Shown: positions 1-64,000 of the stretch, piece by piece
Layout: each line of letters begins with the position of its first letter
How positions within the stretch are numbered: the stretch's first letter is position 1
Assembly (NCBI GenBank): GCA_003963145.1
Contig: RXJJ01000014.1
Location: forward strand, 1 to 64,000
DNA: 64,000 bases
Origin: Bradyrhizobiaceae bacterium
Lineage (GTDB): Bacteria; Pseudomonadota; Alphaproteobacteria; Rhizobiales; Xanthobacteraceae
Direction: 5' to 3'
Made by a program: the position numbers and the translations under genes
Notes under the pieces: generated by a model
Seen by the model: the letters and a program-made list of their open reading frames with translations, nothing else
What the model was told of the DNA's origin: nothing
The model's database searches: none

Positions 1-1533
<1,533 letters not shown>

Positions 1534-1627
1534 TGAGAGCCACTTGTGCCCGGCACGGGGCCGGGCATGACGAGCTGAGGAATTTGCGGCCGGATCGATA
1601 ATACTGGCCGTCAGGGTGAGATAAAGA

Positions 1628-4385
<2,758 letters not shown>

Positions 4386-4390
4386 CCGAC

Positions 4391-4804
4391 ATGGCTGCAA
4401 CCTTCCACTTCGATCTGGTTTCGCCGGAAAAGATCGTGTTTTCCGGCGATGTCGAGCAGGTCGACATTCCGGGCGTCGAGGGCGATTTCGGCGTCCTGGC
4501 CGGACATTCGCCGCTGGTCGCCAGCGTTCGCCCCGGCATCATGACGGTCACCGTGAATGGCAAGCATGAAAAGATCATCGTGCTCGGCGGTCTGGCGGAA
4601 GTGTCCGACAAGGGTCTGACCGTTCTTGCCGACACCGCGACGACTATGGCCGAACTCGACCGCGTCGCGTTCGCCAGCCAGATCGCGGAAATGGAAGAGA
4701 ATTTGAAGGACGAAGAGCCTGGCAATGCGCTTGATCGCGCGATCTCACGGCTCGATCATTTCAAGGTTATCCAGCAGCAGATCACCTCGACTGCGATGCA
4801 CTAG
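4391..4804 (+). CDS. atpC: ATP synthase F1 subunit epsilon
   Basis: Small rotor subunit that links gamma to the c-ring and inhibits ATP hydrolysis. The 137-residue protein has the N-terminal beta-sandwich ([39 protein letters not shown]), the usual hallmark, and a short C-terminal helical part. It ends the atp operon; a weak GCATCGC/GCGATGC dyad follows at 4806-4839 without a clear T-run. Confidence 0.97.
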
Positions 4805-4869
4805 GGCATCGCACCTTCCGACGTCATAGGGAGCGATGCTGTCTGGCATTCAGGTCGTAAAGATCCCCG

Positions 4870-5940
4870 ATGACAGACACGCGCGATATTTCCTCCCTTC
4901 GAATTCTGGTGATCGGGGATCACCTTCATTTCAAAATTGAATATCCCGAGCGCGTGACGCTGCTCTGGACCGGCGCGCGCGACATCGATCCGCGCCACAT
5001 CGACGGGCCGGCGACACCGGGCCGCGTGCTTGGCGCATTGCGCGATGCGCGTGATGGCAAATACGATGTTGTCGTCGTTTACCCGCCGCTTTATTCGCCC
5101 TGGCACCCGCGATACGGCCTGCGGGCGTTGTTGAGGTCGCCTCTCAAGCCATGGTCGTCGCTGACGCGCGTATTCGGGGTTAGCCTGCTGCGCTGGCTTG
5201 AACTTCCCGTTCCGCTTGTCGCAGTGGACATCCACGACGCCAATGTGATCGGGCGCAGTTCCGTTTTTCTACTCGACAAGGCAAAGGCGTTTTTCAAGCG
5301 CGAGCTGCCGGTGGACAGATGGCAGGCCCTGACTGGGACTGTTCATCCCTATTTGCCGACGCTCCGCTTTCGCAACAGTGCGCGCTGGCGCAAGCGCATG
5401 GACGTTTTTCGCCCGATTTCCTTGCCTCATCTCTACAAGGATCCCGAATTCCCGGCGTCACCACTTCCAGAAAAGACACATGACATTTTTTTTGCGGGCG
5501 GCATCGAGGGCAATTCCACCGTACGAACGGCGGGACTGGCTGAACTCGACCGGCTGAGGGAGCTCGGGTACCGGATCGATCATCCTGCCGAAAAGCTTGC
5601 TCTCAAGGATTATCTGGAGCGGATGTCCCGTTCGTGGATCGTCTGGTCGCCGGAAGGAATGGGATGGGACTGCTATCGCCATTACGAGGCGGCGATCGTC
5701 CATTCCGTGCCGCTGATGAACAATCCGACCATCCTGCGTCATGCGCCGCTGCTCAACGACGTGCACGGCCTTTATTACGATCCCGAGCCGGGCGGCTTGG
5801 TGCGCCGCGCGGTTGCCGCGCTTGCCGACAAGGACAAATTACGCGCTATGGCCGCCGCGGCCCGCGAACATGTTCTCGCGCATCACTCGAACAGGGCACG
5901 CTGCGACACCATTCTGCGCGGGGCTTTCGATAGTGAGTAA
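4870..5940 (+). CDS. Glycosyltransferase-like protein, CgeB-type C-terminus
   Basis: Predicted cytoplasmic glycosyltransferase of unknown acceptor, 356 residues. The C-terminal half has the pattern of GT-B glycosyltransferases of the spore-maturation CgeB type: a segment after residue 215 (KTHDIFFAGGIEGNSTVR) and the donor-site-like WSPEGMGWDCYRHYEAAIVHSVPLM near residues 257-281, where a conserved glutamate usually contacts the nucleotide sugar. The N-terminal half is less typical. No signal peptide or membrane segment is seen. It stands alone after atpC and converges on rppH, so its pathway cannot be read from neighbours. Confidence 0.65.
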   Translation: MTDTRDISSLRILVIGDHLHFKIEYPERVTLLWTGARDIDPRHIDGPATPGRVLGALRDARDGKYDVVVVYPPLYSPWHPRYGLRALLRSPLKPWSSLTRVFGVSLLRWLELPVPLVAVDIHDANVIGRSSVFLLDKAKAFFKRELPVDRWQALTGTVHPYLPTLRFRNSARWRKRMDVFRPISLPHLYKDPEFPASPLPEKTHDIFFAGGIEGNSTVRTAGLAELDRLRELGYRIDHPAEKLALKDYLERMSRSWIVWSPEGMGWDCYRHYEAAIVHSVPLMNNPTILRHAPLLNDVHGLYYDPEPGGLVRRAVAALADKDKLRAMAAAAREHVLAHHSNRARCDTILRGAFDSE

Positions 5941-5967
5941 ACGAAAGAGAAGGCTCGGACCCCTCCG

Positions 5968-6462
5968 TCAGGCAAAGCGGGAAAACTCCGCGACCACGCG
6001 CTCATAGACGGGCCTTTTGAAGGGCACGACGAGATCCGGCAGATTCTTCATCGGCTCCCAGCGCCATTCGGTGAATTCAGGCTTGTGACCGGCGGGCGAG
6101 ACGACATTGATCTCACTGTCCTTGCCCGTGAAGCGCACCGCATACCATTTCTGCTTCTGGCCGCGATAACGTCCCTTCCAGGCCCGCCCGGCGATGGTGC
6201 GCGGAATATCGTAGACCAGCCAGTCGGGAAATTCGGCGAGCTTTTCGACCGAACGAGCGTTTGTTTCCTCATACAATTCGCGTCTGGCGGCCTTCCAGTA
6301 ATCCTCGCCATTGTCGACCCCGCCTTGGGGCATCTGCCAGACATGCTCCGGATCGACATGCTCCGGTCCGCCGGCGCGGCGGCCGATGAACACTAGGCCG
6401 TCGCGATTGATAAGCATCATGCCGACACAGGTGCGGTAGGGCAGGTCGTCGTAGCGGGTCAT
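5968..6462 (-). CDS. rppH: RNA pyrophosphohydrolase (Nudix)
   Basis: Removes pyrophosphate from 5'-triphosphate mRNA ends (and hydrolyses dinucleoside polyphosphates in this family), starting mRNA decay. The 164-residue protein begins with the RppH-like [21 protein letters not shown] and carries a complete Nudix box, [20 protein letters not shown] with a final TNA. Length and motif order match alphaproteobacterial RppH (also called IalA/InvA in some species). It lies on the minus strand just downstream of the divergent polysaccharide deacetylase. Confidence 0.93.
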
Positions 6463-6517
6463 TGTTTTTTCAAGCCTTTTGTCGCTCTGGCCGGTCCTGC
6501 GGATGGCTGGCGCACAC

Positions 6518-7708
6518 TCAGCTTGATTTTGGTTTCATCATCGCCGTTGTCAACGGCACAAGCAGCAGGCCACGGCCCTCGAGCTGCCGCGCCCATGCCC
6601 CGATCCGCTCGATCGAGACCGGCAGAGCAGACGCCACCCCGACGGCGGTGCCATGCTCGCGCGCTATGCCCTCCAGCTTGGCCAGCGTCCGGTCGATCTC
6701 GGCCGCTGTCGGCACGGCGTCGATAGTAGCATCGGCCTTGGCGAAGGGCATCGCCTGGGCGTAGGCGACAGAACCCGCAACGCTGCGCGGCGCCGACCCA
6801 TCGTCGAGATAACCGAGCCCACGCTTGGCCGCTTCCTTGATGATCGGCTGCAACGCGGTGTCGGTGACGACGAAACGCGATCCCATGAAATTGGCGAGGC
6901 CAACATAACCCTGGAAGCGGCTCATGTGCCACAGCAGGCGGTCGAGGTTCTGATCCGCGGGAAGGGTTGTCAGCAGCGTCTGCGGGCCTGGATCGTTATC
7001 GGGATAGTCGAACGGCTCCATGGGCACTTGAAGCAGTACCTCATGCTTCTGCGCGCGCGCCTGCCCGACGAGCTTTCCGGGGTCGGAGCCATAAGGCGTA
7101 AAGGCGAGCGTCACGGCCGCAGGGAGCTTCATGATGGCGTCGTTGGTCTTCGCGGCGCCGACGCCAAGGCCGGTAACAACGATGGCAATGCTCGGCATGG
7201 CAGCGGCGCGGGCGCGCAGAAGATCGCTGCCTCCGGCATAGGCCCGGAACGGCTTGAGGCCGTCTGCGGCGATCGGGACCATGCCGTAACGTGAATTTTC
7301 CAGAAGCTTCGGGTTGATTCCGGCAAGAGCTGGCGCAGGCTCCGCCGCGGGTTCGCCGGCCGCCTGATCGTTGTTCGCGCCGATCGGCATTTCGCGACGC
7401 TGGCCGCTCGATCCGTCAATAATGGTGACGGTCCGGGCCGCAGAAGGCGCGGTTACGGGAGTTGATGAGGGTGCCTGCTTGACGGGTGCGACCTGCGGTT
7501 TTTCGCCGGGCAATGCTGCGGGGTCGTAGGCTATGCGCGCCATGGGCTCGCCGCCGAACGGATTGGTGTTGAACAGGGCGAAGCCCAAAAACACCGCCAG
7601 AAACAGACCGAGCGCCGCGGCAATCGCCTGCGGCGCGGTGACGGGAAGACGAAAACGTTGCTTGCGCGGGGCGTTCTGGCCGAGCGGCGCGCTCAGATCA
7701 TCGGTCAC
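6518..7708 (-). CDS. Divergent polysaccharide deacetylase family protein
   Basis: Membrane-anchored protein of the divergent polysaccharide deacetylase (DUF610/YibQ) family, 396 residues. A basic cytoplasmic start is followed by one membrane segment near residues 28-50 ([19 protein letters not shown]), a proline/alanine-rich linker, and a C-terminal deacetylase-like barrel with [11 protein letters not shown] near residue 174, the family signature [20 protein letters not shown], and the LANFMGSRF segment. Family members usually sit next to envC and ctpA as here, which suggests a role in envelope or peptidoglycan maintenance; no enzyme activity is established for the branch. Confidence 0.85.
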
Positions 7709-7814
7709 GACAAAGGCTTTCGCGAATCATCGACCGAATCCTACCACGAGGGATGCAGGATGGACCCCGGCGGCCGCGCTTTGATTGCCGAGGCTATCGC
7801 GGAACTCGGCGGCA

Positions 7815-7845
7815 ACAAAAAAGGGCGGCCTGCAAGGCCGCCCTT
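7815..7845 (-). terminator. Rho-independent terminator after ctpA
   Basis: A perfect 11-bp stem (AAGGGCGGCCT at 7821-7831 with AGGCCGCCCTT at 7835-7845) with a GCA loop. Read on the minus strand it is followed by six T residues (the A-run at 7815-7822), as expected for an intrinsic terminator ending the envC-like/ctpA transcript. Confidence 0.85.
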
Positions 7846-7876
7846 AAGTCTGAGTGGATAGACCGCGAAACCGCTC

Positions 7877-9217
7877 TCAGTTCGCCGCCTTGTTGGCGGG
7901 CGCGGGAGCGGGTGCGCTGGACACGCTCTGCTTGATGCCGTGGAGCAGGTCGTCAGCCACCTTGAGGGCCTTGTCGTCCTTGGCGTCCGGCGGCACGTAG
8001 GATTGCGAGCCGGTTTCCTCCTGCCCTTCGGCCTTCAGATGGCCGCGCAGCGAAGCTTCGCCCTTGGTGTCCGTCCGCGACTTCAGATCGTCCGGAACAT
8101 CCTGCTGGACCTCGATATCCGGCGTGATGCCCTTGGCCTGGATCGATTTGCCCGACGGCGTGAAATAACGCGCCGTGGTCAGGCGCAGCGCGCCATTGCC
8201 GGAGCCGAGCGGGATGATGGTCTGAACCGAGCCCTTGCCGAACGAACGGGTGCCGACCAGCGTGGCGCGCTTGTGGTCCTGCAGCGCGCCGGCGACGATT
8301 TCCGACGCGGAGGCCGAGCCGCCATTGATCAGAACGATCACCGGCTTGCCCTTGGCGAGATCGCCGGGCTTGGCGGTGCGGCGCTGGGTTTCCTCGGCGT
8401 TACGGCCGCGGGTCGAGACGATCTCGCCGCGGTCGAGGAAGGCGTCGGAGACAGATACGGCCTCTTCCAGCAATCCGCCCGGATTGTTGCGAAGATCGAT
8501 GATGTAGCCCTTGAGCTTGGATTCACCGATCTGCTGCTGGAGATTGGCCATCTCCTTCTTCAGGCCTTCGGTGGTCTGCTCGTTGAACGAGGTGATGCGG
8601 ATGTAGGCGATGTCGTCAGCCTCGACGCGCGCACGCACAGCGCGAACGCGGATGTTGTCGCGAGTCAGCGTGACCTCGATCGGCTTGTCCTGTCCTTTGC
8701 GGACGATCTTCAGCTTGATCTTCGTGTTCACCGGGCCGCGCATCTTCTCCACGGCCTGGTTGAGGGTCAGACCCTGCACCGCCTCGTCGTCGAGATTGGT
8801 GATGATGTCGTTGGCGAGGATGCCGGCTTTCGAGGCGGGCGTGTCGTCGATCGGCGAGACAACCTTGATCAGGCCATCCTCCATCGTGACCTCAATTCCG
8901 AGACCGCCGAACTCGCCGCGGGTCTGCACCTGCATGTCCTTGAAGCTTTTCGCATCCATGTAGCTGGAATGCGGATCGAGACCGGCCAGCATGCCGCTGA
9001 TCGCCGATTCGACGAGCTTGCTGTCATCCGGCTTCTCGACATAGTCGCTGCGGACACGGTCGAATACGTCACCGAACAGATTGAGCTGGCGATAGGTGTC
9101 GGCGGCGGCGGCGCGAGCGGTCGAGCCCATCAGCGACGCGCGCGGCTGTGTCAGGAAGAGAGTCGCGGCGGCGCCTGCCGCGGCGCTGAGAAGAATGAGA
9201 GAAGTCTTGCGCATCAT
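7877..9217 (-). CDS. ctpA: Carboxyl-terminal processing protease, S41 family
   Basis: Periplasmic serine protease that cleaves C-termini of envelope proteins, in many bacteria including peptidoglycan hydrolases. The 446 residues include an N-terminal signal/anchor (LILLSAAAGAAATLFL), a PDZ domain (about residues 97-180, GGLGIEVTMEDG through VQGLTLNQAVEKMRGP), and the S41 domain with catalytic serine in NGGSASASEIVAG and lysine in GTRSFGKGSVQ. The start codon overlaps the stop of the upstream EnvC-like gene by ATGA, so the two are translationally coupled, which fits joint control of cell-wall cleavage. Confidence 0.95.
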   Translation of the reverse strand: MMRKTSLILLSAAAGAAATLFLTQPRASLMGSTARAAAADTYRQLNLFGDVFDRVRSDYVEKPDDSKLVESAISGMLAGLDPHSSYMDAKSFKDMQVQTRGEFGGLGIEVTMEDGLIKVVSPIDDTPASKAGILANDIITNLDDEAVQGLTLNQAVEKMRGPVNTKIKLKIVRKGQDKPIEVTLTRDNIRVRAVRARVEADDIAYIRITSFNEQTTEGLKKEMANLQQQIGESKLKGYIIDLRNNPGGLLEEAVSVSDAFLDRGEIVSTRGRNAEETQRRTAKPGDLAKGKPVIVLINGGSASASEIVAGALQDHKRATLVGTRSFGKGSVQTIIPLGSGNGALRLTTARYFTPSGKSIQAKGITPDIEVQQDVPDDLKSRTDTKGEASLRGHLKAEGQEETGSQSYVPPDAKDDKALKVADDLLHGIKQSVSSAPAPAPANKAAN

Positions 9218-10545
9218 CCGCGGACCTTTTCGCCTTCATTTGCGGCCCACCATGGACCTGGATCGATTGGAGTGCCGTCCTTACGGAACTCGATATAAAG
9301 CACGGGTTGGCTCGAAGGTGCCGCCAAAATCGACGCAACCTGGGATTGATTTCCCATTGTGGCCACCGGCTCTCCCGTCAGAACAAACTGGCCAATATTG
9401 ACCGAAATACGTTCCATGCCGGCGATCAGGACATGATATCCGCCGCCCGCATTCAGGATCAAGAGTTGACCGTAGCTTCGGAACGGTCCCGCGTAAACGA
9501 CCCAGCCATCACAAGGGGTTGTGACCTGCGCGCCGGGTCTGGTCGCGATGGAAATGCCTTTCTCCTGCCCGCCGTTTCCGTCGGAACTGCCGAAATTCCT
9601 GATCCTTGTGCCGTTAACAGGCAAAGGCAGCATTTTCTTGGCCGAGGCGAATGCAATGGCGGGGCTCAACCGGCCGGGGTCTTTCAAGGCGCCCGGGTCG
9701 GGCTTTCCAAGGGAGGCCGGGGTCCCTTTGAGTTCTGCGGCGGCCGCTGCCTTGGCTGCGCTTTGAACCTCCTGCTCCATCTTGGCGATGAGGCTTTGCA
9801 GGTCGTCTGCCTGACGGGCCAGCGCGACCGACCGCTGGCGTTCGGCCTCCATGTTGCGTTCGGCATCGGCCTGATTCTTCTGCCGCTCCTGCACCAGCGC
9901 CGCGAGGCGGATCTGGTCGCTGTTCAGTCTGTCGCGGTCGCCAGAGAGACGATCGCGCTCCTCGGAGATGTTCTTGCGCAGGGTCACGAGATCGCCAAGG
10001 TCGCTGACAATGGCATTGGCGCGCTCACGCATTTCCGGCACGACGGAACCCAGCAGGATTGCGGTACGTAACGATTGCAGCGCATCTTCCGGCCGGACGA
10101 ACAAGGCCGGAGGCGCGTGGCGTCCGGCGCGCTGAAGCGCGGCGAGGACCTCGGCGATCTCGCTGCGCCGGGATTCGAGCGAGGCGCGAAGCTGCGATTC
10201 GCGCGCGCCAAGCGGACGCAGCCGCCCTTCGGTGGCGGCGATGCTGGATTCGATGTCGCGCACGCGCGCGGCGGTATCGATCAATTGCTGATTGAGCTTG
10301 GTGCGATCCTGTCCGATCGCCGCGATTTCAGCCTTCAGTTTCGCAACCGATTCGTCGGCCGATTTCTGCTGCTGGCGCGCGGCTTCCAGCTCCTGCGCGC
10401 GCTGCTTGATCGCGTCAGCGTCGGGAGCGGAAGCCTGCACCGTGGCGCCCTGCGCGGATGCCGCGACAATGCCGGGCCCGTTCAGGACCAGAATCAGAGC
10501 CAACAGTCTGTAAATCGTCTTGCCCAAAACGCCCCGTCTATGCAC
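9214..10545 (-). CDS. EnvC-like murein hydrolase activator, degenerate LytM domain
   Basis: Periplasmic activator of amidases at division or growth sites, about 443 residues. I favour a GTG start at 10545 that overlaps the end of rlmH by eight bases; a TTG at 10527 is possible, and a longer form from 10614 would start inside rlmH without a signal peptide. After a signal peptide comes a long coiled coil (about residues 30-270, rich in KLKAEIAAIGQDRTKL-type heptads) and a C-terminal LytM domain. The zinc ligands of active LytM enzymes are missing: GISIATRPGAQV lacks HxxxD and GGGYHVLIAGM has only one histidine, as in EnvC activators. Confidence 0.88.
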   Translation of the reverse strand: MHRRGVLGKTIYRLLALILVLNGPGIVAASAQGATVQASAPDADAIKQRAQELEAARQQQKSADESVAKLKAEIAAIGQDRTKLNQQLIDTAARVRDIESSIAATEGRLRPLGARESQLRASLESRRSEIAEVLAALQRAGRHAPPALFVRPEDALQSLRTAILLGSVVPEMRERANAIVSDLGDLVTLRKNISEERDRLSGDRDRLNSDQIRLAALVQERQKNQADAERNMEAERQRSVALARQADDLQSLIAKMEQEVQSAAKAAAAAELKGTPASLGKPDPGALKDPGRLSPAIAFASAKKMLPLPVNGTRIRNFGSSDGNGGQEKGISIATRPGAQVTTPCDGWVVYAGPFRSYGQLLILNAGGGYHVLIAGMERISVNIGQFVLTGEPVATMGNQSQVASILAAPSSQPVLYIEFRKDGTPIDPGPWWAANEGEKVRG

Positions 10546-11020
10546 GATGATAGGGATGGCCGGACAGGATGGTGGCAGCCCGGTAAATTTGTTCAAGCAG
10601 CATGATGCGAACAATCTGGTGCGGCCATGTCGCCTTGCCGAATGCCAGAACCAGTTTGGCCTTGCGGCTCAATTCCGGCGAAAGTCCGTCCGCCCCGCCG
10701 ATGATAAAAACTGTCGTCGGTATCGATTCGTCGCGCCAGCCGCCCAGGCGCTTTGCGAGCGTTACGCTTTCGATGTTGTCGCCGCTCTCATCCAGCGCGA
10801 TCAGGATGGATTTTTCAGGTATCAGCGCCGAAAGGGCGGAAGCTTCCTCGGCGATCCTGCTCCCGGTGTCGCTGCTGCGGCTTTCGGCGAGTTCATGAAT
10901 CTCGAGGCCACGAAATCCGAGTTTGCGGCCGAGATCCTCGAACCGCGCCTTGTAGCGATCGGAGAGTTCGCGTTCCGGCCCGGCTTTCAGGCGGCCGACG
11001 GCAATGACAAGGATGCGCAT
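10538..11020 (-). CDS. rlmH: 23S rRNA (pseudouridine1915-N3)-methyltransferase
   Basis: SPOUT methyltransferase that modifies pseudouridine 1915 in helix 69 of 23S rRNA on the assembled 70S ribosome. The 160-residue length and the sequence MRILVIAVGRLKAGPERELSDRY, the SAM-binding IGGADGLSPEL loop near residue 107 and the C-terminal HQIVRIMLLEQIYRAATI with YHRA at the very end are diagnostic. It lies directly after rsfS, the usual neighbour in alphaproteobacteria. Confidence 0.97.
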   Translation of the reverse strand: MRILVIAVGRLKAGPERELSDRYKARFEDLGRKLGFRGLEIHELAESRSSDTGSRIAEEASALSALIPEKSILIALDESGDNIESVTLAKRLGGWRDESIPTTVFIIGGADGLSPELSRKAKLVLAFGKATWPHQIVRIMLLEQIYRAATILSGHPYHRA

Positions 11021-11095
11021 GAGTGACAGCTATCATGCGTATACGCGCTTTGATACGCCGCGCATCGAAGCATCACGACTTCCGGGAAGACGCCT

Positions 11096-11491
11096 TTAGC
11101 GCGTCTTCGCCGCCTTGTCCGACGAGGTCCACATCTTTTCAAGATTATAGAACTCGCGAACCTCGGGCCTGAACACGTGAACAATCACGTCACCCGAATC
11201 GATCAGGACCCAGTCGCAATTGGACAGACCTTCGATGTGGGGCGCTTCGATCCCGTTCTCCTTCAGGCCTTTTGCGACATTCTCCGCGATCGCGCCGACA
11301 TGGCGATTAACCCGCCCAGTCGTGACGATCATGTAGTCGGTGATGGAGGATTTGCCGCGAAGGTCGATGGTGACCGTTTCTTCCGCCTTCATATCGTCGA
11401 GGCGGGAGAGGATCAGGTGCAGAGTCTCTTCGGCGTCAGGCCGCGCCTTGAGAACAGCGAGGGGCGGTGATGTCAGTTCCGCCCGGGACAA
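11096..11491 (-). CDS. rsfS: Ribosome silencing factor
   Basis: RsfS (RsfA/Iojap) binds ribosomal protein L14 and blocks subunit joining in poor growth conditions. The body of the protein, from ILSRLDDMKAEETVTIDLRGKSSITDYMIVTTGR through NCDWVLIDSGDVIVHVFRPEVREFYNLEKMW, is typical. The start is uncertain: the 131-residue reading begins at a TTG (11491), with no good ATG nearby upstream, so the true N-terminus may be shorter. It lies between nadD and rlmH, the conserved order. Confidence 0.93.
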   Translation of the reverse strand: MSRAELTSPPLAVLKARPDAEETLHLILSRLDDMKAEETVTIDLRGKSSITDYMIVTTGRVNRHVGAIAENVAKGLKENGIEAPHIEGLSNCDWVLIDSGDVIVHVFRPEVREFYNLEKMWTSSDKAAKTR

Positions 11492-11650
11492 TACAGATGC
11501 AGTCAGGGACTTTTCCTTTCACTGTATCGCGGGCACCGAATCCCGTGGTGCCCGGTGCTCATCTTACGCATGTGGGGTTAACGGTTTCAATCTTCCAGTA
11601 CGAGGTTTCTGGATGTGTGCTTTTTCAGTCATGCTTCTCGACACACGCAT

Positions 11651-12274
11651 CTAGGACTTCCAGCTTCCGTCCGGGTTCCTGAGCCCGGTCGATGACAGGG
11701 ACGATTTCAGGCCAGTCAGAAAGGTCCAGGCAGGTGGCGCGCGTGTCGCCAGCGAACCTGCGTCGCTTTCGTTGACCCGATAGCGCGCGAGGGCCTGCGC
11801 GGAGGTGGACGACAAGGCGCGAAAACTTTCGGGAGGCCGATCGATAACTGCAACAGGAACCTGTGCAGCGATATCCTGCCAGTTTTCCCAGCGATGGAAC
11901 TGCGCGAGATTGTCCGCGCCCATGATCCACACAAAATGCACGCCGGGACACCGCCGCCGCAAATAGCCGATCGTGTCCGCAGTATAGCGCGTGCCGATGA
12001 CGGATTCGAGACAGCTCACGTCGATACGCGGGTGACGGGCGAGCCGCTGCGCCGCCGCCATGCGTTCATCGAGCGTGCGCGGCGGATGATCCTGCTTCAG
12101 AGGGTTGCCGGGCGACACCAGCCACCAGATGCGATCGAGCTTGAGGCGCTTCATCGCAAACAGGCTGATGGCGCGGTGCGCGTCATGCGGCGGATCGAAC
12201 GAGCCGCCAAGCAGACCGATCCGCATGCCGTCGGCGTGTGGCGGGATGGCACGACCCGGCGCCGGCCTTGTCAC
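11651..12274 (-). CDS. nadD: Nicotinate-nucleotide adenylyltransferase
   Basis: Adenylates nicotinate mononucleotide to deamido-NAD in NAD biosynthesis. The 207-residue protein has the nucleotidyltransferase signature [14 protein letters not shown] near residues 19-32 and the second motif near the C-terminus, [13 protein letters not shown]-like ([12 protein letters not shown], replacing the common ISSTxIR). The start at 12274 overlaps the proA stop by ATGA; an internal ATG at 12226 (MRIGLLGG) would also give a complete enzyme. The overlap argues for the longer form and coupling with proA. Confidence 0.93.
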
Positions 12275-13563
12275 GGCCGGGTTTGTCCGGTGCCGTGAAC
12301 GCGGTATTTGAAGCTGGTCAACTGCTCGACTCCCACCGGGCCGCGGGCGTGGAACTTCCCGGTGGCGATGCCGATCTCGGCGCCGAAGCCGAACTCGCCG
12401 CCATCGGCGAATTGCGTCGAGGCGTTGTGGAGTACGATGGCGGAATCGACCTGGTTGAGAAATTTCTCCGCGACCTTCTCGTCCTCGGTGACGATGGCAT
12501 CGGTGTGGTGCGAACCGTATTTCTCGATATGCGCGATAGCGTCATCGACGCCGTTCACGACTTTCGCGGCGATGATCGCGTCTTCGTATTCGGTACCCCA
12601 ATCCTCTTCGGTGGCCGGCTTGACGCGCGCATCGGCGCGCTGGACATCAGCGTCGCCGCGTACCTCGCAGCCCGCGTCAATCAGCATCGTTACCAGCGGC
12701 TTGAGCTGCGTCGCGGCGGCGGCCTTGTCGACCAGCAGCGTTTCCGCTGCGCCGCAAACACCGGGGCGGCGCATTTTCGCGTTCAGCACGATGGTTTTTG
12801 CCATATCGAGTGAGGCGGCCCTGTCGACATAAACGTGATTGACGCCTTCCAGATGCGCGAAGACCGGCACGCGCGCCTCGGCCTCGACACGCGCCACGAG
12901 GCTCTTGCCGCCGCGCGGGACGATCACATCGACGCCGCCGCTGAGCCCGGTCAGCAGGAGGCCGACGGCGGCGCGGTCGCGTGTCGGCACGAGCGTAATG
13001 CTGGCCTCCGGCAATCCGGCTTCACGCAGACCCTGCACAAGACAGGTATGAATCGCGCGGCAGGAGCGGAAGCTGTCCGAGCCGCCGCGAAGGATCACCG
13101 CGTTGCCCGATTTCAGGCACAGCGCGCCGGCATCCGCCAATACGTTCGGACGGCTTTCGAAAATGACGGCGACCACACCGAGCGGCACGCGTACGCGCTC
13201 GATCCGCATGCCATTGGGCCGGGTCCAAGTTTCACTGACGACGCCGACAGGGTCGTCGATGCCGCGCACCACGTCGATACCGGCCGCCATCGATTCAACC
13301 CGGGCGTCATTGAGCGAGAGGCGGTCGATGAATGCGGCGCTTGCGCCATTGGCTCTGGCCTCGGTGACATCCTCGGCATTCGCGGCGATGATCTCTTTCG
13401 CTGAGGCGCGGATTGCCTTCGCCATCGCGGCAAGCGCGGCGTTCTTCTGCTCCGTGGAGGCGAGCGCCAGCATGCGCGCAGCACGGCGCGCACCGGCAGC
13501 CAGCTCGGTCATCAGGGACGGAAGATCGGAGGCTTCGTCGAAAGCTTTGAGCGGAGCATTCAT
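12271..13563 (-). CDS. proA: Gamma-glutamyl phosphate reductase
   Basis: Second step of proline synthesis: NADPH-dependent reduction of gamma-glutamyl phosphate to glutamate semialdehyde. The 430-residue protein is of normal length, with the aldehyde-dehydrogenase fold, the catalytic cysteine in [13 protein letters not shown] (near residue 268) and the signature [16 protein letters not shown]-like segment just before it ([14 protein letters not shown]). It follows proB on the minus strand and overlaps nadD. Confidence 0.97.
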
Positions 13564-13651
13564 GCGGGTCTATCTAATGGTTTTTCTGCCTAAACCCACG
13601 CCGTAGCACAGAAATCGCCATGCTGCGAAGGGGCGAGACATGCGTTCTGGC

Positions 13652-14797
13652 TCATTTGCCGGTGTCGCCACCGCGTGCACCCGCCACGACAAGGTCGTCA
13701 CGATGGATCATCTCGGTGCGGGCGCTGACACCCAATATCTGCGCCGCGTCGGACGAGGAGCGGCCCTTGATCTTCTCGGCATTCTCCGTGTCGTAGGCGA
13801 CGAGTCCGCGCCCGATCTCGTGGCCGTCCGGCCCGCGCACGATCACGGCATCGCCTCGTGCGAATACGCCGTCGACCCGGATGACGCCTGCGGGCAGCAG
13901 ACTGCGGCCGGCATAAAGGGCGTTGACCGCTCCGGCGTCGATGACGAGCGTTCCCTTCGGTTCGAGCGACCCGGCGATCCAGCGCTTGCGGGCGGTAATC
14001 GGATTGGCGGGGGTCAAAAACCACGTGCACTTGCCGCCTTCGGCGATGGCGCGCAGCGGGTGCTCGATCTTGCCGGAGGCGATCAGCATATGGGTGCCGG
14101 CCGAGGTTGCGATCTTTGCGGCCTCGATCTTGGTGCGCATGCCCCCGCGCGACAATTCGGATTCTGCCGCGCCCGCCATTGCCTCTATGTCGGCGGTGAC
14201 GGCTTCGACGATCGGGATCATTTTCGCGTTGGGATTGGCGCCGGGGGGCGCGTCATAGAGTCCGTCGATGTCGGACAGCAGGATCAGCAAATCCGAGCTG
14301 GTCATGGTGGCGACGCGCGCGGCGAGCCGGTCGTTATCGCCGTACCGGATTTCATTGGTGGCAACGGTGTCGTTTTCGTTGATCACTGGCACCGCTCGCC
14401 ATTCGAGCAGTTTTGTGATCGTGGAGCGCGCGTTGAGATAGCGGCGGCGTTCCTCGGTGTCCTGCAGCGTCACCAGAATCTGTCCCGCTCCGATGCCGTG
14501 CGTGCCGAGCACTTCCGACCAGATGCGTGCCAGCGCGATCTGTCCCACCGCGGCGGCGGCCTGACTTTCCTCCAGTTTCAGCGTACCCGCTGGAAGTTTC
14601 AGACGGGAACGGCCAAGCGCGATCGAACCGGACGAGACAACAAGCACGTCCTTGCCGTCCTGATGTAACGCGGCGATATCCGCAGCCAGCGCCTTCAGCC
14701 AGTTTTCTTTCACTTGACCGGCGGCCGAGTCGATCAGCAGCGACGAGCCGACCTTCACGACGATGCGGCGAAAATCTTTCAGCTTGGGATGGGACAT
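13652..14797 (-). CDS. proB: Glutamate 5-kinase
   Basis: First step of proline synthesis, phosphorylating glutamate at the gamma carboxyl, feedback-inhibited by proline in the family. The 381 residues comprise the amino-acid kinase domain ([12 protein letters not shown] near residue 11, [18 protein letters not shown]) and a C-terminal PUA domain (about residues 285-370, [24 protein letters not shown]). It lies between obgE and proA. Confidence 0.97.
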
Positions 14798-14844
14798 CTG
14801 ATTTCGAACGATGAGAATGAAACAGTGGTTAGTTGGGCACCGGG

Positions 14845-15918
<1,074 letters not shown>

Positions 15919-15978
15919 TTACACGTAACGTGTGAAGGCATGCTGGACAACTGCCCGGCATGCCTGTCCTTTGTTTGA

Positions 15979-16025
15979 GGCATGATCTTATCCGAAAACC
16001 GGTCCCCACTTTTCGGGATCATGCC
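15979..16025. repeat. Dispersed palindromic repeat, copy 1
   Basis: A 47-bp imperfect palindrome with outer arms GGCATGATC / GATCATGCC and an inner core containing CCGAAAACCGGT and CCACTTTTCGG. It lies between obgE and the GNAT gene. The core closely matches the element at 17659-17702. Such elements are, to my knowledge, widely dispersed in Bradyrhizobium-related genomes. Confidence 0.8.
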
Positions 16026-16032
16026 TATGTGC

Positions 16033-16623
16033 TTAACGGCGGACTGCATCGCTCCAGCCTTTAAGAGAGGACCACACGCCCCGCTCGAGCCGGAAGCGAT
16101 CGACCGGGGTGGATGAGCCGAGCGCGAGGAAGCGATGCAGCTCGACGCCGGTCCACTGGAAGCCGCATTTCTCCAACACATGGCGCGACGCGGGATTTAG
16201 GACACGCGCGCCGGAGTGAATGGCGTCGATGGAAAACTCCTCGAAGGCGAAATCGATCAGCGCGCGCGCTGCCTCGGTGGCATAGCCCTGTCCCCAATGA
16301 TGGAAGCCGAGGCAATAGCCAAGTTCCGGCCGCTCATCCTTGTCCCAGGTCAGACTCGCAAGACCGATAGCCTCGTTTTTTCTCTCGATCAGAAACGTCG
16401 CCATGCCGCCGGCATTCGCCACCCTGGCAACGAACTGCGTCGCGTCCTCGACGGAATAGGGGTGCGGCACGCGGCGCAAATTGATCGCGACGCGCTCATC
16501 GCCGGCGATGCGCGTGATGGCCTTTACGTCCGCGAGCGTCGGCTGGCGCAGCAACAGCCGCTTGGTCTCGAGGACGACAGCTCCTGATTCCCGCAAGGAC
16601 CGGGTCGGTAATTCCTGCAACAT
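16033..16623 (-). CDS. GNAT-family N-acetyltransferase (RimJ/RimL-like)
   Basis: Predicted acetyltransferase using acetyl-CoA, acceptor unknown. The 196 residues start LETKRLLLRQPTLADVKAI, typical of the RimJ/RimL type, and include ELGYCLGFHHWGQGYATEAARALIDFAF, which carries the acetyl-CoA binding loop (Q/RxxGxG/A-like GQGYAT). Late motif GARVLNPASRHVLEKCGF is also typical. An AAGGAG ribosome-binding site precedes the start at 16623. It is the next minus-strand gene after rpmA, in the position commonly seen in this group. Confidence 0.85.
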   Translation of the reverse strand: MLQELPTRSLRESGAVVLETKRLLLRQPTLADVKAITRIAGDERVAINLRRVPHPYSVEDATQFVARVANAGGMATFLIERKNEAIGLASLTWDKDERPELGYCLGFHHWGQGYATEAARALIDFAFEEFSIDAIHSGARVLNPASRHVLEKCGFQWTGVELHRFLALGSSTPVDRFRLERGVWSSLKGWSDAVRR

Positions 16624-16668
16624 GAGAAGGCTCCTTGTTGCGTCCGCCCCGAGGCGACGGACAAACGA

Positions 16669-16699
16669 AAAGGGGAGGCCGGTTTCCCGTCTCCCCTTT
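16669..16699 (-). terminator. Hairpin downstream of rpmA
   Basis: Stem AAAGGGGAG (16669-16677) with CTCCCCTTT (16691-16699), loop of 13 bases, between rpmA and the GNAT gene. On the minus strand the stem is followed by only a short T-run, so termination may be partial. Confidence 0.5.
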
Positions 16700-16758
16700 C
16701 GAGAGCCTTTTGGCGCTCTGCCGGGTCAACAGGACCGGCAGACGCGATGTGTCTACCG

Positions 16759-17025
16759 TTATTCGGCGGCTACGGCCGGGACAACCGAAATGAAGGTGCG
16801 GCCATTGGCTTTGGCGCGAAACTCCACGGTGCCTGCGACCTTGGCGAACAGGGTGTGATCCGTGCCCATGCCGACATTGGCGCCCGGGTGCCAGGTGGTG
16901 CCGCGTTGGCGCGCAATGATGTTGCCCGGAATCACGTGCTCGCCGCCGAACGCCTTGATTCCAAGGCGTTTGCCAGCCGAGTCGCGTCCGTTGCGCGATG
17001 AACCGCCTGCTTTTTTATGAGCCAT
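16759..17025 (-). CDS. rpmA: 50S ribosomal protein L27
   Basis: Ribosomal protein whose N-terminal tail reaches the peptidyl-transferase centre. The 88-residue protein starts [20 protein letters not shown] and contains [35 protein letters not shown], fully typical. It is 56 bases downstream of rplU in the conserved L21-L27 pair. Confidence 0.98.
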
Positions 17026-17081
17026 GGCTCGTCTCCAAAAATCCGTCTCAGTCTCTAACGCGATTCCGTTTCGGAATCATC

Positions 17082-17582
17082 TCACTTTTTGTCGCTCTTG
17101 GCCTTCGTGGCGGCCTTTTTGGCGGGGGCCTTTTTGGCCACAGCCTTCGGGGCCGCCTTTTTCGCCGCGGCTTTCTTTGCCGGAGCCTTCTTGGCCGGAG
17201 CGTCTCCGTCAGCAGGAGCCGCCTCGGCCTTCTTTTCCTTCTTCGCGCGCGGGCCAATGGTCGGCGACTTGCCGTCCGTCAGGATCTCGGTGACGCGGAT
17301 CAGGGTGATCTCGTCACGATAGCCGCGCTTGCGCTTCGAATTCTTGCGGCGGCGCTTCTTGAAGGCGATGACCTTCGGGCCGCGCTTGTGATCGAGTACT
17401 TCCGCCGCAACCGACGCACCCTTCACGAAAGGAACGCCGAGCACCGGCGTGTCGCCGCCGACCACCAGAACTTCACCAAGCTGCACGATCGAGCCGACAT
17501 CGCCGGCGATCTTGCCAATCTCAAGCACATCATTCGGGACGACCCGGAACTGCCGGCCGCCCGTTTTGATGACTGCGAACAT
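17082..17582 (-). CDS. rplU: 50S ribosomal protein L21 with long Lys/Ala tail
   Basis: Ribosomal protein L21, binding 23S rRNA. Residues 1-102 are the conserved domain (MFAVIKTGGRQFRVVPNDVLEIGK; KVIAFKKRRRKNSKRKRGYRDEITLIRVTEI). The protein then extends to 166 residues with a low-complexity tail of AKKA/APAKKAA repeats, making it clearly longer than the roughly 100 residues of most L21 proteins. Such tails are known in Bradyrhizobium relatives and support the taxonomic guess. Confidence 0.96.
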   Translation of the reverse strand: MFAVIKTGGRQFRVVPNDVLEIGKIAGDVGSIVQLGEVLVVGGDTPVLGVPFVKGASVAAEVLDHKRGPKVIAFKKRRRKNSKRKRGYRDEITLIRVTEILTDGKSPTIGPRAKKEKKAEAAPADGDAPAKKAPAKKAAAKKAAPKAVAKKAPAKKAATKAKSDKK

Positions 17583-17958
17583 CGTTTTATTCCTTCGTGT
17601 TCGATCCCGGCTCTCGGACGGTGTCCGGGCCGGCTTCTTGTTCAGTCGTAATGTCTAAGCGCGACCGGACGCAAAACCGGTGTCCACTTTTGCTGATCGC
17701 GCTATGGGTTCAAAGCAGGGTCTTGCGACCGTGCAAAAGGTAACGGCGCGAAAACCTCCGCGCCGGACGGGTGACTTATAGCCACGCAGGACTGCGAGTC
17801 AAGGAAAACACCGCTCAAAAGCGGCAAAAATCGCAGGAAATGCGGGTATTTGGCCGGATTCTGCCGCTCGCCCCATAAATTTCCGGCCATGCAACCTTGG
17901 GGTTCCGACGCCGTTGTTGCAGCGGCGGATAAGGAAACAGGCTGAGGGGCGAAGACGC
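17583..17958. other. Intergenic region between rplU and the ROK-like gene
   Basis: A 376-base stretch between divergent genes. It must hold the rplU promoter on the minus strand and the promoter of the ROK-like gene on the plus strand, and it contains palindromic repeat copy 2 (17659-17702). I see no additional gene. Confidence 0.6.
17659..17702. repeat. Dispersed palindromic repeat, copy 2
   Basis: A 44-bp imperfect palindrome with outer arms GCGCGACC / GATCGCGC and the core GCAAAACCGGTGTCCACTTT, upstream of rplU. It shares the AAAACCGGT..CCACTTTT core with the copy at 15979-16025 but has different outer arms. Confidence 0.8.
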
Positions 17959-19050
17959 ATGGCTGAGGAAGTGCTGACTGCGGTTCGGATCGGCAAGCAC
18001 GGGGCGACGCGGCTGCCGTCGGTGGATGTCGACAGTTACAATATCGAGATCAAGGACGAAAACGGCTTCGTCGGCGATCGCGCCAGCAAAGGCGCGTTTC
18101 ACGAGATCCTCGACGAACTGCGCAAGCCGCTGATGAAGGCCGACGAGGATCCGTTCGGTGGAAAGCCGGCGGAGGAGCTCAGCAAGAAGACCCTCGACCA
18201 GATTTTGGTCGGCGATGACATTCAGTCTGCGGCCGTGGTGCAGGGCGCGGTCGAGGATTTCGCCAACGAACTCGCCTATGTGACCAAGCGTTTTCTGAAA
18301 ACTAAGGCGTGGGAGAAGACCGAGGCCATCGTCGTCGGCGGTGGATTCAAGCAGCGCCGCATCGGCCAGCTTACCATCGCCCGCGCCAATCTCATTCTCA
18401 AAGGCGAGGGCCACAAAATCGAGATGATGCCGATCCGCTATCATCCCGACGAGGCGGCTTTGATCGGCTGCGCGCATCTGGCGCCGTCGTGGATTTTCGA
18501 GGGGCACGATTGCATTCTCGCCGTCGACATCGGCGGCACCAACATTCGCTGCGGCGTGGTCGAGACGCGGCAGAACAAGGCGCCGGATCTGTCCAAGGCC
18601 CAGGTCTGGAAATCGAAAATCTGGCGACATGCCGACGATGAGCCGACGCGGGACGGCGCGGTGAAAAAGCTCACCGGGATGCTGAAGGACTTCATCAAGG
18701 AGGCCGAGAACGAAGGATTGAAGCTGACGCCGTTTATCGGCATCGCATGTCCGGGCAAGATCGACGAAGACGGCGCGATCGAGAAAGGCGCCCAGAATCT
18801 TCCGGGAAACTGGGAAAGCAGTTCCTTCAATCTGCCGGAACGTCTGGCGGAAGCCATTCCCTCGATCGGCGAGCACGACACCGCGGTGCTGATGCATAAT
18901 GACGGCGTGGTGCAGGGGCTCAGCGAAGTGCCCTTCATGCAGGACTACAAGCGTTGGGGTATTCTCACCATCGGGACCGGGCTTGGAAATGCGCGATTCA
19001 CCAATCGCGGCGCGGCGGAGAAGAAGAGCGCCGACAAGAAAAAAGCCTGA
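17959..19050 (+). CDS. ROK-family sugar kinase-like protein, circularly permuted
   Basis: Predicted sugar kinase or related ROK protein of 363 residues; substrate unknown. I chose the ATG at 17959, preceded by GAGGGGCGA. The usual ROK motifs are all present but in a rotated order: the part that normally ends the protein comes first (IVVGGGFKQRRIG near residue 117 and YHPDEAALIGCAHLA near residue 158), followed by the phosphate-binding loop LAVDIGGTNIRCGVVE (near residue 188), CPGKIDEDG, LMHNDGVVQG and finally GTGLGNARF near the C-terminus. The first 100 residues match nothing I recognise. The gene stands alone before tRNA-Ser. Confidence 0.7.
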   Translation: MAEEVLTAVRIGKHGATRLPSVDVDSYNIEIKDENGFVGDRASKGAFHEILDELRKPLMKADEDPFGGKPAEELSKKTLDQILVGDDIQSAAVVQGAVEDFANELAYVTKRFLKTKAWEKTEAIVVGGGFKQRRIGQLTIARANLILKGEGHKIEMMPIRYHPDEAALIGCAHLAPSWIFEGHDCILAVDIGGTNIRCGVVETRQNKAPDLSKAQVWKSKIWRHADDEPTRDGAVKKLTGMLKDFIKEAENEGLKLTPFIGIACPGKIDEDGAIEKGAQNLPGNWESSSFNLPERLAEAIPSIGEHDTAVLMHNDGVVQGLSEVPFMQDYKRWGILTIGTGLGNARFTNRGAAEKKSADKKKA

Positions 19051-19161
19051 TCGGGCCGCTAATCCGGGCAAAACCGGCCACGGCGGCTTCGCGAATGCCT
19101 TGTTTCCGCATCGATCCTCGCCTAAAAGTCGCGCGACCACGGTGCAATTCGCGCCGGCGCC

Positions 19162-19251
19162 GGAGAGGTGGCAGAGTGGTCGAATGCACCGCACTCGAAA
19201 TGCGGCATAGGTGCAAGCCTATCGGGGGTTCGAATCCCTCCCTCTCCGCCA
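19162..19251 (+). tRNA. tRNA-Ser(CGA)
   Basis: A 90-base cloverleaf including an encoded CCA end (19249-19251). The acceptor stem GGAGAGG pairs with CCTCTCC, the anticodon stem CCGCA pairs with TGCGG around the loop CTCGAAA with anticodon CGA at 19196-19198, the T arm GGGGGTTCGAATCCCTC is standard, and the long variable arm is that of class II serine tRNAs. A tyrosine integrase gene starts 85 bases downstream, making its 3' end the likely attachment site of the adjacent island. Confidence 0.97.
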
Positions 19252-19336
19252 GCACTGTAAGAAACCCAATAAAATCAACAGGTCATTGATTGCTATAGGC
19301 TTTTAACCGCCCGACTGGTACACACGGGTGGTACAC

Positions 19337-20854
19337 ATGGCACTTTCGATGGCGCGTCCCTGGAAGCATCCCGATAGCGGGTATTATTGGTTTCGAAAAC
19401 GTGTCCCCGACGATCTTAAATTGGTCCTCGGTAAGGGCGAAGAACGCTTCAGTCTCGGCACCCGCGATCCCATTGAAGCCAAGCGTGTTCACGCCTTACG
19501 TCTTGCTGAGATCGAAGAGCGTTGGTCGAATCTGCGAAAGGGTCAGCATCCTCTTGGTGCCGACGAGATCGCGCGCGAAGCGCTCGCAGTCGGGGATATC
19601 TTGCGCCAGCAATTGAGCGCTAATCCATTTCAAGACATCGCGTGGGACATAGAGATAGGAGCGGAGCTTTGGAGCTCGCCGCAATCCAAGAAAATTTATG
19701 CCGATGTAACTCGGTCTTTAGACAGCACAGAGCGTCGCAAGATTGAGCAACAAGATTTTTGCTTCGCGCTTGCTGATGAACGATTGAGCCTGAAAGGTCG
19801 ATCTGTCGGCGACACAGATCGTCGACAGCTAGCACACGCCGTCTCGATGGAACTTCAGCGCGTCGTTCAGGGACACCGCTCATACTTACGAGGACTCACT
19901 GAAACTAACATCAACACTGGTTCTGCGTTGCCGGTTCAGCGGGTGGCTGGGCCACCATTGCAATTTGATGCCTTGATAGAGGGCTGGGTTCTCGAAAAGA
20001 AACCAATCAAAAAGACGGAGTATGTTTGGCGGCGAGTAATGAAGGAACTCGCGTCATTCGTGGGTCATGACGATGCGCGCCGCATTCGAGCAGATGATCT
20101 TGTCTCTTGGAAAGCGCACCTGCTCGCCAAAGGCCTCAAGGCGAAAACGATCAGAGACGGCAAGCTTGCACCTGTAAGAGCCATCTTTCAGTGGGCAACG
20201 GATAACCGAAAGATCGACAGCAATCCCGGCGCACGTATCAACATCGATCTCAAAGCGCGTTCCTCGGAGAAGCGTCGGGGTTATTCAGACGAAGAGGCCC
20301 GAGTTGTTTTGCTAGCCGCTCGCCGAGAGAGTGAGCCGCATCGACGTTGGGCCCCTTGGGTCAGTGCATTTACGGGGGCACGGATTGCCGAAGTATGTCA
20401 GCTGCGCCGCGAAGATATTCGAAAGATCGACGGTATTGATTGTATCGCATTCGCCGCTGAAGCTGGCTCGCTCAAGAATGTAAATTCCGAACGTGTGGTG
20501 CCGGTCCATCCGGCGTTAAAAAGCGAGGGCTTTCTTAAATTTGCGGAGTCGGTCAAGAGTGGTCCGCTGTTTATGGACCTCATGCCGGATCGGTTCGATA
20601 GCCGTGGGGGTACTGGAGCCAAGGTTTTAAGCAGGTGGATTAGGTCGCTGGGTCTCACCGACAAAAGAATTTCACCAAACCACTCGTGGCGGCATCGCCT
20701 TAAAACATTGGGCCGGCGACATGGGCTTGCCGTTGATATTATGGACGCAATGACCGGTCACGGTCGAAAGACGGTTGCGGATACTTATGGGGAATTCCCC
20801 GCAGACGCGATGCTCCGAGAACTAAAGAAAATTCCAAGCATTGAGTTTGAATAA
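19337..20854 (+). CDS. Tyrosine-type site-specific integrase
   Basis: Phage/island integrase, about 505 residues, expected to recombine an attachment site at the 3' end of the preceding tRNA-Ser. The N-terminus (ARPWKHPDSGYYWFRKRVPDDL) is of the DUF6538 type, followed by a SAM-like core-binding region and the catalytic domain with arginine in FTGARIAEVCQL, HSWRHRLKT (H-x-x-R), the histidine in MTGHGRKT and the nucleophilic tyrosine in VADTYG near the C-terminus. All catalytic residues are visible, so it should be active. A GTG nine bases upstream (19328) and an ATG at 19349 are alternative starts. Confidence 0.93.
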   Translation: MALSMARPWKHPDSGYYWFRKRVPDDLKLVLGKGEERFSLGTRDPIEAKRVHALRLAEIEERWSNLRKGQHPLGADEIAREALAVGDILRQQLSANPFQDIAWDIEIGAELWSSPQSKKIYADVTRSLDSTERRKIEQQDFCFALADERLSLKGRSVGDTDRRQLAHAVSMELQRVVQGHRSYLRGLTETNINTGSALPVQRVAGPPLQFDALIEGWVLEKKPIKKTEYVWRRVMKELASFVGHDDARRIRADDLVSWKAHLLAKGLKAKTIRDGKLAPVRAIFQWATDNRKIDSNPGARINIDLKARSSEKRRGYSDEEARVVLLAARRESEPHRRWAPWVSAFTGARIAEVCQLRREDIRKIDGIDCIAFAAEAGSLKNVNSERVVPVHPALKSEGFLKFAESVKSGPLFMDLMPDRFDSRGGTGAKVLSRWIRSLGLTDKRISPNHSWRHRLKTLGRRHGLAVDIMDAMTGHGRKTVADTYGEFPADAMLRELKKIPSIEFE

Positions 20855-21127
20855 TGTTCAATGAAATCCACTCGGCGACACGACGGTAACCGCTTCGAAT
20901 GTGGCCTCGGCGAAGCGTACGCACTCTCCCTCTGCTCTAACAGGCAAAGTAACCACACGTTAACTATATAAACCTATGATATTTCAACTCCTTTACAAAG
21001 TTCTTGTTTTGTTCTAGAATTTAAATTCTCCAGACTGTTGAACATCGCAGCAAATGACCGGTTGAAATATCGCTGGAGTTAGCCGCTGGAAATCGACTGA
21101 CACCGTCGCGACAGGTAGGGTCTGCTC
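20855..21127. other. AT-rich intergenic region after the integrase
   Basis: A 273-base stretch with no credible gene. It is AT-rich (for example around 20950-21010) and presumably carries the promoter of the DprA-like gene. I see no inverted repeat or tRNA fragment in it. Confidence 0.5.
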
Positions 21128-22039
21128 ATGAATCTGCTCGCCAGAATGAATTCTAGCCCAGCTGTTTCTGCGATCTCGCCACGTCTTGAGCTTGGCGCTT
21201 ATGAGGCGCTGTGGCTTGAAAATGGAGCGACGTTTAAGTCTCTGGCAGAAAAGTTTGCAGCCGACCAGACTGCAACTCCTTCTGATTTTGTTTCTCATAC
21301 CGTGGCAGAAGCGCGTGCGAACGAGGTCGTGACGAAACTTTCTAAGGCTGGCGTTTCACGTTTCGGTATACGGCTGAATCTCACTGGAAATTACCCGACA
21401 AAGCTAAGAGATGCGCGGTATCCCGTTGAGTTGTTCTATTTCCAAGGTGCTTGGGAGTTAGCTGAAACCCGAAGCGTTGCAATTGTTGGCGCTCGCGAGG
21501 CCAGCGAAATAGGAATACAGCGAGCCGCTAAAATCGCGACAGAGCTTGTTGACAGGAAATTCACGGTTGTTTCAGGATTGGCGACTGGCATAGATGCTGC
21601 GGCTCATCGAGCCGCGATTCATGCTGGTGGCCACACGATTGCTGTCATAGGCACTCCCATTGGCGTATACTATCCGAAGCAAAATGAGACTCTCCAACGT
21701 CAGATTGCTGAGGGTCATCTTTTGATATCGCAGGTACCTGTTCTCCGCTACGCCAGCCAGCATGTGCCGCAGAACAAGTTGTTCTTCCCAGAGCGCAATG
21801 TGACCATGAGCGCTTTGACGGAGGCGACTATTATCATCGAGGCGAGTGATACGAGTGGAACGTTAACTCAGGCTAGGGCCGCTCTCCAGCAAGGACGTAA
21901 GCTCTTTATTTTGGACTCATGTTTTTTGCGAGATGATATCTCTTGGCCTGCGACTTACGAGAAGCGTGGCGCTATCAGAGTTAGAAGCATGGATGACATT
22001 TGGACTGCACTCGGTGACGCTTCGACTCCAGAAAATTGA
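21128..22039 (+). CDS. DprA/Smf-like SLOG-fold protein
   Basis: Protein of 303 residues whose residues about 110-290 match the DprA Rossmann (SLOG) domain: SVAIVGAREASEIG, VVSGLATGIDAAAHRAAI, GGHTIAVIGTPIGVYYPKQN, LISQVPV, LFFPERNVTMSALTEATIIIEASDTSGTL. DprA loads RecA onto incoming single-stranded DNA in transformation; the C-terminal winged helix of canonical DprA is missing here, and the first 100 residues have no family I recognise. It overlaps a ComF-like phosphoribosyltransferase gene. Located in an integrase-borne island beside nuclease-like genes, it is more likely a DNA-sensing or defence component than the housekeeping DprA. Function is inferred. Confidence 0.8.
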   Translation: MNLLARMNSSPAVSAISPRLELGAYEALWLENGATFKSLAEKFAADQTATPSDFVSHTVAEARANEVVTKLSKAGVSRFGIRLNLTGNYPTKLRDARYPVELFYFQGAWELAETRSVAIVGAREASEIGIQRAAKIATELVDRKFTVVSGLATGIDAAAHRAAIHAGGHTIAVIGTPIGVYYPKQNETLQRQIAEGHLLISQVPVLRYASQHVPQNKLFFPERNVTMSALTEATIIIEASDTSGTLTQARAALQQGRKLFILDSCFLRDDISWPATYEKRGAIRVRSMDDIWTALGDASTPEN

Positions 22040-22658
22040 CGAAAATAATCGGCGCGATCACTTTTACCTCCAGGAAGAGGATGAGTGTTTTTATATTTAT
22101 GAATACACCGCTGGAGCAGGGTGGCGAGGTGGTGAAACGAACCAGCTAATACACAATCTGCAAAAGAAACAGGGTGATGGAGGCTATAATTACAAGGCCC
22201 CTGCGATTGTAAAGTGCGCTTCTGCACTATCTCAGACCATCAACGCTGATTGGCTTTCAGACGCGTGCTTAGTTCCAGTTCCGCCATCCAAGATTAAAAC
22301 AGATGCAGAATATGACGATCGCATCTTTCGAGTATGCCGCGCGATTAGAAAGCCGAACGAGCCAGATGTCAGGGAGTTAATCGAACAGATTAACTCGACA
22401 GAGAAATTCAAAGGTGGAAATCGCAAAAAACCAACTGAGCTAATGGAAAATTACCGGCTTGTTGAAGGCCATTTTGAAAGTCTGCCAAAAGCTATCGGTG
22501 TTGTTGACGACCTCCTCACCACCGGCTCTCATTTTAGAGCCGTCAAAGATAAGATCCTCGAGCGCGCACCAAACACAAGAGTGGTTGGATTCTTCATTGC
22601 GCGGCGCGCACTGCCTAACCCGTTTGACGATGTATCGCTCGAAGAACTCTTGGCTTGA
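21993..22658 (+). CDS. ComF-like phosphoribosyltransferase-fold protein
   Basis: Protein of about 221 residues with a type I phosphoribosyltransferase fold: the PRPP-binding loop IGVVDDLLTTGSHFRAVKD lies near residue 168, and an upstream ACLVPVPPSKIKTDAEYDDR resembles the ComF VPVPxxxxRxxxRGFN region in position but lacks the ComF zinc finger. The start is uncertain: ATG 21993 overlaps the dprA-like gene by 47 bases, while a GTG at 22014 overlaps by 26. The tight overlap implies coupled expression with the DprA-like protein, a pairing echoing the competence genes dprA and comF. Substrate unknown. Confidence 0.75.
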   Translation: MTFGLHSVTLRLQKIDENNRRDHFYLQEEDECFYIYEYTAGAGWRGGETNQLIHNLQKKQGDGGYNYKAPAIVKCASALSQTINADWLSDACLVPVPPSKIKTDAEYDDRIFRVCRAIRKPNEPDVRELIEQINSTEKFKGGNRKKPTELMENYRLVEGHFESLPKAIGVVDDLLTTGSHFRAVKDKILERAPNTRVVGFFIARRALPNPFDDVSLEELLA

Positions 22659-22710
22659 GCGCATCCTCGTTCCTCTGTCCGATTTCGATTTTTTTAGATA
22701 ATTACGATTA

Positions 22711-24450
22711 TTAGCTGTCTTCTGGCACATCGCCGAAGACGATTCTTGTCGGGCCCTTTATCTCATTTTTCTTTTTTCCGAACACATCAAAGGGATGTAG
22801 TCCTGACTCAATAAATTCGTTCACCCATTTGTCGCGCTTCGAAGAGCTGCGCCATTGGAGAGTAGGAAAATCTAATAGTGGTCCGTTCGTGACCGCCTCA
22901 TACGACACTGTGAAATCCGCGAATTCGAACTCGGTCATGGTTGTTCGAATGGCTTCGTCCGCGTGTTTGTTGTAGGTGTGCAGAACATGTTGGATGAACG
23001 CCATGTCGCCATCTGAGCGTTTGAGTAGCCGCTCTAGAGTTCGAAAGTTGATGATCTTTGTTTTTTGTTCACTGAAGAACATACCCGCGTTGTCAGACGT
23101 GACGATCAGCTGCTCGACAACGACGACAAATCCATCGAAGTGGGCTAGCCCCGATTCCGGTAGTAACGATCTGAGAAAATAAATACCTTGATCCGTCTTT
23201 AAGAACGAGCTGATCGCCTTGGCCTGCCTAAATGCCTTGGAGATGCTGTCCTTGTTGAGTACCTTCAGCTGGTCCTTCGCCCACCTTGGTGGCAGGGGGC
23301 TTTTGAGCTCGCAGACGAGTAGCACGTAACCAAGTGTGGGCTCTTCCGAGATCACTAACAGATCAAGATCAGGGAGCTTTGGATCGATATCTCTTAGTGA
23401 AACGTTCGAACGACAAGAGAAACCCTGTGCCTCGAACATTGTCTTAACCCGTTCGGTGAACTGTTTTCCGATTTCCTCGCTCAGGTGTTTCAGAAAAGTC
23501 GCCGGCCTACGTTGAGCGACCACTCGCAACAGGTTGACCAACCCTTCGCTAGTGGCAAAGTGATGGGGCATCAAAACAATACGTCCCGGTGAGGCTCCCT
23601 CGCGGAGTAGTGAAAAGTACGATGCGTCAGTGCGGCTATCGCTCGCACCAATGCCAAACACGATATCATTCAGAATACTCTTGACTGCCTCTACGGGTAT
23701 GTCGATCTCAGCGCGTTCGATGTCCTGCAGAAGATTTTGCTCGACAATGAAGATTGCGCCTGGAGCATTGTTGGCCTGCGCAAAATACCTATGATACAGA
23801 GCGTTACCCATAAGCGATCGATAGAGCTTCAGAAATTGCGCATAAGAATACCCACCTAGGTCACTATGTAGATCCTCGCCGAGTATCGAAAAGTATGCGG
23901 CCAGCTTCAATTCAACTTCTTGCTCCAGCAGTGGGGCTGCCTGAACAACGTTGTCGGTTGTTTCGCCTTCCGGCTGTCCCTTGAGGAGCGCCCGGACATT
24001 TTCCGGATTACCAAAGCCTGCGAAATGGTCGCGAGACTTCAGAATAAAGTCATTATGAACCGTGAAGAATTGGCGCGGAATAGACCGGTCATTGAAGCGC
24101 ACATCGACGCGGCGTTCTGAAAAAGTCCAGATGAAGGAGTCTGGCACATTGTAAGAATAGTAGAGATATTCCCTAATCATGTAGTAGTGCGCGGCAAACT
24201 CTATATCTTTGAATAACGCTGCAATGTCGGGTGCGAGGCCGGCTGCGCCACTAACAAGTCGCGGCGCCAAAATAGTGATGCCACGATGCAGACTTTCCGC
24301 GCGGCTGCGAAGTTCATCGTTCGCGGCCGCAACCTCATACATATTGGCGGCCAGCGCCAGGCTGGCATTGGCATCGTATCCAAATGTCGGCAGGCCGAGT
24401 AGATGCTCATCTAATGCCCTTTCGAAAACGCGAATCTCGGCATTGCTCAT
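22711..24450 (-). CDS. PD-(D/E)XK nuclease-like protein of unknown family
   Basis: A 579-residue protein without a family name I can give. Residues about 335-400 look like a restriction-endonuclease-like core: FTERVKTMFEAQGF (helix), then PDLDLLVIS with the acidic residue, a strand, and YVLLVCELKSPLPP supplying the E-x-K motif. The N-terminal ~300 residues are mixed alpha/beta with no recognised domain. It converges on the phosphoribosyltransferase gene (52-base gap) and is divergent from the STAS module (219 bases). Base composition is lower in GC than the core genome. A nuclease or DNA-degrading defence role is an inference from the motif only. Confidence 0.55.
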   Translation of the reverse strand: MSNAEIRVFERALDEHLLGLPTFGYDANASLALAANMYEVAAANDELRSRAESLHRGITILAPRLVSGAAGLAPDIAALFKDIEFAAHYYMIREYLYYSYNVPDSFIWTFSERRVDVRFNDRSIPRQFFTVHNDFILKSRDHFAGFGNPENVRALLKGQPEGETTDNVVQAAPLLEQEVELKLAAYFSILGEDLHSDLGGYSYAQFLKLYRSLMGNALYHRYFAQANNAPGAIFIVEQNLLQDIERAEIDIPVEAVKSILNDIVFGIGASDSRTDASYFSLLREGASPGRIVLMPHHFATSEGLVNLLRVVAQRRPATFLKHLSEEIGKQFTERVKTMFEAQGFSCRSNVSLRDIDPKLPDLDLLVISEEPTLGYVLLVCELKSPLPPRWAKDQLKVLNKDSISKAFRQAKAISSFLKTDQGIYFLRSLLPESGLAHFDGFVVVVEQLIVTSDNAGMFFSEQKTKIINFRTLERLLKRSDGDMAFIQHVLHTYNKHADEAIRTTMTEFEFADFTVSYEAVTNGPLLDFPTLQWRSSSKRDKWVNEFIESGLHPFDVFGKKKNEIKGPTRIVFGDVPEDS

Positions 24451-24642
24451 GGTCCACTCATCTTTCTATGTGCTTCGCATTATCAATGGTTCTCGCGGAC
24501 CGAGGAAGTATCGGGCTGCTTCGGACAGGGCGACTCGTTTGCTATTCCGCGGCTTCCCGACCTCGTATGCAAGTCGTTGAATCTGCGGCAATTAATGAAA
24601 ACCTACAAATTGTTGTTGCGGGGAACCCTATTACCCCCTATA

Positions 24643-24670
24643 TTTATCTCACAGCTTACAGTGAGATAAA
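24643..24670. promoter_or_regulatory. Perfect 10-bp inverted repeat over the STAS gene start
   Basis: TTTATCTCAC (24643-24652), spacer AGCTTACA, GTGAGATAAA (24661-24670). The last base is the A of the start codon of the STAS gene and the right arm contains its only Shine-Dalgarno-like GTGAG. It could be a dimeric operator or an RNA hairpin that hides the ribosome-binding site. Confidence 0.7.
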
Positions 24671-25242
24671 TGAAGATAGTCACTTTACCCATGCTTCGTC
24701 CCGGTGTTGACCCCATCCTTGCGGGTCGCCTTTCGGGCCAACGCGCCTTCGTGGCAGCGCTCGAACAATTCCCGGAATTGGCCGAACCTGCGCTTGTGGT
24801 GCTCGACTTCACCGGTGTGGAGCTGGCGACCTCCTCGTATCTGAACGAGGTGCTCGTGCCCTTGCGCGATCATCTCCGGCTACGCCGTCAGCCCGGCTAC
24901 GCCGTCGCTGCGAACCTGTCCGAGAAGGTGCGCGAAGAAATCGAAGAAATGCTGCGCCGCTCGGGCGACGCGTTCCTTACTTGCGCTACCGACCCGTCGA
25001 GCCATATCACCGACGTCCAGCTCTGTGGGAAGCTCGACGACAAACTCCAGGAAACGCTGAAGCTCGTCAGCCGCAAGCGCGAAACCACCGCGGCGCAGCT
25101 GCACGAGGAATCCCGTTCGATCGACATGGTCGGCGCCACAGCGTGGAACAACCGTCTCGCATCCTTGGCGGCGAAAAGTCTCGTTGTGGAAATTTTGCAG
25201 GGTCGCACGAAGAAGTACCGGCCCGTTCTGGAGGTTGCCTGA
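24670..25242 (+). CDS. STAS-like (DUF4325-type) domain fused to a winged helix
   Basis: A 190-residue protein of two parts. Residues about 40-110 resemble the DUF4325 STAS-like domain (ALVVLDFTGVELATSSYLNEVLVPLRD), the fold of anti-sigma antagonists that bind GHKL kinases. Residues about 138-187 look like a winged helix (TTAAQLHEES, then ATAWNNRLASLAAKSLVVEILQG with basic tail TKKYRPVLE). This suggests a DNA-binding regulator whose STAS part responds to a partner, plausibly the HATPase protein encoded at 26694-27590. A perfect palindrome overlaps its start codon. Its stop overlaps the next gene by ATG/TGA, indicating translational coupling. GC content is high, unlike the flanking genes. Confidence 0.65.
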   Translation: MKIVTLPMLRPGVDPILAGRLSGQRAFVAALEQFPELAEPALVVLDFTGVELATSSYLNEVLVPLRDHLRLRRQPGYAVAANLSEKVREEIEEMLRRSGDAFLTCATDPSSHITDVQLCGKLDDKLQETLKLVSRKRETTAAQLHEESRSIDMVGATAWNNRLASLAAKSLVVEILQGRTKKYRPVLEVA

Positions 25243-25592
25243 TGGGACTGGATTTTATCCGTACCGCTGCGCCGGGCTTTAACCGTGTGCTCGATCGCCG
25301 TCTGGTCGAGATGCACTCCCCCACGCTCTTCAGCGGCGATATACCGATCGTTTCGCGCACTGCGCGCGCCGATCTCTGCGGCAACGCCATCGTGGAACCT
25401 GGCGAGAAGGTGCTGCTCCGCATCGTGGGGGACAGGGTAATTGTGCAGCGCCTAAACATCATCATCGCCGAATCATCCAACGCGCCAGCCGAGTTCGTTG
25501 CCCATCTCCGCGCGGGCGCGGGTATCGCCGAGGGTGAGGTCACGTCGGTGCAGCCCATCAGCCAAACCCTGGAGATAGGCATTTGCGAGTAA
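25242..25592 (+). CDS. Small hypothetical protein in the STAS module
   Basis: A 116-residue protein with no family I recognise. It starts MGLDFIRTAAPGFNRVLDRR and has alternating hydrophobic strands (EKVLLRIVGDRVIVQRLNIIIAE) that suggest a small beta-rich domain; one cysteine is in DLCGNA and one near the end (GICE). No signal peptide or membrane segment. Its start overlaps the STAS gene stop by one base and its end overlaps the following gene by ten bases, so it is a genuine coupled member of the module. Confidence 0.6.
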   Translation: MGLDFIRTAAPGFNRVLDRRLVEMHSPTLFSGDIPIVSRTARADLCGNAIVEPGEKVLLRIVGDRVIVQRLNIIIAESSNAPAEFVAHLRAGAGIAEGEVTSVQPISQTLEIGICE

Positions 25593-26707
25593 GCCCCCGC
25601 CCGCAGGATCAGCCCGTCACCCCGACACTCGGCCGCCAGCGGCGGCGCTGGGACGAAGGCGATGCTCTACCGATGGCACTTGGCTGCGTCGGCTGTCCCG
25701 ACCTCGGTACCTGCGGAGGCATCCGTAAAAAGCAACACGCCTTTTCCTGCCTCGACGATTGCTGCGGCAAGCCCGACACTTGCGATGGCATGTGCCCCAA
25801 CAACACGCTCGGCTTCCGGGACCGGATGCGGGAGGTGAACGGGTTGGAACTCGGCAACATTCTGCGCGCCGCACCGTGTGCGGCACCAGTTCTGCCCTCG
25901 TACATTCCCTACATCTACCATGGCAACCGCCGCGCTGCGCCGCTCGACATCGCGGCCGTCGCGCTACCGCTTCGCCGCTTCTACCGCCCAGATGGCCGCC
26001 CGCGCTTCACCAGCCGCGCCGAGGTCGAGGCAACATTCGGCATCGCGCCGTACACACAGCTTGTCCTAATAGGTAGCGGGCGCGATGCGGCGATCGAAGC
26101 GTGGTGGAGGCTGAGCGAGATCCGGGTGCCGTTGCTCGCGGAGTTTCGTGCCCTCGGCATCGCGATGATTACCGGGCCGAACTACTCGATGTTCACCGAC
26201 GAAGTACGCTACAACGACATGCACGCGATGAAGCGGATTGGGATGACGTGGCAAGAGATCGTCGGCGCCGGCATCCCCGGCGCGTACCATCTGAACGCCC
26301 GCACGCCGCACGACTACCGCCGCCTTGCAACCTTCATCGCGGCGCGTCCGGAAGTGACCGACGTGGCATTTGAATTCAAGACAGGCGCGGCTTGGCGCAC
26401 ACGGCTCCATTTCCACCTTGCCGAACTAGCTCAGCTGCCCGGACGCGTGGCTCGCCCGCTCCACTTTGTGATGATCGGGGGCATGACCGCGATTCCGGCC
26501 TTAGCGCGTGCTTTCAGCCGCGTGACGTACATTGACACCTCAGCCTTCATGAACGCAGTCCATCGCCAGCGACTGTATCTCAATAATGAAGGCAAGATGA
26601 AGAAAATTTCCGAGCTAACACTCATGGGTCAACCCGTCGACGATCTCCTCGTCGAAAACATCGCCACGATGCGCGCGCGAATTGAGACCCTGCTTAATGG
26701 CGGGTAG
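25583..26707 (+). CDS. DUF4417-like protein with cysteine-rich N-terminus
   Basis: Up to 374 residues from a TTG at 25583; an ATG at 25673-25675 (MALGCVGCPDLG) would give a shorter form of about 344. The N-terminus has eight to nine cysteines (CVGCPDLGTCGG, CLDDCCGKPDTCDGMCP), suggesting a zinc or Fe-S site. The central part, LLAEFRALGIAMITGPNYSMFTDEVRYNDMHAMKR, resembles the signature of DUF4417 proteins, which are frequent in phages and mobile elements, and the periodic strands suggest a TIM-barrel-like fold. The assignment is from memory and tentative. It converges with the HATPase gene with a 14-base overlap. Confidence 0.5.
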   Translation: MRVSPRPQDQPVTPTLGRQRRRWDEGDALPMALGCVGCPDLGTCGGIRKKQHAFSCLDDCCGKPDTCDGMCPNNTLGFRDRMREVNGLELGNILRAAPCAAPVLPSYIPYIYHGNRRAAPLDIAAVALPLRRFYRPDGRPRFTSRAEVEATFGIAPYTQLVLIGSGRDAAIEAWWRLSEIRVPLLAEFRALGIAMITGPNYSMFTDEVRYNDMHAMKRIGMTWQEIVGAGIPGAYHLNARTPHDYRRLATFIAARPEVTDVAFEFKTGAAWRTRLHFHLAELAQLPGRVARPLHFVMIGGMTAIPALARAFSRVTYIDTSAFMNAVHRQRLYLNNEGKMKKISELTLMGQPVDDLLVENIATMRARIETLLNGG

Positions 26708-27590
26708 TTGATCCAGGTACCATCGGCTGGCACCGAACGGCGGCGAGAAAGCCTATGAATGGTGTCTTCTGTGCCAAGCGCGCCGTTTTCAGTTCCGGCT
26801 TCGGGCCGCTGATCAGCAATGCGTGATCGCCGGAGCGAAAGCGCAGATCGGCGTTCAAATGTGTAAGGCCCAGGAACAGATCGCGAAAGCCATTGCCATG
26901 GCCAGACACACGGCCATAACGCGACACGTTTTCCTGAAGTGCCGCATGCATCGCGAGGCCGTGGTCCGTGAGATCGACGAACTCCTCGTCCTCACGCAAC
27001 GTCGCGAGCACGCCCACGCCGCTATCGGCAGCGACGAACTCGAATAGCGATGGTCGAGCCTGAAACGCCAGGATGCCTGTCGTGGCAGCGCTGGAATGCT
27101 CATGTATGTTGGATTCCATTTCTCGTAGCGCCGCTGCTAGGCATTGCGCTACCGGTTTGACGAGGCCGGCTGCTTCCGCCGCTGTCCGTGCCGCGATGAG
27201 AAAACGATTGCGCTGAAGATCATCGGCTTCGACCCGTGGATCAAACGTCGTTCGCATAAACCCGCGGTACCGTGTTTCATCCAGCCAGATATTCTGGTCG
27301 CTTGCGAGTGCGGCGCGAAGATCGAGCTGCGTGATGGAATCGAGCCAACCCGTTTGTAGAAGCGGCCCTGTTCGGCCGTTGCTGGCTTCCATCATTAGTT
27401 CGATCAGCGGACACACTTCTGTCGCCGCATAACGAACCGATGGTGTATCTTTGAGCCGGCCACGCGCGTGCGCACCTACGAGATCATCAACGACCTCGAA
27501 CGTTAGGTTTGCGCGCGGTGAAGGCCGACTTGGAAAATCCACAATAACGCTCAAGATAAAATGGGAATATTTGGTTGGTGAGCAACGCAT
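26694..27590 (-). CDS. GHKL-type ATP-binding protein (HATPase)
   Basis: A 298-residue protein whose C-terminal half has the GHKL (histidine kinase/anti-sigma/MutL) nucleotide-binding motifs: N-box REMESNIHEHS near residue 155, G1 box AADSGVGV near residue 188, and a G2-type loop SGHGNGFRDLF near residue 228. There is no histidine phosphoacceptor domain, sensor or membrane segment, so it is not a classical two-component kinase. The N-terminal ~140 residues are unassigned. Paired with a STAS-domain protein, it fits a partner-switching pair like SpoIIAB/SpoIIAA or RsbW/RsbV. It overlaps the convergent DUF4417-like gene by 14 bases. Confidence 0.7.
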   Translation of the reverse strand: MRCSPTKYSHFILSVIVDFPSRPSPRANLTFEVVDDLVGAHARGRLKDTPSVRYAATEVCPLIELMMEASNGRTGPLLQTGWLDSITQLDLRAALASDQNIWLDETRYRGFMRTTFDPRVEADDLQRNRFLIAARTAAEAAGLVKPVAQCLAAALREMESNIHEHSSAATTGILAFQARPSLFEFVAADSGVGVLATLREDEEFVDLTDHGLAMHAALQENVSRYGRVSGHGNGFRDLFLGLTHLNADLRFRSGDHALLISGPKPELKTARLAQKTPFIGFLAAVRCQPMVPGSTTRH

Positions 27591-27815
27591 TTTAGGTGAG
27601 TCGGCCCCAGTGCTGTGAGTCGATTTCTTACTCTTACCTCACATTTGGGCGTGCCCAACTGGCTCTCATGAACCGAGTCTTGCGCCTCGGCTTGTGCAGG
27701 CTGCTCTCCCTCGTACATCATATGAAGAGGAGCGGCGTGGATTGCGGGTAAATATATTCTGACGTTGCGCGCCGCATGCGGCGAGAGGTCTGGACCCCTG
27801 CTCGGCAATCTCCTT

Positions 27816-29246
27816 TCAGCGCAGGGGTTCATCTGAAAAGTACGACTCGGAGAGCCCGTACTCCATACGGATGAAATGGCGAGCGAGGGCATGGATCACT
27901 TCCGCGGCTGAATGTAGACGCCGAAGCTCTGGTGAGGCATCCGCATCGGAGGGAACAGCGTCTGATGCGTGAGCTGTAGCTACGCGGCAGTTCTCGAAAA
28001 TATAACGTTCGACAGCGATATCTTTGCGATCAGCATCGAAGCGCTTGATAACTTCAGGGCGGAGTAAGCGCGAGACATCCGTGTAGTTTTTGGCGATCCA
28101 ATGCTTTGTCGGGTTTGGCTTTCCTTGCTTCGATCGCTCTCTCTTTTCGAAGACCTTGTAGAAGCTTAGAACCTCGAATGTTACCAGCCCCGCATTGCGG
28201 GCATTCAACCCCTCTCTGTAGTAGGCCAGGCGCTGAAGCAGGTCATCGTCATCGGGGATAGATCTAGAAAATACCCATTGCGACGTCGTGTGGAACACTT
28301 CTTCAGAACGTTGCACTGGAACCGGCACGGGGTTACCCGACCAGCCGTACTTCAGCACCGCATGATGGTCGTCACACCAGCTCAATATACTGAGGAAGCG
28401 ATTGAGGAGTGTGCGCGCTTCTTCGGCCGAAATACGCTCGTTCGTTAGGTCCATACTAATCGAGTGAGAATTCTTCTTTGTTCTCGGGAAAATCACGAAC
28501 TGATGGCCACCAAACTCCACGCGAGTCGGCTCCTTTGGCCATGTCACATGGGTGTCCACCTCGAGATTTAGGAAGCATGAATTGCGCCGCGCCCCCAGCT
28601 TTCGGTGGAAGGCATTCCGCTCTTCCTCGCTCTCATATTCCCGCGAGTCGGTCTTGAGCGGAAGGTCGAGGTCACGCGAAGTGATGACCTCTTTGCGGAG
28701 GTGCTCGAAGAAGTCGCGCGTCAATACGAGTTGTCGCGCTGACGGGGCTCGCATCTGATCATGGTCGTAGTCCTTATCTGCACCCTCCCGTAGCAGTGAC
28801 ACAGCCATATGCGAAACATAAGAAACGACCTTCCGCTTACCGCCTTCGTCTAATATCACTTTGGCGTAGTATTCGCTTCCGTTCCGCTCATGGGCAATCG
28901 AGAGCGCAAAGCTAACCACGGACCTACACGCTTCATCGTTGGCAATTACGGCTGCAATCGACCGCAACAAGGTTTTAGATTCTCGAACGGACGCCGATGG
29001 TCCGCCGACCGCGCACAAACCACCAACGAGCAGCGAAACGTGTCCTGCCCAACCTGGCAGTGTGGGGAGGAATCCCAGCACTGCGCTAGAGATTTGCTCA
29101 TCCGTAAGGCGAACACCGGCATTTTCGCGACCGCGGGGCAGTAGGCCGTAACCTCGCAGAGTTTCGAAGCGCTGGAGGGTCTCATGGTAGGCTCCCGGCG
29201 CGGCTAGTGCCCGGTGCAGGATGTCGCAGAGGTGACGCGCGTACAT
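27816..29246 (-). CDS. Hypothetical protein resembling MauJ-labelled family
   Basis: A 476-residue cytoplasmic protein. The segment RFLSILSWCDDHHAVLKYGWSGNPVPVPV (near residue 291) followed by DDDLLQRLAYYREGLNARNAGLVTFEVLSFYKVFE is reminiscent of proteins annotated as methylamine utilisation protein MauJ, but no methylamine genes are present and I am not certain of the match. The C-terminal part is helical with conserved-looking ENCRVATAHAS and HALARHFIRMEYGLSES, which resembles helical HEPN-type ends; that is speculation. It is divergent from the DUF5677-like gene with 103 bases between starts. Confidence 0.45.
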   Translation of the reverse strand: MYARHLCDILHRALAAPGAYHETLQRFETLRGYGLLPRGRENAGVRLTDEQISSAVLGFLPTLPGWAGHVSLLVGGLCAVGGPSASVRESKTLLRSIAAVIANDEACRSVVSFALSIAHERNGSEYYAKVILDEGGKRKVVSYVSHMAVSLLREGADKDYDHDQMRAPSARQLVLTRDFFEHLRKEVITSRDLDLPLKTDSREYESEEERNAFHRKLGARRNSCFLNLEVDTHVTWPKEPTRVEFGGHQFVIFPRTKKNSHSISMDLTNERISAEEARTLLNRFLSILSWCDDHHAVLKYGWSGNPVPVPVQRSEEVFHTTSQWVFSRSIPDDDDLLQRLAYYREGLNARNAGLVTFEVLSFYKVFEKRERSKQGKPNPTKHWIAKNYTDVSRLLRPEVIKRFDADRKDIAVERYIFENCRVATAHASDAVPSDADASPELRRLHSAAEVIHALARHFIRMEYGLSESYFSDEPLR

Positions 29247-29349
29247 AGAGAACTCGATAGTCTAGCTTCATGGAATACACGGCGGCGCCCCTTCGAGCGG
29301 TCACCCGCACCGCTAGGAATCTTGGATCGGAACGATACAACAGTGATCA

Positions 29350-30957
29350 ATGCACATTGCCGGGCGGGTGCGCAACGACAGGAGTAGGATCTTGGCTGAC
29401 GAACTGCGCAAACCGGTCCTACAGGATCACATAGTAGTCAAACGCAAGCTCGTGCCGACCTTCGTGCACAAGCTCGGAGGAAAGCTGTCCCAATATTCCT
29501 GGACCCGCCAACTCGTGCCCGAGGCCCTGTGGATTGGTCTGGTCATCGACCATTTTGGCTATGAGGAGGCTCGGGGCTATTGTCGTACCTTAGGCCGAAC
29601 GGCCTGCGCGGCGATGGACGAGGCCGAGCGCTCGATGTTCGTTAAGTTCAGCGCGTTCGCAGAGCTTTCAGAGGCGATGAAGGTGTCGATGACGTCCGCG
29701 CTAGATCCTTCTATCCTCACAGCGATCCGTCAATCACTGGCGCCGCTGGCAGTCGTGGCGCCTGATCATCCTTTGGCGTTCTTGGGAAGTGTGGACGCCA
29801 CGCCCGAGCAGAAGGAGCGCTTGCCCGAATTGCTCCGCGAACTTTACGACCGCAATGGCCGCGTAGCGGTACTATCTATGGCACTTGGCTATGAGCTGGG
29901 ATTAGACCAAGGCAAGCTTCACGTCGCGGAGCCCTTGGTCGATGACCTTATTGAGCGGCTCAAGGTTATCAACCGCTATCCGGATACGGAGGAAGCGCGG
30001 CGCGCCGCTGGCGCCTTTCGAGCGGCGGCATCGAGTTTGTTCATGACTGTGAAGCTGGATGGCGGCGGCTTCGAGGACGACGCGTTGTGGGTAGAGGCGT
30101 TCTGGGGTTGTATTTCTGGTTTTGGTCCCTGCCATTTCCCGGACACTCTCGAAGATGAGACCACCGACAGCGAAGATGACCTAGAGCGGTTCGTCTTCGC
30201 TTTTCGCAACGCCGTTCGAGCAGATCTGCGCGCCAGACTAGCGAACTGGCCGCTGGATCTGAACGCGGTTGAGGTCTTCGAGGTGGTGACGGCACTCCTT
30301 TGCCGACAGGCGGCGCTGACCATGGAGATGGCATCTTCGCCGGGCGTCTGGACCCCGCACATTGCCCCCATCCTATTAAGGGCGATCGCTGACGTCTTCA
30401 TCAGCCTAGCTTGGATTCTGAAGGACCCTGGACCGCGGGCGCGGCGGTTTGTTGAGGACGGGCAGGGCGCCGTCAAGCTGCAGATCGCCCATCAGAAGCG
30501 AGCGCTGGAAGCCGCGACTGACCCGGAAGATGCCGAGGAACTGCGGCAGATGATCGAAATCTGGAGTAACTGGTTGGCGGGCCAACGGATGGAGGTATTC
30601 GTCGAGGTGAACCTCGGCAACTGGTCTGGTCTCAACGCGCGAAAAATGGCCGAGGAAGCGGGCTTCATTGACTTCTACAACTATGTCTATCAGCCGTTTA
30701 GTGGCGTCGCCCATTCAAACTGGGCCCATGTGAGCATGTTTAATACGGTCCCCTGCCAGAATCCGGCACACCGCGGGCATCGTGGCGCGGCGATCGCGCC
30801 TGTGCCGGTTGATCTGAACTGGCTCTATCTGGCGTCAAAGTATCTCAGCAAGACGTTCGGGCATTTTGACAGCGTGAATGGCCTAAATCTACCTCATGCC
30901 GCTTTCGATCTTGTCGGCGCGCAATTGTTGGAGGCGCCTGACGAGGCCGACAGCTAG
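29350..30957 (+). CDS. DUF5677-like hypothetical protein
   Basis: A 535-residue, mostly helical protein. The segment PILLRAIADVFISLAWILKDPGPRARRFVEDGQGAVKLQIAHQKRA (near residues 337-385) matches my memory of the DUF5677 family, with a later FYNYVYQPFSGVAHSNWAHV that contains conserved-looking H and W residues. Function of the family is unknown. The first 14 residues precede a TTG (29392) that would also be a reasonable start. It is transcribed away from the MauJ-like gene, and the two may be a unit given their shared promoter region and helical character. Confidence 0.5.
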   Translation: MHIAGRVRNDRSRILADELRKPVLQDHIVVKRKLVPTFVHKLGGKLSQYSWTRQLVPEALWIGLVIDHFGYEEARGYCRTLGRTACAAMDEAERSMFVKFSAFAELSEAMKVSMTSALDPSILTAIRQSLAPLAVVAPDHPLAFLGSVDATPEQKERLPELLRELYDRNGRVAVLSMALGYELGLDQGKLHVAEPLVDDLIERLKVINRYPDTEEARRAAGAFRAAASSLFMTVKLDGGGFEDDALWVEAFWGCISGFGPCHFPDTLEDETTDSEDDLERFVFAFRNAVRADLRARLANWPLDLNAVEVFEVVTALLCRQAALTMEMASSPGVWTPHIAPILLRAIADVFISLAWILKDPGPRARRFVEDGQGAVKLQIAHQKRALEAATDPEDAEELRQMIEIWSNWLAGQRMEVFVEVNLGNWSGLNARKMAEEAGFIDFYNYVYQPFSGVAHSNWAHVSMFNTVPCQNPAHRGHRGAAIAPVPVDLNWLYLASKYLSKTFGHFDSVNGLNLPHAAFDLVGAQLLEAPDEADS

Positions 30958-31037
30958 GATCGGCTACTGGCTAGTGCCGATCGCGGGCCAATGTCTGGTG
31001 CTCGCGCAAGCTGACATTCGGATTCCGAACTAGAGAT

Positions 31038-31628
31038 TCAAAGCTGCTCTTTCACAGCATCTGGAACTTTTTCGAGTGATGGCTTGAAATCTTTGAACGT
31101 CTTTTCGTTCTGCTTGATGCAATCGGCGATGGCGGTCAGCATGGTGCCGCCCTTGGTTTCAAAGCTCGCAGTAAAGTTCGGTAGATTACCCGGCATGACG
31201 AGAGTGAAGTAGCGCGTATTCCAAAGAGGCTCGGTAAGCGCTGTGGGTTTGACCTGTTGAATAATGATTGTGTTTTTGTTTTTGACGTTAAATATGAAGT
31301 CGAACCCGGAAATGAGTCCAGAATTGTTTGCCCCGTAGAGATTCCAGCGCAGCGTGCCAATGTCTGGTCCCTCGATTTGCCATTCTGTATCGTAGACTAA
31401 GACCCAGAGTTCGCCGTCAACAAGCGATCGGTGGATCTGAATGATTGAACCATCCTTCTTGGTCGCCTCACCGAAACAGGTGGCTTGACCGGTGTCGGTC
31501 TCGGCGCCGCCAATGACCGTCCAGAACCTGTCTGTCTCTTTCTTGTAAAAGGTCTTCTCTTCTGCCTCGATCAGAGTCGTGAAGAGAAGGGCCGTTAAGA
31601 AGGTTACGATTGGAAGAAACATCTTCAC
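31038..31628 (-). CDS. Exported hypothetical protein
   Basis: A 196-residue protein with a clear signal peptide (MKMFLPIVTFLTALLFTTLIEAEE) and a beta-rich mature part with two cysteines (TCFGEA, ADCIKQ) that could form a disulfide in the periplasm. No family is recognised. Its start overlaps the stop of the upstream lipoprotein gene by ATGA. It is the last gene of a three-gene minus-strand operon (32423 to 31038). Confidence 0.6.
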   Translation of the reverse strand: MKMFLPIVTFLTALLFTTLIEAEEKTFYKKETDRFWTVIGGAETDTGQATCFGEATKKDGSIIQIHRSLVDGELWVLVYDTEWQIEGPDIGTLRWNLYGANNSGLISGFDFIFNVKNKNTIIIQQVKPTALTEPLWNTRYFTLVMPGNLPNFTASFETKGGTMLTAIADCIKQNEKTFKDFKPSLEKVPDAVKEQL

Positions 31629-32047
31629 GGCAGCACCGTCACGTAGTTCTGGCCGTTAGCTAGGGGCTGGACGACGTAGTTCACCAAGGTGTCGGTCGTA
31701 AGCGCAAAACCCTTCTTGGGGGCCTCGACTCTGATCTTGGCGATCTCCTCCTCAGAAGCCTGCTTGGTAAATCGCATCATTTCGATGATGTCGGTGGTGA
31801 TAAGAACGGAGCAACGATTTTTGGTGCTGTCCTTATCAGTAGATACTTCTGTCGCGCTCTTGGTTTGAACGACGAAGACGCTCGGTGGGGCTTCGATAAA
31901 TTGTCCGAACTGCTGCTTGTCGAAGAGCTCTTTGACCTTCGACAGCACGGCGCTGTCGGAGCAGGGCGAGTCGTTACAGGCGGCGAGTAACCCGGTAATT
32001 GCAAAAGCTGCGGTCACGCCAAGCAAGCGGATCATTGATTTCTGCAT
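31625..32047 (-). CDS. Putative lipoprotein
   Basis: From the ATG at 32047 the product is 140 residues with a lipoprotein signal: MQKSMIRLLGVTAAFAITGLLAAC, the lipobox LAAC placing the lipidated cysteine at residue 24. The mature part has a second and third cysteine (SPCSDS, NRCSVL) and no recognised domain. A longer reading from 32098 would add 17 residues before the signal and overlap the upstream gene. It lies four bases after the membrane-protein gene and overlaps the exported-protein gene. Confidence 0.65.
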   Translation of the reverse strand: MQKSMIRLLGVTAAFAITGLLAACNDSPCSDSAVLSKVKELFDKQQFGQFIEAPPSVFVVQTKSATEVSTDKDSTKNRCSVLITTDIIEMMRFTKQASEEEIAKIRVEAPKKGFALTTDTLVNYVVQPLANGQNYVTVLP

Positions 32048-32051
32048 GACA

Positions 32052-32423
32052 TCAACCGAACAGCCACGAGGTAGGCTGGGGAATCGGTCGCCCGTCATTC
32101 AGGAGGATTAGGCCCTTAATGGTCCGGACCAGGGTCCAGACAAACCACCACAAGAGGATCGGTCCGCCGACATACAGGAAAAGAAGAAAACTTCCGACCC
32201 CGAGATAAAGCAGGCCGATCCAGAATGTGCGGACTTGAAACTGGAAGTGGCTTTGAAGAAAGCCGGTGGCGGTGGGTTTCTTGACGTAGGCGATTATGAC
32301 GCCGACCAGCGCGGTTATTCCGGTCAAAAACCCAATTAGATAAAGAAGATAGACTGCAAGAGCATAGCCCTTGTCGTTCGCGGCAGGTGTTTCCACTGCC
32401 GGCCGGTCAACTGCGTTGGTCAC
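32052..32423 (-). CDS. Small membrane protein, DUF4870-like
   Basis: A 123-residue protein with three predicted membrane helices (AVYLLYLIGFLTGITALVGVIIAYV, FWIGLLYLGVGSFLLFLYVG, ILLWWFVWTLVRTIKGLILL). The SHFQFQVRTFWIGLLY segment and overall layout resemble small Tic20/DUF4870-type membrane proteins. It is the first gene of the operon with the lipoprotein and exported protein, suggesting an envelope-associated unit of unknown role. Confidence 0.6.
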   Translation of the reverse strand: MTNAVDRPAVETPAANDKGYALAVYLLYLIGFLTGITALVGVIIAYVKKPTATGFLQSHFQFQVRTFWIGLLYLGVGSFLLFLYVGGPILLWWFVWTLVRTIKGLILLNDGRPIPQPTSWLFG

Positions 32424-32484
32424 TTAACCTGCCCCCTTAATTGCAAACATTGCCTGCTTTCCAATTCGGGAAAGTCTACGGGAA

Positions 32485-32519
32485 ATTGACGTCAATGTGC
32501 AATATAATGCGTCGCATTA
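32485..32519. promoter_or_regulatory. Two palindromes upstream of the XRE gene
   Basis: ATTGACGTCAAT (32485-32496, perfect 12-bp palindrome) and TAATGCG-T-CGCATTA (32505-32519, 7-bp arms around a single T), the latter overlapping a TATAAT hexamer at 32503-32508. They lie between the XRE gene (+) and the membrane-protein operon (-) and are good candidates for autoregulatory operator sites. Confidence 0.6.
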
Positions 32520-32547
32520 AAGTGCAACGCTATGGCCGTCTAGCTGC

Positions 32548-32799
32548 ATGTCGGATGACGTGCGGCGAATGGTTGGCGATAACGTTCGGAGGCTAAGGCT
32601 TGATGCCGAATTGTCTCAAGCCGAGCTTGCCGATCGGATGGGAGTAGATCGAGCGTACGTTAGTGGCTTGGAGCAAGGACAGCGAAATCCCACGGTTGTG
32701 AGCTTATGGCACGTTGCGCAGGCGTTAAAGGTGCCCATGCGTGCTTTCTTTGAAGAAGCGAAAAAGCGGAGTGCTAAAGAAAATCAGAGCAAGCGTTAA
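32548..32799 (+). CDS. XRE-family transcriptional regulator
   Basis: An 83-residue helix-turn-helix protein, about the size of phage or restriction-modification controller proteins. VGDNVRRLRLDAELSQAELADRMGVDRAYVSGLEQGQRNPTVVSLWHVAQAL covers the complete HTH_3 domain, followed by a basic tail. There is no convincing ribosome-binding site upstream, so translation may be leaderless or weak. Two palindromes precede it (32485-32519). Its 3' end overlaps the convergent phosphatase gene by 26 bases. Confidence 0.88.
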   Translation: MSDDVRRMVGDNVRRLRLDAELSQAELADRMGVDRAYVSGLEQGQRNPTVVSLWHVAQALKVPMRAFFEEAKKRSAKENQSKR

Positions 32800-33460
32800 T
32801 TCGCGCTTGAGCTAAAATCCTCTCAACATTCGACGATTGGTCGGTAAATACAGCCGCTGTCAGCGGGTTTCCAAATACAGCTCCAGTGTCGATGTTTACT
32901 CGATTAGTGCGGATATCGGGCTCGCCGTTTTCGGTGGGCGTATGTCCGTGAACGATGAGTCGTTCGAAGCGCTTGTTCGACGAGAGGAATGGCTCTCTGA
33001 TCCAGAGCAGGTCTAAATCATCTTGCTGGGCGAGCGGGCGATGCGGGTCGACTCCCGCATGCACGAAGAAGCGCAGGCCATCGTCATGGAACTTCGGGAG
33101 TTGCCGAAGCCAGTCGATATGATCTTTCGGTATTTGATAGGCGTTGCTTACGCCATAGCTTTCGAGCGTTTGAATGCCTCCATTGCGTAGCCAACGATCT
33201 TCCCAATCCGGATGATCTGTTGCCGCGAGCAACATGTCCTCATGATTGCCCATCAGGCAGATAACCTGTTTGGGGCGCGCATGCTGCAGGGCCATGAGAA
33301 ATTTAATTGCCCCTCGACTGTCCGGACCGCGGTCAATGTAGTCGCCGAGAAAAATGAAACGTGCGTCGTGTTCGCTGGCATCTTGTTCGCATAGCTCAAC
33401 GAGTTGTTTCAGTTGCCGCAGGCAACCATGGACATCGCCAACTGCATAGGTTCGCACCAT
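32774..33460 (-). CDS. PPP-family serine/threonine phosphatase-like metallophosphoesterase
   Basis: Metal-dependent phosphoesterase of the PPP type (PrpA/ApaH-like). The motifs GDVHG, GDYIDRG, GNHE and HGHTP are present in order, the standard di-metal site. I prefer the ATG at 33460 (228 residues), five bases after a GAGAGAA sequence; an ATG at 33487 adds nine residues. It could be a protein phosphatase or a dinucleoside tetraphosphate hydrolase; the substrate cannot be told. It lies in the same direction as, and 38 bases after, the zinc-ribbon gene. Confidence 0.88.
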   Translation of the reverse strand: MVRTYAVGDVHGCLRQLKQLVELCEQDASEHDARFIFLGDYIDRGPDSRGAIKFLMALQHARPKQVICLMGNHEDMLLAATDHPDWEDRWLRNGGIQTLESYGVSNAYQIPKDHIDWLRQLPKFHDDGLRFFVHAGVDPHRPLAQQDDLDLLWIREPFLSSNKRFERLIVHGHTPTENGEPDIRTNRVNIDTGAVFGNPLTAAVFTDQSSNVERILAQARINACSDFL

Positions 33461-33498
33461 TGAAATTCTCTCAATCATCGTAGTCATATGGCTTTAGT

Positions 33499-33690
33499 TC
33501 AGCGAGAGATTAGCTCATCGCTATAGTCAGCGCTGATCGAAGCGTCGTTATCATTCGCGTCCTCACTCCTCGTCGGCGAGATATGTCGTGCTCCACAGGC
33601 CGGGCAATCATCGTCACAGGTCGCCGACCAGACATCTGACCAATCGTGACCGCATCTATAGCAGGTGTAAAAGTTTCGAAAGAGTGTCAT
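33499..33690 (-). CDS. Small zinc-ribbon protein
   Basis: A 63-residue protein from the ATG at 33690 (MTLFRNFYTCYRCGHDWSDVW); a longer reading from 33738 is less likely. Cysteines CYRCGHDW and CDDDCPACGARH form a probable zinc ribbon. Similar small proteins are common in Bradyrhizobium-type genomes, often near mobile DNA. Function unknown; it may bind nucleic acid or protein. Confidence 0.7.
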   Translation of the reverse strand: MTLFRNFYTCYRCGHDWSDVWSATCDDDCPACGARHISPTRSEDANDNDASISADYSDELISR

Positions 33691-33742
33691 CTCTGCACGC
33701 AGTAGTTGGTAGTGCGGCGGCCAAAATGACCGCCGCATTTAA

Positions 33743-34087
33743 TTAGGTGACAATTCGTCCTTTCATCCGCGCTTCTTCAACGAAGTGCGAGAGCGGCTTA
33801 TCGGTGACGAAATGCGCATCGCGCTCGACAGACAGGCCAAGTCTGCCTTTCACCGAGCTTATTTCCGCGAGACTAACGTAGCCAAGTTCCGGGAAACCGA
33901 GTCCCAAGTCACAAAGGCCAAACACACGATCAGGATCGTCCGGATCCACCTCGGTGAGGAGCCACGTGGCTGCGCCATCGGGCGCGAACAATTTGACGAC
34001 CGGGACGTGATCTTGATCGTCAGCGAGCGCGTTGACGAGAAGTTGGACTTGATCGGCCAAGGTGAGGAGGCTTTGTCCAAGAGTCAT
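33743..34087 (-). CDS. DUF2958 domain protein
   Basis: A 114-residue protein whose core VVKLFAPDGAATWLLTEVDPDDPDRVFGLCDLGLGFPELGYVSLAEI is the recognisable DUF2958 signature. Proteins of this family are typical of plasmids and integrative conjugative elements and have no established function. Its start overlaps the stop of the upstream endonuclease-like gene by ATGA, so the two are coupled. Confidence 0.85.
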   Translation of the reverse strand: MTLGQSLLTLADQVQLLVNALADDQDHVPVVKLFAPDGAATWLLTEVDPDDPDRVFGLCDLGLGFPELGYVSLAEISSVKGRLGLSVERDAHFVTDKPLSHFVEEARMKGRIVT

Positions 34088-35313
34088 GACGCCCCTCGTT
34101 CGTTTGCCGGTGAGTTCATCGTCTCGGCGGGTGCGCGCTGCGGTACTGTGGTTGGACGAACTGGAAGTCGCCGGCGGTTCCGGTCGACGAAGCGGCTTGG
34201 CAAGTTTTTTTTAGCCGCCGTGTTTGTTTGGGGATCGGGCGCCGCGCCGACCTCTTCGAGGGCGAGGTCATAAATTCGACCGAAGTCCAAATAGCGCCGC
34301 CACAAAGACGAAGCCAATTTCGTTGAGCCGGCCGCATTGATGGCGTCGACGAATGCTTCCAGCGTCACCGGTTCAAATGCGACGCGGTTTGCGTCTTGGT
34401 CTTCGCGATGAATAAGTTCGTTCTCGTAGACCTTGAAAGCGGTCATGACGCGGCGGTTAAGGCGTGGGCCGATGGTCATGAAGATGGCGCGTGTGGTGAT
34501 GCCCTGATCAACAATAAGTTGAGCAAGCATATGCTCCCGCCATAATTGCTCCAGGGCTAGAGAGCGTAGGAGCGCGCTGTCCGGGTCTGTGTAGAGATGA
34601 ACTTGTCTCGATGCCTCGGTGTATCGATTGCGTATGCGAGCCGCGGGGCCGGTCATGTCTTCGGAATATTTTACCTCAATGAAGATCGTGCCGGAGGTCC
34701 CCCCGGGCGTCATGACGTGGACGGCGGCGTCAAACGCGGTGCCGTCGTTAAGAAAGCGAGCTTCGCGTCGGCCAGGGGAGTGCTCGAAGGCGATGTGCTC
34801 GACCGTGTGGACGAACTCTGGCAACAAATGTCGGAAGACGGCGGTGGCGAGTTTGAGATCGAGCGCAAGTGGGCCGAGGAGATTAAATGTCAACGGCATT
34901 GAGGAGAGAGCGTTAGCAAATAAACGTTCTTCGTCGATTGCAGCGCCTTCTTCCCTCAGTAGCAATTCGCAGAGGACGAGACGATGAACCTTATCGTCGA
35001 TGAAGTTCTTGCCCGCTTCTGCGGCAGCGTTACTGAGGTTGGAAGCGAAGCCGAATGTTTTTGTGACGTTATCGATCGTTCGAGTTACGGCGCTGTTGGG
35101 GATGTTATGGTCCTTAAGCCAACAACCCTGCAGGAGCCGGGCGGCGCGGCGGAAGCGTGTGTCGATGAAGCAATAGAGGTTGTGGCGCTTCAGCAGCTCG
35201 TCGGGGACGAGCGGGACACGAGGCAAGCTTACGAAGGACGCGGAAATCTTATCATCCCGTTTGCGCCGGCTTGATGTATTGGCGGAAACGGTAACAGTGC
35301 GAGTCGCGGTCAT
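34084..35313 (-). CDS. PD-(D/E)XK endonuclease-like protein (PGN_0703 type)
   Basis: A 409-residue protein from the ATG at 35313 (MTATRTVTV). The segment FLNDGTAFDAAVHVMTPGGTSGTIFIEVKYSEDM near residues 190-225 contains the acidic residue and E-V-K triad of a restriction-endonuclease-like core, and the overall sequence fits the PGN_0703 family of putative restriction endonucleases. No methyltransferase is adjacent, so it is not an obvious classical restriction-modification pair. It overlaps the DUF2958 gene. The C-terminal 40 residues are low-complexity. Confidence 0.65.
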   Translation of the reverse strand: MTATRTVTVSANTSSRRKRDDKISASFVSLPRVPLVPDELLKRHNLYCFIDTRFRRAARLLQGCWLKDHNIPNSAVTRTIDNVTKTFGFASNLSNAAAEAGKNFIDDKVHRLVLCELLLREEGAAIDEERLFANALSSMPLTFNLLGPLALDLKLATAVFRHLLPEFVHTVEHIAFEHSPGRREARFLNDGTAFDAAVHVMTPGGTSGTIFIEVKYSEDMTGPAARIRNRYTEASRQVHLYTDPDSALLRSLALEQLWREHMLAQLIVDQGITTRAIFMTIGPRLNRRVMTAFKVYENELIHREDQDANRVAFEPVTLEAFVDAINAAGSTKLASSLWRRYLDFGRIYDLALEEVGAAPDPQTNTAAKKNLPSRFVDRNRRRLPVRPTTVPQRAPAETMNSPANERGAS

Positions 35314-35799
35314 GTATTCTCCTAGCAATCATTGTTGCTAGGATTATTCGGAGCGACCTGAGCGATGTTGACAGAATTTTATAAAAGCACGCCCCTGAAC
35401 GAATGTCATTCAAGTCATACTTTTGTTGACGCAATGTTGATGCAGATACGCATGCAATCCGACCAACAATTTTCAAATAAAATGAAATTGAGGTTGGGAT
35501 TGCGGTTTTGGATTTAAAAAGTCTTCCAACAAATAACCCCAACCCGAAGGGTTGGGGTTCAGGGTTAGCATGCACTGCCGGAGTGGTTAACTTAGGGTGT
35601 GTAGGTAAGTTGCTCTCCCGTCAAGCGCTTTGCAACGATATTAGACCGGCAGCACTCCAGCGTTTAGAGAGGTCATCGCGTCTACTTTCAGCGAAGGCTT
35701 CCATGCGGGTCCAATCGCTCGGTAAGATTCGACATCTCACTGTTTTCTTGGATGGCGTCAGACAAATCGAGACCATGAAGACTTGGCTCAGCACGACAA
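35314..35799. other. Intergenic region with strong hairpin
   Basis: A 486-base AT-rich stretch without a credible gene. It carries the presumed promoter of the endonuclease-like gene and a perfect hairpin at 35535-35559. A plus-strand reading frame (35508-35828) runs through the hairpin and has no family resemblance or ribosome-binding site; I do not call it. Confidence 0.5.
35535..35559. terminator. Perfect 11-bp hairpin, possible terminator
   Basis: AACCCCAACCC (35535-35545), loop GAA, GGGTTGGGGTT (35549-35559). The stem is perfect, but no clear T-run follows on either strand, so it may be a terminator for minus-strand transcription from the clamp-like operon or a different structured element. 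Confidence 0.45.
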
Positions 35800-36063
35800 T
35801 CATTTTTTACGCGGGTACATTTTGTTGAGCAGCGGGATCAAATGCTCAAGTTCTCGCTCCGGTTTAGCCCGCCCCTCACCGTCGACAGTAATAGTGCCAG
35901 TTGTGGGAAAATAGTTCACCTTCCGCATCTTTAAGTGTGACGAAGCAGGCCGCTTCACGAAATGCTTTGCGGCGATGATAGCGTTTATTGCTTCGGTCAT
36001 CTCAGGCGGATCGTTTTCACGAAATAAGTTATTCAGGGCTTCGTTGCGAAACTTTTTCTTCAT
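35800..36063 (-). CDS. Small basic hypothetical protein
   Basis: An 87-residue lysine/arginine-rich protein (starts MKKKFRNEALNNLFRENDPPEMTEA, ends PLLNKMYPRKK) with no family I recognise. It is 154 bases downstream of the split clamp-like gene in the same direction and may belong to that module. Weak evidence beyond an open frame with sensible codon use. Confidence 0.4.
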   Translation of the reverse strand: MKKKFRNEALNNLFRENDPPEMTEAINAIIAAKHFVKRPASSHLKMRKVNYFPTTGTITVDGEGRAKPERELEHLIPLLNKMYPRKK

Positions 36064-36217
36064 AGTAAATACTCCTCAGACGACTTGATGTCGTCTTCGG
36101 ATATAGAGAGGCTGCTTGAACCAATTGTTCCTACTTCGCGAAGCGTTCGGTACCGAAAAAGAAATTGAGCGATTCAAAGTAGATCAAGCGGAGTTACGTG
36201 TGCGTTAGCTCACTCGC

Positions 36218-37365
36218 CTAGAGCGCTCGTCGGTTGGCGACAACTAAGGTCGAGACATTTCCGCCTTGAATGTTCTGCTCAAATAGCACGGCAGATTTAA
36301 ATATCTTCATAGAAATAGCCTGATCTCCGACGGCGGAGAAGCTTGACAGCCCAGCGGCCGATATCGAGACGTCGGTTGCGCCGCCTTCGGCCACATCGCC
36401 AAGTTCAAGGATTGGGCAGTCCACAGTTGCCGTACCACCGTTAACGCGTGTAGCGAAAGTTATAGTTCGAGCGTCTTTCAAACTCAGAGTGATTTCACTT
36501 TTGTCAGGTTTCACTCCGCCGTGCTTGGTTTGCGCAAAAATGTGACCGATACGGTTAGCAAGATCGAATGCTTGAACCTTTATCTCGGCGCTGCTGCTAT
36601 TACGGCCAGGCCATCGCGATCCTTTTCCGGCTACAGGAATTGAACAGGAAAGATGATCGTTCGAAACGATCTGATGCCGGCCGTCATTAGTGAGCGTGAT
36701 ATTCTGACCTGTAAAGCGTCCAAGAAGTGCGATAGCGCGGTTGCTGTGTGCATGTTCGACCCGAAAATCGACTTCGATGAGGGCGTCCATATGAACGGTT
36801 CGAACAGACTAGCCGCGCCGGCCAATGCGGCCGAATCCGAAACACTCATGATGGAAAATATCGGGTTTGTGTCTGACTTTTTGGCAAAGCTTCGAACAAG
36901 TTGGAGTGATCTACGAAGCGCGTCAGTATTAACGGGCACACTATGAATCATTGTTGAGGTCGCAGGCGTGATATCCGTGCCAAGCAGCACGTAGAACCAC
37001 ATAATCGTAGTTGTGCCCGTGCGAATCTCGATACGACCCTCATCTCCAACGGCCTGCTTGAAATGTGGGATCGAGAATTCAATGTCTTCGTCGGACTCAG
37101 CCAGATCGTCCAGACCAGCAAAAGCATTTATCGAAATTTGCAGTTCTAAGTTGCCGTCTTCGCTTAAGCCAGTTGGCCGTTTCAGTGGGACCGTCACCAC
37201 CACTTCAATCGCGTCTGTCAGCACTATCTGCATTTGACGGGATGACAAACGAACGAGAACATCATCAGCATCTGGACCGATTGTCGTCACGGCATCCTTT
37301 AGCAGAGCAGGATCGGTGGCAAAGCTGATCTTCATAGGCAACACGACGTCTTGTTCGGCCTTCAT
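36218..37365 (-). pseudogene. Sliding-clamp-like gene, split by a frameshift
   Basis: Two overlapping minus-strand frames (37365-36631 and 36790-36218) together give about 380 residues, the normal length of a bacterial beta clamp. The first covers an N-terminal region (DPALLKDAVTTIGPDADDVLVRLS) and most of a second domain; the second continues with RAIALLGRFTGQNITLTNDGRHQIVSNDHLSCSIP and ends with a clamp-like terminus (GLSSFSAVGDQAISMKIF through LVVANRRAL). A -1 shift near 36790-36800 (...LFEPF to HMDALIEVDF) joins them without a gap. No classical slippery heptamer is seen. It could be an indel, a programmed shift, or two separate subunits since the second frame has its own ATG at 36790. It follows the clamp-like gene at 37369 directly. 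Confidence 0.5.
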
Positions 37366-37368
37366 CAC

Positions 37369-38676
37369 TTACTGTCTTCCCGAAGTGTGTTTTCGTTCAT
37401 TCATGCGCTGCAGACTCACGAGTATTTCGCAAGTCAGTTGGTCCTTCGTGTCTTGCAATATGAGTCTCGTGCGATCCTCGGTAAAACCAAGTTCGGCGTT
37501 TGATGCTGAAAACTCTTCAAGGAAAGAATAAATAGGAGAAGCAGGTAAGGAAACGTTGAGCGCACGAGGCCCATCCGGCCGAGATGCCGAGACGGTAGAC
37601 GATATAGATAGGTCTCTCGTGTCTGCTGGATTGAATGCGAGCATTTGACATGTTGTCAAACCAATGCTGTCGCAAGATAGCCGTAGCACTCCACCAGGGC
37701 CAAAAGTGCGAACGGTTGCTGAAACAACCGAGCGAAGCTTGGATGCCGGAATTAGTAGATTTTCCGCAATCGTTTGTGGCTCGATCAGGGGAAAGGATTG
37801 TTGAATGGCTTCAAAGCCAAATAATACATTGTCCCCCTTGATGACACAAAAACTTTCATTGTGGCGCAATTTCGCGGTGCCGATAAAAGGAAGCACTGGC
37901 TTCACAAATCGCAAAAGCCGGGGCCGAAACGAAACGCTTATTTCAGCCAGTCGTTCTGAGCTTGCCTTAGCCAAACAATTACGCGTTGCCGCAAGTGCGG
38001 CACCATTTGATATTTCGACGAGATCGAACGTTGCATCGGCGCTATCAGTATTAACGAATTTGCTGACGAAGTTGATCGCCCGCATAAGCATTTGAGTTTC
38101 AATGGACGCAGACTCACAGCTTTCAAGGCTTTTTAGAATCTTGTCGGAGTGAGCAAGAAACCGCTCATGGGGATAGACATAAAGCGGGCGCGTAAATTCT
38201 GGTGACGTCACTTCGATGAGGCGGGTACCAACTCTGAATGAAGCGTTTTCTCCAAGAGCTTTAGAGGTAGCAATTAGGTCATCAAGGGAGAGGATACGAA
38301 TTGAGGCCGATGCGCCAGCGGGATGATTCCATACTGGCCCGTGCATGGTTACTTGAACAAACGATTGGCCAATGTCCGCGTCCCAACGCACTCGATCGTT
38401 AAAAATGTTAAGCCGGACAACGCGGTGCCGCGGATCGCTATACTTCAGCAGCAGGTCAAGGATTCCAACCATCTTACGGAAGTCGAGTGCTGTAACAGCA
38501 AAGCCAATTTCGTCGATCTGAAGGGGAACACTGAAGTCGGGTTCTTGGAGCCCGGTGCGGCCGACCGGTATCGAATCCAAGGATATCGTGCCGAAGTTTG
38601 CATTAGTTTCAGTGAGAGGAATACCCTCAGCCGTATTGAGAATTTCATCAACGTCAAAAACAATTTCTTGATTCAT
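37369..38676 (-). CDS. Sliding-clamp-like (DnaN-like) protein
   Basis: A 435-residue protein from the ATG at 38676; an in-frame start at 38709 is possible. It has the rhythm of a DNA sliding clamp: repeated strand-helix units, FDLVEISNGAALAATRNCLAKASSERLAE in the middle, NVLFGFEAIQQSFPLIEPQTI followed by ENLLIPASKLRSVVSATVRTFGPGGVLRLSCDS (as at the domain II/III junction of DnaN), and PIYSFLEEFSASNAELGFTEDRTRLILQDTKDQLTCEILVSL near the end. Similarity is weak and structural prediction would be decisive. It is divergent from the DnaX-like gene and followed immediately by a second clamp-like gene. GC content is well below the core genes. Confidence 0.5.
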   Translation of the reverse strand: MNQEIVFDVDEILNTAEGIPLTETNANFGTISLDSIPVGRTGLQEPDFSVPLQIDEIGFAVTALDFRKMVGILDLLLKYSDPRHRVVRLNIFNDRVRWDADIGQSFVQVTMHGPVWNHPAGASASIRILSLDDLIATSKALGENASFRVGTRLIEVTSPEFTRPLYVYPHERFLAHSDKILKSLESCESASIETQMLMRAINFVSKFVNTDSADATFDLVEISNGAALAATRNCLAKASSERLAEISVSFRPRLLRFVKPVLPFIGTAKLRHNESFCVIKGDNVLFGFEAIQQSFPLIEPQTIAENLLIPASKLRSVVSATVRTFGPGGVLRLSCDSIGLTTCQMLAFNPADTRDLSISSTVSASRPDGPRALNVSLPASPIYSFLEEFSASNAELGFTEDRTRLILQDTKDQLTCEILVSLQRMNERKHTSGRQ

Positions 38677-38728
38677 AGCTTTACCCGGGGCGTATCTGTA
38701 CATGCTCAAGGATATACAAAGCGGATTA

Positions 38729-38749
38729 CAGGTGTCCTGGAGACACCTG
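38729..38749. promoter_or_regulatory. Inverted repeat between clamp-like and DnaX-like genes
   Basis: CAGGTGTC (38729-38736), 5-base spacer, GACACCTG (38742-38749): a perfect 8-bp inverted repeat in the 118-base region between the two divergent starts (38676 and 38795). A candidate operator controlling both directions. Confidence 0.55.
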
Positions 38750-38794
38750 CAGACCGCTCACTTTGAAGATGGTGGCGAGCACGGTGTCTCTGGA

Positions 38795-40834
38795 ATGGAC
38801 CAAATCAGCAATCTGAGTCTAGCGCAAAAGCACAGACCACGAGACCTTCAGGATATTATAGGCCAAGACGAAATTGTTTCGTTCTTAGGAAAGCAAATCG
38901 AAAGCAAAAACGGGCGAAGCGTTCTTATTCACGGCCGATCGGGCTGTGGGATAACCTGCATCGCGGAAATATACGCTGCAGGATTGCTTTGCGAGCGACC
39001 CGGTAAAGGGCCGTGTCATTCGTGTGAGTCGTGTGATGCGTTTAGACGCGAAATTCATCCTAATCTGAGGATGATGCGTCACGGCGCGGTAGACGACGTG
39101 CGTTTTGCCCATCAAATCAATGATGAGGTTGAAACGGAGTCATTTGGATCGGGAGGCTTGGTTGTGTTGATCGATCAAGCACAGCTCCTGTCGGAACGCT
39201 CGTTTCAAATTTTGCACGAGCGGATGGGCCGCCCAATGAAGCGGGTCACATATATACTTTGCACTAACGACATAAGTCAGATTCCACTTGCGACAATGGA
39301 GCAACTCTATCCGCTTCAAGTTAATGCACCGACGTTCGCGTCCGGCACGGTATTTTTGGAGAGGCTGTGCCACGCAGAAGGAATAGAGTCAGATATCCCG
39401 GCTCTCGAACTGATCGTTGAGCGTACACGAGGATCATTTCGAGGAATTGCCAGAGACCTAGAGATAATTGCCAGCAGGGGCGCAATCACCGAAGTGTCGG
39501 TCTTGGACTACTTCCGCTCAGGCCCGGCGGCAGGTTATGTCGAGTTAGTTTTCCAACAAGAGCGCTTCGAAGATCAGTTAAAATTCCTCAGTGCATGGAA
39601 AGACGAGGCGAGCGATAAGATTAAACTTATTCGCCAGTATCTCGGCGAGATATTCGAAGCAGCTTCAGGCCTGACAGCGAACAGACCCCTGCGAAGTCTT
39701 CTCGCGGCGGAGCCAACATTGGCAAAGGCGTTTTCTGATAGGACGCTATTTCTGAAAGCTCAGCCGCGCGCGTTTGCGCATCGTTTACTGGAAATTTGGG
39801 AACATGGCTCCAAAGCCGAACATGAAACGCTATTGCGCAAGGCGAGTGAGTTCGATGAACTTCTTGGCGGCACAAAACTGGAAATCGCAGATGGGAATTC
39901 CAGGACGATTTTAAAGCCCTGGCGTGACGCGAAGGCGCGGACGAAGCGTTACACGGAAAACGATAAAGAGTTAGGTAAGCGGGTAGACCATCCTCTCAAT
40001 GGTAAGGTGATTGAACATCTCCCATATCTGAAAGCAAAGAAGTTATGGGACAGTGCGTCATTTCTCATCCAAAATTACGGACAGTTTCTCAATACTCGAA
40101 TTTCTATACGTCACGATAACCTGACTCTTAAACAATCGGATGGGCCGGCGAAACTCATTACTGACCTTACCCACGAACTTCGAATGTTCATAAAGCGAAG
40201 TGTTGGCGGGTCTGACCAATTGCATTGGCTCTACGTGCATCGTTGGGATGACGAACAGGGCCTGATCACTGATATTGTAGCTCACATCCCGGATGAATTG
40301 AGGGATATAGAACCATGGGTTCGCGATCGATTCTTCGGCAATCGTGTTCTTGCGGAAATTCCAAAAGATGCATTTTCAATAACTCGTGAGGCCAATCACG
40401 GTTTACAGGGCCATCTCAAACTCATTCGCGAGATGTGTGCTGGAATCGATCCGGACTTATCAGAGAATAAATTATTCATTCGCCGCGCTGAAATAGATAT
40501 CAAGAAGACCGGTTGGCATATGGCGGTAAATCAAACGGTGCAAGGAAGCGGAGTTTCACGCTTTCTGGATACCGCCGCTCGTCGGCAAGCTGATAACGAT
40601 CTAACGGTGCTTTCTGCCGTTGACGATAAAACCGCACAGATGTGCACAGGTTGGGAGAGGGCAGAATTCGCCTATCGAAAAGGAATAATTGATCAGCGAT
40701 TGTCGGAAGAGCATGAGCTTGCCAGGATCTACAATGGAAATGATCTTCAAGCGCGTCGCAAAGTGTTTCACAACGCTTGGCGAGCGTCGCGCCCGTTTAG
40801 GGAGGCTAGGCGTCCTGGTTTTCATAATTTCTGA
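38795..40834 (+). CDS. DnaX-like clamp-loader protein with degenerate ATPase and Rep-like C-terminus
   Basis: A 679-residue protein from the ATG at 38795 (a longer frame starts at 38702). Residues 1-230 resemble the DnaX (gamma/tau) AAA+ module: QKHRPRDLQDIIGQDEIV, a complete four-cysteine zinc module (C66, C74, C77, C80) spaced as in E. coli DnaX, and a sensor-2-like GSFRGIARDLE. The ATPase site is degenerate: Walker A reads GRSGCGIT (47-54) with isoleucine for lysine, and Walker B LIDQAQ with glutamine for the catalytic glutamate. Residues about 405-600 resemble Rep proteins of small mobile elements (FLNTRISIRHDNLTL, HELRMFIKRS, HWLYVHRWDDEQGLITDIVAHIPDEL), but the HxH metal site of HUH endonucleases is lost. 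Divergent from the clamp-like genes. Confidence 0.6.
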   Translation: MDQISNLSLAQKHRPRDLQDIIGQDEIVSFLGKQIESKNGRSVLIHGRSGCGITCIAEIYAAGLLCERPGKGPCHSCESCDAFRREIHPNLRMMRHGAVDDVRFAHQINDEVETESFGSGGLVVLIDQAQLLSERSFQILHERMGRPMKRVTYILCTNDISQIPLATMEQLYPLQVNAPTFASGTVFLERLCHAEGIESDIPALELIVERTRGSFRGIARDLEIIASRGAITEVSVLDYFRSGPAAGYVELVFQQERFEDQLKFLSAWKDEASDKIKLIRQYLGEIFEAASGLTANRPLRSLLAAEPTLAKAFSDRTLFLKAQPRAFAHRLLEIWEHGSKAEHETLLRKASEFDELLGGTKLEIADGNSRTILKPWRDAKARTKRYTENDKELGKRVDHPLNGKVIEHLPYLKAKKLWDSASFLIQNYGQFLNTRISIRHDNLTLKQSDGPAKLITDLTHELRMFIKRSVGGSDQLHWLYVHRWDDEQGLITDIVAHIPDELRDIEPWVRDRFFGNRVLAEIPKDAFSITREANHGLQGHLKLIREMCAGIDPDLSENKLFIRRAEIDIKKTGWHMAVNQTVQGSGVSRFLDTAARRQADNDLTVLSAVDDKTAQMCTGWERAEFAYRKGIIDQRLSEEHELARIYNGNDLQARRKVFHNAWRASRPFREARRPGFHNF

Positions 40835-40976
40835 TTTGGCCCGTAAATGGGGTAATGCGCTCCAATAGATAAAAAATATGCAATAAAATCAGAAATTTGT
40901 ATTGATTATTCTTACTCCTACGGGGAACTGGTTCGATACTTTTCTTTCATTATTCTACCTTTAGCTTTTCATAAAG
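40835..40976. other. Junction between the accessory region and the arsenic island
   Basis: A 142-base AT-rich spacer between the stops of the DnaX-like gene and the small membrane-protein gene. GC content rises sharply after it. I looked for a copy of the tRNA-Ser 3' end here as an attachment site and did not find one. Confidence 0.4.
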
Positions 40977-41306
40977 CTACTCTGGGCGGCTCTGTTCTTG
41001 TGAGGCTCGTCGCTCGGCCAGGATGAATCCCACGCAGAACATCGCGATGGCGCCCATGATCGCCCCGGATAGGCCTTGCAGCGCAAAAACCTCCGGTTGG
41101 CTCACGGCATTCAGGCTTCCCGATGCCGTCACCATGGTCACCGCACGAGTTTGGAAGAACCAACCGCTTAGCCCGCCCGCGATGAGGCCAACCAGGCTAT
41201 GCCCGACAAAACCAAAGCGGTGTTCATGAGAGACAATGGCGGCTATGTGGGCTCCAAAAAACCCCGCTACGATCTGAATGATAAGACTGGTGGTTGTCCA
41301 TTCCAT
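40977..41306 (-). CDS. Small membrane protein at the end of the arsJ operon
   Basis: A 109-residue protein from the ATG at 41306 (MEWTTTSLIIQIVAGFFGAHIAA), preceded by a GAAGGAAC sequence. It has three to four hydrophobic segments, including FVGHSLVGLIAGGLSGWFF and SGAIMGAIAMFCVGFILAERR, reminiscent of GlsB/YeaQ-type small membrane proteins. Function unknown. It lies 35 bases after arsJ and is probably part of that operon. Confidence 0.6.
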   Translation of the reverse strand: MEWTTTSLIIQIVAGFFGAHIAAIVSHEHRFGFVGHSLVGLIAGGLSGWFFQTRAVTMVTASGSLNAVSQPEVFALQGLSGAIMGAIAMFCVGFILAERRASQEQSRPE

Positions 41307-41341
41307 GGGAGGTTCCTTCGAACATTGAGCTTTGAAGCTGG

Positions 41342-42577
41342 CTAGGCAGTCTTTGGTGTGGGTATCGGTGCAGCTGATAGCGGGAGTGCGAATGTGATCG
41401 CCCAGCAGGCAAGCAACATGACCGCCGACCCGATGAGGCAACCGGTGATGCCTCCGATTTGATAGAGCAATCCTGAAAGCGTGATGCCGAGAAGGCGTCC
41501 AGCGGCATTAGCGGCGTAGTAGAAGCCGACATCCTCGGCGGATTTCTCTGAGCCTGCATAGGCAAGGATCAGATACGAGTGCAGCGACGAATTAACAGCA
41601 AACGGCAAGCCGAATAGCGCAAGTCCTGTGACGATGATGAGATCGGGCCGGGCCACATCGGTGGTTTTCATGATCACGGCGAGAATGATTGGAACGGCCG
41701 CGAGCGCCAGAGCCCACAGCCGCGCCGCGGGGACTTCGCGGCTCAGCCCATCGGCGCTTCGCGAAACCAAGGAAGGGGCGATGGCTTGGATGCCGCCATA
41801 GGCGATCGTCCAAGCGGCGAGGAAGCCGCCGACTTCAAGAAAGCGCCAGCCGTTGGCGTAAAGGAACACAGGCAGTCCGACGACGAACCAAACGTCACGC
41901 GAGCCGAACATGAAGATGCGCGCCGCGGCCAACAGGTTCACGCCGCGTGACTTTCCGAAAAGTTCCTTGATCGTCTTGGACGATTTTGCCTTGCCGAGAT
42001 GGCGCGGTAACAAGACGAGGCCCGCAAGGAAAATCACGGCCAGAAGAGCGGCCATCGCCCAAAGCGCGTGCCGGAATCCAATCAGATCGAGAAGAAGTCC
42101 GCCGACGAAAAATCCCACGCCCTTCATGGCGTTCTTGGAGCCTGTAAACCACGCGACCCAGCGGAACAATTGGCTATTGCCATCGGAAGAGGTGGCTTTG
42201 ATCGCGGATTTTGAGGCGGTCTTCGTCAGGTCTTTCGCAACACCGGCGATGCCTTGTGCTGCGACGACCCACGCCACGGATACGATCGCGCTCCATTGAT
42301 CGCTGAGGCACGAGAGCATAAGAAGGCCGGCTATCTGTAGGAGCTGACCGGCGGCGAGCATTCTGGGAATGCCGTACTTTGAGGCGAAGTAACCGCCCGC
42401 GAGATTGGCCGCAACACCGGCGGCTTCATAAAGAAGAAACAGGAACGCCAGCGTGAATGGCGTGTATCCGAGACGGAAGAAATGAAACAGCACGAGCATG
42501 CGCAGGGCGCCGTCCACGAGGGTGAAGCCCCAGTAGGACGCCGTGACGATCAGATAGTTTCTCGCGGTTGAGGTCAT
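41342..42577 (-). CDS. arsJ: ArsJ organoarsenical efflux permease (MFS)
   Basis: Major-facilitator permease of 411 residues with about twelve membrane helices. It begins [41 protein letters not shown], the characteristic ArsJ N-terminus. The known role of ArsJ is export of 1-arseno-3-phosphoglycerate made by the partner GAPDH from arsenate. The start at 42577 overlaps the gapdh stop by ATGA, the classic gapdh-arsJ pairing, which makes the assignment firm. Confidence 0.93.
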
Positions 42578-43623
42578 ACACCCGCCCTTGCGACAATATT
42601 CGCCAAGTCGACCATCCGGCACGCATAAGCGACTTCGTTGTCATACCAGGCGTAAACTTTGAGAAGCGTTCCGTCCGTCACCATCGTGCTAGGGGCATCG
42701 ACGATCGAGCTACGCGTGTCGTTGTTGTAATCCGCAGATACGAGAGGCCGCTTCTCTACACCCAAGATGCCCGCCAGGACCGTTTTCTCGGCAGCCTCAA
42801 AAAGTGTATTGACCTCGGCAACCGTGGTCTCGCGCGACAGCTCGAATACGCAGTCCGTGAGACTCGCATTCAGGACCGGCACGCGGACAGCGTGGCCATT
42901 CAGCTTTCCCTTGAGTTCGGGGTAGATCAAGGCGATGGCGGTCGCGCTGCCGGTTGTCGTTGGCTGCATCGACAGCATAGCCGAGCGGGCGCGGCGCAAA
43001 TCCTTATGAGGGGCATCGACGACGACGTTCGTGTTCGTCGGATCATGGATCGTGGTGATCTGGCCGTGCTTGATGCCCAGCGCTTCATGAATCACCTTGA
43101 CGACGGGTGCCAGACAATTTGTCGTGCATGATGCTGCTGTCAGTAGGCGATGGCGTTCCGGATTATAAAGTCTGTCGTTAACGCCGACGACGATGTTGAG
43201 CGCGGCCTCGTCCTTGACCGGAGCCGCAACGATAACGCGCTTCACCCCGCGATCGAAGTAGCCCTGGAGCTGATCGGGCTTCAGAAATTTCCCGGTACAT
43301 TCCAGAACGACGTCGCAACCCAGATCACCCCAAGGAATATCGCCGGGCTTGGCGGCGTCGGTGAAGCCGAGCCGTTTATCACCGATGCCAACAGTATTGC
43401 CATTCTCGACGCCGATTTTTTCATGCCAGCGGCCATGAATGCTGTCGAATTCCAGAAGGTGCGCCGCCGCTTCAATGCCTCCCTTGAGTTCATTGATGTG
43501 AACGACGTCCAACCGGTTCGATCGGCGAGGATCGTTTTCGGGACGATGTGTGCCGCCCAACGCCGCGCGCAGGGCGAGCCGGCCGATGCGGCCCATTCCA
43601 TTGATCCCGACTTTCATGGTCAT
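42574..43623 (-). CDS. ArsJ-associated glyceraldehyde-3-phosphate dehydrogenase
   Basis: GAPDH of 349 residues with the NAD-binding start [16 protein letters not shown] and catalytic cysteine in [14 protein letters not shown] (near residue 165). In ars operons this enzyme uses arsenate in place of phosphate, making unstable 1-arseno-3-phosphoglycerate, which ArsJ exports; this is established for the Pseudomonas pair. It is encoded between the arsR-arsC fusion (5-base gap) and arsJ (ATGA overlap), so it is dedicated to arsenate resistance rather than glycolysis. Confidence 0.93.
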
Positions 43624-43628
43624 TCCTT

Positions 43629-44522
43629 CTAAGGTGAAACACGGTTGGTATCGCCGATTTCATCGAGGCGGGCTTTCAGAGCCATCCGGTCGAGTGAGGC
43701 GAACGGAAGGCTTACGAAGACCTCGATGCGGCGGCGGATCATTGCGTAGAGTTCGTTGAGAAGCGTTGTCTTTTCGGCGGGCGTGCCGTGGAACAGCACG
43801 GGATCGGGAAGCGGCCACGCACCGGTGACAAACTTGTTGTCGAGATCAGGACAAAACTGTCCTTCGGGCGTGTCGCAAAGCGCGATCACGAAGTCCATTT
43901 TCGGCGCATTCGCCCCTGTGAATTCGCTTAAGGGTTTGCAACGCAAGTTCTCGACGTTGTGACCCAGATGGCGCAAACGCTCGATAACCTCTGGCAGCGG
44001 CTCTTTCGCCGGATCGGAGCCGGCCGAGTAGGCGTGAAATTTTCCATGACCGATCTTTTCAAGAAGCGCTTCTGCCATGATCGAACGGGCTGAATTGTGT
44101 GTGCATAAAAAAAGGACGTTAAAGGCCGGCATAATTTTATCCCTCCCGGGGCGTTCGCTTGTTTGTGGTCGGTTGTAGGAAGACTGGCCGCATAGTTCGG
44201 GCCTGCCGTTGCAGCAATCGCGTGTGAGAAAATCGACGAGATCGTGGAAGCCCGCGACGTCCGCGCGGTAATTCATCGCGCGGCCTTCCTTCGCGACTTC
44301 AACCAAGCCGGCGCGCGTCAGGATGCTGAGATGAGTGGACATGGTGTTGTGAGGCACGTCGCAACGCCGTGCGATCTCGCCTGCGGCGAGGCTTTCCGGA
44401 TGAATGGCCAGCAGCAAACGCAGCGCCTGAAGCCGGGTCGGCTGCGCCAGAGAACCGAAACGTTCGAGAGCGATATCGCTGCCGGCAGATTCCATCTCAA
44501 GCGCTGCCGGTAACAGGGCCAA
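43629..44522 (-). CDS. ArsR-ArsC fusion protein (regulator plus arsenate reductase)
   Basis: A 297-residue fusion. Residues about 18-105 are an ArsR winged helix ([54 protein letters not shown]) with cysteines in [14 protein letters not shown] that could bind As(III). Residues about 132-290 are a low-molecular-weight phosphatase-type ArsC with the P-loop [12 protein letters not shown]. First gene of the arsRC-gapdh-arsJ operon, divergent from pstS at 44641. A second, similar fusion lies at 52328-53212. Confidence 0.92.
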
Positions 44523-44600
44523 AACGGAACCGCCTTGCGCTGGCGAGGCTCAAATAAAGAGGAGCTTGCGTTTCCGTCATGTAAGCGTCATTCTGCTGCG

Positions 44601-44624
44601 ATATGTCGAGACGCATCGACATAT
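44601..44624. promoter_or_regulatory. Candidate ArsR operator upstream of pstS copy 1
   Basis: ATATGTCG (44601-44608), 8 bases, CGACATAT (44617-44624); the arms extend to 9 bp (ATATGTCGA/TCGACATAT). It lies between divergent arsR-arsC and pstS, 16 bases before the pstS ATG. The same arrangement occurs at 53253-53276. Confidence 0.75.
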
Positions 44625-44640
44625 ACATGAGAGATCGCAC

Positions 44641-45657
44641 ATGATCAAGTCAGTATGGACAGTCGGCGCCCTTCTTGTTCTGGCCCTTCACGCCACATCA
44701 GCCCTCGCGGGAGAGACGGACGGCGCGGGGTCGACCTTCGTTTTCCCAATCCTTTCGAAATGGGCCACCGCATATGAGGCGAAAACGGGCGACAAAATAA
44801 ATTACCAGTCGATCGGCTCCGGCGCGGGATTGCAGAAAATCCGAGCGGGCACCGTGGATTTCGGTGCCTCCGACATGCCTTTGCAGCCCGAAGAACTGGC
44901 CAAGTCGGGACTTGGACAATTTCCTCTCGTGATCGGTGCGGTCGTTCCTGTCGTGAATATCGATGGCGTGGGCCCGGGCGGAATACGATTCAGCGGCACC
45001 GTTCTGGCTGACATCTTCCTCGGCAAAATCAAGACGTGGGACGACCCGGCTCTCAAGGCCCTGAATCCCGGCGTCACGCTGCCTTCGGCCGCGATCACAG
45101 TGGTCCATCGGACGGACGGATCCGGCACAACCTTTAACTGGACCAACTATCTCTCCAAGATCAGTCCCGAATGGAAGGAAAAGGTGGGTGAAGGTGTGGC
45201 CGTTGAATGGCCAGTCGGCGTCGGTGGAAAAGGTAACGAGGGCGTCGCGGCCTTTGTCGGCGTATCGAAGAACTCCATCAGTTACGTCGAATATGCTTAT
45301 GCCGTGCAGAACAAATTGTCGTACGGGCTTGTGCAGAACCAAGCCGGCAAGTTCGTCCAGCCGAATGCCCAATCGTTTCAGGCTGCGGCAGCCAGCGCCG
45401 ATTGGACCAATGCAAAAGACTTCTACCGCATCATGACGAATGCACCCGGAGAAAACGCCTATCCGATCACGGCGACTTCCTTCGTGCTGATGCCTAAGCA
45501 GCCTAAGGATCGCAATCGATCGAAAATCGCGCTCGATTTTTTCCGCTGGTCGCTCGAACATGGACAAAGCGACGCCGACGCGCTCAATTACGTTCCTCTT
45601 CCCAATGAACTTGTCGATAAAGTCGAAAGCTACCTCAAGAGCGATTTCGGAACATGA
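44641..45657 (+). CDS. pstS: Phosphate-binding protein PstS, copy 1
   Basis: Periplasmic phosphate-binding protein, 338 residues from the ATG at 44641, with signal peptide (IKSVWTVGALLVLALHATSALA). GAGSTFVFPILSKWATAYEAKTGDKINYQSIGSGAGLQKI and VVHRTDGSGTTFNWTNYLSK supply the phosphate-binding residues. It is separate from pstCAB, which has its own copy 8.7 kb away, and is coupled by ATGA overlap to arsC. A role in favouring phosphate over arsenate during arsenic exposure is inferred from context. Confidence 0.93.
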   Translation: MIKSVWTVGALLVLALHATSALAGETDGAGSTFVFPILSKWATAYEAKTGDKINYQSIGSGAGLQKIRAGTVDFGASDMPLQPEELAKSGLGQFPLVIGAVVPVVNIDGVGPGGIRFSGTVLADIFLGKIKTWDDPALKALNPGVTLPSAAITVVHRTDGSGTTFNWTNYLSKISPEWKEKVGEGVAVEWPVGVGGKGNEGVAAFVGVSKNSISYVEYAYAVQNKLSYGLVQNQAGKFVQPNAQSFQAAAASADWTNAKDFYRIMTNAPGENAYPITATSFVLMPKQPKDRNRSKIALDFFRWSLEHGQSDADALNYVPLPNELVDKVESYLKSDFGT

Positions 45658-46097
45658 ACGAGCAGACGGCGGATGTGGTGATCTATCACAATCCCGAGTG
45701 CGGGACGTCCCGGAACGTACTCGGCCTCATTCGCAATGCGGGTATCGAACCTCACGTGATCGAATACCTGAAAACGCCGCCTTCGCGCGAAATGCTTCTA
45801 CGGCTCGCACGAAGGATGAATGTTCCGCTGCGGTCGATTCTGCGCGAAAAAGGCACGCCTTACGCAGAACTTGGTCTCGATGATCCGAAATTGTCCGATG
45901 ACGATCTACTGGATGCGATGATGACGCATCCCATCTTGATCAATCGGCCCATCGTCGTGACGTCAAAAGGCGTCCGCCTCTGCCGTCCGTCCGAAACCGT
46001 GCTGGACATTCTTCCGCTGCCGCAGCAGCGTGAGTTTCGAAAAGAGGATGGCGAGCTTGTCGTCGATAGTCACGGCCACCGCGCCGTGAAGGCTTAA
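45654..46097 (+). CDS. arsC: Arsenate reductase ArsC, glutaredoxin-dependent
   Basis: Reduces arsenate to arsenite using glutathione/glutaredoxin. The 147-residue protein starts with VVIYHNPECGTSRNVLGLI, where the cysteine is the catalytic thiol, and contains the arginines of the family (LRSILREKGTPY; HPILINRPIVVTSKGVRLCRP). Its product would normally be exported by the Acr3 pump encoded next, but that gene is interrupted. Overlaps the pstS stop. Confidence 0.95.
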   Translation: MNEQTADVVIYHNPECGTSRNVLGLIRNAGIEPHVIEYLKTPPSREMLLRLARRMNVPLRSILREKGTPYAELGLDDPKLSDDDLLDAMMTHPILINRPIVVTSKGVRLCRPSETVLDILPLPQQREFRKEDGELVVDSHGHRAVKA

Positions 46098-46110
46098 ACC
46101 GGAGAGTTTT

Positions 46111-47172
46111 TTGTCAAAGTTCGAACGATATCTCACTTTGTGGGTCGCGCTCTGCATTGTCGTCGGCGTCACGCTCGGTCATATGCTGCCTGGATTCTTC
46201 AGGGCGGTCGGGGCCGCCGAGATCGCGAAGGTCAACCTTCCGGTCGCGGCGTTGATCTGGCTGATGATCGTGCCCATGCTGATCCGGATTGACTTCGCAG
46301 CTCTCGGCAAGGTGAAAGAACACTGGCGGGGAATAACCGTCACGCTTTTCGTCAATTGGGCGGTAAAGCCCTTCACGATGGCTGCGTTGGCCGGATTCTT
46401 TATCGGATATCTGTTCCGGGGATATCTGCCTGCCTCGCAAATCGATAGCTATATCGCAGGCCTCATCATCCTTGCCGCCGCGCCATGCACCGCAATGGTC
46501 TTTGTGTGGTCGAATCTCACCGATGGCGAGCCGCATTTCACGCTTTCCCAAGTCGCGCTGAACGATCTGATTATGGTATTTGCGTTCGCGCCGATTGTCG
46601 GTCTGCTGCTCGGCCTGTCCGCCATAAGTGTGCCTTGGGAAACGCTGGTCCTTTCGGTCGGGCTCTACATCGCCATTCCGGTCGTGCTGGCGCAATTGCT
46701 CCGGCGCCGCGCGCTCGCGGCCGGAGGCTTAGCGTCGCTCAATCGGCTTCTCGCCCGGCTGCAGCCGGTCTCCTTGGTCGCCCTGTTGGCTACGCTCGTA
46801 TTATTGTTCGGCTTCCAGGGGCAGTAGATATTGGACCAACCGCTTGTGATCGCCTTGCTCGCGGTTCCGATTTTAATTCAGGTCTATTTCAACGCCGGGC
46901 TGGCCTATCTGCTCAATCGTGTGAGCGGCGAGCAGCATTGCGTCGCTGGCCCATCCGCTCTCATCGGCGCATCCAACTTTTTCGAACTCGCTGTAGCAGC
47001 AGCGATAAGTTTGTTCGGTTTGGAGTCGGGCGCGGCGCTTGCGACGGTCGTTGGCGTGTTGATTGAGGTGCCAGTGATGTTGACCGTCGTCTGGATCGTC
47101 AATCGATCGCGCGGCTGGTATGAGCGCGGCCTGAGCCGGTCAGATGCCAGTGCTAGACAAGGGGCCGAGTAA
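46111..47172 (+). pseudogene. Acr3-type arsenite efflux permease with an in-frame amber codon
   Basis: Membrane exporter of arsenite (ACR3/ArsB of the BART superfamily), about 350 residues with ten helices. It starts at a TTG (46111) after CGGAGAG. The frame is intact except for one TAG at 46825-46827, after LVLLFGFQGQ; the next codons continue in the same frame with [31 protein letters not shown] and the conserved [24 protein letters not shown] to the normal end at 47172. Family proteins have a residue such as Glu or Gln at this place, so a single base change explains the stop. The downstream part lacks its own good start. Probably inactive unless the stop is suppressed or a sequencing error. 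Confidence 0.88.
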
Positions 47173-47189
47173 AGCCAAGCGATGTGGCC

Positions 47190-47588
47190 TCACATCGGCT
47201 TTCCGTCGGGACCAAATGTTTTCAGGAAAGCCGTAATGTCGGCGACATCCTTATCGTTCTTCAGCCCGGGAAAGGACATCTTCGTTCCCTTCACAACGGA
47301 TTGCGGATCACGGATGTAAGCCGCGAACTCCTGCTCGGTCCACGTGATGCCTGAGTTTTTGTTGGCATCCGAATAGTTGTATCCCGCGACGGATCCGGCT
47401 TTTCGTCCAAACAATCCATTCAGCTCCGGGCCGACTTTGTTCGTCGCGCCTGGCCCGATCGAATGGCAAGCCATGCACTTGGTGAAAACGCGTTTGCCGG
47501 CATCGGCATCCTGGCCAAACGACAGCGTCGGTATGGCTACGGCGAATAAAGCAAGCTTTGCGAGATGTCTTGACAAGAGTCTTGGCAT
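47190..47588 (-). CDS. Periplasmic cytochrome c of the arsenite oxidase operon
   Basis: Class I cytochrome c of 132 residues from the ATG at 47588, with signal peptide (LAKLALFAVAIPTLSFG), haem-binding CMACH and the methionine ligand in GTKMSFPGLKND. It is the last gene of the aioB-aioA-moeA-cyt operon and is the likely electron acceptor of arsenite oxidase. Similar cytochromes are known in aio clusters (often called cytC or aioD in different reports). Confidence 0.93.
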   Translation of the reverse strand: MPRLLSRHLAKLALFAVAIPTLSFGQDADAGKRVFTKCMACHSIGPGATNKVGPELNGLFGRKAGSVAGYNYSDANKNSGITWTEQEFAAYIRDPQSVVKGTKMSFPGLKNDKDVADITAFLKTFGPDGKPM

Positions 47589-47601
47589 GAAGGCCTTCCG
47601 T

Positions 47602-48891
47602 TTAGAGGATGGTGTCGAAACTGAATGGGTAAAACCGGAGCGCACCGCCGGCCTCGATGTCCGCGGCGCTGGGTTCAAGCTCCGCGAAACCATCGGCTTC
47701 CATCAGCGGCATCAGCCGCGCGGAACCGCCCCGCCCGAGTTTTCGCAGCAGCGGCAAACCGAGATCGTCGTGGCCAGAGATTGAAACGGGCACAAATTCG
47801 GTGCGCCCGGCTTTATGGAAGAAGGTCTCCGACGCGCGAGCGGGCCGGTGGCCGGCTTCGGCGCGTGCGACTCCCGACAACTTCCTGATAAGAGGCCGCG
47901 CAAACAGCAGGAAATTGACAAGCGCTGCGACCGGGTTTCCGGGAAGTGAGAGAACCCGCATATTCCCCAGAACACCGCAGGCAATCGGTTTTCCAGGACG
48001 TAGCGCTGTCTTAAGGGCCTCGCAGGTGCCGCCTGCCGCCAGCATGGCCGGCTTGAGATAATCCGCCTCGCTTCCCGAGACGCCGCCGGTCGAAATCAAT
48101 AGATCGAGATGGGCAGCGGCCTCGACGATCGAAGACGAAAGTGCATGGCAATCGTCGTTCACAATTCCAAGATCAGATATGTCGACGGCCGGTGAACTCA
48201 CAAGCGAGGTCAGCATGGGCCGATTGCTGTCGACGATCTGATTTTGGCGGACATCCGATGTGACGTCGACAATTTCATCGCCTGTCGAAATGATCCCGAT
48301 ACGCAAACGCCGCCTGACCTCGATTTCGCCTATCCCAATTGCAGCGAGCATCGCGATATGACGCGCGTGCAGGAACGTTCCCTGCCGGATAACGGCCGCA
48401 CCCGTTGCAACATCTTCACCGGCGCGGCGAATGTTGGCTCCGCGTTCTGGTGCGGCGTCCAGAATGAGGGTCGAGCCATTGATGCGAGCCCGCTCTTCCA
48501 TAATGACAGCCGCGACACCCGGAGGAATACGCGCGCCCGTCAAAATACGCACGGCGCGGCCGGGACGTAGGGTTTCCAAATCGCTTTGACCGGCGCGGAC
48601 CGGTGCGTCGAGTTCAAGAGATAACGGGAGGGACTCATGAAAATCGTCGGCATGAAGACCGAAGCCGTCGACAGCGGAGTTATCGAAGCGGGGGAGCGCG
48701 ACATCGGAGAGCACGTCGCCGCTGGTGATGCGGCCTTGCGCCTGGGATAGCGGGACGGTTTCCTTGCCTTCGATCGGTGCCGCACCGTCTAATACGATCT
48801 TGAGGACAGCCGCCGGGGTAAGGAGGCTCGATGCTGCATAGCAGGCGTCCGGCAGGACCGCACCGGCGGTTTTGTCGATTCGAATATTCAT
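47602..48891 (-). CDS. moeA: Molybdopterin molybdenumtransferase MoeA
   Basis: Inserts molybdenum into adenylylated molybdopterin, supplying cofactor for AioA. The 429 residues include the family start (PLSQAQGRITSGDVLSDVALPRFDNSAVDGFGL, where the DNSAVDG box is characteristic), IISTGDEIVD, STGGVSGSEADYLKPAM and LPGNPVAALVNFLLFARP. It lies between aioA (49-base gap) and the cytochrome gene, the common aio arrangement and a sign of co-regulation with the enzyme it serves. Confidence 0.95.
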   Translation of the reverse strand: MNIRIDKTAGAVLPDACYAASSLLTPAAVLKIVLDGAAPIEGKETVPLSQAQGRITSGDVLSDVALPRFDNSAVDGFGLHADDFHESLPLSLELDAPVRAGQSDLETLRPGRAVRILTGARIPPGVAAVIMEERARINGSTLILDAAPERGANIRRAGEDVATGAAVIRQGTFLHARHIAMLAAIGIGEIEVRRRLRIGIISTGDEIVDVTSDVRQNQIVDSNRPMLTSLVSSPAVDISDLGIVNDDCHALSSSIVEAAAHLDLLISTGGVSGSEADYLKPAMLAAGGTCEALKTALRPGKPIACGVLGNMRVLSLPGNPVAALVNFLLFARPLIRKLSGVARAEAGHRPARASETFFHKAGRTEFVPVSISGHDDLGLPLLRKLGRGGSARLMPLMEADGFAELEPSAADIEAGGALRFYPFSFDTIL

Positions 48892-48940
48892 GAAGACCTG
48901 CGGATGGATGGCGGGGCTTTATCAAGCCCCGCCATATTGC

Positions 48941-51415
48941 TCAGACGGTGTATTCCTTGGATTTGAACGTCAGATGCTTCACGCCTTGTGGCGCATCGGC
49001 GATTTTCCTGATGTTGCCCCAGGTTTGCTTGTAATTGGGGATGATCAGTTCGTTGACGGCTTTTGAAACCACATTGCCCTGCACGCCCGTCGGGAAGCCG
49101 AATAGCATGAAAGCCTGCTTTCGTTTCGCGGTGGGCGTCGGGTAAGCCATCGCCTGCGTCGAGCCGTTATCGTTATAGATTTCGACCAGATCGCCCTCAT
49201 TGAGCTTGAGTTCCGCCATGTCTTGCGGATTCATTTCGATGAAGGGGAAGGGCCATCGATCCATCACGAACTCGTTTTCCTTGTCGAGATACGCGCTTTG
49301 CCAGACCAGGTTGGCGCGGCCATTGTTGATCAGGAACTGAAACTTGTCCTTCTCGGCCTGCTTTCCCGGTGCCTGCAATCCGCGCCATTGAGCCGCGGCA
49401 AATGTCGCCTTGCCGTCCTTGGAGTTGAACTTGCCGTCGGCGAAGAGCCGCTTCGTGCCGATGATCCGCTGTGGGTCGCCCGCGGTTTCAAGTCCGGTCG
49501 CCGGTTCCTGAAACCCGTTGGTGCCCATAGCCCTAAGACGCGCATAGGTTACGAACTCTCCGCCTTTTTCATGCTTGGCATAGCCATCCATGAATGCGTC
49601 TTCCTCGGTTTTCCAGTCGAAGCCCTTGAACTTGTCGGCGACGTCGTTCTTCCCCATCTCGCGGAAAACGCGTTCGAGATTGTTTGCAATGCGCGCCGCG
49701 ATGAGACAGTCGGGCATCGCCTGGCCGGGCGGGTCCATGTAACGCTCGGTGAGGCGCATACGCCGCTCGCCGTTCATGGATGTAAGATTCATCTCGCCAG
49801 ATGTCGCCGCGGGCAAGACCACGTGGCACGCTTCGCCGATCTTGGTCGGGACGATATCGACATTCACGGCAAAGAGGCCGCCCTTCTTGATCGCGGCGAC
49901 GATGGCTTTCACCATCGCGTCCCGGTCGCCATAGGGCACGGCGTTCATCGCGTCTTTAACGATGTCGGTGCGCTTCTTATAGACCCGCTTGAACTCCATC
50001 GCGTTCAAGGTCGTTTTGTAGTGATCGCAGCCCCAGACGTGATGCACGGCGCCTTTGCCGGAGATAAGCAACTGATCGACATAGGCCGCCGGTTTGCCGA
50101 CATGCGCGTCCGATGGGCGCGAGTAGCCTTCCTGATGACCGCCCATTCGTACGCAGCCGCCGCCGGGCCGGCCGACATTTCCGGTGGCCAGCGCCAGATT
50201 CACCAGCGACTGATTGGTGCGGTAATTGTCGTTACCCCAGATCAGCCCCTTCTCGTAGGCGAACATGGCCCGGCGGCGCGCACCGCCGGCTTTGGGTTCG
50301 GCGATCCAGGTGATGGCTTTGACGATATCGCCTTCGGACAGGCCGGTAATCTTCGCGGCGTCGGCCACCGAGACTTTGTTGGCGGCCACGGCCTTGTCAA
50401 AGTCCTTCGTCGAGGCGGCGATGAAAGCCTTGTCGATCCAACCCTTGTCCACCGCGTAGGTCAACCACGCGTTGAAAAGGATAAGATCGGTCCCCGAATT
50501 GATCGGAAGATGAAGGACGTTTTCTTTGCCCGCTTCGATTTCGCACGCGTTGACGGTCACGGTGCGCCGCGGATCGACAATCACGATGCGGCCGCGATCC
50601 ACCGGCTCCGTCCCGAACTCGGCCTTCTTCTTGTCCAAAGACGTTCCGCGCAAATTCGGAATCCAGTGGTTGAGGAAATAATTGGTCTGGGTTTCGAGTG
50701 CGTTGGTGCCGACCGCGACAATCGTATCGGTCAGCTCTGCGTCTTCGTAGCAATTGTTGAGTTCGCCGACGCCCATGTCACGAGTGCCGTGGACTTCGGA
50801 ATTGTAGGCGGGGCGATTGTGGATGCGAATGTTCTTGATCTTCATCGCACCGAAATAGAGCTTGCCGGTGCCCCAGGTGTTTTCATAGCCGCCTCCTGCG
50901 CCGCCATGATCGTAAGCGGATACGAAAAGACCGTCCTCGCCCTGCTCGGCGACGATCGAAGCGGTCACGCGCGCAACGAGATCGAGCGCATCCTCCCAAC
51001 TCGTCGGCTGCATCTGGCCGTAACGCCAGACCAGCGGATCTGTAAGGCGCTGAAGCTGCGTGTTGCGCTGACGCGAATAGCTCATTTCGGCGATGCGCGC
51101 GCCGCGCGGCGAGCCTAGACCGGAATTGACGACGCAGTCCTTGTCCGGCTTGATGACGATATGAACGTCGCGGCCGTTCTGCTTGACGATGTTGTACATG
51201 GACGGCGAATACCAAGCGGCTGTTTCTGCTTCTTGCTGCTTGGAAAGATCGACGCCGAATTTGTTGTTGGCTGGCGCGGGGCCGCCTTCATAACGCGCAT
51301 CCCATGAATAGGCCTTATACCCGCATCCGACGATGCAGTAATGGCAGACGACGTTGTGCTCCTTGGCATCCTTGGGCACGATGGGAAGGCGGCCGATCTG
51401 GCGTTTGTAAGACAT
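48941..51415 (-). CDS. aioA: Arsenite oxidase large subunit
   Basis: Molybdopterin catalytic subunit that oxidises arsenite to arsenate in the periplasm. The 824-residue protein has the 3Fe-4S cysteine motif at residues 24, 27 and 31 (CHYCIVGCGYKAY), diagnostic regions such as SWDARYEGGPAPANNKFGVD and AYDHGGAGGGYENTWGTGKLYFGAMKI, and normal length. It has no signal peptide of its own and is exported bound to the Tat-targeted AioB, as is known for the family. It starts 12 bases after aioB. Confidence 0.98.
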   Translation of the reverse strand: MSYKRQIGRLPIVPKDAKEHNVVCHYCIVGCGYKAYSWDARYEGGPAPANNKFGVDLSKQQEAETAAWYSPSMYNIVKQNGRDVHIVIKPDKDCVVNSGLGSPRGARIAEMSYSRQRNTQLQRLTDPLVWRYGQMQPTSWEDALDLVARVTASIVAEQGEDGLFVSAYDHGGAGGGYENTWGTGKLYFGAMKIKNIRIHNRPAYNSEVHGTRDMGVGELNNCYEDAELTDTIVAVGTNALETQTNYFLNHWIPNLRGTSLDKKKAEFGTEPVDRGRIVIVDPRRTVTVNACEIEAGKENVLHLPINSGTDLILFNAWLTYAVDKGWIDKAFIAASTKDFDKAVAANKVSVADAAKITGLSEGDIVKAITWIAEPKAGGARRRAMFAYEKGLIWGNDNYRTNQSLVNLALATGNVGRPGGGCVRMGGHQEGYSRPSDAHVGKPAAYVDQLLISGKGAVHHVWGCDHYKTTLNAMEFKRVYKKRTDIVKDAMNAVPYGDRDAMVKAIVAAIKKGGLFAVNVDIVPTKIGEACHVVLPAATSGEMNLTSMNGERRMRLTERYMDPPGQAMPDCLIAARIANNLERVFREMGKNDVADKFKGFDWKTEEDAFMDGYAKHEKGGEFVTYARLRAMGTNGFQEPATGLETAGDPQRIIGTKRLFADGKFNSKDGKATFAAAQWRGLQAPGKQAEKDKFQFLINNGRANLVWQSAYLDKENEFVMDRWPFPFIEMNPQDMAELKLNEGDLVEIYNDNGSTQAMAYPTPTAKRKQAFMLFGFPTGVQGNVVSKAVNELIIPNYKQTWGNIRKIADAPQGVKHLTFKSKEYTV

Positions 51416-51427
51416 GATTTTCTCTCC

Positions 51428-51955
51428 TCAGAGTACGTTGGCCAAACGGCCGTAAAGCAGCTCATCCACGCCTTCGGCGAAGATGTCGCCGTTGCCGTCG
51501 ATCCTCAGGACGTACTGCGGGAGATTCTGGGTGGCTTGCCCCCAAACCTGTTGGCCGCCGCGTTCGCAATCAAAACGCGAATAGTGACCGGGGCAATTCA
51601 TCGTCTTGTCGGATGCGTTGTAGTTCAAGGGAAAGCCCTTGTGCGGACAGGTCGTCGAAAAGCCGACGATATCGCCGTCCGGGCCTGCTCCCATTGGAAC
51701 GCGTTGACCAAGCTTGAGCACGACTCCCGGTGCATCGTCGTCCGGATAGGAGACAGAAAGCGGTTCATTGGTCTTCAAATCTTTGATGTTACCGAGCCGG
51801 TTGGATGGATATTTGATGAGAGTCGTTGACGCGGATGCGTCCGCTTTGGCTTCGCTTGGAAGGACGGCGACCGCAGCGGCGGCGGCGGTCATCGCGCCGG
51901 CACCACCCAGAAAATGACGTCGGCCGACGTCTACGAGCTTGTCGCAGCTTTTCAT
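51428..51955 (-). CDS. aioB: Arsenite oxidase small (Rieske) subunit
   Basis: Rieske 2Fe-2S subunit that takes electrons from AioA and carries the Tat signal for both. From the ATG at 51955 it has 175 residues, with VGRRHFLGGAGAM as twin-arginine motif. The cluster ligands are C103-P-H105 and C121-P-G-H124. The position after CPHKG is phenylalanine rather than cysteine, so the disulfide of bc1-type Rieske proteins is absent, as in a number of arsenite oxidases. A sigma-54 promoter lies 57-72 bases upstream. Confidence 0.97.
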   Translation of the reverse strand: MKSCDKLVDVGRRHFLGGAGAMTAAAAAVAVLPSEAKADASASTTLIKYPSNRLGNIKDLKTNEPLSVSYPDDDAPGVVLKLGQRVPMGAGPDGDIVGFSTTCPHKGFPLNYNASDKTMNCPGHYSRFDCERGGQQVWGQATQNLPQYVLRIDGNGDIFAEGVDELLYGRLANVL

Positions 51956-52011
51956 TTGGCTGATCTCCCCAGACCATAGTTTCACTGTGTCCCATCGGAC
52001 GGGGAGAGCTT

Positions 52012-52027
52012 TGCAGAGAGCGGGCCA
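52012..52027 (-). promoter_or_regulatory. Sigma-54 (-24/-12) promoter of aioBA
   Basis: Minus-strand TGGCCCGCTCTCTGCA matches the sigma-54 consensus TGGCACG-N4-TTGCA at all but two defined positions, with exact GG/GC spacing. It is placed about 57 bases upstream of the aioB ATG and agrees with the AioR sigma-54 activator encoded in the same island. Confidence 0.85.
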
Positions 52028-52327
52028 GAGCAACCGAACGTTGAAGACGTTGAAGTTTGTCGAGTGTTCCGCGCGTGAGAGGTGCCGGCCTGTTCGGTTT
52101 TCCGAACATGCTGCGCCGCCGTTGGTTCTGGATCGCGAACACGAGCAGCCAGATTTGCCTTATCGAGGTCGGGTAGATGCGCCGCGATCGCTTGCTCCAA
52201 TGTGAATTTTAAAAATCGAACATCAGATCAATGATTTACCTCGGGGGATGACACGGCATTCCCGGTTGCATCGTTCGAACTGTCCATTATCCTCGACAGA
52301 TAGTCCCGGCGCTTCGATTGGAAGACA
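52028..52327. promoter_or_regulatory. Regulatory region between aioB and arsR-arsC
   Basis: No gene is seen in this 300-base stretch. Upstream of the sigma-54 promoter it contains a tandem direct repeat of ACGTTGAAG (52038-52046 and 52047-52055) and a perfect inverted repeat TGTTCGG-TTTT-CCGAACA (52091-52108). These are candidates for AioR enhancer sites. The promoter of the divergent arsR-arsC fusion must also lie here. Confidence 0.55.
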
Positions 52328-53212
52328 ATGACCCGCGATAAATTCACAACCGAAGACGCCGTGGAGATGTTCGCCAGCCTTGCACAGCCGACCCGGCTCG
52401 AAGCTTATCGCCTGCTCGTTCGCTACCTGCCTTATGGATTACCCGCTGGTGATGTGGCGCGGCTGTTAGCCGTTCCCCACAACACGATGTCCACGCATCT
52501 GGCTCAACTAGAGCGCGCTGGACTTATCACTAGCCGCCGGGAGGGCCGCTCGATCATCTATGCGGCGAAGGCCCGGAAGATGGCCAGCCTTTTCGATGTC
52601 ATGCTCGGCGAGATGCGTCAGCCGAAAGATGGCGAAGCTCCCGGATCGGAGTTTCCGCAACGCCGGCCATCCGACGCAGACTTCCGCGGCTATAACGTTC
52701 TCATTTTATGCTCTGGCAATTCCGCCCGCTCTCTGATGGCCGAGGCTATTTTAAACCGCGAAGGCGCAGGCCGCTTTCGCGCGTTCTCAGCCGGAAGCCG
52801 CCCGCAAGAGCGGCCTCATCCCATGGCGATCTCCTTACTGGATTCTCTGGGCTTCGAAACAGATCAGCTAAGGTCGAAGAGTTGGGATGAGTTCGTTGGC
52901 AGCGGCGCTCCAACGATGGATTTCATCATTACGGTTTGCGATGCCGCAGCGGGCGAGGAGTGTCCCTATTGGCCGGGTCATCCGCTTCAGGCGCATTGGG
53001 GCGTGCCGGACCCCGCGATGGTTCGTGGCACGCGCGATGAAAAGCGCGCCGCGTTTCTTGATGCCTATCGGCGGCTCGCCGCACGCTTAACCGCGTTGAT
53101 CAACTTGCCCATCGGCACTCTCGACCTTGCCGGGCTAAAAGAACAGTTGGCAGCGATCGGTCGCATGGAAGGCGCGACCGAGTTGACGCTCTCACCTTCC
53201 AAAGCCGCATAA
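52328..53212 (+). CDS. ArsR-ArsC fusion protein, second copy
   Basis: A 294-residue regulator-reductase fusion paralogous to that at 43629-44522. ArsR part: [61 protein letters not shown]. ArsC part: YNVLILCSGNSARSLMAEAIL P-loop and VCDAAAGEECPYWPGHP. Unlike the first copy it lacks the CC-x(n)-C cluster at the end of the HTH domain, so its metalloid sensing may differ. It lies between the aio operon and pstSCAB. Confidence 0.9.
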   Translation: MTRDKFTTEDAVEMFASLAQPTRLEAYRLLVRYLPYGLPAGDVARLLAVPHNTMSTHLAQLERAGLITSRREGRSIIYAAKARKMASLFDVMLGEMRQPKDGEAPGSEFPQRRPSDADFRGYNVLILCSGNSARSLMAEAILNREGAGRFRAFSAGSRPQERPHPMAISLLDSLGFETDQLRSKSWDEFVGSGAPTMDFIITVCDAAAGEECPYWPGHPLQAHWGVPDPAMVRGTRDEKRAAFLDAYRRLAARLTALINLPIGTLDLAGLKEQLAAIGRMEGATELTLSPSKAA

Positions 53213-53252
53213 TTCAATCAATAAATCAATCGCTTGTTCTGATCGCTCTCTA

Positions 53253-53276
53253 ATATGTCGTTATCTCTCGACATAT
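53253..53276. promoter_or_regulatory. Candidate ArsR operator upstream of pstS copy 2
   Basis: ATATGTCG (53253-53260), 8 bases, CGACATAT (53269-53276): same half-sites and same spacing as at 44601-44624. It is 90 bases upstream of the pstS GTG. Confidence 0.75.
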
Positions 53277-53365
53277 CGCCATGAATGATTTAACGGTTTC
53301 GCCGGAGGGGGCGATCGCCGTGAAGCTGATCTCCTCGATCCGTGTCCAACGACAGGAGATTAATC

Positions 53366-54388
53366 GTGACAATACTGATGAAGATTGCGGCGGCCGGCTT
53401 TGCAGTCGGCATGCTTGGGGCCGTTTCTGCCGCGCAGGCCGGCGACATCACCGGTGCGGGCTCGACCTTCGTTTACCCGATCCTCTCGAAGTGGTCGGCG
53501 GATTACAATCAACAGACCGGCGACAAGCTGAACTATCAGTCGATCGGTTCGGGCGGCGGTATCGCGCAGATCAAGGCCGCGACAGTCGATTTCGGCGCAT
53601 CGGACATGCCGATGAAGCCCGAAGACCTCAAAGAACTCGGAATGGGCCAGTTCCCGCTCGTCATCGGCGGCGTGGTGCCCGTCGTGAACATCCAGGGCGT
53701 GAAACCCGGCGAAATCAAATTCACCGGCGCCGTGCTTGCCGACATTTATCTCGGCAAGATCACCAACTGGAACGATCCTGCGATCACCAAGCTCAATCCT
53801 GAGCTTAAGCTTCCCGACGGAAAGATCACGGTCGTCCACCGCTCCGACGGATCGGGCACGACCTTCAACTGGGTGAACTATCTTTCCAAGGTCAGCGACG
53901 AGTGGAAGACGAAGGTCGGTGAAGGTACGTCTGTGTCATGGCCAACTGGCGTAGGCGGCAAGGGCAATGAAGGCGTCGCAGCCTACGTCAACCGCATCGA
54001 TAATTCGATCGGCTATGTCGAGTATGCCTACGTCCTGCAGAACAAGATGACCTTTGGCGCCGTGCAGAACAAGGCCGGCAAGTTCATCAAGCCCGACAAT
54101 GAGAGCTTCCAGGCGGCCGCCGCCAGCGCCGACTGGTCTAAGGCGCAGGACTTCTATCTCGTCATGACGGATGCGCCCGGCGACAAGGCCTATCCCGTCA
54201 CCGCGACGGTCTTCATCATCATGTACAAGCAGCCCAAGGATGCCGACCGCTCTAAGGACGCCTTCAAGTTCTTCAAGTGGGCGCTGGAAAAGGGACAGCC
54301 GCAAGCGAAGGAGCTTGATTACGTTCCGCTCCCCGAAGCCCTGACCAATCAAATCGAAAAGTATTGGGGAGCTGAGTTCAAGAGCTGA
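53366..54388 (+). CDS. pstS: Phosphate-binding protein PstS, copy 2
   Basis: Periplasmic phosphate-binding component of the Pst transporter, 340 residues from a GTG at 53366, chosen because AGGAG stands eight bases upstream; a start at 53342 lacks this. Signal peptide MKIAAAGFAVGMLGAVSAAQA. Phosphate-binding segments GAGSTFVYPILSKWSADY and VVHRSDGSGTTFNWVNYLSK. Very similar to the copy at 44641. First gene of pstSCAB-phoU. Confidence 0.95.
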   Translation: MTILMKIAAAGFAVGMLGAVSAAQAGDITGAGSTFVYPILSKWSADYNQQTGDKLNYQSIGSGGGIAQIKAATVDFGASDMPMKPEDLKELGMGQFPLVIGGVVPVVNIQGVKPGEIKFTGAVLADIYLGKITNWNDPAITKLNPELKLPDGKITVVHRSDGSGTTFNWVNYLSKVSDEWKTKVGEGTSVSWPTGVGGKGNEGVAAYVNRIDNSIGYVEYAYVLQNKMTFGAVQNKAGKFIKPDNESFQAAAASADWSKAQDFYLVMTDAPGDKAYPVTATVFIIMYKQPKDADRSKDAFKFFKWALEKGQPQAKELDYVPLPEALTNQIEKYWGAEFKS

Positions 54389-54421
54389 CGCCCTGAGCTC
54401 AAGAGCTGATCACCCCATGGG

Positions 54422-54455
54422 CCGCCGGAGGAGGGACTGGCTCTTCCTCCGGCGG
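54422..54455 (+). terminator. Hairpin between pstS and pstC
   Basis: Stem CCGCCGGAGGA (54422-54432) with TCCTCCGGCGG (54445-54455), 12-base loop. No T-run follows, so it more likely stabilises the pstS mRNA end or attenuates read-through, lowering pstCAB relative to the abundant binding protein. Confidence 0.7.
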
Positions 54456-54484
54456 TTCGCCGCTTATTCAGAACAGAGGCCGTC

Positions 54485-55480
54485 ATGAGTGAAAGCACAA
54501 TCGATGCCGCCGTTGAGGCGGCGTCTCAGGCCACCACAGCACGCCCGCGCTGGATTGATGATGCGACCGGCGACCGGCTTTTCCACGGCGTGGTCGCGGG
54601 CGCTGCGTTCTTCGTGTTGTTCGCCTTGGGCGCAGCGGCGTTATCGATGGCATGGGGAGGCCGGCTGGCCTTTCAGACCTTCGGTTGGCGATTTTTCTAC
54701 GGCACCGAATGGGATCCGGTCGCGCGACAATTTGCGGCTTTCGTGCCGATCTACGGCACGCTGGTGACATCGCTGATTGCGATGATTATCGCCATCCCTG
54801 TCAGCCTCGGCATTGCTGTGTTTCTGACCGAGGTATGCCCGCGATGGGCGCGGGGTTCGGTCGGTACGGCGATCGAACTGCTGGCAGGCATTCCGAGCAT
54901 CATCTACGGCATGTGGGGACTCTTCACGTTCGTGCCGTTCATGTCCCGCTATGTTCAGCCGTGGCTGATCAACCATCTGGGTCCTTTGCCGTTGATCGGC
55001 GCGCTGTTTGACGGCGCTCCGATGGGGATTGGTATGCTCACGGCCGGCATCATCCTCGGCATCATGATTGTTCCGTTTATCACGGCGGTCATGCGGGACG
55101 TGTTTTCTGTCGTTCCGGCGACGCTGAAAGAGTCGGCCTATGCGCTGGGCTGCACGCGGTGGGAAGTCATCCGAAACATCGTCATTCCCTACACCCGTAC
55201 AGCGGTCGTCGGAGGCATCTTTCTCGGGCTCGGACGCGCTCTTGGCGAAACGATGGCCGTCACCTTCGTTCTTGGGAACGCGCACAATCTCAGCATCTCC
55301 CTGATGGAGCCGGGAAACTCCATTGCAGCGGCGATCGCGAATGAATTCACCGAGGCGGATTCCGACATCTATCTCTCTTCGCTGATCGCGCTCGGTTTCG
55401 TTCTCTTCGCGGTGACGTTCGTCGTCCTGGCGATTGCAAAAGTGATGCTTCAGCGCATCGCGCAACAGAAGGGAGAATAA
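54485..55480 (+). CDS. pstC: Phosphate ABC transporter permease PstC
   Basis: Inner-membrane permease of the high-affinity phosphate transporter, 331 residues with six main helices. The ABC-permease EAA loop region reads VPATLKESAYALGCTRWEVIRNIVIPYTRTAVVGGIFLGLGRALGETMAV. An extended N-terminus precedes helix one. The order pstS-C-A-B-phoU is standard. Confidence 0.96.
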   Translation: MSESTIDAAVEAASQATTARPRWIDDATGDRLFHGVVAGAAFFVLFALGAAALSMAWGGRLAFQTFGWRFFYGTEWDPVARQFAAFVPIYGTLVTSLIAMIIAIPVSLGIAVFLTEVCPRWARGSVGTAIELLAGIPSIIYGMWGLFTFVPFMSRYVQPWLINHLGPLPLIGALFDGAPMGIGMLTAGIILGIMIVPFITAVMRDVFSVVPATLKESAYALGCTRWEVIRNIVIPYTRTAVVGGIFLGLGRALGETMAVTFVLGNAHNLSISLMEPGNSIAAAIANEFTEADSDIYLSSLIALGFVLFAVTFVVLAIAKVMLQRIAQQKGE

Positions 55481-55481
55481 G

Positions 55482-56339
55482 ATGCCTATCGCGACCTCGC
55501 GGCAGCGCCGGCGTCAGATGGTAAGCTTTGTGGTGTTGTCGCTTGCAACCTTCGCAACACTCTTTGGTCTCTTCTGGCTCGTCTGGATTCTTGGAACGAC
55601 CCTCGCCGAAGGGTTCGCCGCTCTTAATTTAAAGCTGTTTACGCAAATGACGCCGCCACCGGGTGAATCGGGCGGGTTGCTCAATGCATTCTTCGGCAGC
55701 TTTGTCATGGTGCTTATTGCGGTTGTGATCGGCAGCCCTATTGGCATCGCGGCGGGGACGTATCTTGCCGAATACGCACGCGGCAATCGCATTGGCGAAA
55801 CCATCCGGTTCATCAACGACATTTTGTTGAGCGCGCCGTCGATCGTCATCGGCTTGTTTGTCTATGAACTCGTGGTGCGCCAGTCCGGTCACTTTTCCGC
55901 CTATGCCGGCGGCGTTGCCTTGGCCTTCATCCTGCTGCCTGTCGTTGTTCGTACCACCGACGAGATGCTCCGCCTCGTTCCGGACGTCATGCGGGAAGCA
56001 GCACTCTCCCTCGGCATCCCGCGATGGAAGATGGTCAACCATGTCCTGTATCGGGCCGCCAAGGCCGGAATTCTTACGGGAGTTCTTCTCGCGGTTGCGC
56101 GCATTTCAGGCGAGACGGCGCCACTTCTTTTTACCGCACTGAATAATCAATACTGGGCCAGCTCGCTGTCGGAGCCGATGGCGAATATCCCAGTCGTTAT
56201 CTTTCAATACGCCATGAGCCCTTACGAAGCCTGGCACACCCTCGCGTGGGCCGGTGCGTTCGTCATGACGCTGTTCGTTCTGATGCTCAGCATCGTATCG
56301 CGAACCATCCTGAACCGCAGGAACATCAACAATGGGTGA
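55482..56339 (+). CDS. pstA: Phosphate ABC transporter permease PstA
   Basis: Second permease subunit, 285 residues. The EAA loop is [54 protein letters not shown], typical of PstA. It begins one base after the pstC stop and its end overlaps pstB by eight bases. Confidence 0.96.
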
Positions 56340-57117
56340 CGTCATCTCGCTCGATGCGCAGGAAAAGCCGAAGTTCGTTCTTGATGGGCTCGATTTTTTC
56401 TATGGAGATACCCAGGCGCTGCACGGCGTGAGCTTGTCGCTGCCGACACGGCAGGTCTCCGCACTGATCGGCCCCTCGGGATGCGGCAAATCGACGTTGC
56501 TGCGGGTGCTGAATCGAATCTATTCGATCTATCCCAACCAGCGGGCCACCGGGCGCGTCATGCTGGACGGCGAGAACATTCTGGATGCCAAATTTCCGCT
56601 CGGCCGCCTGAGGTCCCGCGTCGGGATGGTTTTTCAAAAGCCGATCCCGTTTCCGATGTCCATTTACGACAATGTGGCTTACGGAATTCGCCATTTCGAA
56701 CGCCTTTCCCGCCAGCAGATGAATGCACGGGTGGAAGGCGCGCTGCGTCAGGCCGCGCTTTGGGACGAGGTCAAGGACAAGCTGACGTCATCCGGCTTAA
56801 GTCTTTCCGGCGGCCAGCAGCAGCGGCTCTGCATCGCGCGTGCGATTGCGCTTCGTCCCGAAGTGCTGCTGCTCGACGAGCCGACTTCGGCGCTCGACCC
56901 GATCTCGACAGCCCGCATCGAAGAGCTGATCGACATGCTCAAGACCGATTTCACCATCGTCATCGTCACCCACAACATGCAGCAGGCGGCGAGAATATCG
57001 ATGAAGACGGCCTTTATGTATATGGGCAGGCTGGTCGAATACGGCGACACAACACAAATTTTCCGCAGGCCGCATGACGAGAGGACCGAGGAATATATCA
57101 CGGGCCGCTTCGGCTGA
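56332..57117 (+). CDS. pstB: Phosphate ABC transporter ATP-binding protein PstB
   Basis: ATPase subunit, 261 residues, with Walker [10 protein letters not shown] near residue 46, signature [16 protein letters not shown] and Walker [14 protein letters not shown]. It overlaps pstA and is followed by phoU after 40 bases. No phoB/phoR genes are present nearby, so Pho regulation must come from elsewhere or be replaced by arsenic-responsive control. Confidence 0.97.
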
Positions 57118-57157
57118 CGCACTGCGTCTTTCATTCTGAACTCCGAGGAGCAATCAC

Positions 57158-57880
57158 ATGACAACCTCGAAACATACCGTCAGCGGGTTCGACACCGACC
57201 TCGATTCCCTCAAGGACAACATCGTCAGGATGGGCGAAGTCGTCCAAACGGCATTTGCGGAATCCATTAACGCGCTTCTGTCGGGGGACGCAGACGCCGC
57301 GACATTCGCCATCGCACACGATGAGACTGCCGACGAACTTGAGCGACGCGTCGAGGAAGGCGCCGTGCAGACCATCGCGCGCAGGCAGCCTCTGGCCGTC
57401 GATCTTCGCGATATCATGGCCGCCGTGCGGATCGCATCCGACCTTGAGCGAATCGGCGATCTGGCAAAGAACATCGCCAAACGCGCCCTGGCCCTTGGCG
57501 ATGAAAGACCGCAGCAGGATTTGGCAAGCAGGATAGAAAAGATGGCCACGCTCACCCGGCAACAGCTAGGGCGGGTGCTTACGGCCTATGCGGATCGGAA
57601 TGCCGAGCTGGCGATCGCCATCCGTGACGAGGATGGCGAGATCGACCTACTCCATACCGCTTTCTTCAAAGAGTCCATCGACACTATCGCGCGCAGCCAC
57701 AGCGACGTCGCCGGCATCACCCATCTGCTGTTTTGCGCCAAGAACATCGAGCGTATCGGGGACCATGTCACCAATATATCGGAGAACGTCTATTTCATCG
57801 TGACCGGCTCGATGCCTCAGCAAGATCGCATCAAGCTCGACACCAGCAGCACGATCAAGTCGCCCCCGGGGACTCCCTAA
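57158..57880 (+). CDS. phoU: Phosphate signalling/transport regulator PhoU
   Basis: All-helical protein of 240 residues that links PstSCAB activity to PhoR signalling in known systems. Two repeated helical bundles with the family motifs ERRVEEGAVQTIARRQPLAVDLRDIMAAVRIASDLERIGDLAKNIAKRA and HLLFCAKNIERIGDHVTNISENVYFIVTG (metal-binding E/D-xx-x-D) are visible. Last gene of the pst operon. Confidence 0.96.
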   Translation: MTTSKHTVSGFDTDLDSLKDNIVRMGEVVQTAFAESINALLSGDADAATFAIAHDETADELERRVEEGAVQTIARRQPLAVDLRDIMAAVRIASDLERIGDLAKNIAKRALALGDERPQQDLASRIEKMATLTRQQLGRVLTAYADRNAELAIAIRDEDGEIDLLHTAFFKESIDTIARSHSDVAGITHLLFCAKNIERIGDHVTNISENVYFIVTGSMPQQDRIKLDTSSTIKSPPGTP

Positions 57881-57953
57881 ACCCCGGCGTGATGTGTTTC
57901 CAAGACACCGCGGGTGGTATTACCATAGCCGAACGATGAAGGGAGCTGGCATC

Positions 57954-58757
57954 ATGACCGGCATGAGCGAGTTGCGCGCGCACAGCAAGGTCGCTGCCTT
58001 CGGCTTCGGCGCACTTATCGGCTTACTAGGCGGTTTGATTGGTCTTGGCGGCGCGGAGTTTCGGCTGCCGGTACTGATTGGCTGGTTCAACTTTGCCCCG
58101 CTGGCAGCCATCATCCTGAACAAAGCCATGAGTCTTGTTGTGGTCGCGTCGGCATTGCCGTCCCGCGCCGCGACCGTACCGTTTTCCGCGATTGCCGATA
58201 ACTGGCTAACCGTGGTGAACCTGCTTGCAGGCAGTTTGCTCGGCGCATGGATAGGCGCGGGCTGGGCCATAAAGCTCGCGTCCAAAACGCTTTACCGCAT
58301 CATTGCTGGCTTATTGGTGTTCATTGCCGTGGTGCTGCTTCTCGGTCACGACGTGACCGGCGGCACTGCCTTACTGACCGGCCCGGCGCAAATTGTCGCG
58401 GGAGTCGTGGCAGGGTTCTTAATCGGCGTTGTCGCCGCGCTGCTGGGCGTGGCGGGTGGTGAGTTGTTGATACCTACCCTTGTGCTGCTATTCGGCTGCG
58501 ACATCAAACTCGCCGGCAGCCTGTCACTGGCGGTAAGCCTTCCCACCATGCTGGTCGGCTTTGCCCGCTATTCGCGCGACCGCAGCTTCACCGTGCTTGG
58601 CCAAAATCTCGGGTTCGTGGTCGCGATGGCGCTCGGTTCGGTCGCGGGCAGTTTCATCGGTGGGCGTCTGCTCGGCATCGTGCCCAACAGCGTGCTACTG
58701 CCGCTCCTGGCAGTCATTCTGCTGCTGTCGGCCATCAAGGTCTGGCGGCACGAATAA
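57954..58757 (+). CDS. TauE/SafE-type membrane transporter
   Basis: Predicted anion exporter with about eight membrane helices, 267 residues from the ATG at 57954 (GGGAGC lies just upstream). The paired glycine-rich motifs GALIGLLGGLIGLGGAEFRLPVLI and GFLIGVVAALLGVAGGELLIPTLVLLFG are the hallmark of the TauE/SafE (sulfite exporter) family. Substrate is unknown; its place between phoU and the aioR regulator suggests an oxyanion linked to arsenic or phosphate metabolism. Convergent with aioR. Confidence 0.85.
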   Translation: MTGMSELRAHSKVAAFGFGALIGLLGGLIGLGGAEFRLPVLIGWFNFAPLAAIILNKAMSLVVVASALPSRAATVPFSAIADNWLTVVNLLAGSLLGAWIGAGWAIKLASKTLYRIIAGLLVFIAVVLLLGHDVTGGTALLTGPAQIVAGVVAGFLIGVVAALLGVAGGELLIPTLVLLFGCDIKLAGSLSLAVSLPTMLVGFARYSRDRSFTVLGQNLGFVVAMALGSVAGSFIGGRLLGIVPNSVLLPLLAVILLLSAIKVWRHE

Positions 58758-58814
58758 GTGCACGATCAACTACGAAAGGTTGCATGCCTATCAGGCTGGC
58801 ATATGCTCCGAATA

Positions 58815-60131
58815 TTAAATTTCAGAATGCAGGCCGAGACGCTTCATTTTGTCCCAAAGGGTCGTCCTGCCAATTCCGAGCAGGCGGGAGGCAGCGCCGA
58901 TCTCGCCGCCTGTTGAGGCGAGTGCGCGAACGATATGACGGCGTTCGGCGCTCTGCCGGACATCTTCGAGCGACTGCATTTCTTGCTTCTCCTGCGTATC
59001 GCGGGATTCTTCCGGGAAAAGATCGCGCGGCATAATCCAAAGTCCTTCGGAGAGAGCAATCGCGCGCTCGACGCGATTTCGAAGTTCGCGGATGTTTCCC
59101 GGCCAATCGTGGGCGAGAGCAGCTTCTTCCGCCGCAAGACTGAAACCCTTCATGGTGCTTTCCATTGCCGCGGCAAGCTCAATGAAGAATCTCTCCATGA
59201 GCCAGGGAATGTCGTCGGCCCGCTCCCGCAGCGGCGGGATTCTGACGTTGACCACGTTGATGCGGTAGTACAGGTCTTCGCGAAAGCGGCCGGCATACAC
59301 CATCCCGAGCAAGTCTGCATTTGTAGCTGCCACGAGGCGGCCTTCGAAAGGCAGCGCGCGTTCGCCGCCGACCCTGTGGAAGGTTCTGGCCTCGACCAGC
59401 CTGAGCAATTTCGCCTGAAGCTCCGGATGGAGTTCTCCGATTTCATCCAGAAAAAGAACGCCTTTTCCAGCGCGTTCTGCGTAGCCAAGATGCCGCTGTG
59501 CCGCGCTTGTGAAAGACCCCTTTTCATGTCCGAACAATTCGCTTTCCAAAAGATCGGACGGAATGGCAGCGCAGTTGACGGCGATGAACGGCTGATCGTG
59601 CCGGGACGAAGATGCATGGAGAAAGCGCGCGGCGACCTCTTTGCCGCTTCCTGTTTCGCCAGTCATTAAAACGGTGGAGTTTAGAGCTGCAAGACGAAGC
59701 AGGGTCTGCTCCAGTTTTCTGGCTGACGCCGAAAGTCCGAGGACGCCGGAAGCCGCACCATCGGATTTCACGAATACGTTCAGCTTTGAAAGCAAGCTGT
59801 CGATCTCGAAAGGCTTTGTAACGTAGTCCGCGGCACCGGCCCGGATCAGCCTGACCGCCTGATCGATGTCGCCGTGCCCGGTAATAAAAAGGAAGGGAGG
59901 CGCCTTGGCGTTTCGGCCGGTCCGCTCGAACAATTCCTCTCCGCTGATGCCAGGCAATCTAATATCGCAGATCACGGCGTCAAATTTGTCCGAGCTTATT
60001 TGCGTGACCGCTTCACCGGCATCGCGCCACCACTTCACGGCAATGCCTTCCAGCGCGAGGCGTTGCACCAGGCTTTCTCCCATGATGGCGTCGTCCTCGA
60101 TCAATGCGATCGATCTTGCGTCAGGCGACAT
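58815..60131 (-). CDS. aioR: Sigma-54-dependent response regulator AioR
   Basis: NtrC-type activator of aioBA, 438 residues from the ATG at 60131, which overlaps aioS by 11 bases. Receiver domain: IALIEDD, VICDIRLPG (phospho-acceptor Asp), ITGHGD, TKPF. AAA+ domain: GETGSGKE Walker A and LFLDEIGEL Walker B. The sigma-54-contacting loop reads GSFTSA in place of the usual GAFTGA. C-terminal Fis-type helix-turn-helix (GEIGAASRLLGIGRTTLWDKMKRLG). It should act on the -24/-12 promoter at 52012-52027. Confidence 0.93.
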   Translation of the reverse strand: MSPDARSIALIEDDAIMGESLVQRLALEGIAVKWWRDAGEAVTQISSDKFDAVICDIRLPGISGEELFERTGRNAKAPPFLFITGHGDIDQAVRLIRAGAADYVTKPFEIDSLLSKLNVFVKSDGAASGVLGLSASARKLEQTLLRLAALNSTVLMTGETGSGKEVAARFLHASSSRHDQPFIAVNCAAIPSDLLESELFGHEKGSFTSAAQRHLGYAERAGKGVLFLDEIGELHPELQAKLLRLVEARTFHRVGGERALPFEGRLVAATNADLLGMVYAGRFREDLYYRINVVNVRIPPLRERADDIPWLMERFFIELAAAMESTMKGFSLAAEEAALAHDWPGNIRELRNRVERAIALSEGLWIMPRDLFPEESRDTQEKQEMQSLEDVRQSAERRHIVRALASTGGEIGAASRLLGIGRTTLWDKMKRLGLHSEI

Positions 60132-61560
60132 GAGCAAGCTCCCTTGAATGACGCGCGATATGGATGCGAACGATGGCGCCGCCATGAACGGCGCGTCCGA
60201 CCTCAATGCACCCGCCCATCTCGCTGACCAAGCGGCTGGTCGCCCAAAGTCCTAGGCCGCTTCGTTCGAGGGGGGGAAGCGAATCCTTCTGATCCGTCAA
60301 AATGGCGATGGCCCAATCTGGCATGCCATTTCCTCCATCGATGACTTCGAGCATCAGTTCCTCACCGTTCGATGTGACATCGACCAGAATCGATCCCCCC
60401 GCGGGGGTTGCCGCGATCGCGTTGAGCAGCAGGTTAAGCAGGGCCTGCCTGATCGGCGTGCTGGGAAATCGAATTTCTCCCTCGATGCTGCGCGTGAGAT
60501 TCACGCGAACCGATCTTCGCCTGGACTCCGGCGCGACGAGGAGGATGACATCGTCAAAATCCGTTGGCTCCAGAGGGCGCGGCTCGCGGTCCGTGCGATA
60601 GATCGACAATGTCGTGCGAACCGTGTCCTTGATTGCCTGGAGTCCCCGATCGAGCAGACCCAACGTGGCATCCCGCACGCCTTCCATGTGACCGTGGGTT
60701 TTGAGCGTTGCGACAGCGTTAAACAGCCCTCCCAGCGGATTGTTGATCTCGTGCGCGACGGCGGAGGCAAGGCGTCCGAGGCTGCTGATACGTTTTTCTT
60801 CCGCAAGCCGGCGGCTAAGTTCTTCGCGCTCTCCTAGCGAGCGAACCAGCGCATTATAGGCTTTGAAGAGACGCCGGAATTCGCCATGCGTATTCGCGAT
60901 GATCGGCTCGGCGATCTGGCTGGCACGCTCGGTGCGGGCCGCGCCCAAATGATCGGATAGAATACTGACCGGCCGGAGCATCCGGCGCATCAGCATCCAT
61001 CCCGCAAGAGCCAATGCAAGAGTGAGAATGCCATTCGTCAGAGCGAGCGCGAGAACGACGTTTCGGCGTTCGTTGGCAAGATGCGTCGTGTCGAAGGTGG
61101 CGAAGATCGCGCCGGCGGTCCGCCCCGGATAGGCGAGCAGGCGCGAGACCTTTGCCGATGCGCCATCGGCATCAAAAACAAAACGCCCGTCGATAAGTGA
61201 ATTTTTGAAGGCTGCGCCGATCGGATGCCTGTGGGGGTCGGAAGCTGCGATCACGCGATTTTCGGCGTTAACGACGACCGTCTCGATCGGCCGCAGGCTG
61301 CGGTGGCTCGATTGCGCGCGTTCGATGGCGTCAAAGACTTCCCAATTATCCTCACGCAGCACGGACGGCCCAATGGCTGAAGAAAGTCCGTCGAGATAAC
61401 TTTGCGAAAGATCGACAAGAAAACTCTGCTGGGTTTCCTGCAGGCGGTTTAGGACGTGTTCCGATAGAAGAACGCCAACCGCGATCATCAGACCGGCGAC
61501 CGCGATCGGCACCTTGACGGTGATCGGCCATGGCTGGCGGATGCGGCTTGCGAGGTTCAT
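60121..61560 (-). CDS. aioS: Sensor histidine kinase AioS
   Basis: Membrane sensor kinase of 479 residues. A first membrane helix (VPIAVAGLMIAVGVLL), a periplasmic sensory part of about 130 residues, a second helix (VVLALALTNGILTLALALAGWMLM), a HAMP-like linker, the phosphoacceptor LASAVAHEINNPLGGL and a HATPase domain with NLLLNAI, DGGNGM and GLGLW. It transduces the signal from AioX to AioR. Starts four bases after the aioX stop and overlaps aioR. Confidence 0.93.
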   Translation of the reverse strand: MNLASRIRQPWPITVKVPIAVAGLMIAVGVLLSEHVLNRLQETQQSFLVDLSQSYLDGLSSAIGPSVLREDNWEVFDAIERAQSSHRSLRPIETVVVNAENRVIAASDPHRHPIGAAFKNSLIDGRFVFDADGASAKVSRLLAYPGRTAGAIFATFDTTHLANERRNVVLALALTNGILTLALALAGWMLMRRMLRPVSILSDHLGAARTERASQIAEPIIANTHGEFRRLFKAYNALVRSLGEREELSRRLAEEKRISSLGRLASAVAHEINNPLGGLFNAVATLKTHGHMEGVRDATLGLLDRGLQAIKDTVRTTLSIYRTDREPRPLEPTDFDDVILLVAPESRRRSVRVNLTRSIEGEIRFPSTPIRQALLNLLLNAIAATPAGGSILVDVTSNGEELMLEVIDGGNGMPDWAIAILTDQKDSLPPLERSGLGLWATSRLVSEMGGCIEVGRAVHGGAIVRIHIARHSRELAHVA

Positions 61561-61564
61561 TCGA

Positions 61565-62446
61565 TCACCCGGCCGCCGCTACCAAAGCAGCATTCTTCGC
61601 AATGGAATCGAACAGCGACGGGTTTTCGGAAGCAAACCCGTCAAGCTCCAGCATTTCAAGAATGGCACGGCCGTCTTCTGACAAGTGCATGTCGAGAAGC
61701 GCGCGTTTCAACCGCGCGAGGCGTTCCGTACTGGGCGCATTCTTTGGCGCAGCAATCGGTGGAAATCCGTGCCATCCCGACGCGGTTACGATAGCGGTCC
61801 GCTTGGTAAGCTCCGGCTCCAGTTGCGAGACAACCTCATAGACATATCCGTCCACGGACCCCGATTGCGCCAGTCCGGAGGCCACCGCCCGAATGACGTT
61901 GCGGTGGCCATACGTGAACATCGTTTTCGAGAAAAACGATTCAGGACGCTGGCCGTGCTCGACGAGCGCGGCGCGCGTAACAAGAAACCCGGAGTTTGAA
62001 TCCGGATCGGAGAAAGCATGAATGTCGCCGCGCAGCGACATTATGTCCGTCACGCCCCGATTTGCATCGACGATGACGTAGGATTGGTAAAGGGGCTTCG
62101 AATGCCAGAGCGGGACGGCCACGAGCTGAAGCTCTGCCTGGTGACTCACGAAAGGGTAGCCGCAAATCCAGGCGCCGTCGATTTGCCCGGAGGTGAGGAG
62201 CGCGGTGACCTCTTGATAGGTGCGCCGATTGACGAGTTCGACGGCATACCCCGTGCTGCGTTCCAGATAGGATTGCAACCGGCCGAGCAATTCGAGGTCT
62301 GACGTCAAAAAAACCGGGGTGAGCCCAAATTGGATCGGAGCTTCGCGCGCTACAGCTGGTGCCGCGAGCTTCTGAACGAACAAGGCTGCCGCACCCAGCG
62401 AAAGAACCTTGCGGCGGCTGGGATTTCCGGATGGAGAACACGACAT
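61565..62446 (-). CDS. aioX: Periplasmic arsenite-binding protein AioX
   Basis: PhnD-like periplasmic binding protein of 293 residues that senses arsenite and signals through AioS. The N-terminus has a twin-arginine motif (SRRKVLSLGAAALF) and the mature part starts REAPIQFGLTPVFL. The segment GQIDGAWICGYPFV holds the cysteine that, in characterised AioX, binds As(III). It follows the arsR at 62499 by 52 bases, so arsR-aioX-aioS-aioR form one minus-strand operon. Confidence 0.92.
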   Translation of the reverse strand: MSCSPSGNPSRRKVLSLGAAALFVQKLAAPAVAREAPIQFGLTPVFLTSDLELLGRLQSYLERSTGYAVELVNRRTYQEVTALLTSGQIDGAWICGYPFVSHQAELQLVAVPLWHSKPLYQSYVIVDANRGVTDIMSLRGDIHAFSDPDSNSGFLVTRAALVEHGQRPESFFSKTMFTYGHRNVIRAVASGLAQSGSVDGYVYEVVSQLEPELTKRTAIVTASGWHGFPPIAAPKNAPSTERLARLKRALLDMHLSEDGRAILEMLELDGFASENPSLFDSIAKNAALVAAAG

Positions 62447-62498
62447 ATTCGCACTCCTGTTTACCGCTCGTGATTGGCCATATGCCCACGAAGGCGGC

Positions 62499-62864
62499 TT
62501 ATCGCTTTGAACGCCTGGCCTCCTTTGCCGACGGACGGCACATCGAAAGACTTTTGATCACCGGCGCACAGATCTCCGGGCGGCCTTTGCAACACTCCTG
62601 AAGCAGAAAAAGCGCGACGGCTGGAAACGCTTCCAAATCGGCACGATAGATGATCGATCGGCTTCTCCGTTCCGCGGTCACAACTCCCGCGTTCGAGAGG
62701 ATCGACAAATGGGCAGATAACGTATTCTGCGGCACGTCCAGCATCCGGGCAAGTTCGCCGGCTGGTATGCCATCAGGCTCGTATTCGACGAGCGTTTGAA
62801 ACGCCCGCAGCCGGGTGGGCTGTGCAAGGGCAGCTAAAATGGAGACGGCTTCTTCAATTTCCAT
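62499..62864 (-). CDS. arsR: ArsR-family regulator at the head of the aioXSR operon
   Basis: A 121-residue winged-helix repressor from the ATG at 62864 (MEIEEAVSILAALAQPTRLRAF); a frame from 62921 adds 19 unlikely residues. HTH: GIPAGELARMLDVPQNTLSAHLSILSNAGVV. Cysteines LQECCKGRPEIC near residues 92-99 and a later SMCRPS could bind As(III). It resembles the HTH part of the arsR-arsC fusion at 43629-44522, including the [10 protein letters not shown]-type cluster. Confidence 0.92.
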   Translation of the reverse strand: MEIEEAVSILAALAQPTRLRAFQTLVEYEPDGIPAGELARMLDVPQNTLSAHLSILSNAGVVTAERRSRSIIYRADLEAFPAVALFLLQECCKGRPEICAPVIKSLSMCRPSAKEARRSKR

Positions 62865-62943
62865 CCATCCAGAATTTTGGATATGACCAAAAGAGTCAAG
62901 CGGAAAGAAGCCGTCCCTCACGCCGTCGTGAGAACGTTATTTC

Positions 62944-62968
62944 AAATATTCTCGAAATACTGTTGACA
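62944..62968 (+). promoter_or_regulatory. Promoter and dyad upstream of the plus-strand arsR
   Basis: An AT-rich dyad AAATATTCTCGAAATAC (62944-62960) directly followed by a perfect -35 hexamer TTGACA (62963-62968), 29 bases before the arsR ATG at 62998. The -10 is weak (GATTGT at 62986-62991) and there is no Shine-Dalgarno, so the transcript may be nearly leaderless. Likely autoregulatory. Confidence 0.5.
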
Positions 62969-62997
62969 ATGAAACCGCACAGCCCGATTGTTACGCT

Positions 62998-63312
62998 ATG
63001 AAGATAGATGATGCAGCGCAGCGACTTGAAGCACTGGGCAATACGACCCGCTTGAAGATTTACAGGGCGCTCATTCGAGCGGGCCATGCCGGTATGCCGG
63101 CCGGCAAGCTGAGTGAGAAGCTCAAAGTGGGTGCATCGACAATGTCGTACCACCTCAAGGAACTCATGGCGGTGGGACTGGTTTCGCAAAGGCGAGAAGG
63201 GGTCACGCTCTTTTGCTATGCCGAATACGACACCATGCAAGATTTGGTGGATTTCCTTGTCGCCGAATGCTGTGCCGAAGAAGGATGCGCGGATACGAAG
63301 TCGGCGGCCTAG
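62998..63312 (+). CDS. arsR: ArsR-family regulator with C-terminal cysteines
   Basis: A 104-residue repressor: LEALGNTTRLKIYRALIRAGHAGMPAGKLSEKLKVGASTMSYHLKELMAVGLVSQRREG. The arsenic-binding candidates are at the C-terminus, ECCAEEGCADT, rather than in the recognition helix, so it belongs to a different ArsR type from the other regulators in this island. It precedes the ArsO-like gene by 48 bases and probably controls it. Confidence 0.92.
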   Translation: MKIDDAAQRLEALGNTTRLKIYRALIRAGHAGMPAGKLSEKLKVGASTMSYHLKELMAVGLVSQRREGVTLFCYAEYDTMQDLVDFLVAECCAEEGCADTKSAA

Positions 63313-63334
63313 TTTCGCTTTACTCTATGATTCG

Positions 63335-63350
63335 ATATTTCTCTAAATAT
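63335..63350. promoter_or_regulatory. Dyad upstream of the ArsO-like gene
   Basis: ATATTT-CTCT-AAATAT, a perfect 6-bp inverted repeat, immediately before the AGGAGA ribosome-binding site of the flavoprotein gene. It resembles the dyad at 62944-62960 and may be bound by the ArsR encoded at 62998. Confidence 0.5.
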
Positions 63351-63360
63351 AGGAGATACC

Positions 63361-64000
63361 ATGAGCAAGAATGTCGCCATTATCGGAGCCGGCCCCGTAG
63401 GCCTTGCTGCGGCTGCACATCTCCTGGAGCGCGGGCTCAATCCTGTCGTTCTCGAAGCGGGACCGGCGGCGGGCCACGCCGTCCGTCAGTGGAAGCACGT
63501 TCAGCTCTTTTCGCCGTGGGAATATAATGTCGACAAGGCGGCCGAGCGCTTGCTGTCTTCAACGGGGTGGAATTCCCCCGACCCGCATGTCTACCCGACG
63601 GGACAGGAATTGCTTGAGCACTATCTCGATCCCTTGGCGACTCGCACCGTCCTGAAGGACGTCATTCGCACCTCGAGCCGCGTCACGGCAATCAGCCGCG
63701 TTGGATACGACAAGGCGAAAACCAAGGGCCGCGAAAGCGTGCCGTTTGAAATTCGCTACCAGAACGGAAAAGGCCCCGAAACATTGCGTGCCGATGCTGT
63801 CATCGATACGTCCGGTACATGGTCAACGCCCAATCCCGCGGGGGCAAACGGCCTTGCCGCGATTGGAGAGCGGGAGGCTGCTCACCACATCGCTTATGCG
63901 ATGCCGGACATTCGCGGCTCACAGCGTTCGCGTTATGCAGGCAAGACGGTGGCTGTGCTGGGCGCGGGCCATTCCGCGATCGGCACGCTCATGGAGCTGG
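63361..64000 (+). CDS. ArsO-like FAD-dependent oxidoreductase (partial)
   Basis: The first 213 residues of a flavoprotein that runs off the window. It begins SKNVAIIGAGPVGLAAAAHLLERGLNPVVLEAG, a classical FAD-binding fold (GxGxxG), with QWKHVQLFSPWEYNVD and a second nucleotide-binding loop KTVAVLGAGHSAIG at the truncated end. Flavin monooxygenase-like proteins of this kind (often called ArsO) accompany arsR genes; the reaction is not established. AGGAGA precedes the ATG. Confidence 0.8.
   Translation, partial: MSKNVAIIGAGPVGLAAAAHLLERGLNPVVLEAGPAAGHAVRQWKHVQLFSPWEYNVDKAAERLLSSTGWNSPDPHVYPTGQELLEHYLDPLATRTVLKDVIRTSSRVTAISRVGYDKAKTKGRESVPFEIRYQNGKGPETLRADAVIDTSGTWSTPNPAGANGLAAIGEREAAHHIAYAMPDIRGSQRSRYAGKTVAVLGAGHSAIGTLMEL

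Follow-up and report, generated by a model that had tools for sequence, protein, structure and literature searches.

What do a clamp-loader-like gene and two tandem genes of sliding-clamp length do together on an integrated island? This question is raised by a trio of genes (Table 1) in the window, that is, the whole stretch of 64,000 nucleotides from a Bradyrhizobiaceae bacterium that was analyzed here, which comes from a draft assembly of 32 contigs. In a preliminary description of the locus, it was proposed that the products of the three genes form or subvert a clamp/clamp-loader complex, either to replicate a mobile element or to interfere with foreign replication. We propose, at a probability of roughly 45%, that the trio represents one form of a so far undescribed cassette family found in alphaproteobacterial genomic islands, namely a defence module assembled from replisome parts and a nuclease.

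Table 1. Features of the window that are discussed in the text
Feature	Position	Strand	Remarks
tRNA-Ser(cga)	19162..19251	+	adjoins the integrase gene; its end is the attachment repeat
Tyrosine-integrase-like protein (DUF6538) of the island	19328..20854	+	Pfam scan
Calcineurin-like metallophosphatase, 237 aa	32774..33487	-	relatives adjoin PDDEXK_13 in several loci
DUF2958 protein, 114 aa	33743..34087	-	relatives adjoin PDDEXK_13 in several loci
PDDEXK_13 / REase-ARP nuclease, 414 aa	34084..35328	-	PF20796 3.6e-91, PF22558 6.7e-28
Broken clamp-like gene 2, second of its two frames (C-terminal part), 190 aa	36218..36790	-	
Broken clamp-like gene 2, first of its two frames (N-terminal part), 245 aa	36631..37368	-	
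Clamp-like protein 1, 435 aa, open frame	37369..38676	-	weak phrog_947 match
Divergent intergenic region between clamp-like gene 1 and the DnaX-like gene, 118 bp	38677..38794	.	presumed promoters
Divergent fusion protein, 679 aa: DnaX-like AAA+ part and Rep-like (HUH) C-terminal domain that lacks catalytic residues	38795..40834	+	

The trio lies on an integrated island

The integrase-borne nature of the region, claimed in the preliminary description, was borne out by an integrase gene beside tRNA-Ser and by an attachment repeat: the last 19 nt of the tRNA gene (19233-19251) are found again at contig position 82547-82565, beyond the window, which gives an island of about 63 kb. The accompanying claim that no DNA polymerase, helicase or primase gene lies nearby holds for the 10 window proteins that were scanned with Pfam, a subset of the island genes.

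The divergent gene encodes a distant DnaX homologue fused to a Rep-like domain

By sequence, the divergent gene is a homologue of DnaX, only a distant one, of clamp-loader ancestry. As had been proposed, its product is of the DnaX type: it matches PF13177 (E 1.3e-13) and the TIGR02397 dnaX model (E 2.6e-32), and its residues 7-219 match gamma/tau in the PDB (E 5.4e-17). It shares with bacterial gamma/tau the AAA+ module, the four previously noted cysteines (C66, C74, C77, C80) and, in a low-confidence model, Foldseek matches to the gamma/tau chains of E. coli that span about 375 columns (TM 0.14-0.16). However, its TIGR02397 score of 112.5 bits is far below the curated NCBIfam cut-off of 250 bits, the Walker-A lysine, Walker-B glutamate and Arg finger (SR(C)) are all missing, and a Rep-like C-terminal domain is present instead of the tau domains. 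A housekeeping DnaX is present at G000:C1, to which the gene in the window is accessory.

The conserved motifs were tabulated for 14 of 18 loci; L100, L108, L109 and L110 were left out as fragments, split or stand-alone genes, with L108 entering the table as a stand-alone Rep. The four cysteines are kept in all 14 DnaX-like proteins. The Walker-A lysine, whose absence from the window protein (GRSGCGIT) had been noted before, is kept in the other 13. A feature that had been overlooked is that Walker-B glutamate and Arg finger are lost throughout the trio-type subgroup: both are missing also from the proteins of L037 and L041, which retain the Walker-A lysine. In the ten delta'-type loci described below, Walker-A Lys, Walker-B DE and Arg finger are present in 10 of 10 proteins.

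From about residue 410 onward, the fusion protein matches stand-alone HUH Rep-like proteins, in agreement with its earlier designation as a Rep-like fusion. The DNAX_B HMM, run against 10 sequences, detected such proteins with E-values of 5.7e-12, 7.1e-10 and 3.4e-9; two of these proteins match PF23343 (REP_ORF2-G2P) weakly (E 0.002-0.003), and the C-terminal topology in the low-confidence model, H-E-H-E-E-H-E-H, fits an HUH Rep. The HUH pair and the catalytic Tyr (YxxK) are kept in all four stand-alone Rep-like proteins tabulated, but are missing in 14 of 14 fusions, the first His being kept in L103. This pattern argues against a nicking initiator; as a Rep/HUH relative that has lost the ability to nick, the domain probably only binds DNA.

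Matches to the DnaX-like protein were obtained for 140 phage records, in each case over less than 80% of its length; the 20 matches listed stop by residue 333. With the A3 query, two clamp-loader-like loci were found in viral contigs, the match reaching at most residues 1-276, and the search of genome contigs returned L041 as well as a Saccharibacteria match (L042) on residues 8-216.

The cassette occurs in two forms

The preliminary description had made its proposal dependent on the co-occurrence of the three genes in other genomes. Among 391 genomes of the family to which the window belongs, three contain clamp-like gene 1, in each case with the full trio in the identical divergent order: the genome of the window, a genome of the same genus (L037) and a Bradyrhizobium genome (L041). 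The C-terminal domain of the fusion is more widespread (14 of 296 genomes sampled from the family). In ten loci, genes for a delta'-like AAA+ protein and an unnamed partner take the place of the clamp-like genes, accompanied in 8 of the 10 by a gene for a VapE-like helicase; no primase or polymerase was seen among the selected genes of these cassettes. Clamp-like and delta'-like genes were never found together (5 versus 10 loci, the clamp-like genes of L107 and L110 being assigned by reading and weak scores only). These sister cassettes had escaped the preliminary description, and one of them, more complete than the trio, is located on another contig of the same genome (L040). A literature search retrieved no description of such a cassette, in line with the earlier statement that no system of this composition was known.

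One of the two tandem genes is broken in the window

The tandem genes had been described as two clamp-like genes. Their length is indeed clamp-like, but the second gene is broken into two frames, a break that had been overlooked. The frames align to the N- and C-terminal parts of the intact genes of L037 (440 aa) and L041 (388 aa), and the C-terminal frame matches the HMM of these two genes with an E-value of 8.6e-17. A programmed frameshift is less likely than a mutation or sequencing error, given that no clear slippery site was seen by eye (300 nt) and that the relatives have one frame.

Because clamp-like gene 2 is split and the Walker-A lysine is missing, the copy in the window is probably decaying. 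That the trio is a remnant without present function is indeed a probable reading, which is compatible with any of the functions considered for the family. The lysine is lost in the window alone (1 of 14 proteins), and the same genome harbors the more complete cassette mentioned above. On the other hand, the DnaX-like gene and clamp-like gene 1 are open end to end, the frame break may be an assembly error in the draft, and a protein that has lost its ATPase residues could still serve a structural role. Intact sister copies of the cassette exist in any case.

Weak signals suggest that the tandem genes encode clamps

The fold of the tandem gene products is suggested only by weak sequence signals, and the two genes probably encode clamps. 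Like DnaN, PCNA and 9-1-1, they have the appropriate length, a fitting partner gene and faint sequence and fold hints; they differ from these clamps in being two dissimilar tandem paralogues without a significant sequence match, and the ring is only putative. We consider it unlikely that they represent another, non-clamp family of similar length that merely accompanies the DnaX-Rep proteins. For such a family speaks that the window proteins match no Pfam family at E<=1, that three of four clamp-like relatives lack any Pfam family and the fourth has one chance-level match, and that there is no PDB sequence match. Furthermore, six of seven clamp-like proteins compared with the DnaN profile scored no better than shuffles, in a test that fails on DnaN's own domains, and the AlphaFold model (pLDDT 29.7) yielded no Foldseek match with E<=0.001. 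Against it, clamp-like protein 1 has one weak PHROG match, to a polymerase processivity factor (phrog_947, E 0.0067), in register with its middle part, and the profiles of the two clamp-like proteins align in register (E 0.005). In addition, the L110 protein scored 26.6 against DnaN, compared to a mean of 15.8 and a maximum of 24.6 for 40 shuffles, and PCNA/9-1-1 entries make up 22 of the 50 Foldseek rows shown for the low-confidence model, these rows being non-independent and non-significant (best E 0.08). Finally, the genetic partner is a clamp loader.

A PDDEXK_13 nuclease is the most constant partner of the cassette family

The preliminary description had passed over the neighboring nuclease gene. 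Its product scores 306 bits against PF20796 (cut-off 27), and D195, D200, E218 and K220, which we read as the predicted catalytic residues, show no variation in the rows that contain these positions, at least 14 of the 16 aligned. PDDEXK_13 is found near 15 of the 18 loci carrying the DnaX-like protein or its C-terminal domain, or 14 of 17 without the stand-alone Rep of L108; L102 and L104 are near-identical. The loci lacking it are the fragments L100 and L109 as well as L033, on a 13.6-kb contig. The nuclease is the most constant partner of the cassette family, and it is rare, with 19 copies in 16 of 198 family genomes. For nine of the 19 copies, a DnaX-Rep family match is no more than about 10 kb away, and five further copies are near a stand-alone Rep-like gene (L115, L119 and L120 by HMM, L116 and L118 by motif reading). 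No DnaX-Rep or Rep-like neighbor was seen for the remaining five (L114, L117, L121, L122, L123), with a simple gene caller that missed opposite-strand genes and, in L116 and L117, the nuclease itself. The nuclease is mostly encoded on the strand opposite to the DnaX-Rep gene (on the same strand in L110), and about 0.2 to 6.5 kb separate it from the closest gene of the cassette; no single operon is clear.

Known defence genes occur nearby

According to PADLOC models, ShosTA and a DitA-like gene are located in the window at 11 kb and 3 kb from the nuclease gene, respectively. A ShosTA-like pair was recognized by eye in L110, and L034 contains a CBASS-type phospholipase. Defence models were also applied to 81 proteins out of 121 selected neighbors, all with a length of at least 200 aa; the others were dropped, including proteins judged by eye to be housekeeping and one with off-locus coordinates. 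Among the 25 of 464 matched families that were listed, without protein attribution, there was one strong match each to GajA (3.7e-292), GajB, JetC, a class I argonaute, a type I REase, a type III REase and a type II MTase. By reading, Gabija was assigned to L115 and Wadjet to L121, two PDDEXK_13 loci that lack a DnaX-Rep gene.

The cassette resembles the systems of PADLOC-DB 2023 in its gene neighborhoods and in pairing a nuclease with an ATPase partner. However, none of the models matches the DnaX-like, clamp-like or PDDEXK_13 proteins of the window (E<=1), and the relatives gave only weak P-loop matches (E<=0.1). Therefore, the defence reading is drawn from gene context.

Interference or replication

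As the relatives are usually near a DNA-cutting enzyme and often among anti-virus genes, a role in defence is possible. The core of the proposed module would be the clamp-loader-type AAA+ protein with its extra, non-nicking Rep/HUH-derived C-terminal domain. It would be joined either by one or two clamp-like proteins or by a set comprising a delta'-like AAA+ protein, a partner that occupies the position of delta and, in most cases, a VapE-like helicase. When foreign DNA begins to replicate, the loader part would settle on its primer-template, hairpin or single-stranded structures. In the variant of the window, it would hold or open the clamp-like rings at such structures; given its degraded ATPase motifs, it would work either as a passive wrench or with loader subunits taken from the host. 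The DnaX-Rep/clamp assembly might then license the neighboring PDDEXK_13 nuclease to cut. If true, this would be a bacterial immunity built from replication machinery, in which loader, clamps and a dead Rep domain sense foreign replication and are coupled to a nuclease, a sensing principle that was not found described in the literature. It would also raise the question of whether alternative clamps exist in bacteria at all. That clamp-like genes alternate with delta'-like genes next to a single constant protein is a concrete pattern that can be checked.

Of the two functions named in the preliminary description, the evidence tilts to interference, owing to the missing Walker-B glutamate and Arg finger, the break in clamp-like gene 2, the PDDEXK_13 neighbor and the delta'/VapE sister cassettes. 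The other function remains as the main rival, with a modest chance: a replication or maintenance module, in which an excised island would depend for its copying on the host polymerase and on a loader (or clamps) of its own. An origin would be bound by the Rep-like domain and opened by the VapE-like helicase, and PDDEXK_13 would be an accessory nuclease of the element. Consistent with this, the trio resides on an island with integrase and attachment repeat, 10 of the 25 stretches L099-L123 contain integrase-like genes, mobile elements typically have VapE-like helicases and Rep domains in their replication equipment, and PDDEXK_13 also adjoins stand-alone Rep-like genes with HUH motif and, in L114, Prim-Pol and a helicase. 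The loss of the HUH pair and Tyr from all fusions argues against it, as do the lack of primase and polymerase among the selected delta'-type cassette genes and the window variant, which has neither a working set of ATPase motifs nor a helicase. Even if the cassette only replicated islands, it would be unusual for integrative elements to carry an accessory loader together with dedicated clamps, and this could be tested.

In eukaryotes, Rad17-RFC acts with the 9-1-1 clamp, an alternative loader subunit with alternative clamps. A more specific and rather improbable form of the defence reading follows this functional analogy: the Rep-fused loader and the unlike clamp pair would mark replication structures of the invader and call the PDDEXK nuclease, with the delta'/VapE cassettes as a sister form. 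Homology would be limited to the general loader and possible clamp folds; the cassette differs by its nuclease partner, and signalling by it would be analogical only.

A plasmid or phage replicon was rejected, as the C-terminal part of the fusion and clamp-like protein 1 were found in 0 of 72,556 plasmid records (the former also speaking against the replication module), clamp-like protein 1 was found in no viral contigs, and PDDEXK_13 was present in 2 plasmid records and in 1 of 50,697 phage records. On the Roseomonas plasmid p546-4, PDDEXK_13 is accompanied by a Rep-like match 6.4 kb away.

A divergent gene trio recurring in three genomes

The region 36218-40834 is a divergent pair of transcription units, consisting of a DnaX-like gene and two tandem clamp-like genes, as the preliminary description had stated. 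The DnaX-type assignment was borne out by matches to PF13177 (1.3e-13), E. coli gamma (5.4e-17) and TIGR02397 (2.6e-32, yet below the cut-off of this family). The tandem pair was confirmed in part: the first gene is open, but the second lies in two frames in the window.

Features discussed in the text (window positions unless a contig is given)
Feature	Position	Strand	Remark
ShosA/ShosT-like pair	21128-22658	+	PADLOC; just inside the island
579-aa protein	22711-24450	-	between ShosTA and the rest
DitA-like protein with DUF5677	29350-30957	+	PADLOC, 7.6e-19
Clamp-like gene 2, in two frames	36631-37368 and 36218-36790	-	gene call
Clamp-like gene 1, 435 aa, open	37369-38676	-	gene call
DnaX-like protein, 679 aa	38795-40834	+	N-terminal third homologous to clamp-loader subunit DnaX
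Second cassette (L040)	G000:C14:203000-221000		delta'-type cassette adjoining PDDEXK_13

A search with clamp 1 recovered one further genome among 149, G427 of the same genus, and a three-row clamp-1 profile matched 3 of 391 family genomes (that of the window, G000, as well as G427 and G940). The co-occurrence for which the preliminary description had suggested looking was indeed found: in G427 (locus L037) and Bradyrhizobium sp. sGM-13 (L041, with the genes of G940 contig C6), clamp 1 and clamp 2 run divergently from the DnaX-like gene, in the window order. Identity to the window is 41% for the DnaX-like protein and 28% and 26% for clamp 1. In these relatives clamp 2 is a single open frame (440 aa in L037, 388 aa in L041), to two parts of which the two window frames align; thus, the window copy is either broken relative to both or affected by a draft error.

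The tandem genes probably have a clamp fold, to which the partner gene, the length and one weak processivity-factor match point. The alignments are in register but weak, and in a Foldseek search with a very poor model 22 of 50 rows were PCNA or 9-1-1 entries (best E 0.08, none significant). Sequence, profile and Foldseek searches gave zero significant matches, the profile test being without power according to its positive controls.

Two cassette types in a wider family

In the order sample, the DnaX-like protein matched in 278 of 297 genomes; G218 and G019 hold full-length relatives, and the others, among the matches listed, align over the AAA+ half, which is what housekeeping DnaX would give. 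With an earlier three-row profile of the C-terminal part, G000 was the sole match in 289 genomes of the class; a later profile matched in 14 of 296 genomes of the family, among them fragments and one stand-alone Rep (G778).

Annotation of the neighbourhoods with HMMs built in this analysis distinguished two arrangements. In ten loci (L033, L034, L040, L099 and L101-L106, of which L102 and L104 are near-identical), a delta'-like AAA+ protein, with PF13177 in all five tested, adjoins the DnaX-like gene. A partner of about 380-430 aa, to which no library gives a name, occupies the delta position, either ahead of the delta'-like protein or fused to it; a VapE-like helicase is present in 8 of the 10. 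In five loci clamp-like genes occur instead, two each in the window, L037 and L041 and one each in L107 and L110, where reading and weak scores are the basis of the assignment. None of these ten and five loci combines clamp-like with delta'-like genes.

G000 itself carries a second cassette, L040, in which the genes past the nuclease (a phosphatase, by HMM search, and two small proteins, by eye) resemble window 31038-33487, that is, two cassettes with one shared flank. On the 10.7-kb contig of L110 (G858:C142), a clamp-like gene, PDDEXK_13 and, by eye, a ShosTA-like pair are present, with the DnaX-like AAA+ and Rep-like C-terminal parts in separate frames.

ATPase motifs and the C-terminal domain

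GKT, DE and SR are kept in 10 of 10 delta'-type proteins. In all three two-clamp proteins (window, L037, L041) the Walker-B glutamate is replaced by Gln and the Arg finger is lost; the L107 protein keeps DE and has lost the serine preceding the arginine. The window protein additionally lacks the Walker-A lysine, as described before, and its four cysteines were likewise seen again. The predicted hydrolysis residues are thus lost in the proteins travelling with clamps, not in those with loader partners, which would imply loss of independent loading activity.

Small proteins adjoining other PDDEXK_13 genes (L108, L115, L119, L120) have clear GFHSH(V/I)(L/M)(M/I)N and YxxK motifs, and REP_ORF2-G2P is a weak match (E 0.002-0.003) for two of these. 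The HMM of the window-type DnaX-like proteins, searched against ten sequences, aligns through its C-terminal part to L108 (5.7e-12), L119 (7.1e-10) and L115 (3.4e-9). Of the aligned sequences, 4 of 4 stand-alone proteins have the histidine pair and the tyrosine, against 0 of 14 fusions, and a low-confidence model has a strand/helix order compatible with Rep. Judged from sequence, the C-terminal domain of the fusions is a predicted dead Rep.

Linkage to the PDDEXK_13 nuclease

A PDDEXK_13 gene lies near 15 of 18 loci, or 14 of 17 if L108 with its stand-alone Rep is set aside; near means within the locus's own 10-20 kb stretch, except for L037, where the gene is 6.5 kb past clamp 2, in the neighbouring stretch L111. 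The nuclease is rare, with 19 copies in 16 of 198 genomes and none in 14 control genomes. Nine copies are within about 10 kb of a C-terminal-profile match, five more are beside a stand-alone Rep-like gene, and one (L114) is beside Prim-Pol and a helicase; for the other four no such neighbour was seen with a simple gene caller known to miss opposite-strand genes. The nuclease is thus found together with replication-type proteins. Part of this linkage can be explained by a shared island. The Pfam name REase-ARP hints that the curators saw the nuclease associated with something.

Among the systems tested and in the literature searched at listing level, no known system fits the trio as a set. Our leading, tentative reading (probability about 0.45) is an immune module: a modified loader carrying a DNA-binding dead Rep domain would recognize replication structures of foreign DNA, acting together with clamp-like rings or with delta'/helicase partners, and would license the PDDEXK nuclease. 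The main rival reading, a replication module of the island, is judged less likely.

In L114 (G428:C1:328000-347900) the helicase is of SF1 type, and an integrase is nearby. On the Roseomonas plasmid p546-4 (L124, 40314-48225), a distance of 6.4 kb separates a PDDEXK_13 relative from a Rep-like match, with restriction and HepT/MNT genes nearby.

Defence genes and mobile setting

The island containing the trio begins at a tRNA-Ser with an integrase, and the tRNA end is repeated as a 19-nt copy 63 kb further along the same contig. Over 35-41 kb, G+C is 48-50%, lower than the 58-65% measured to the left of this tRNA. Integrase-like genes are present in 10 of 25 stretches.

The window encodes ShosTA (PADLOC; ShosA 6.3e-96, ShosT 2.2e-42); the 579-aa protein next to it has no match in Pfam or PADLOC at E<=1. 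L034 has a phospholipase effector. For 81 neighbour proteins, PADLOC output, pooled rather than attributed per protein and without a random-locus baseline, contained single strong matches to Gabija, Wadjet, argonaute and restriction proteins. By reading, Gabija is at L115 and Wadjet at L121, both nuclease loci without a DnaX-Rep gene.

In the same island as the trio, at about 41342-47172, reading by eye rather than by family search points to a likely arsenic/phosphate cluster (transporter, GAPDH-like, ArsR/phosphatase fusion, PstS-like, ArsC-like, ACR3-like).
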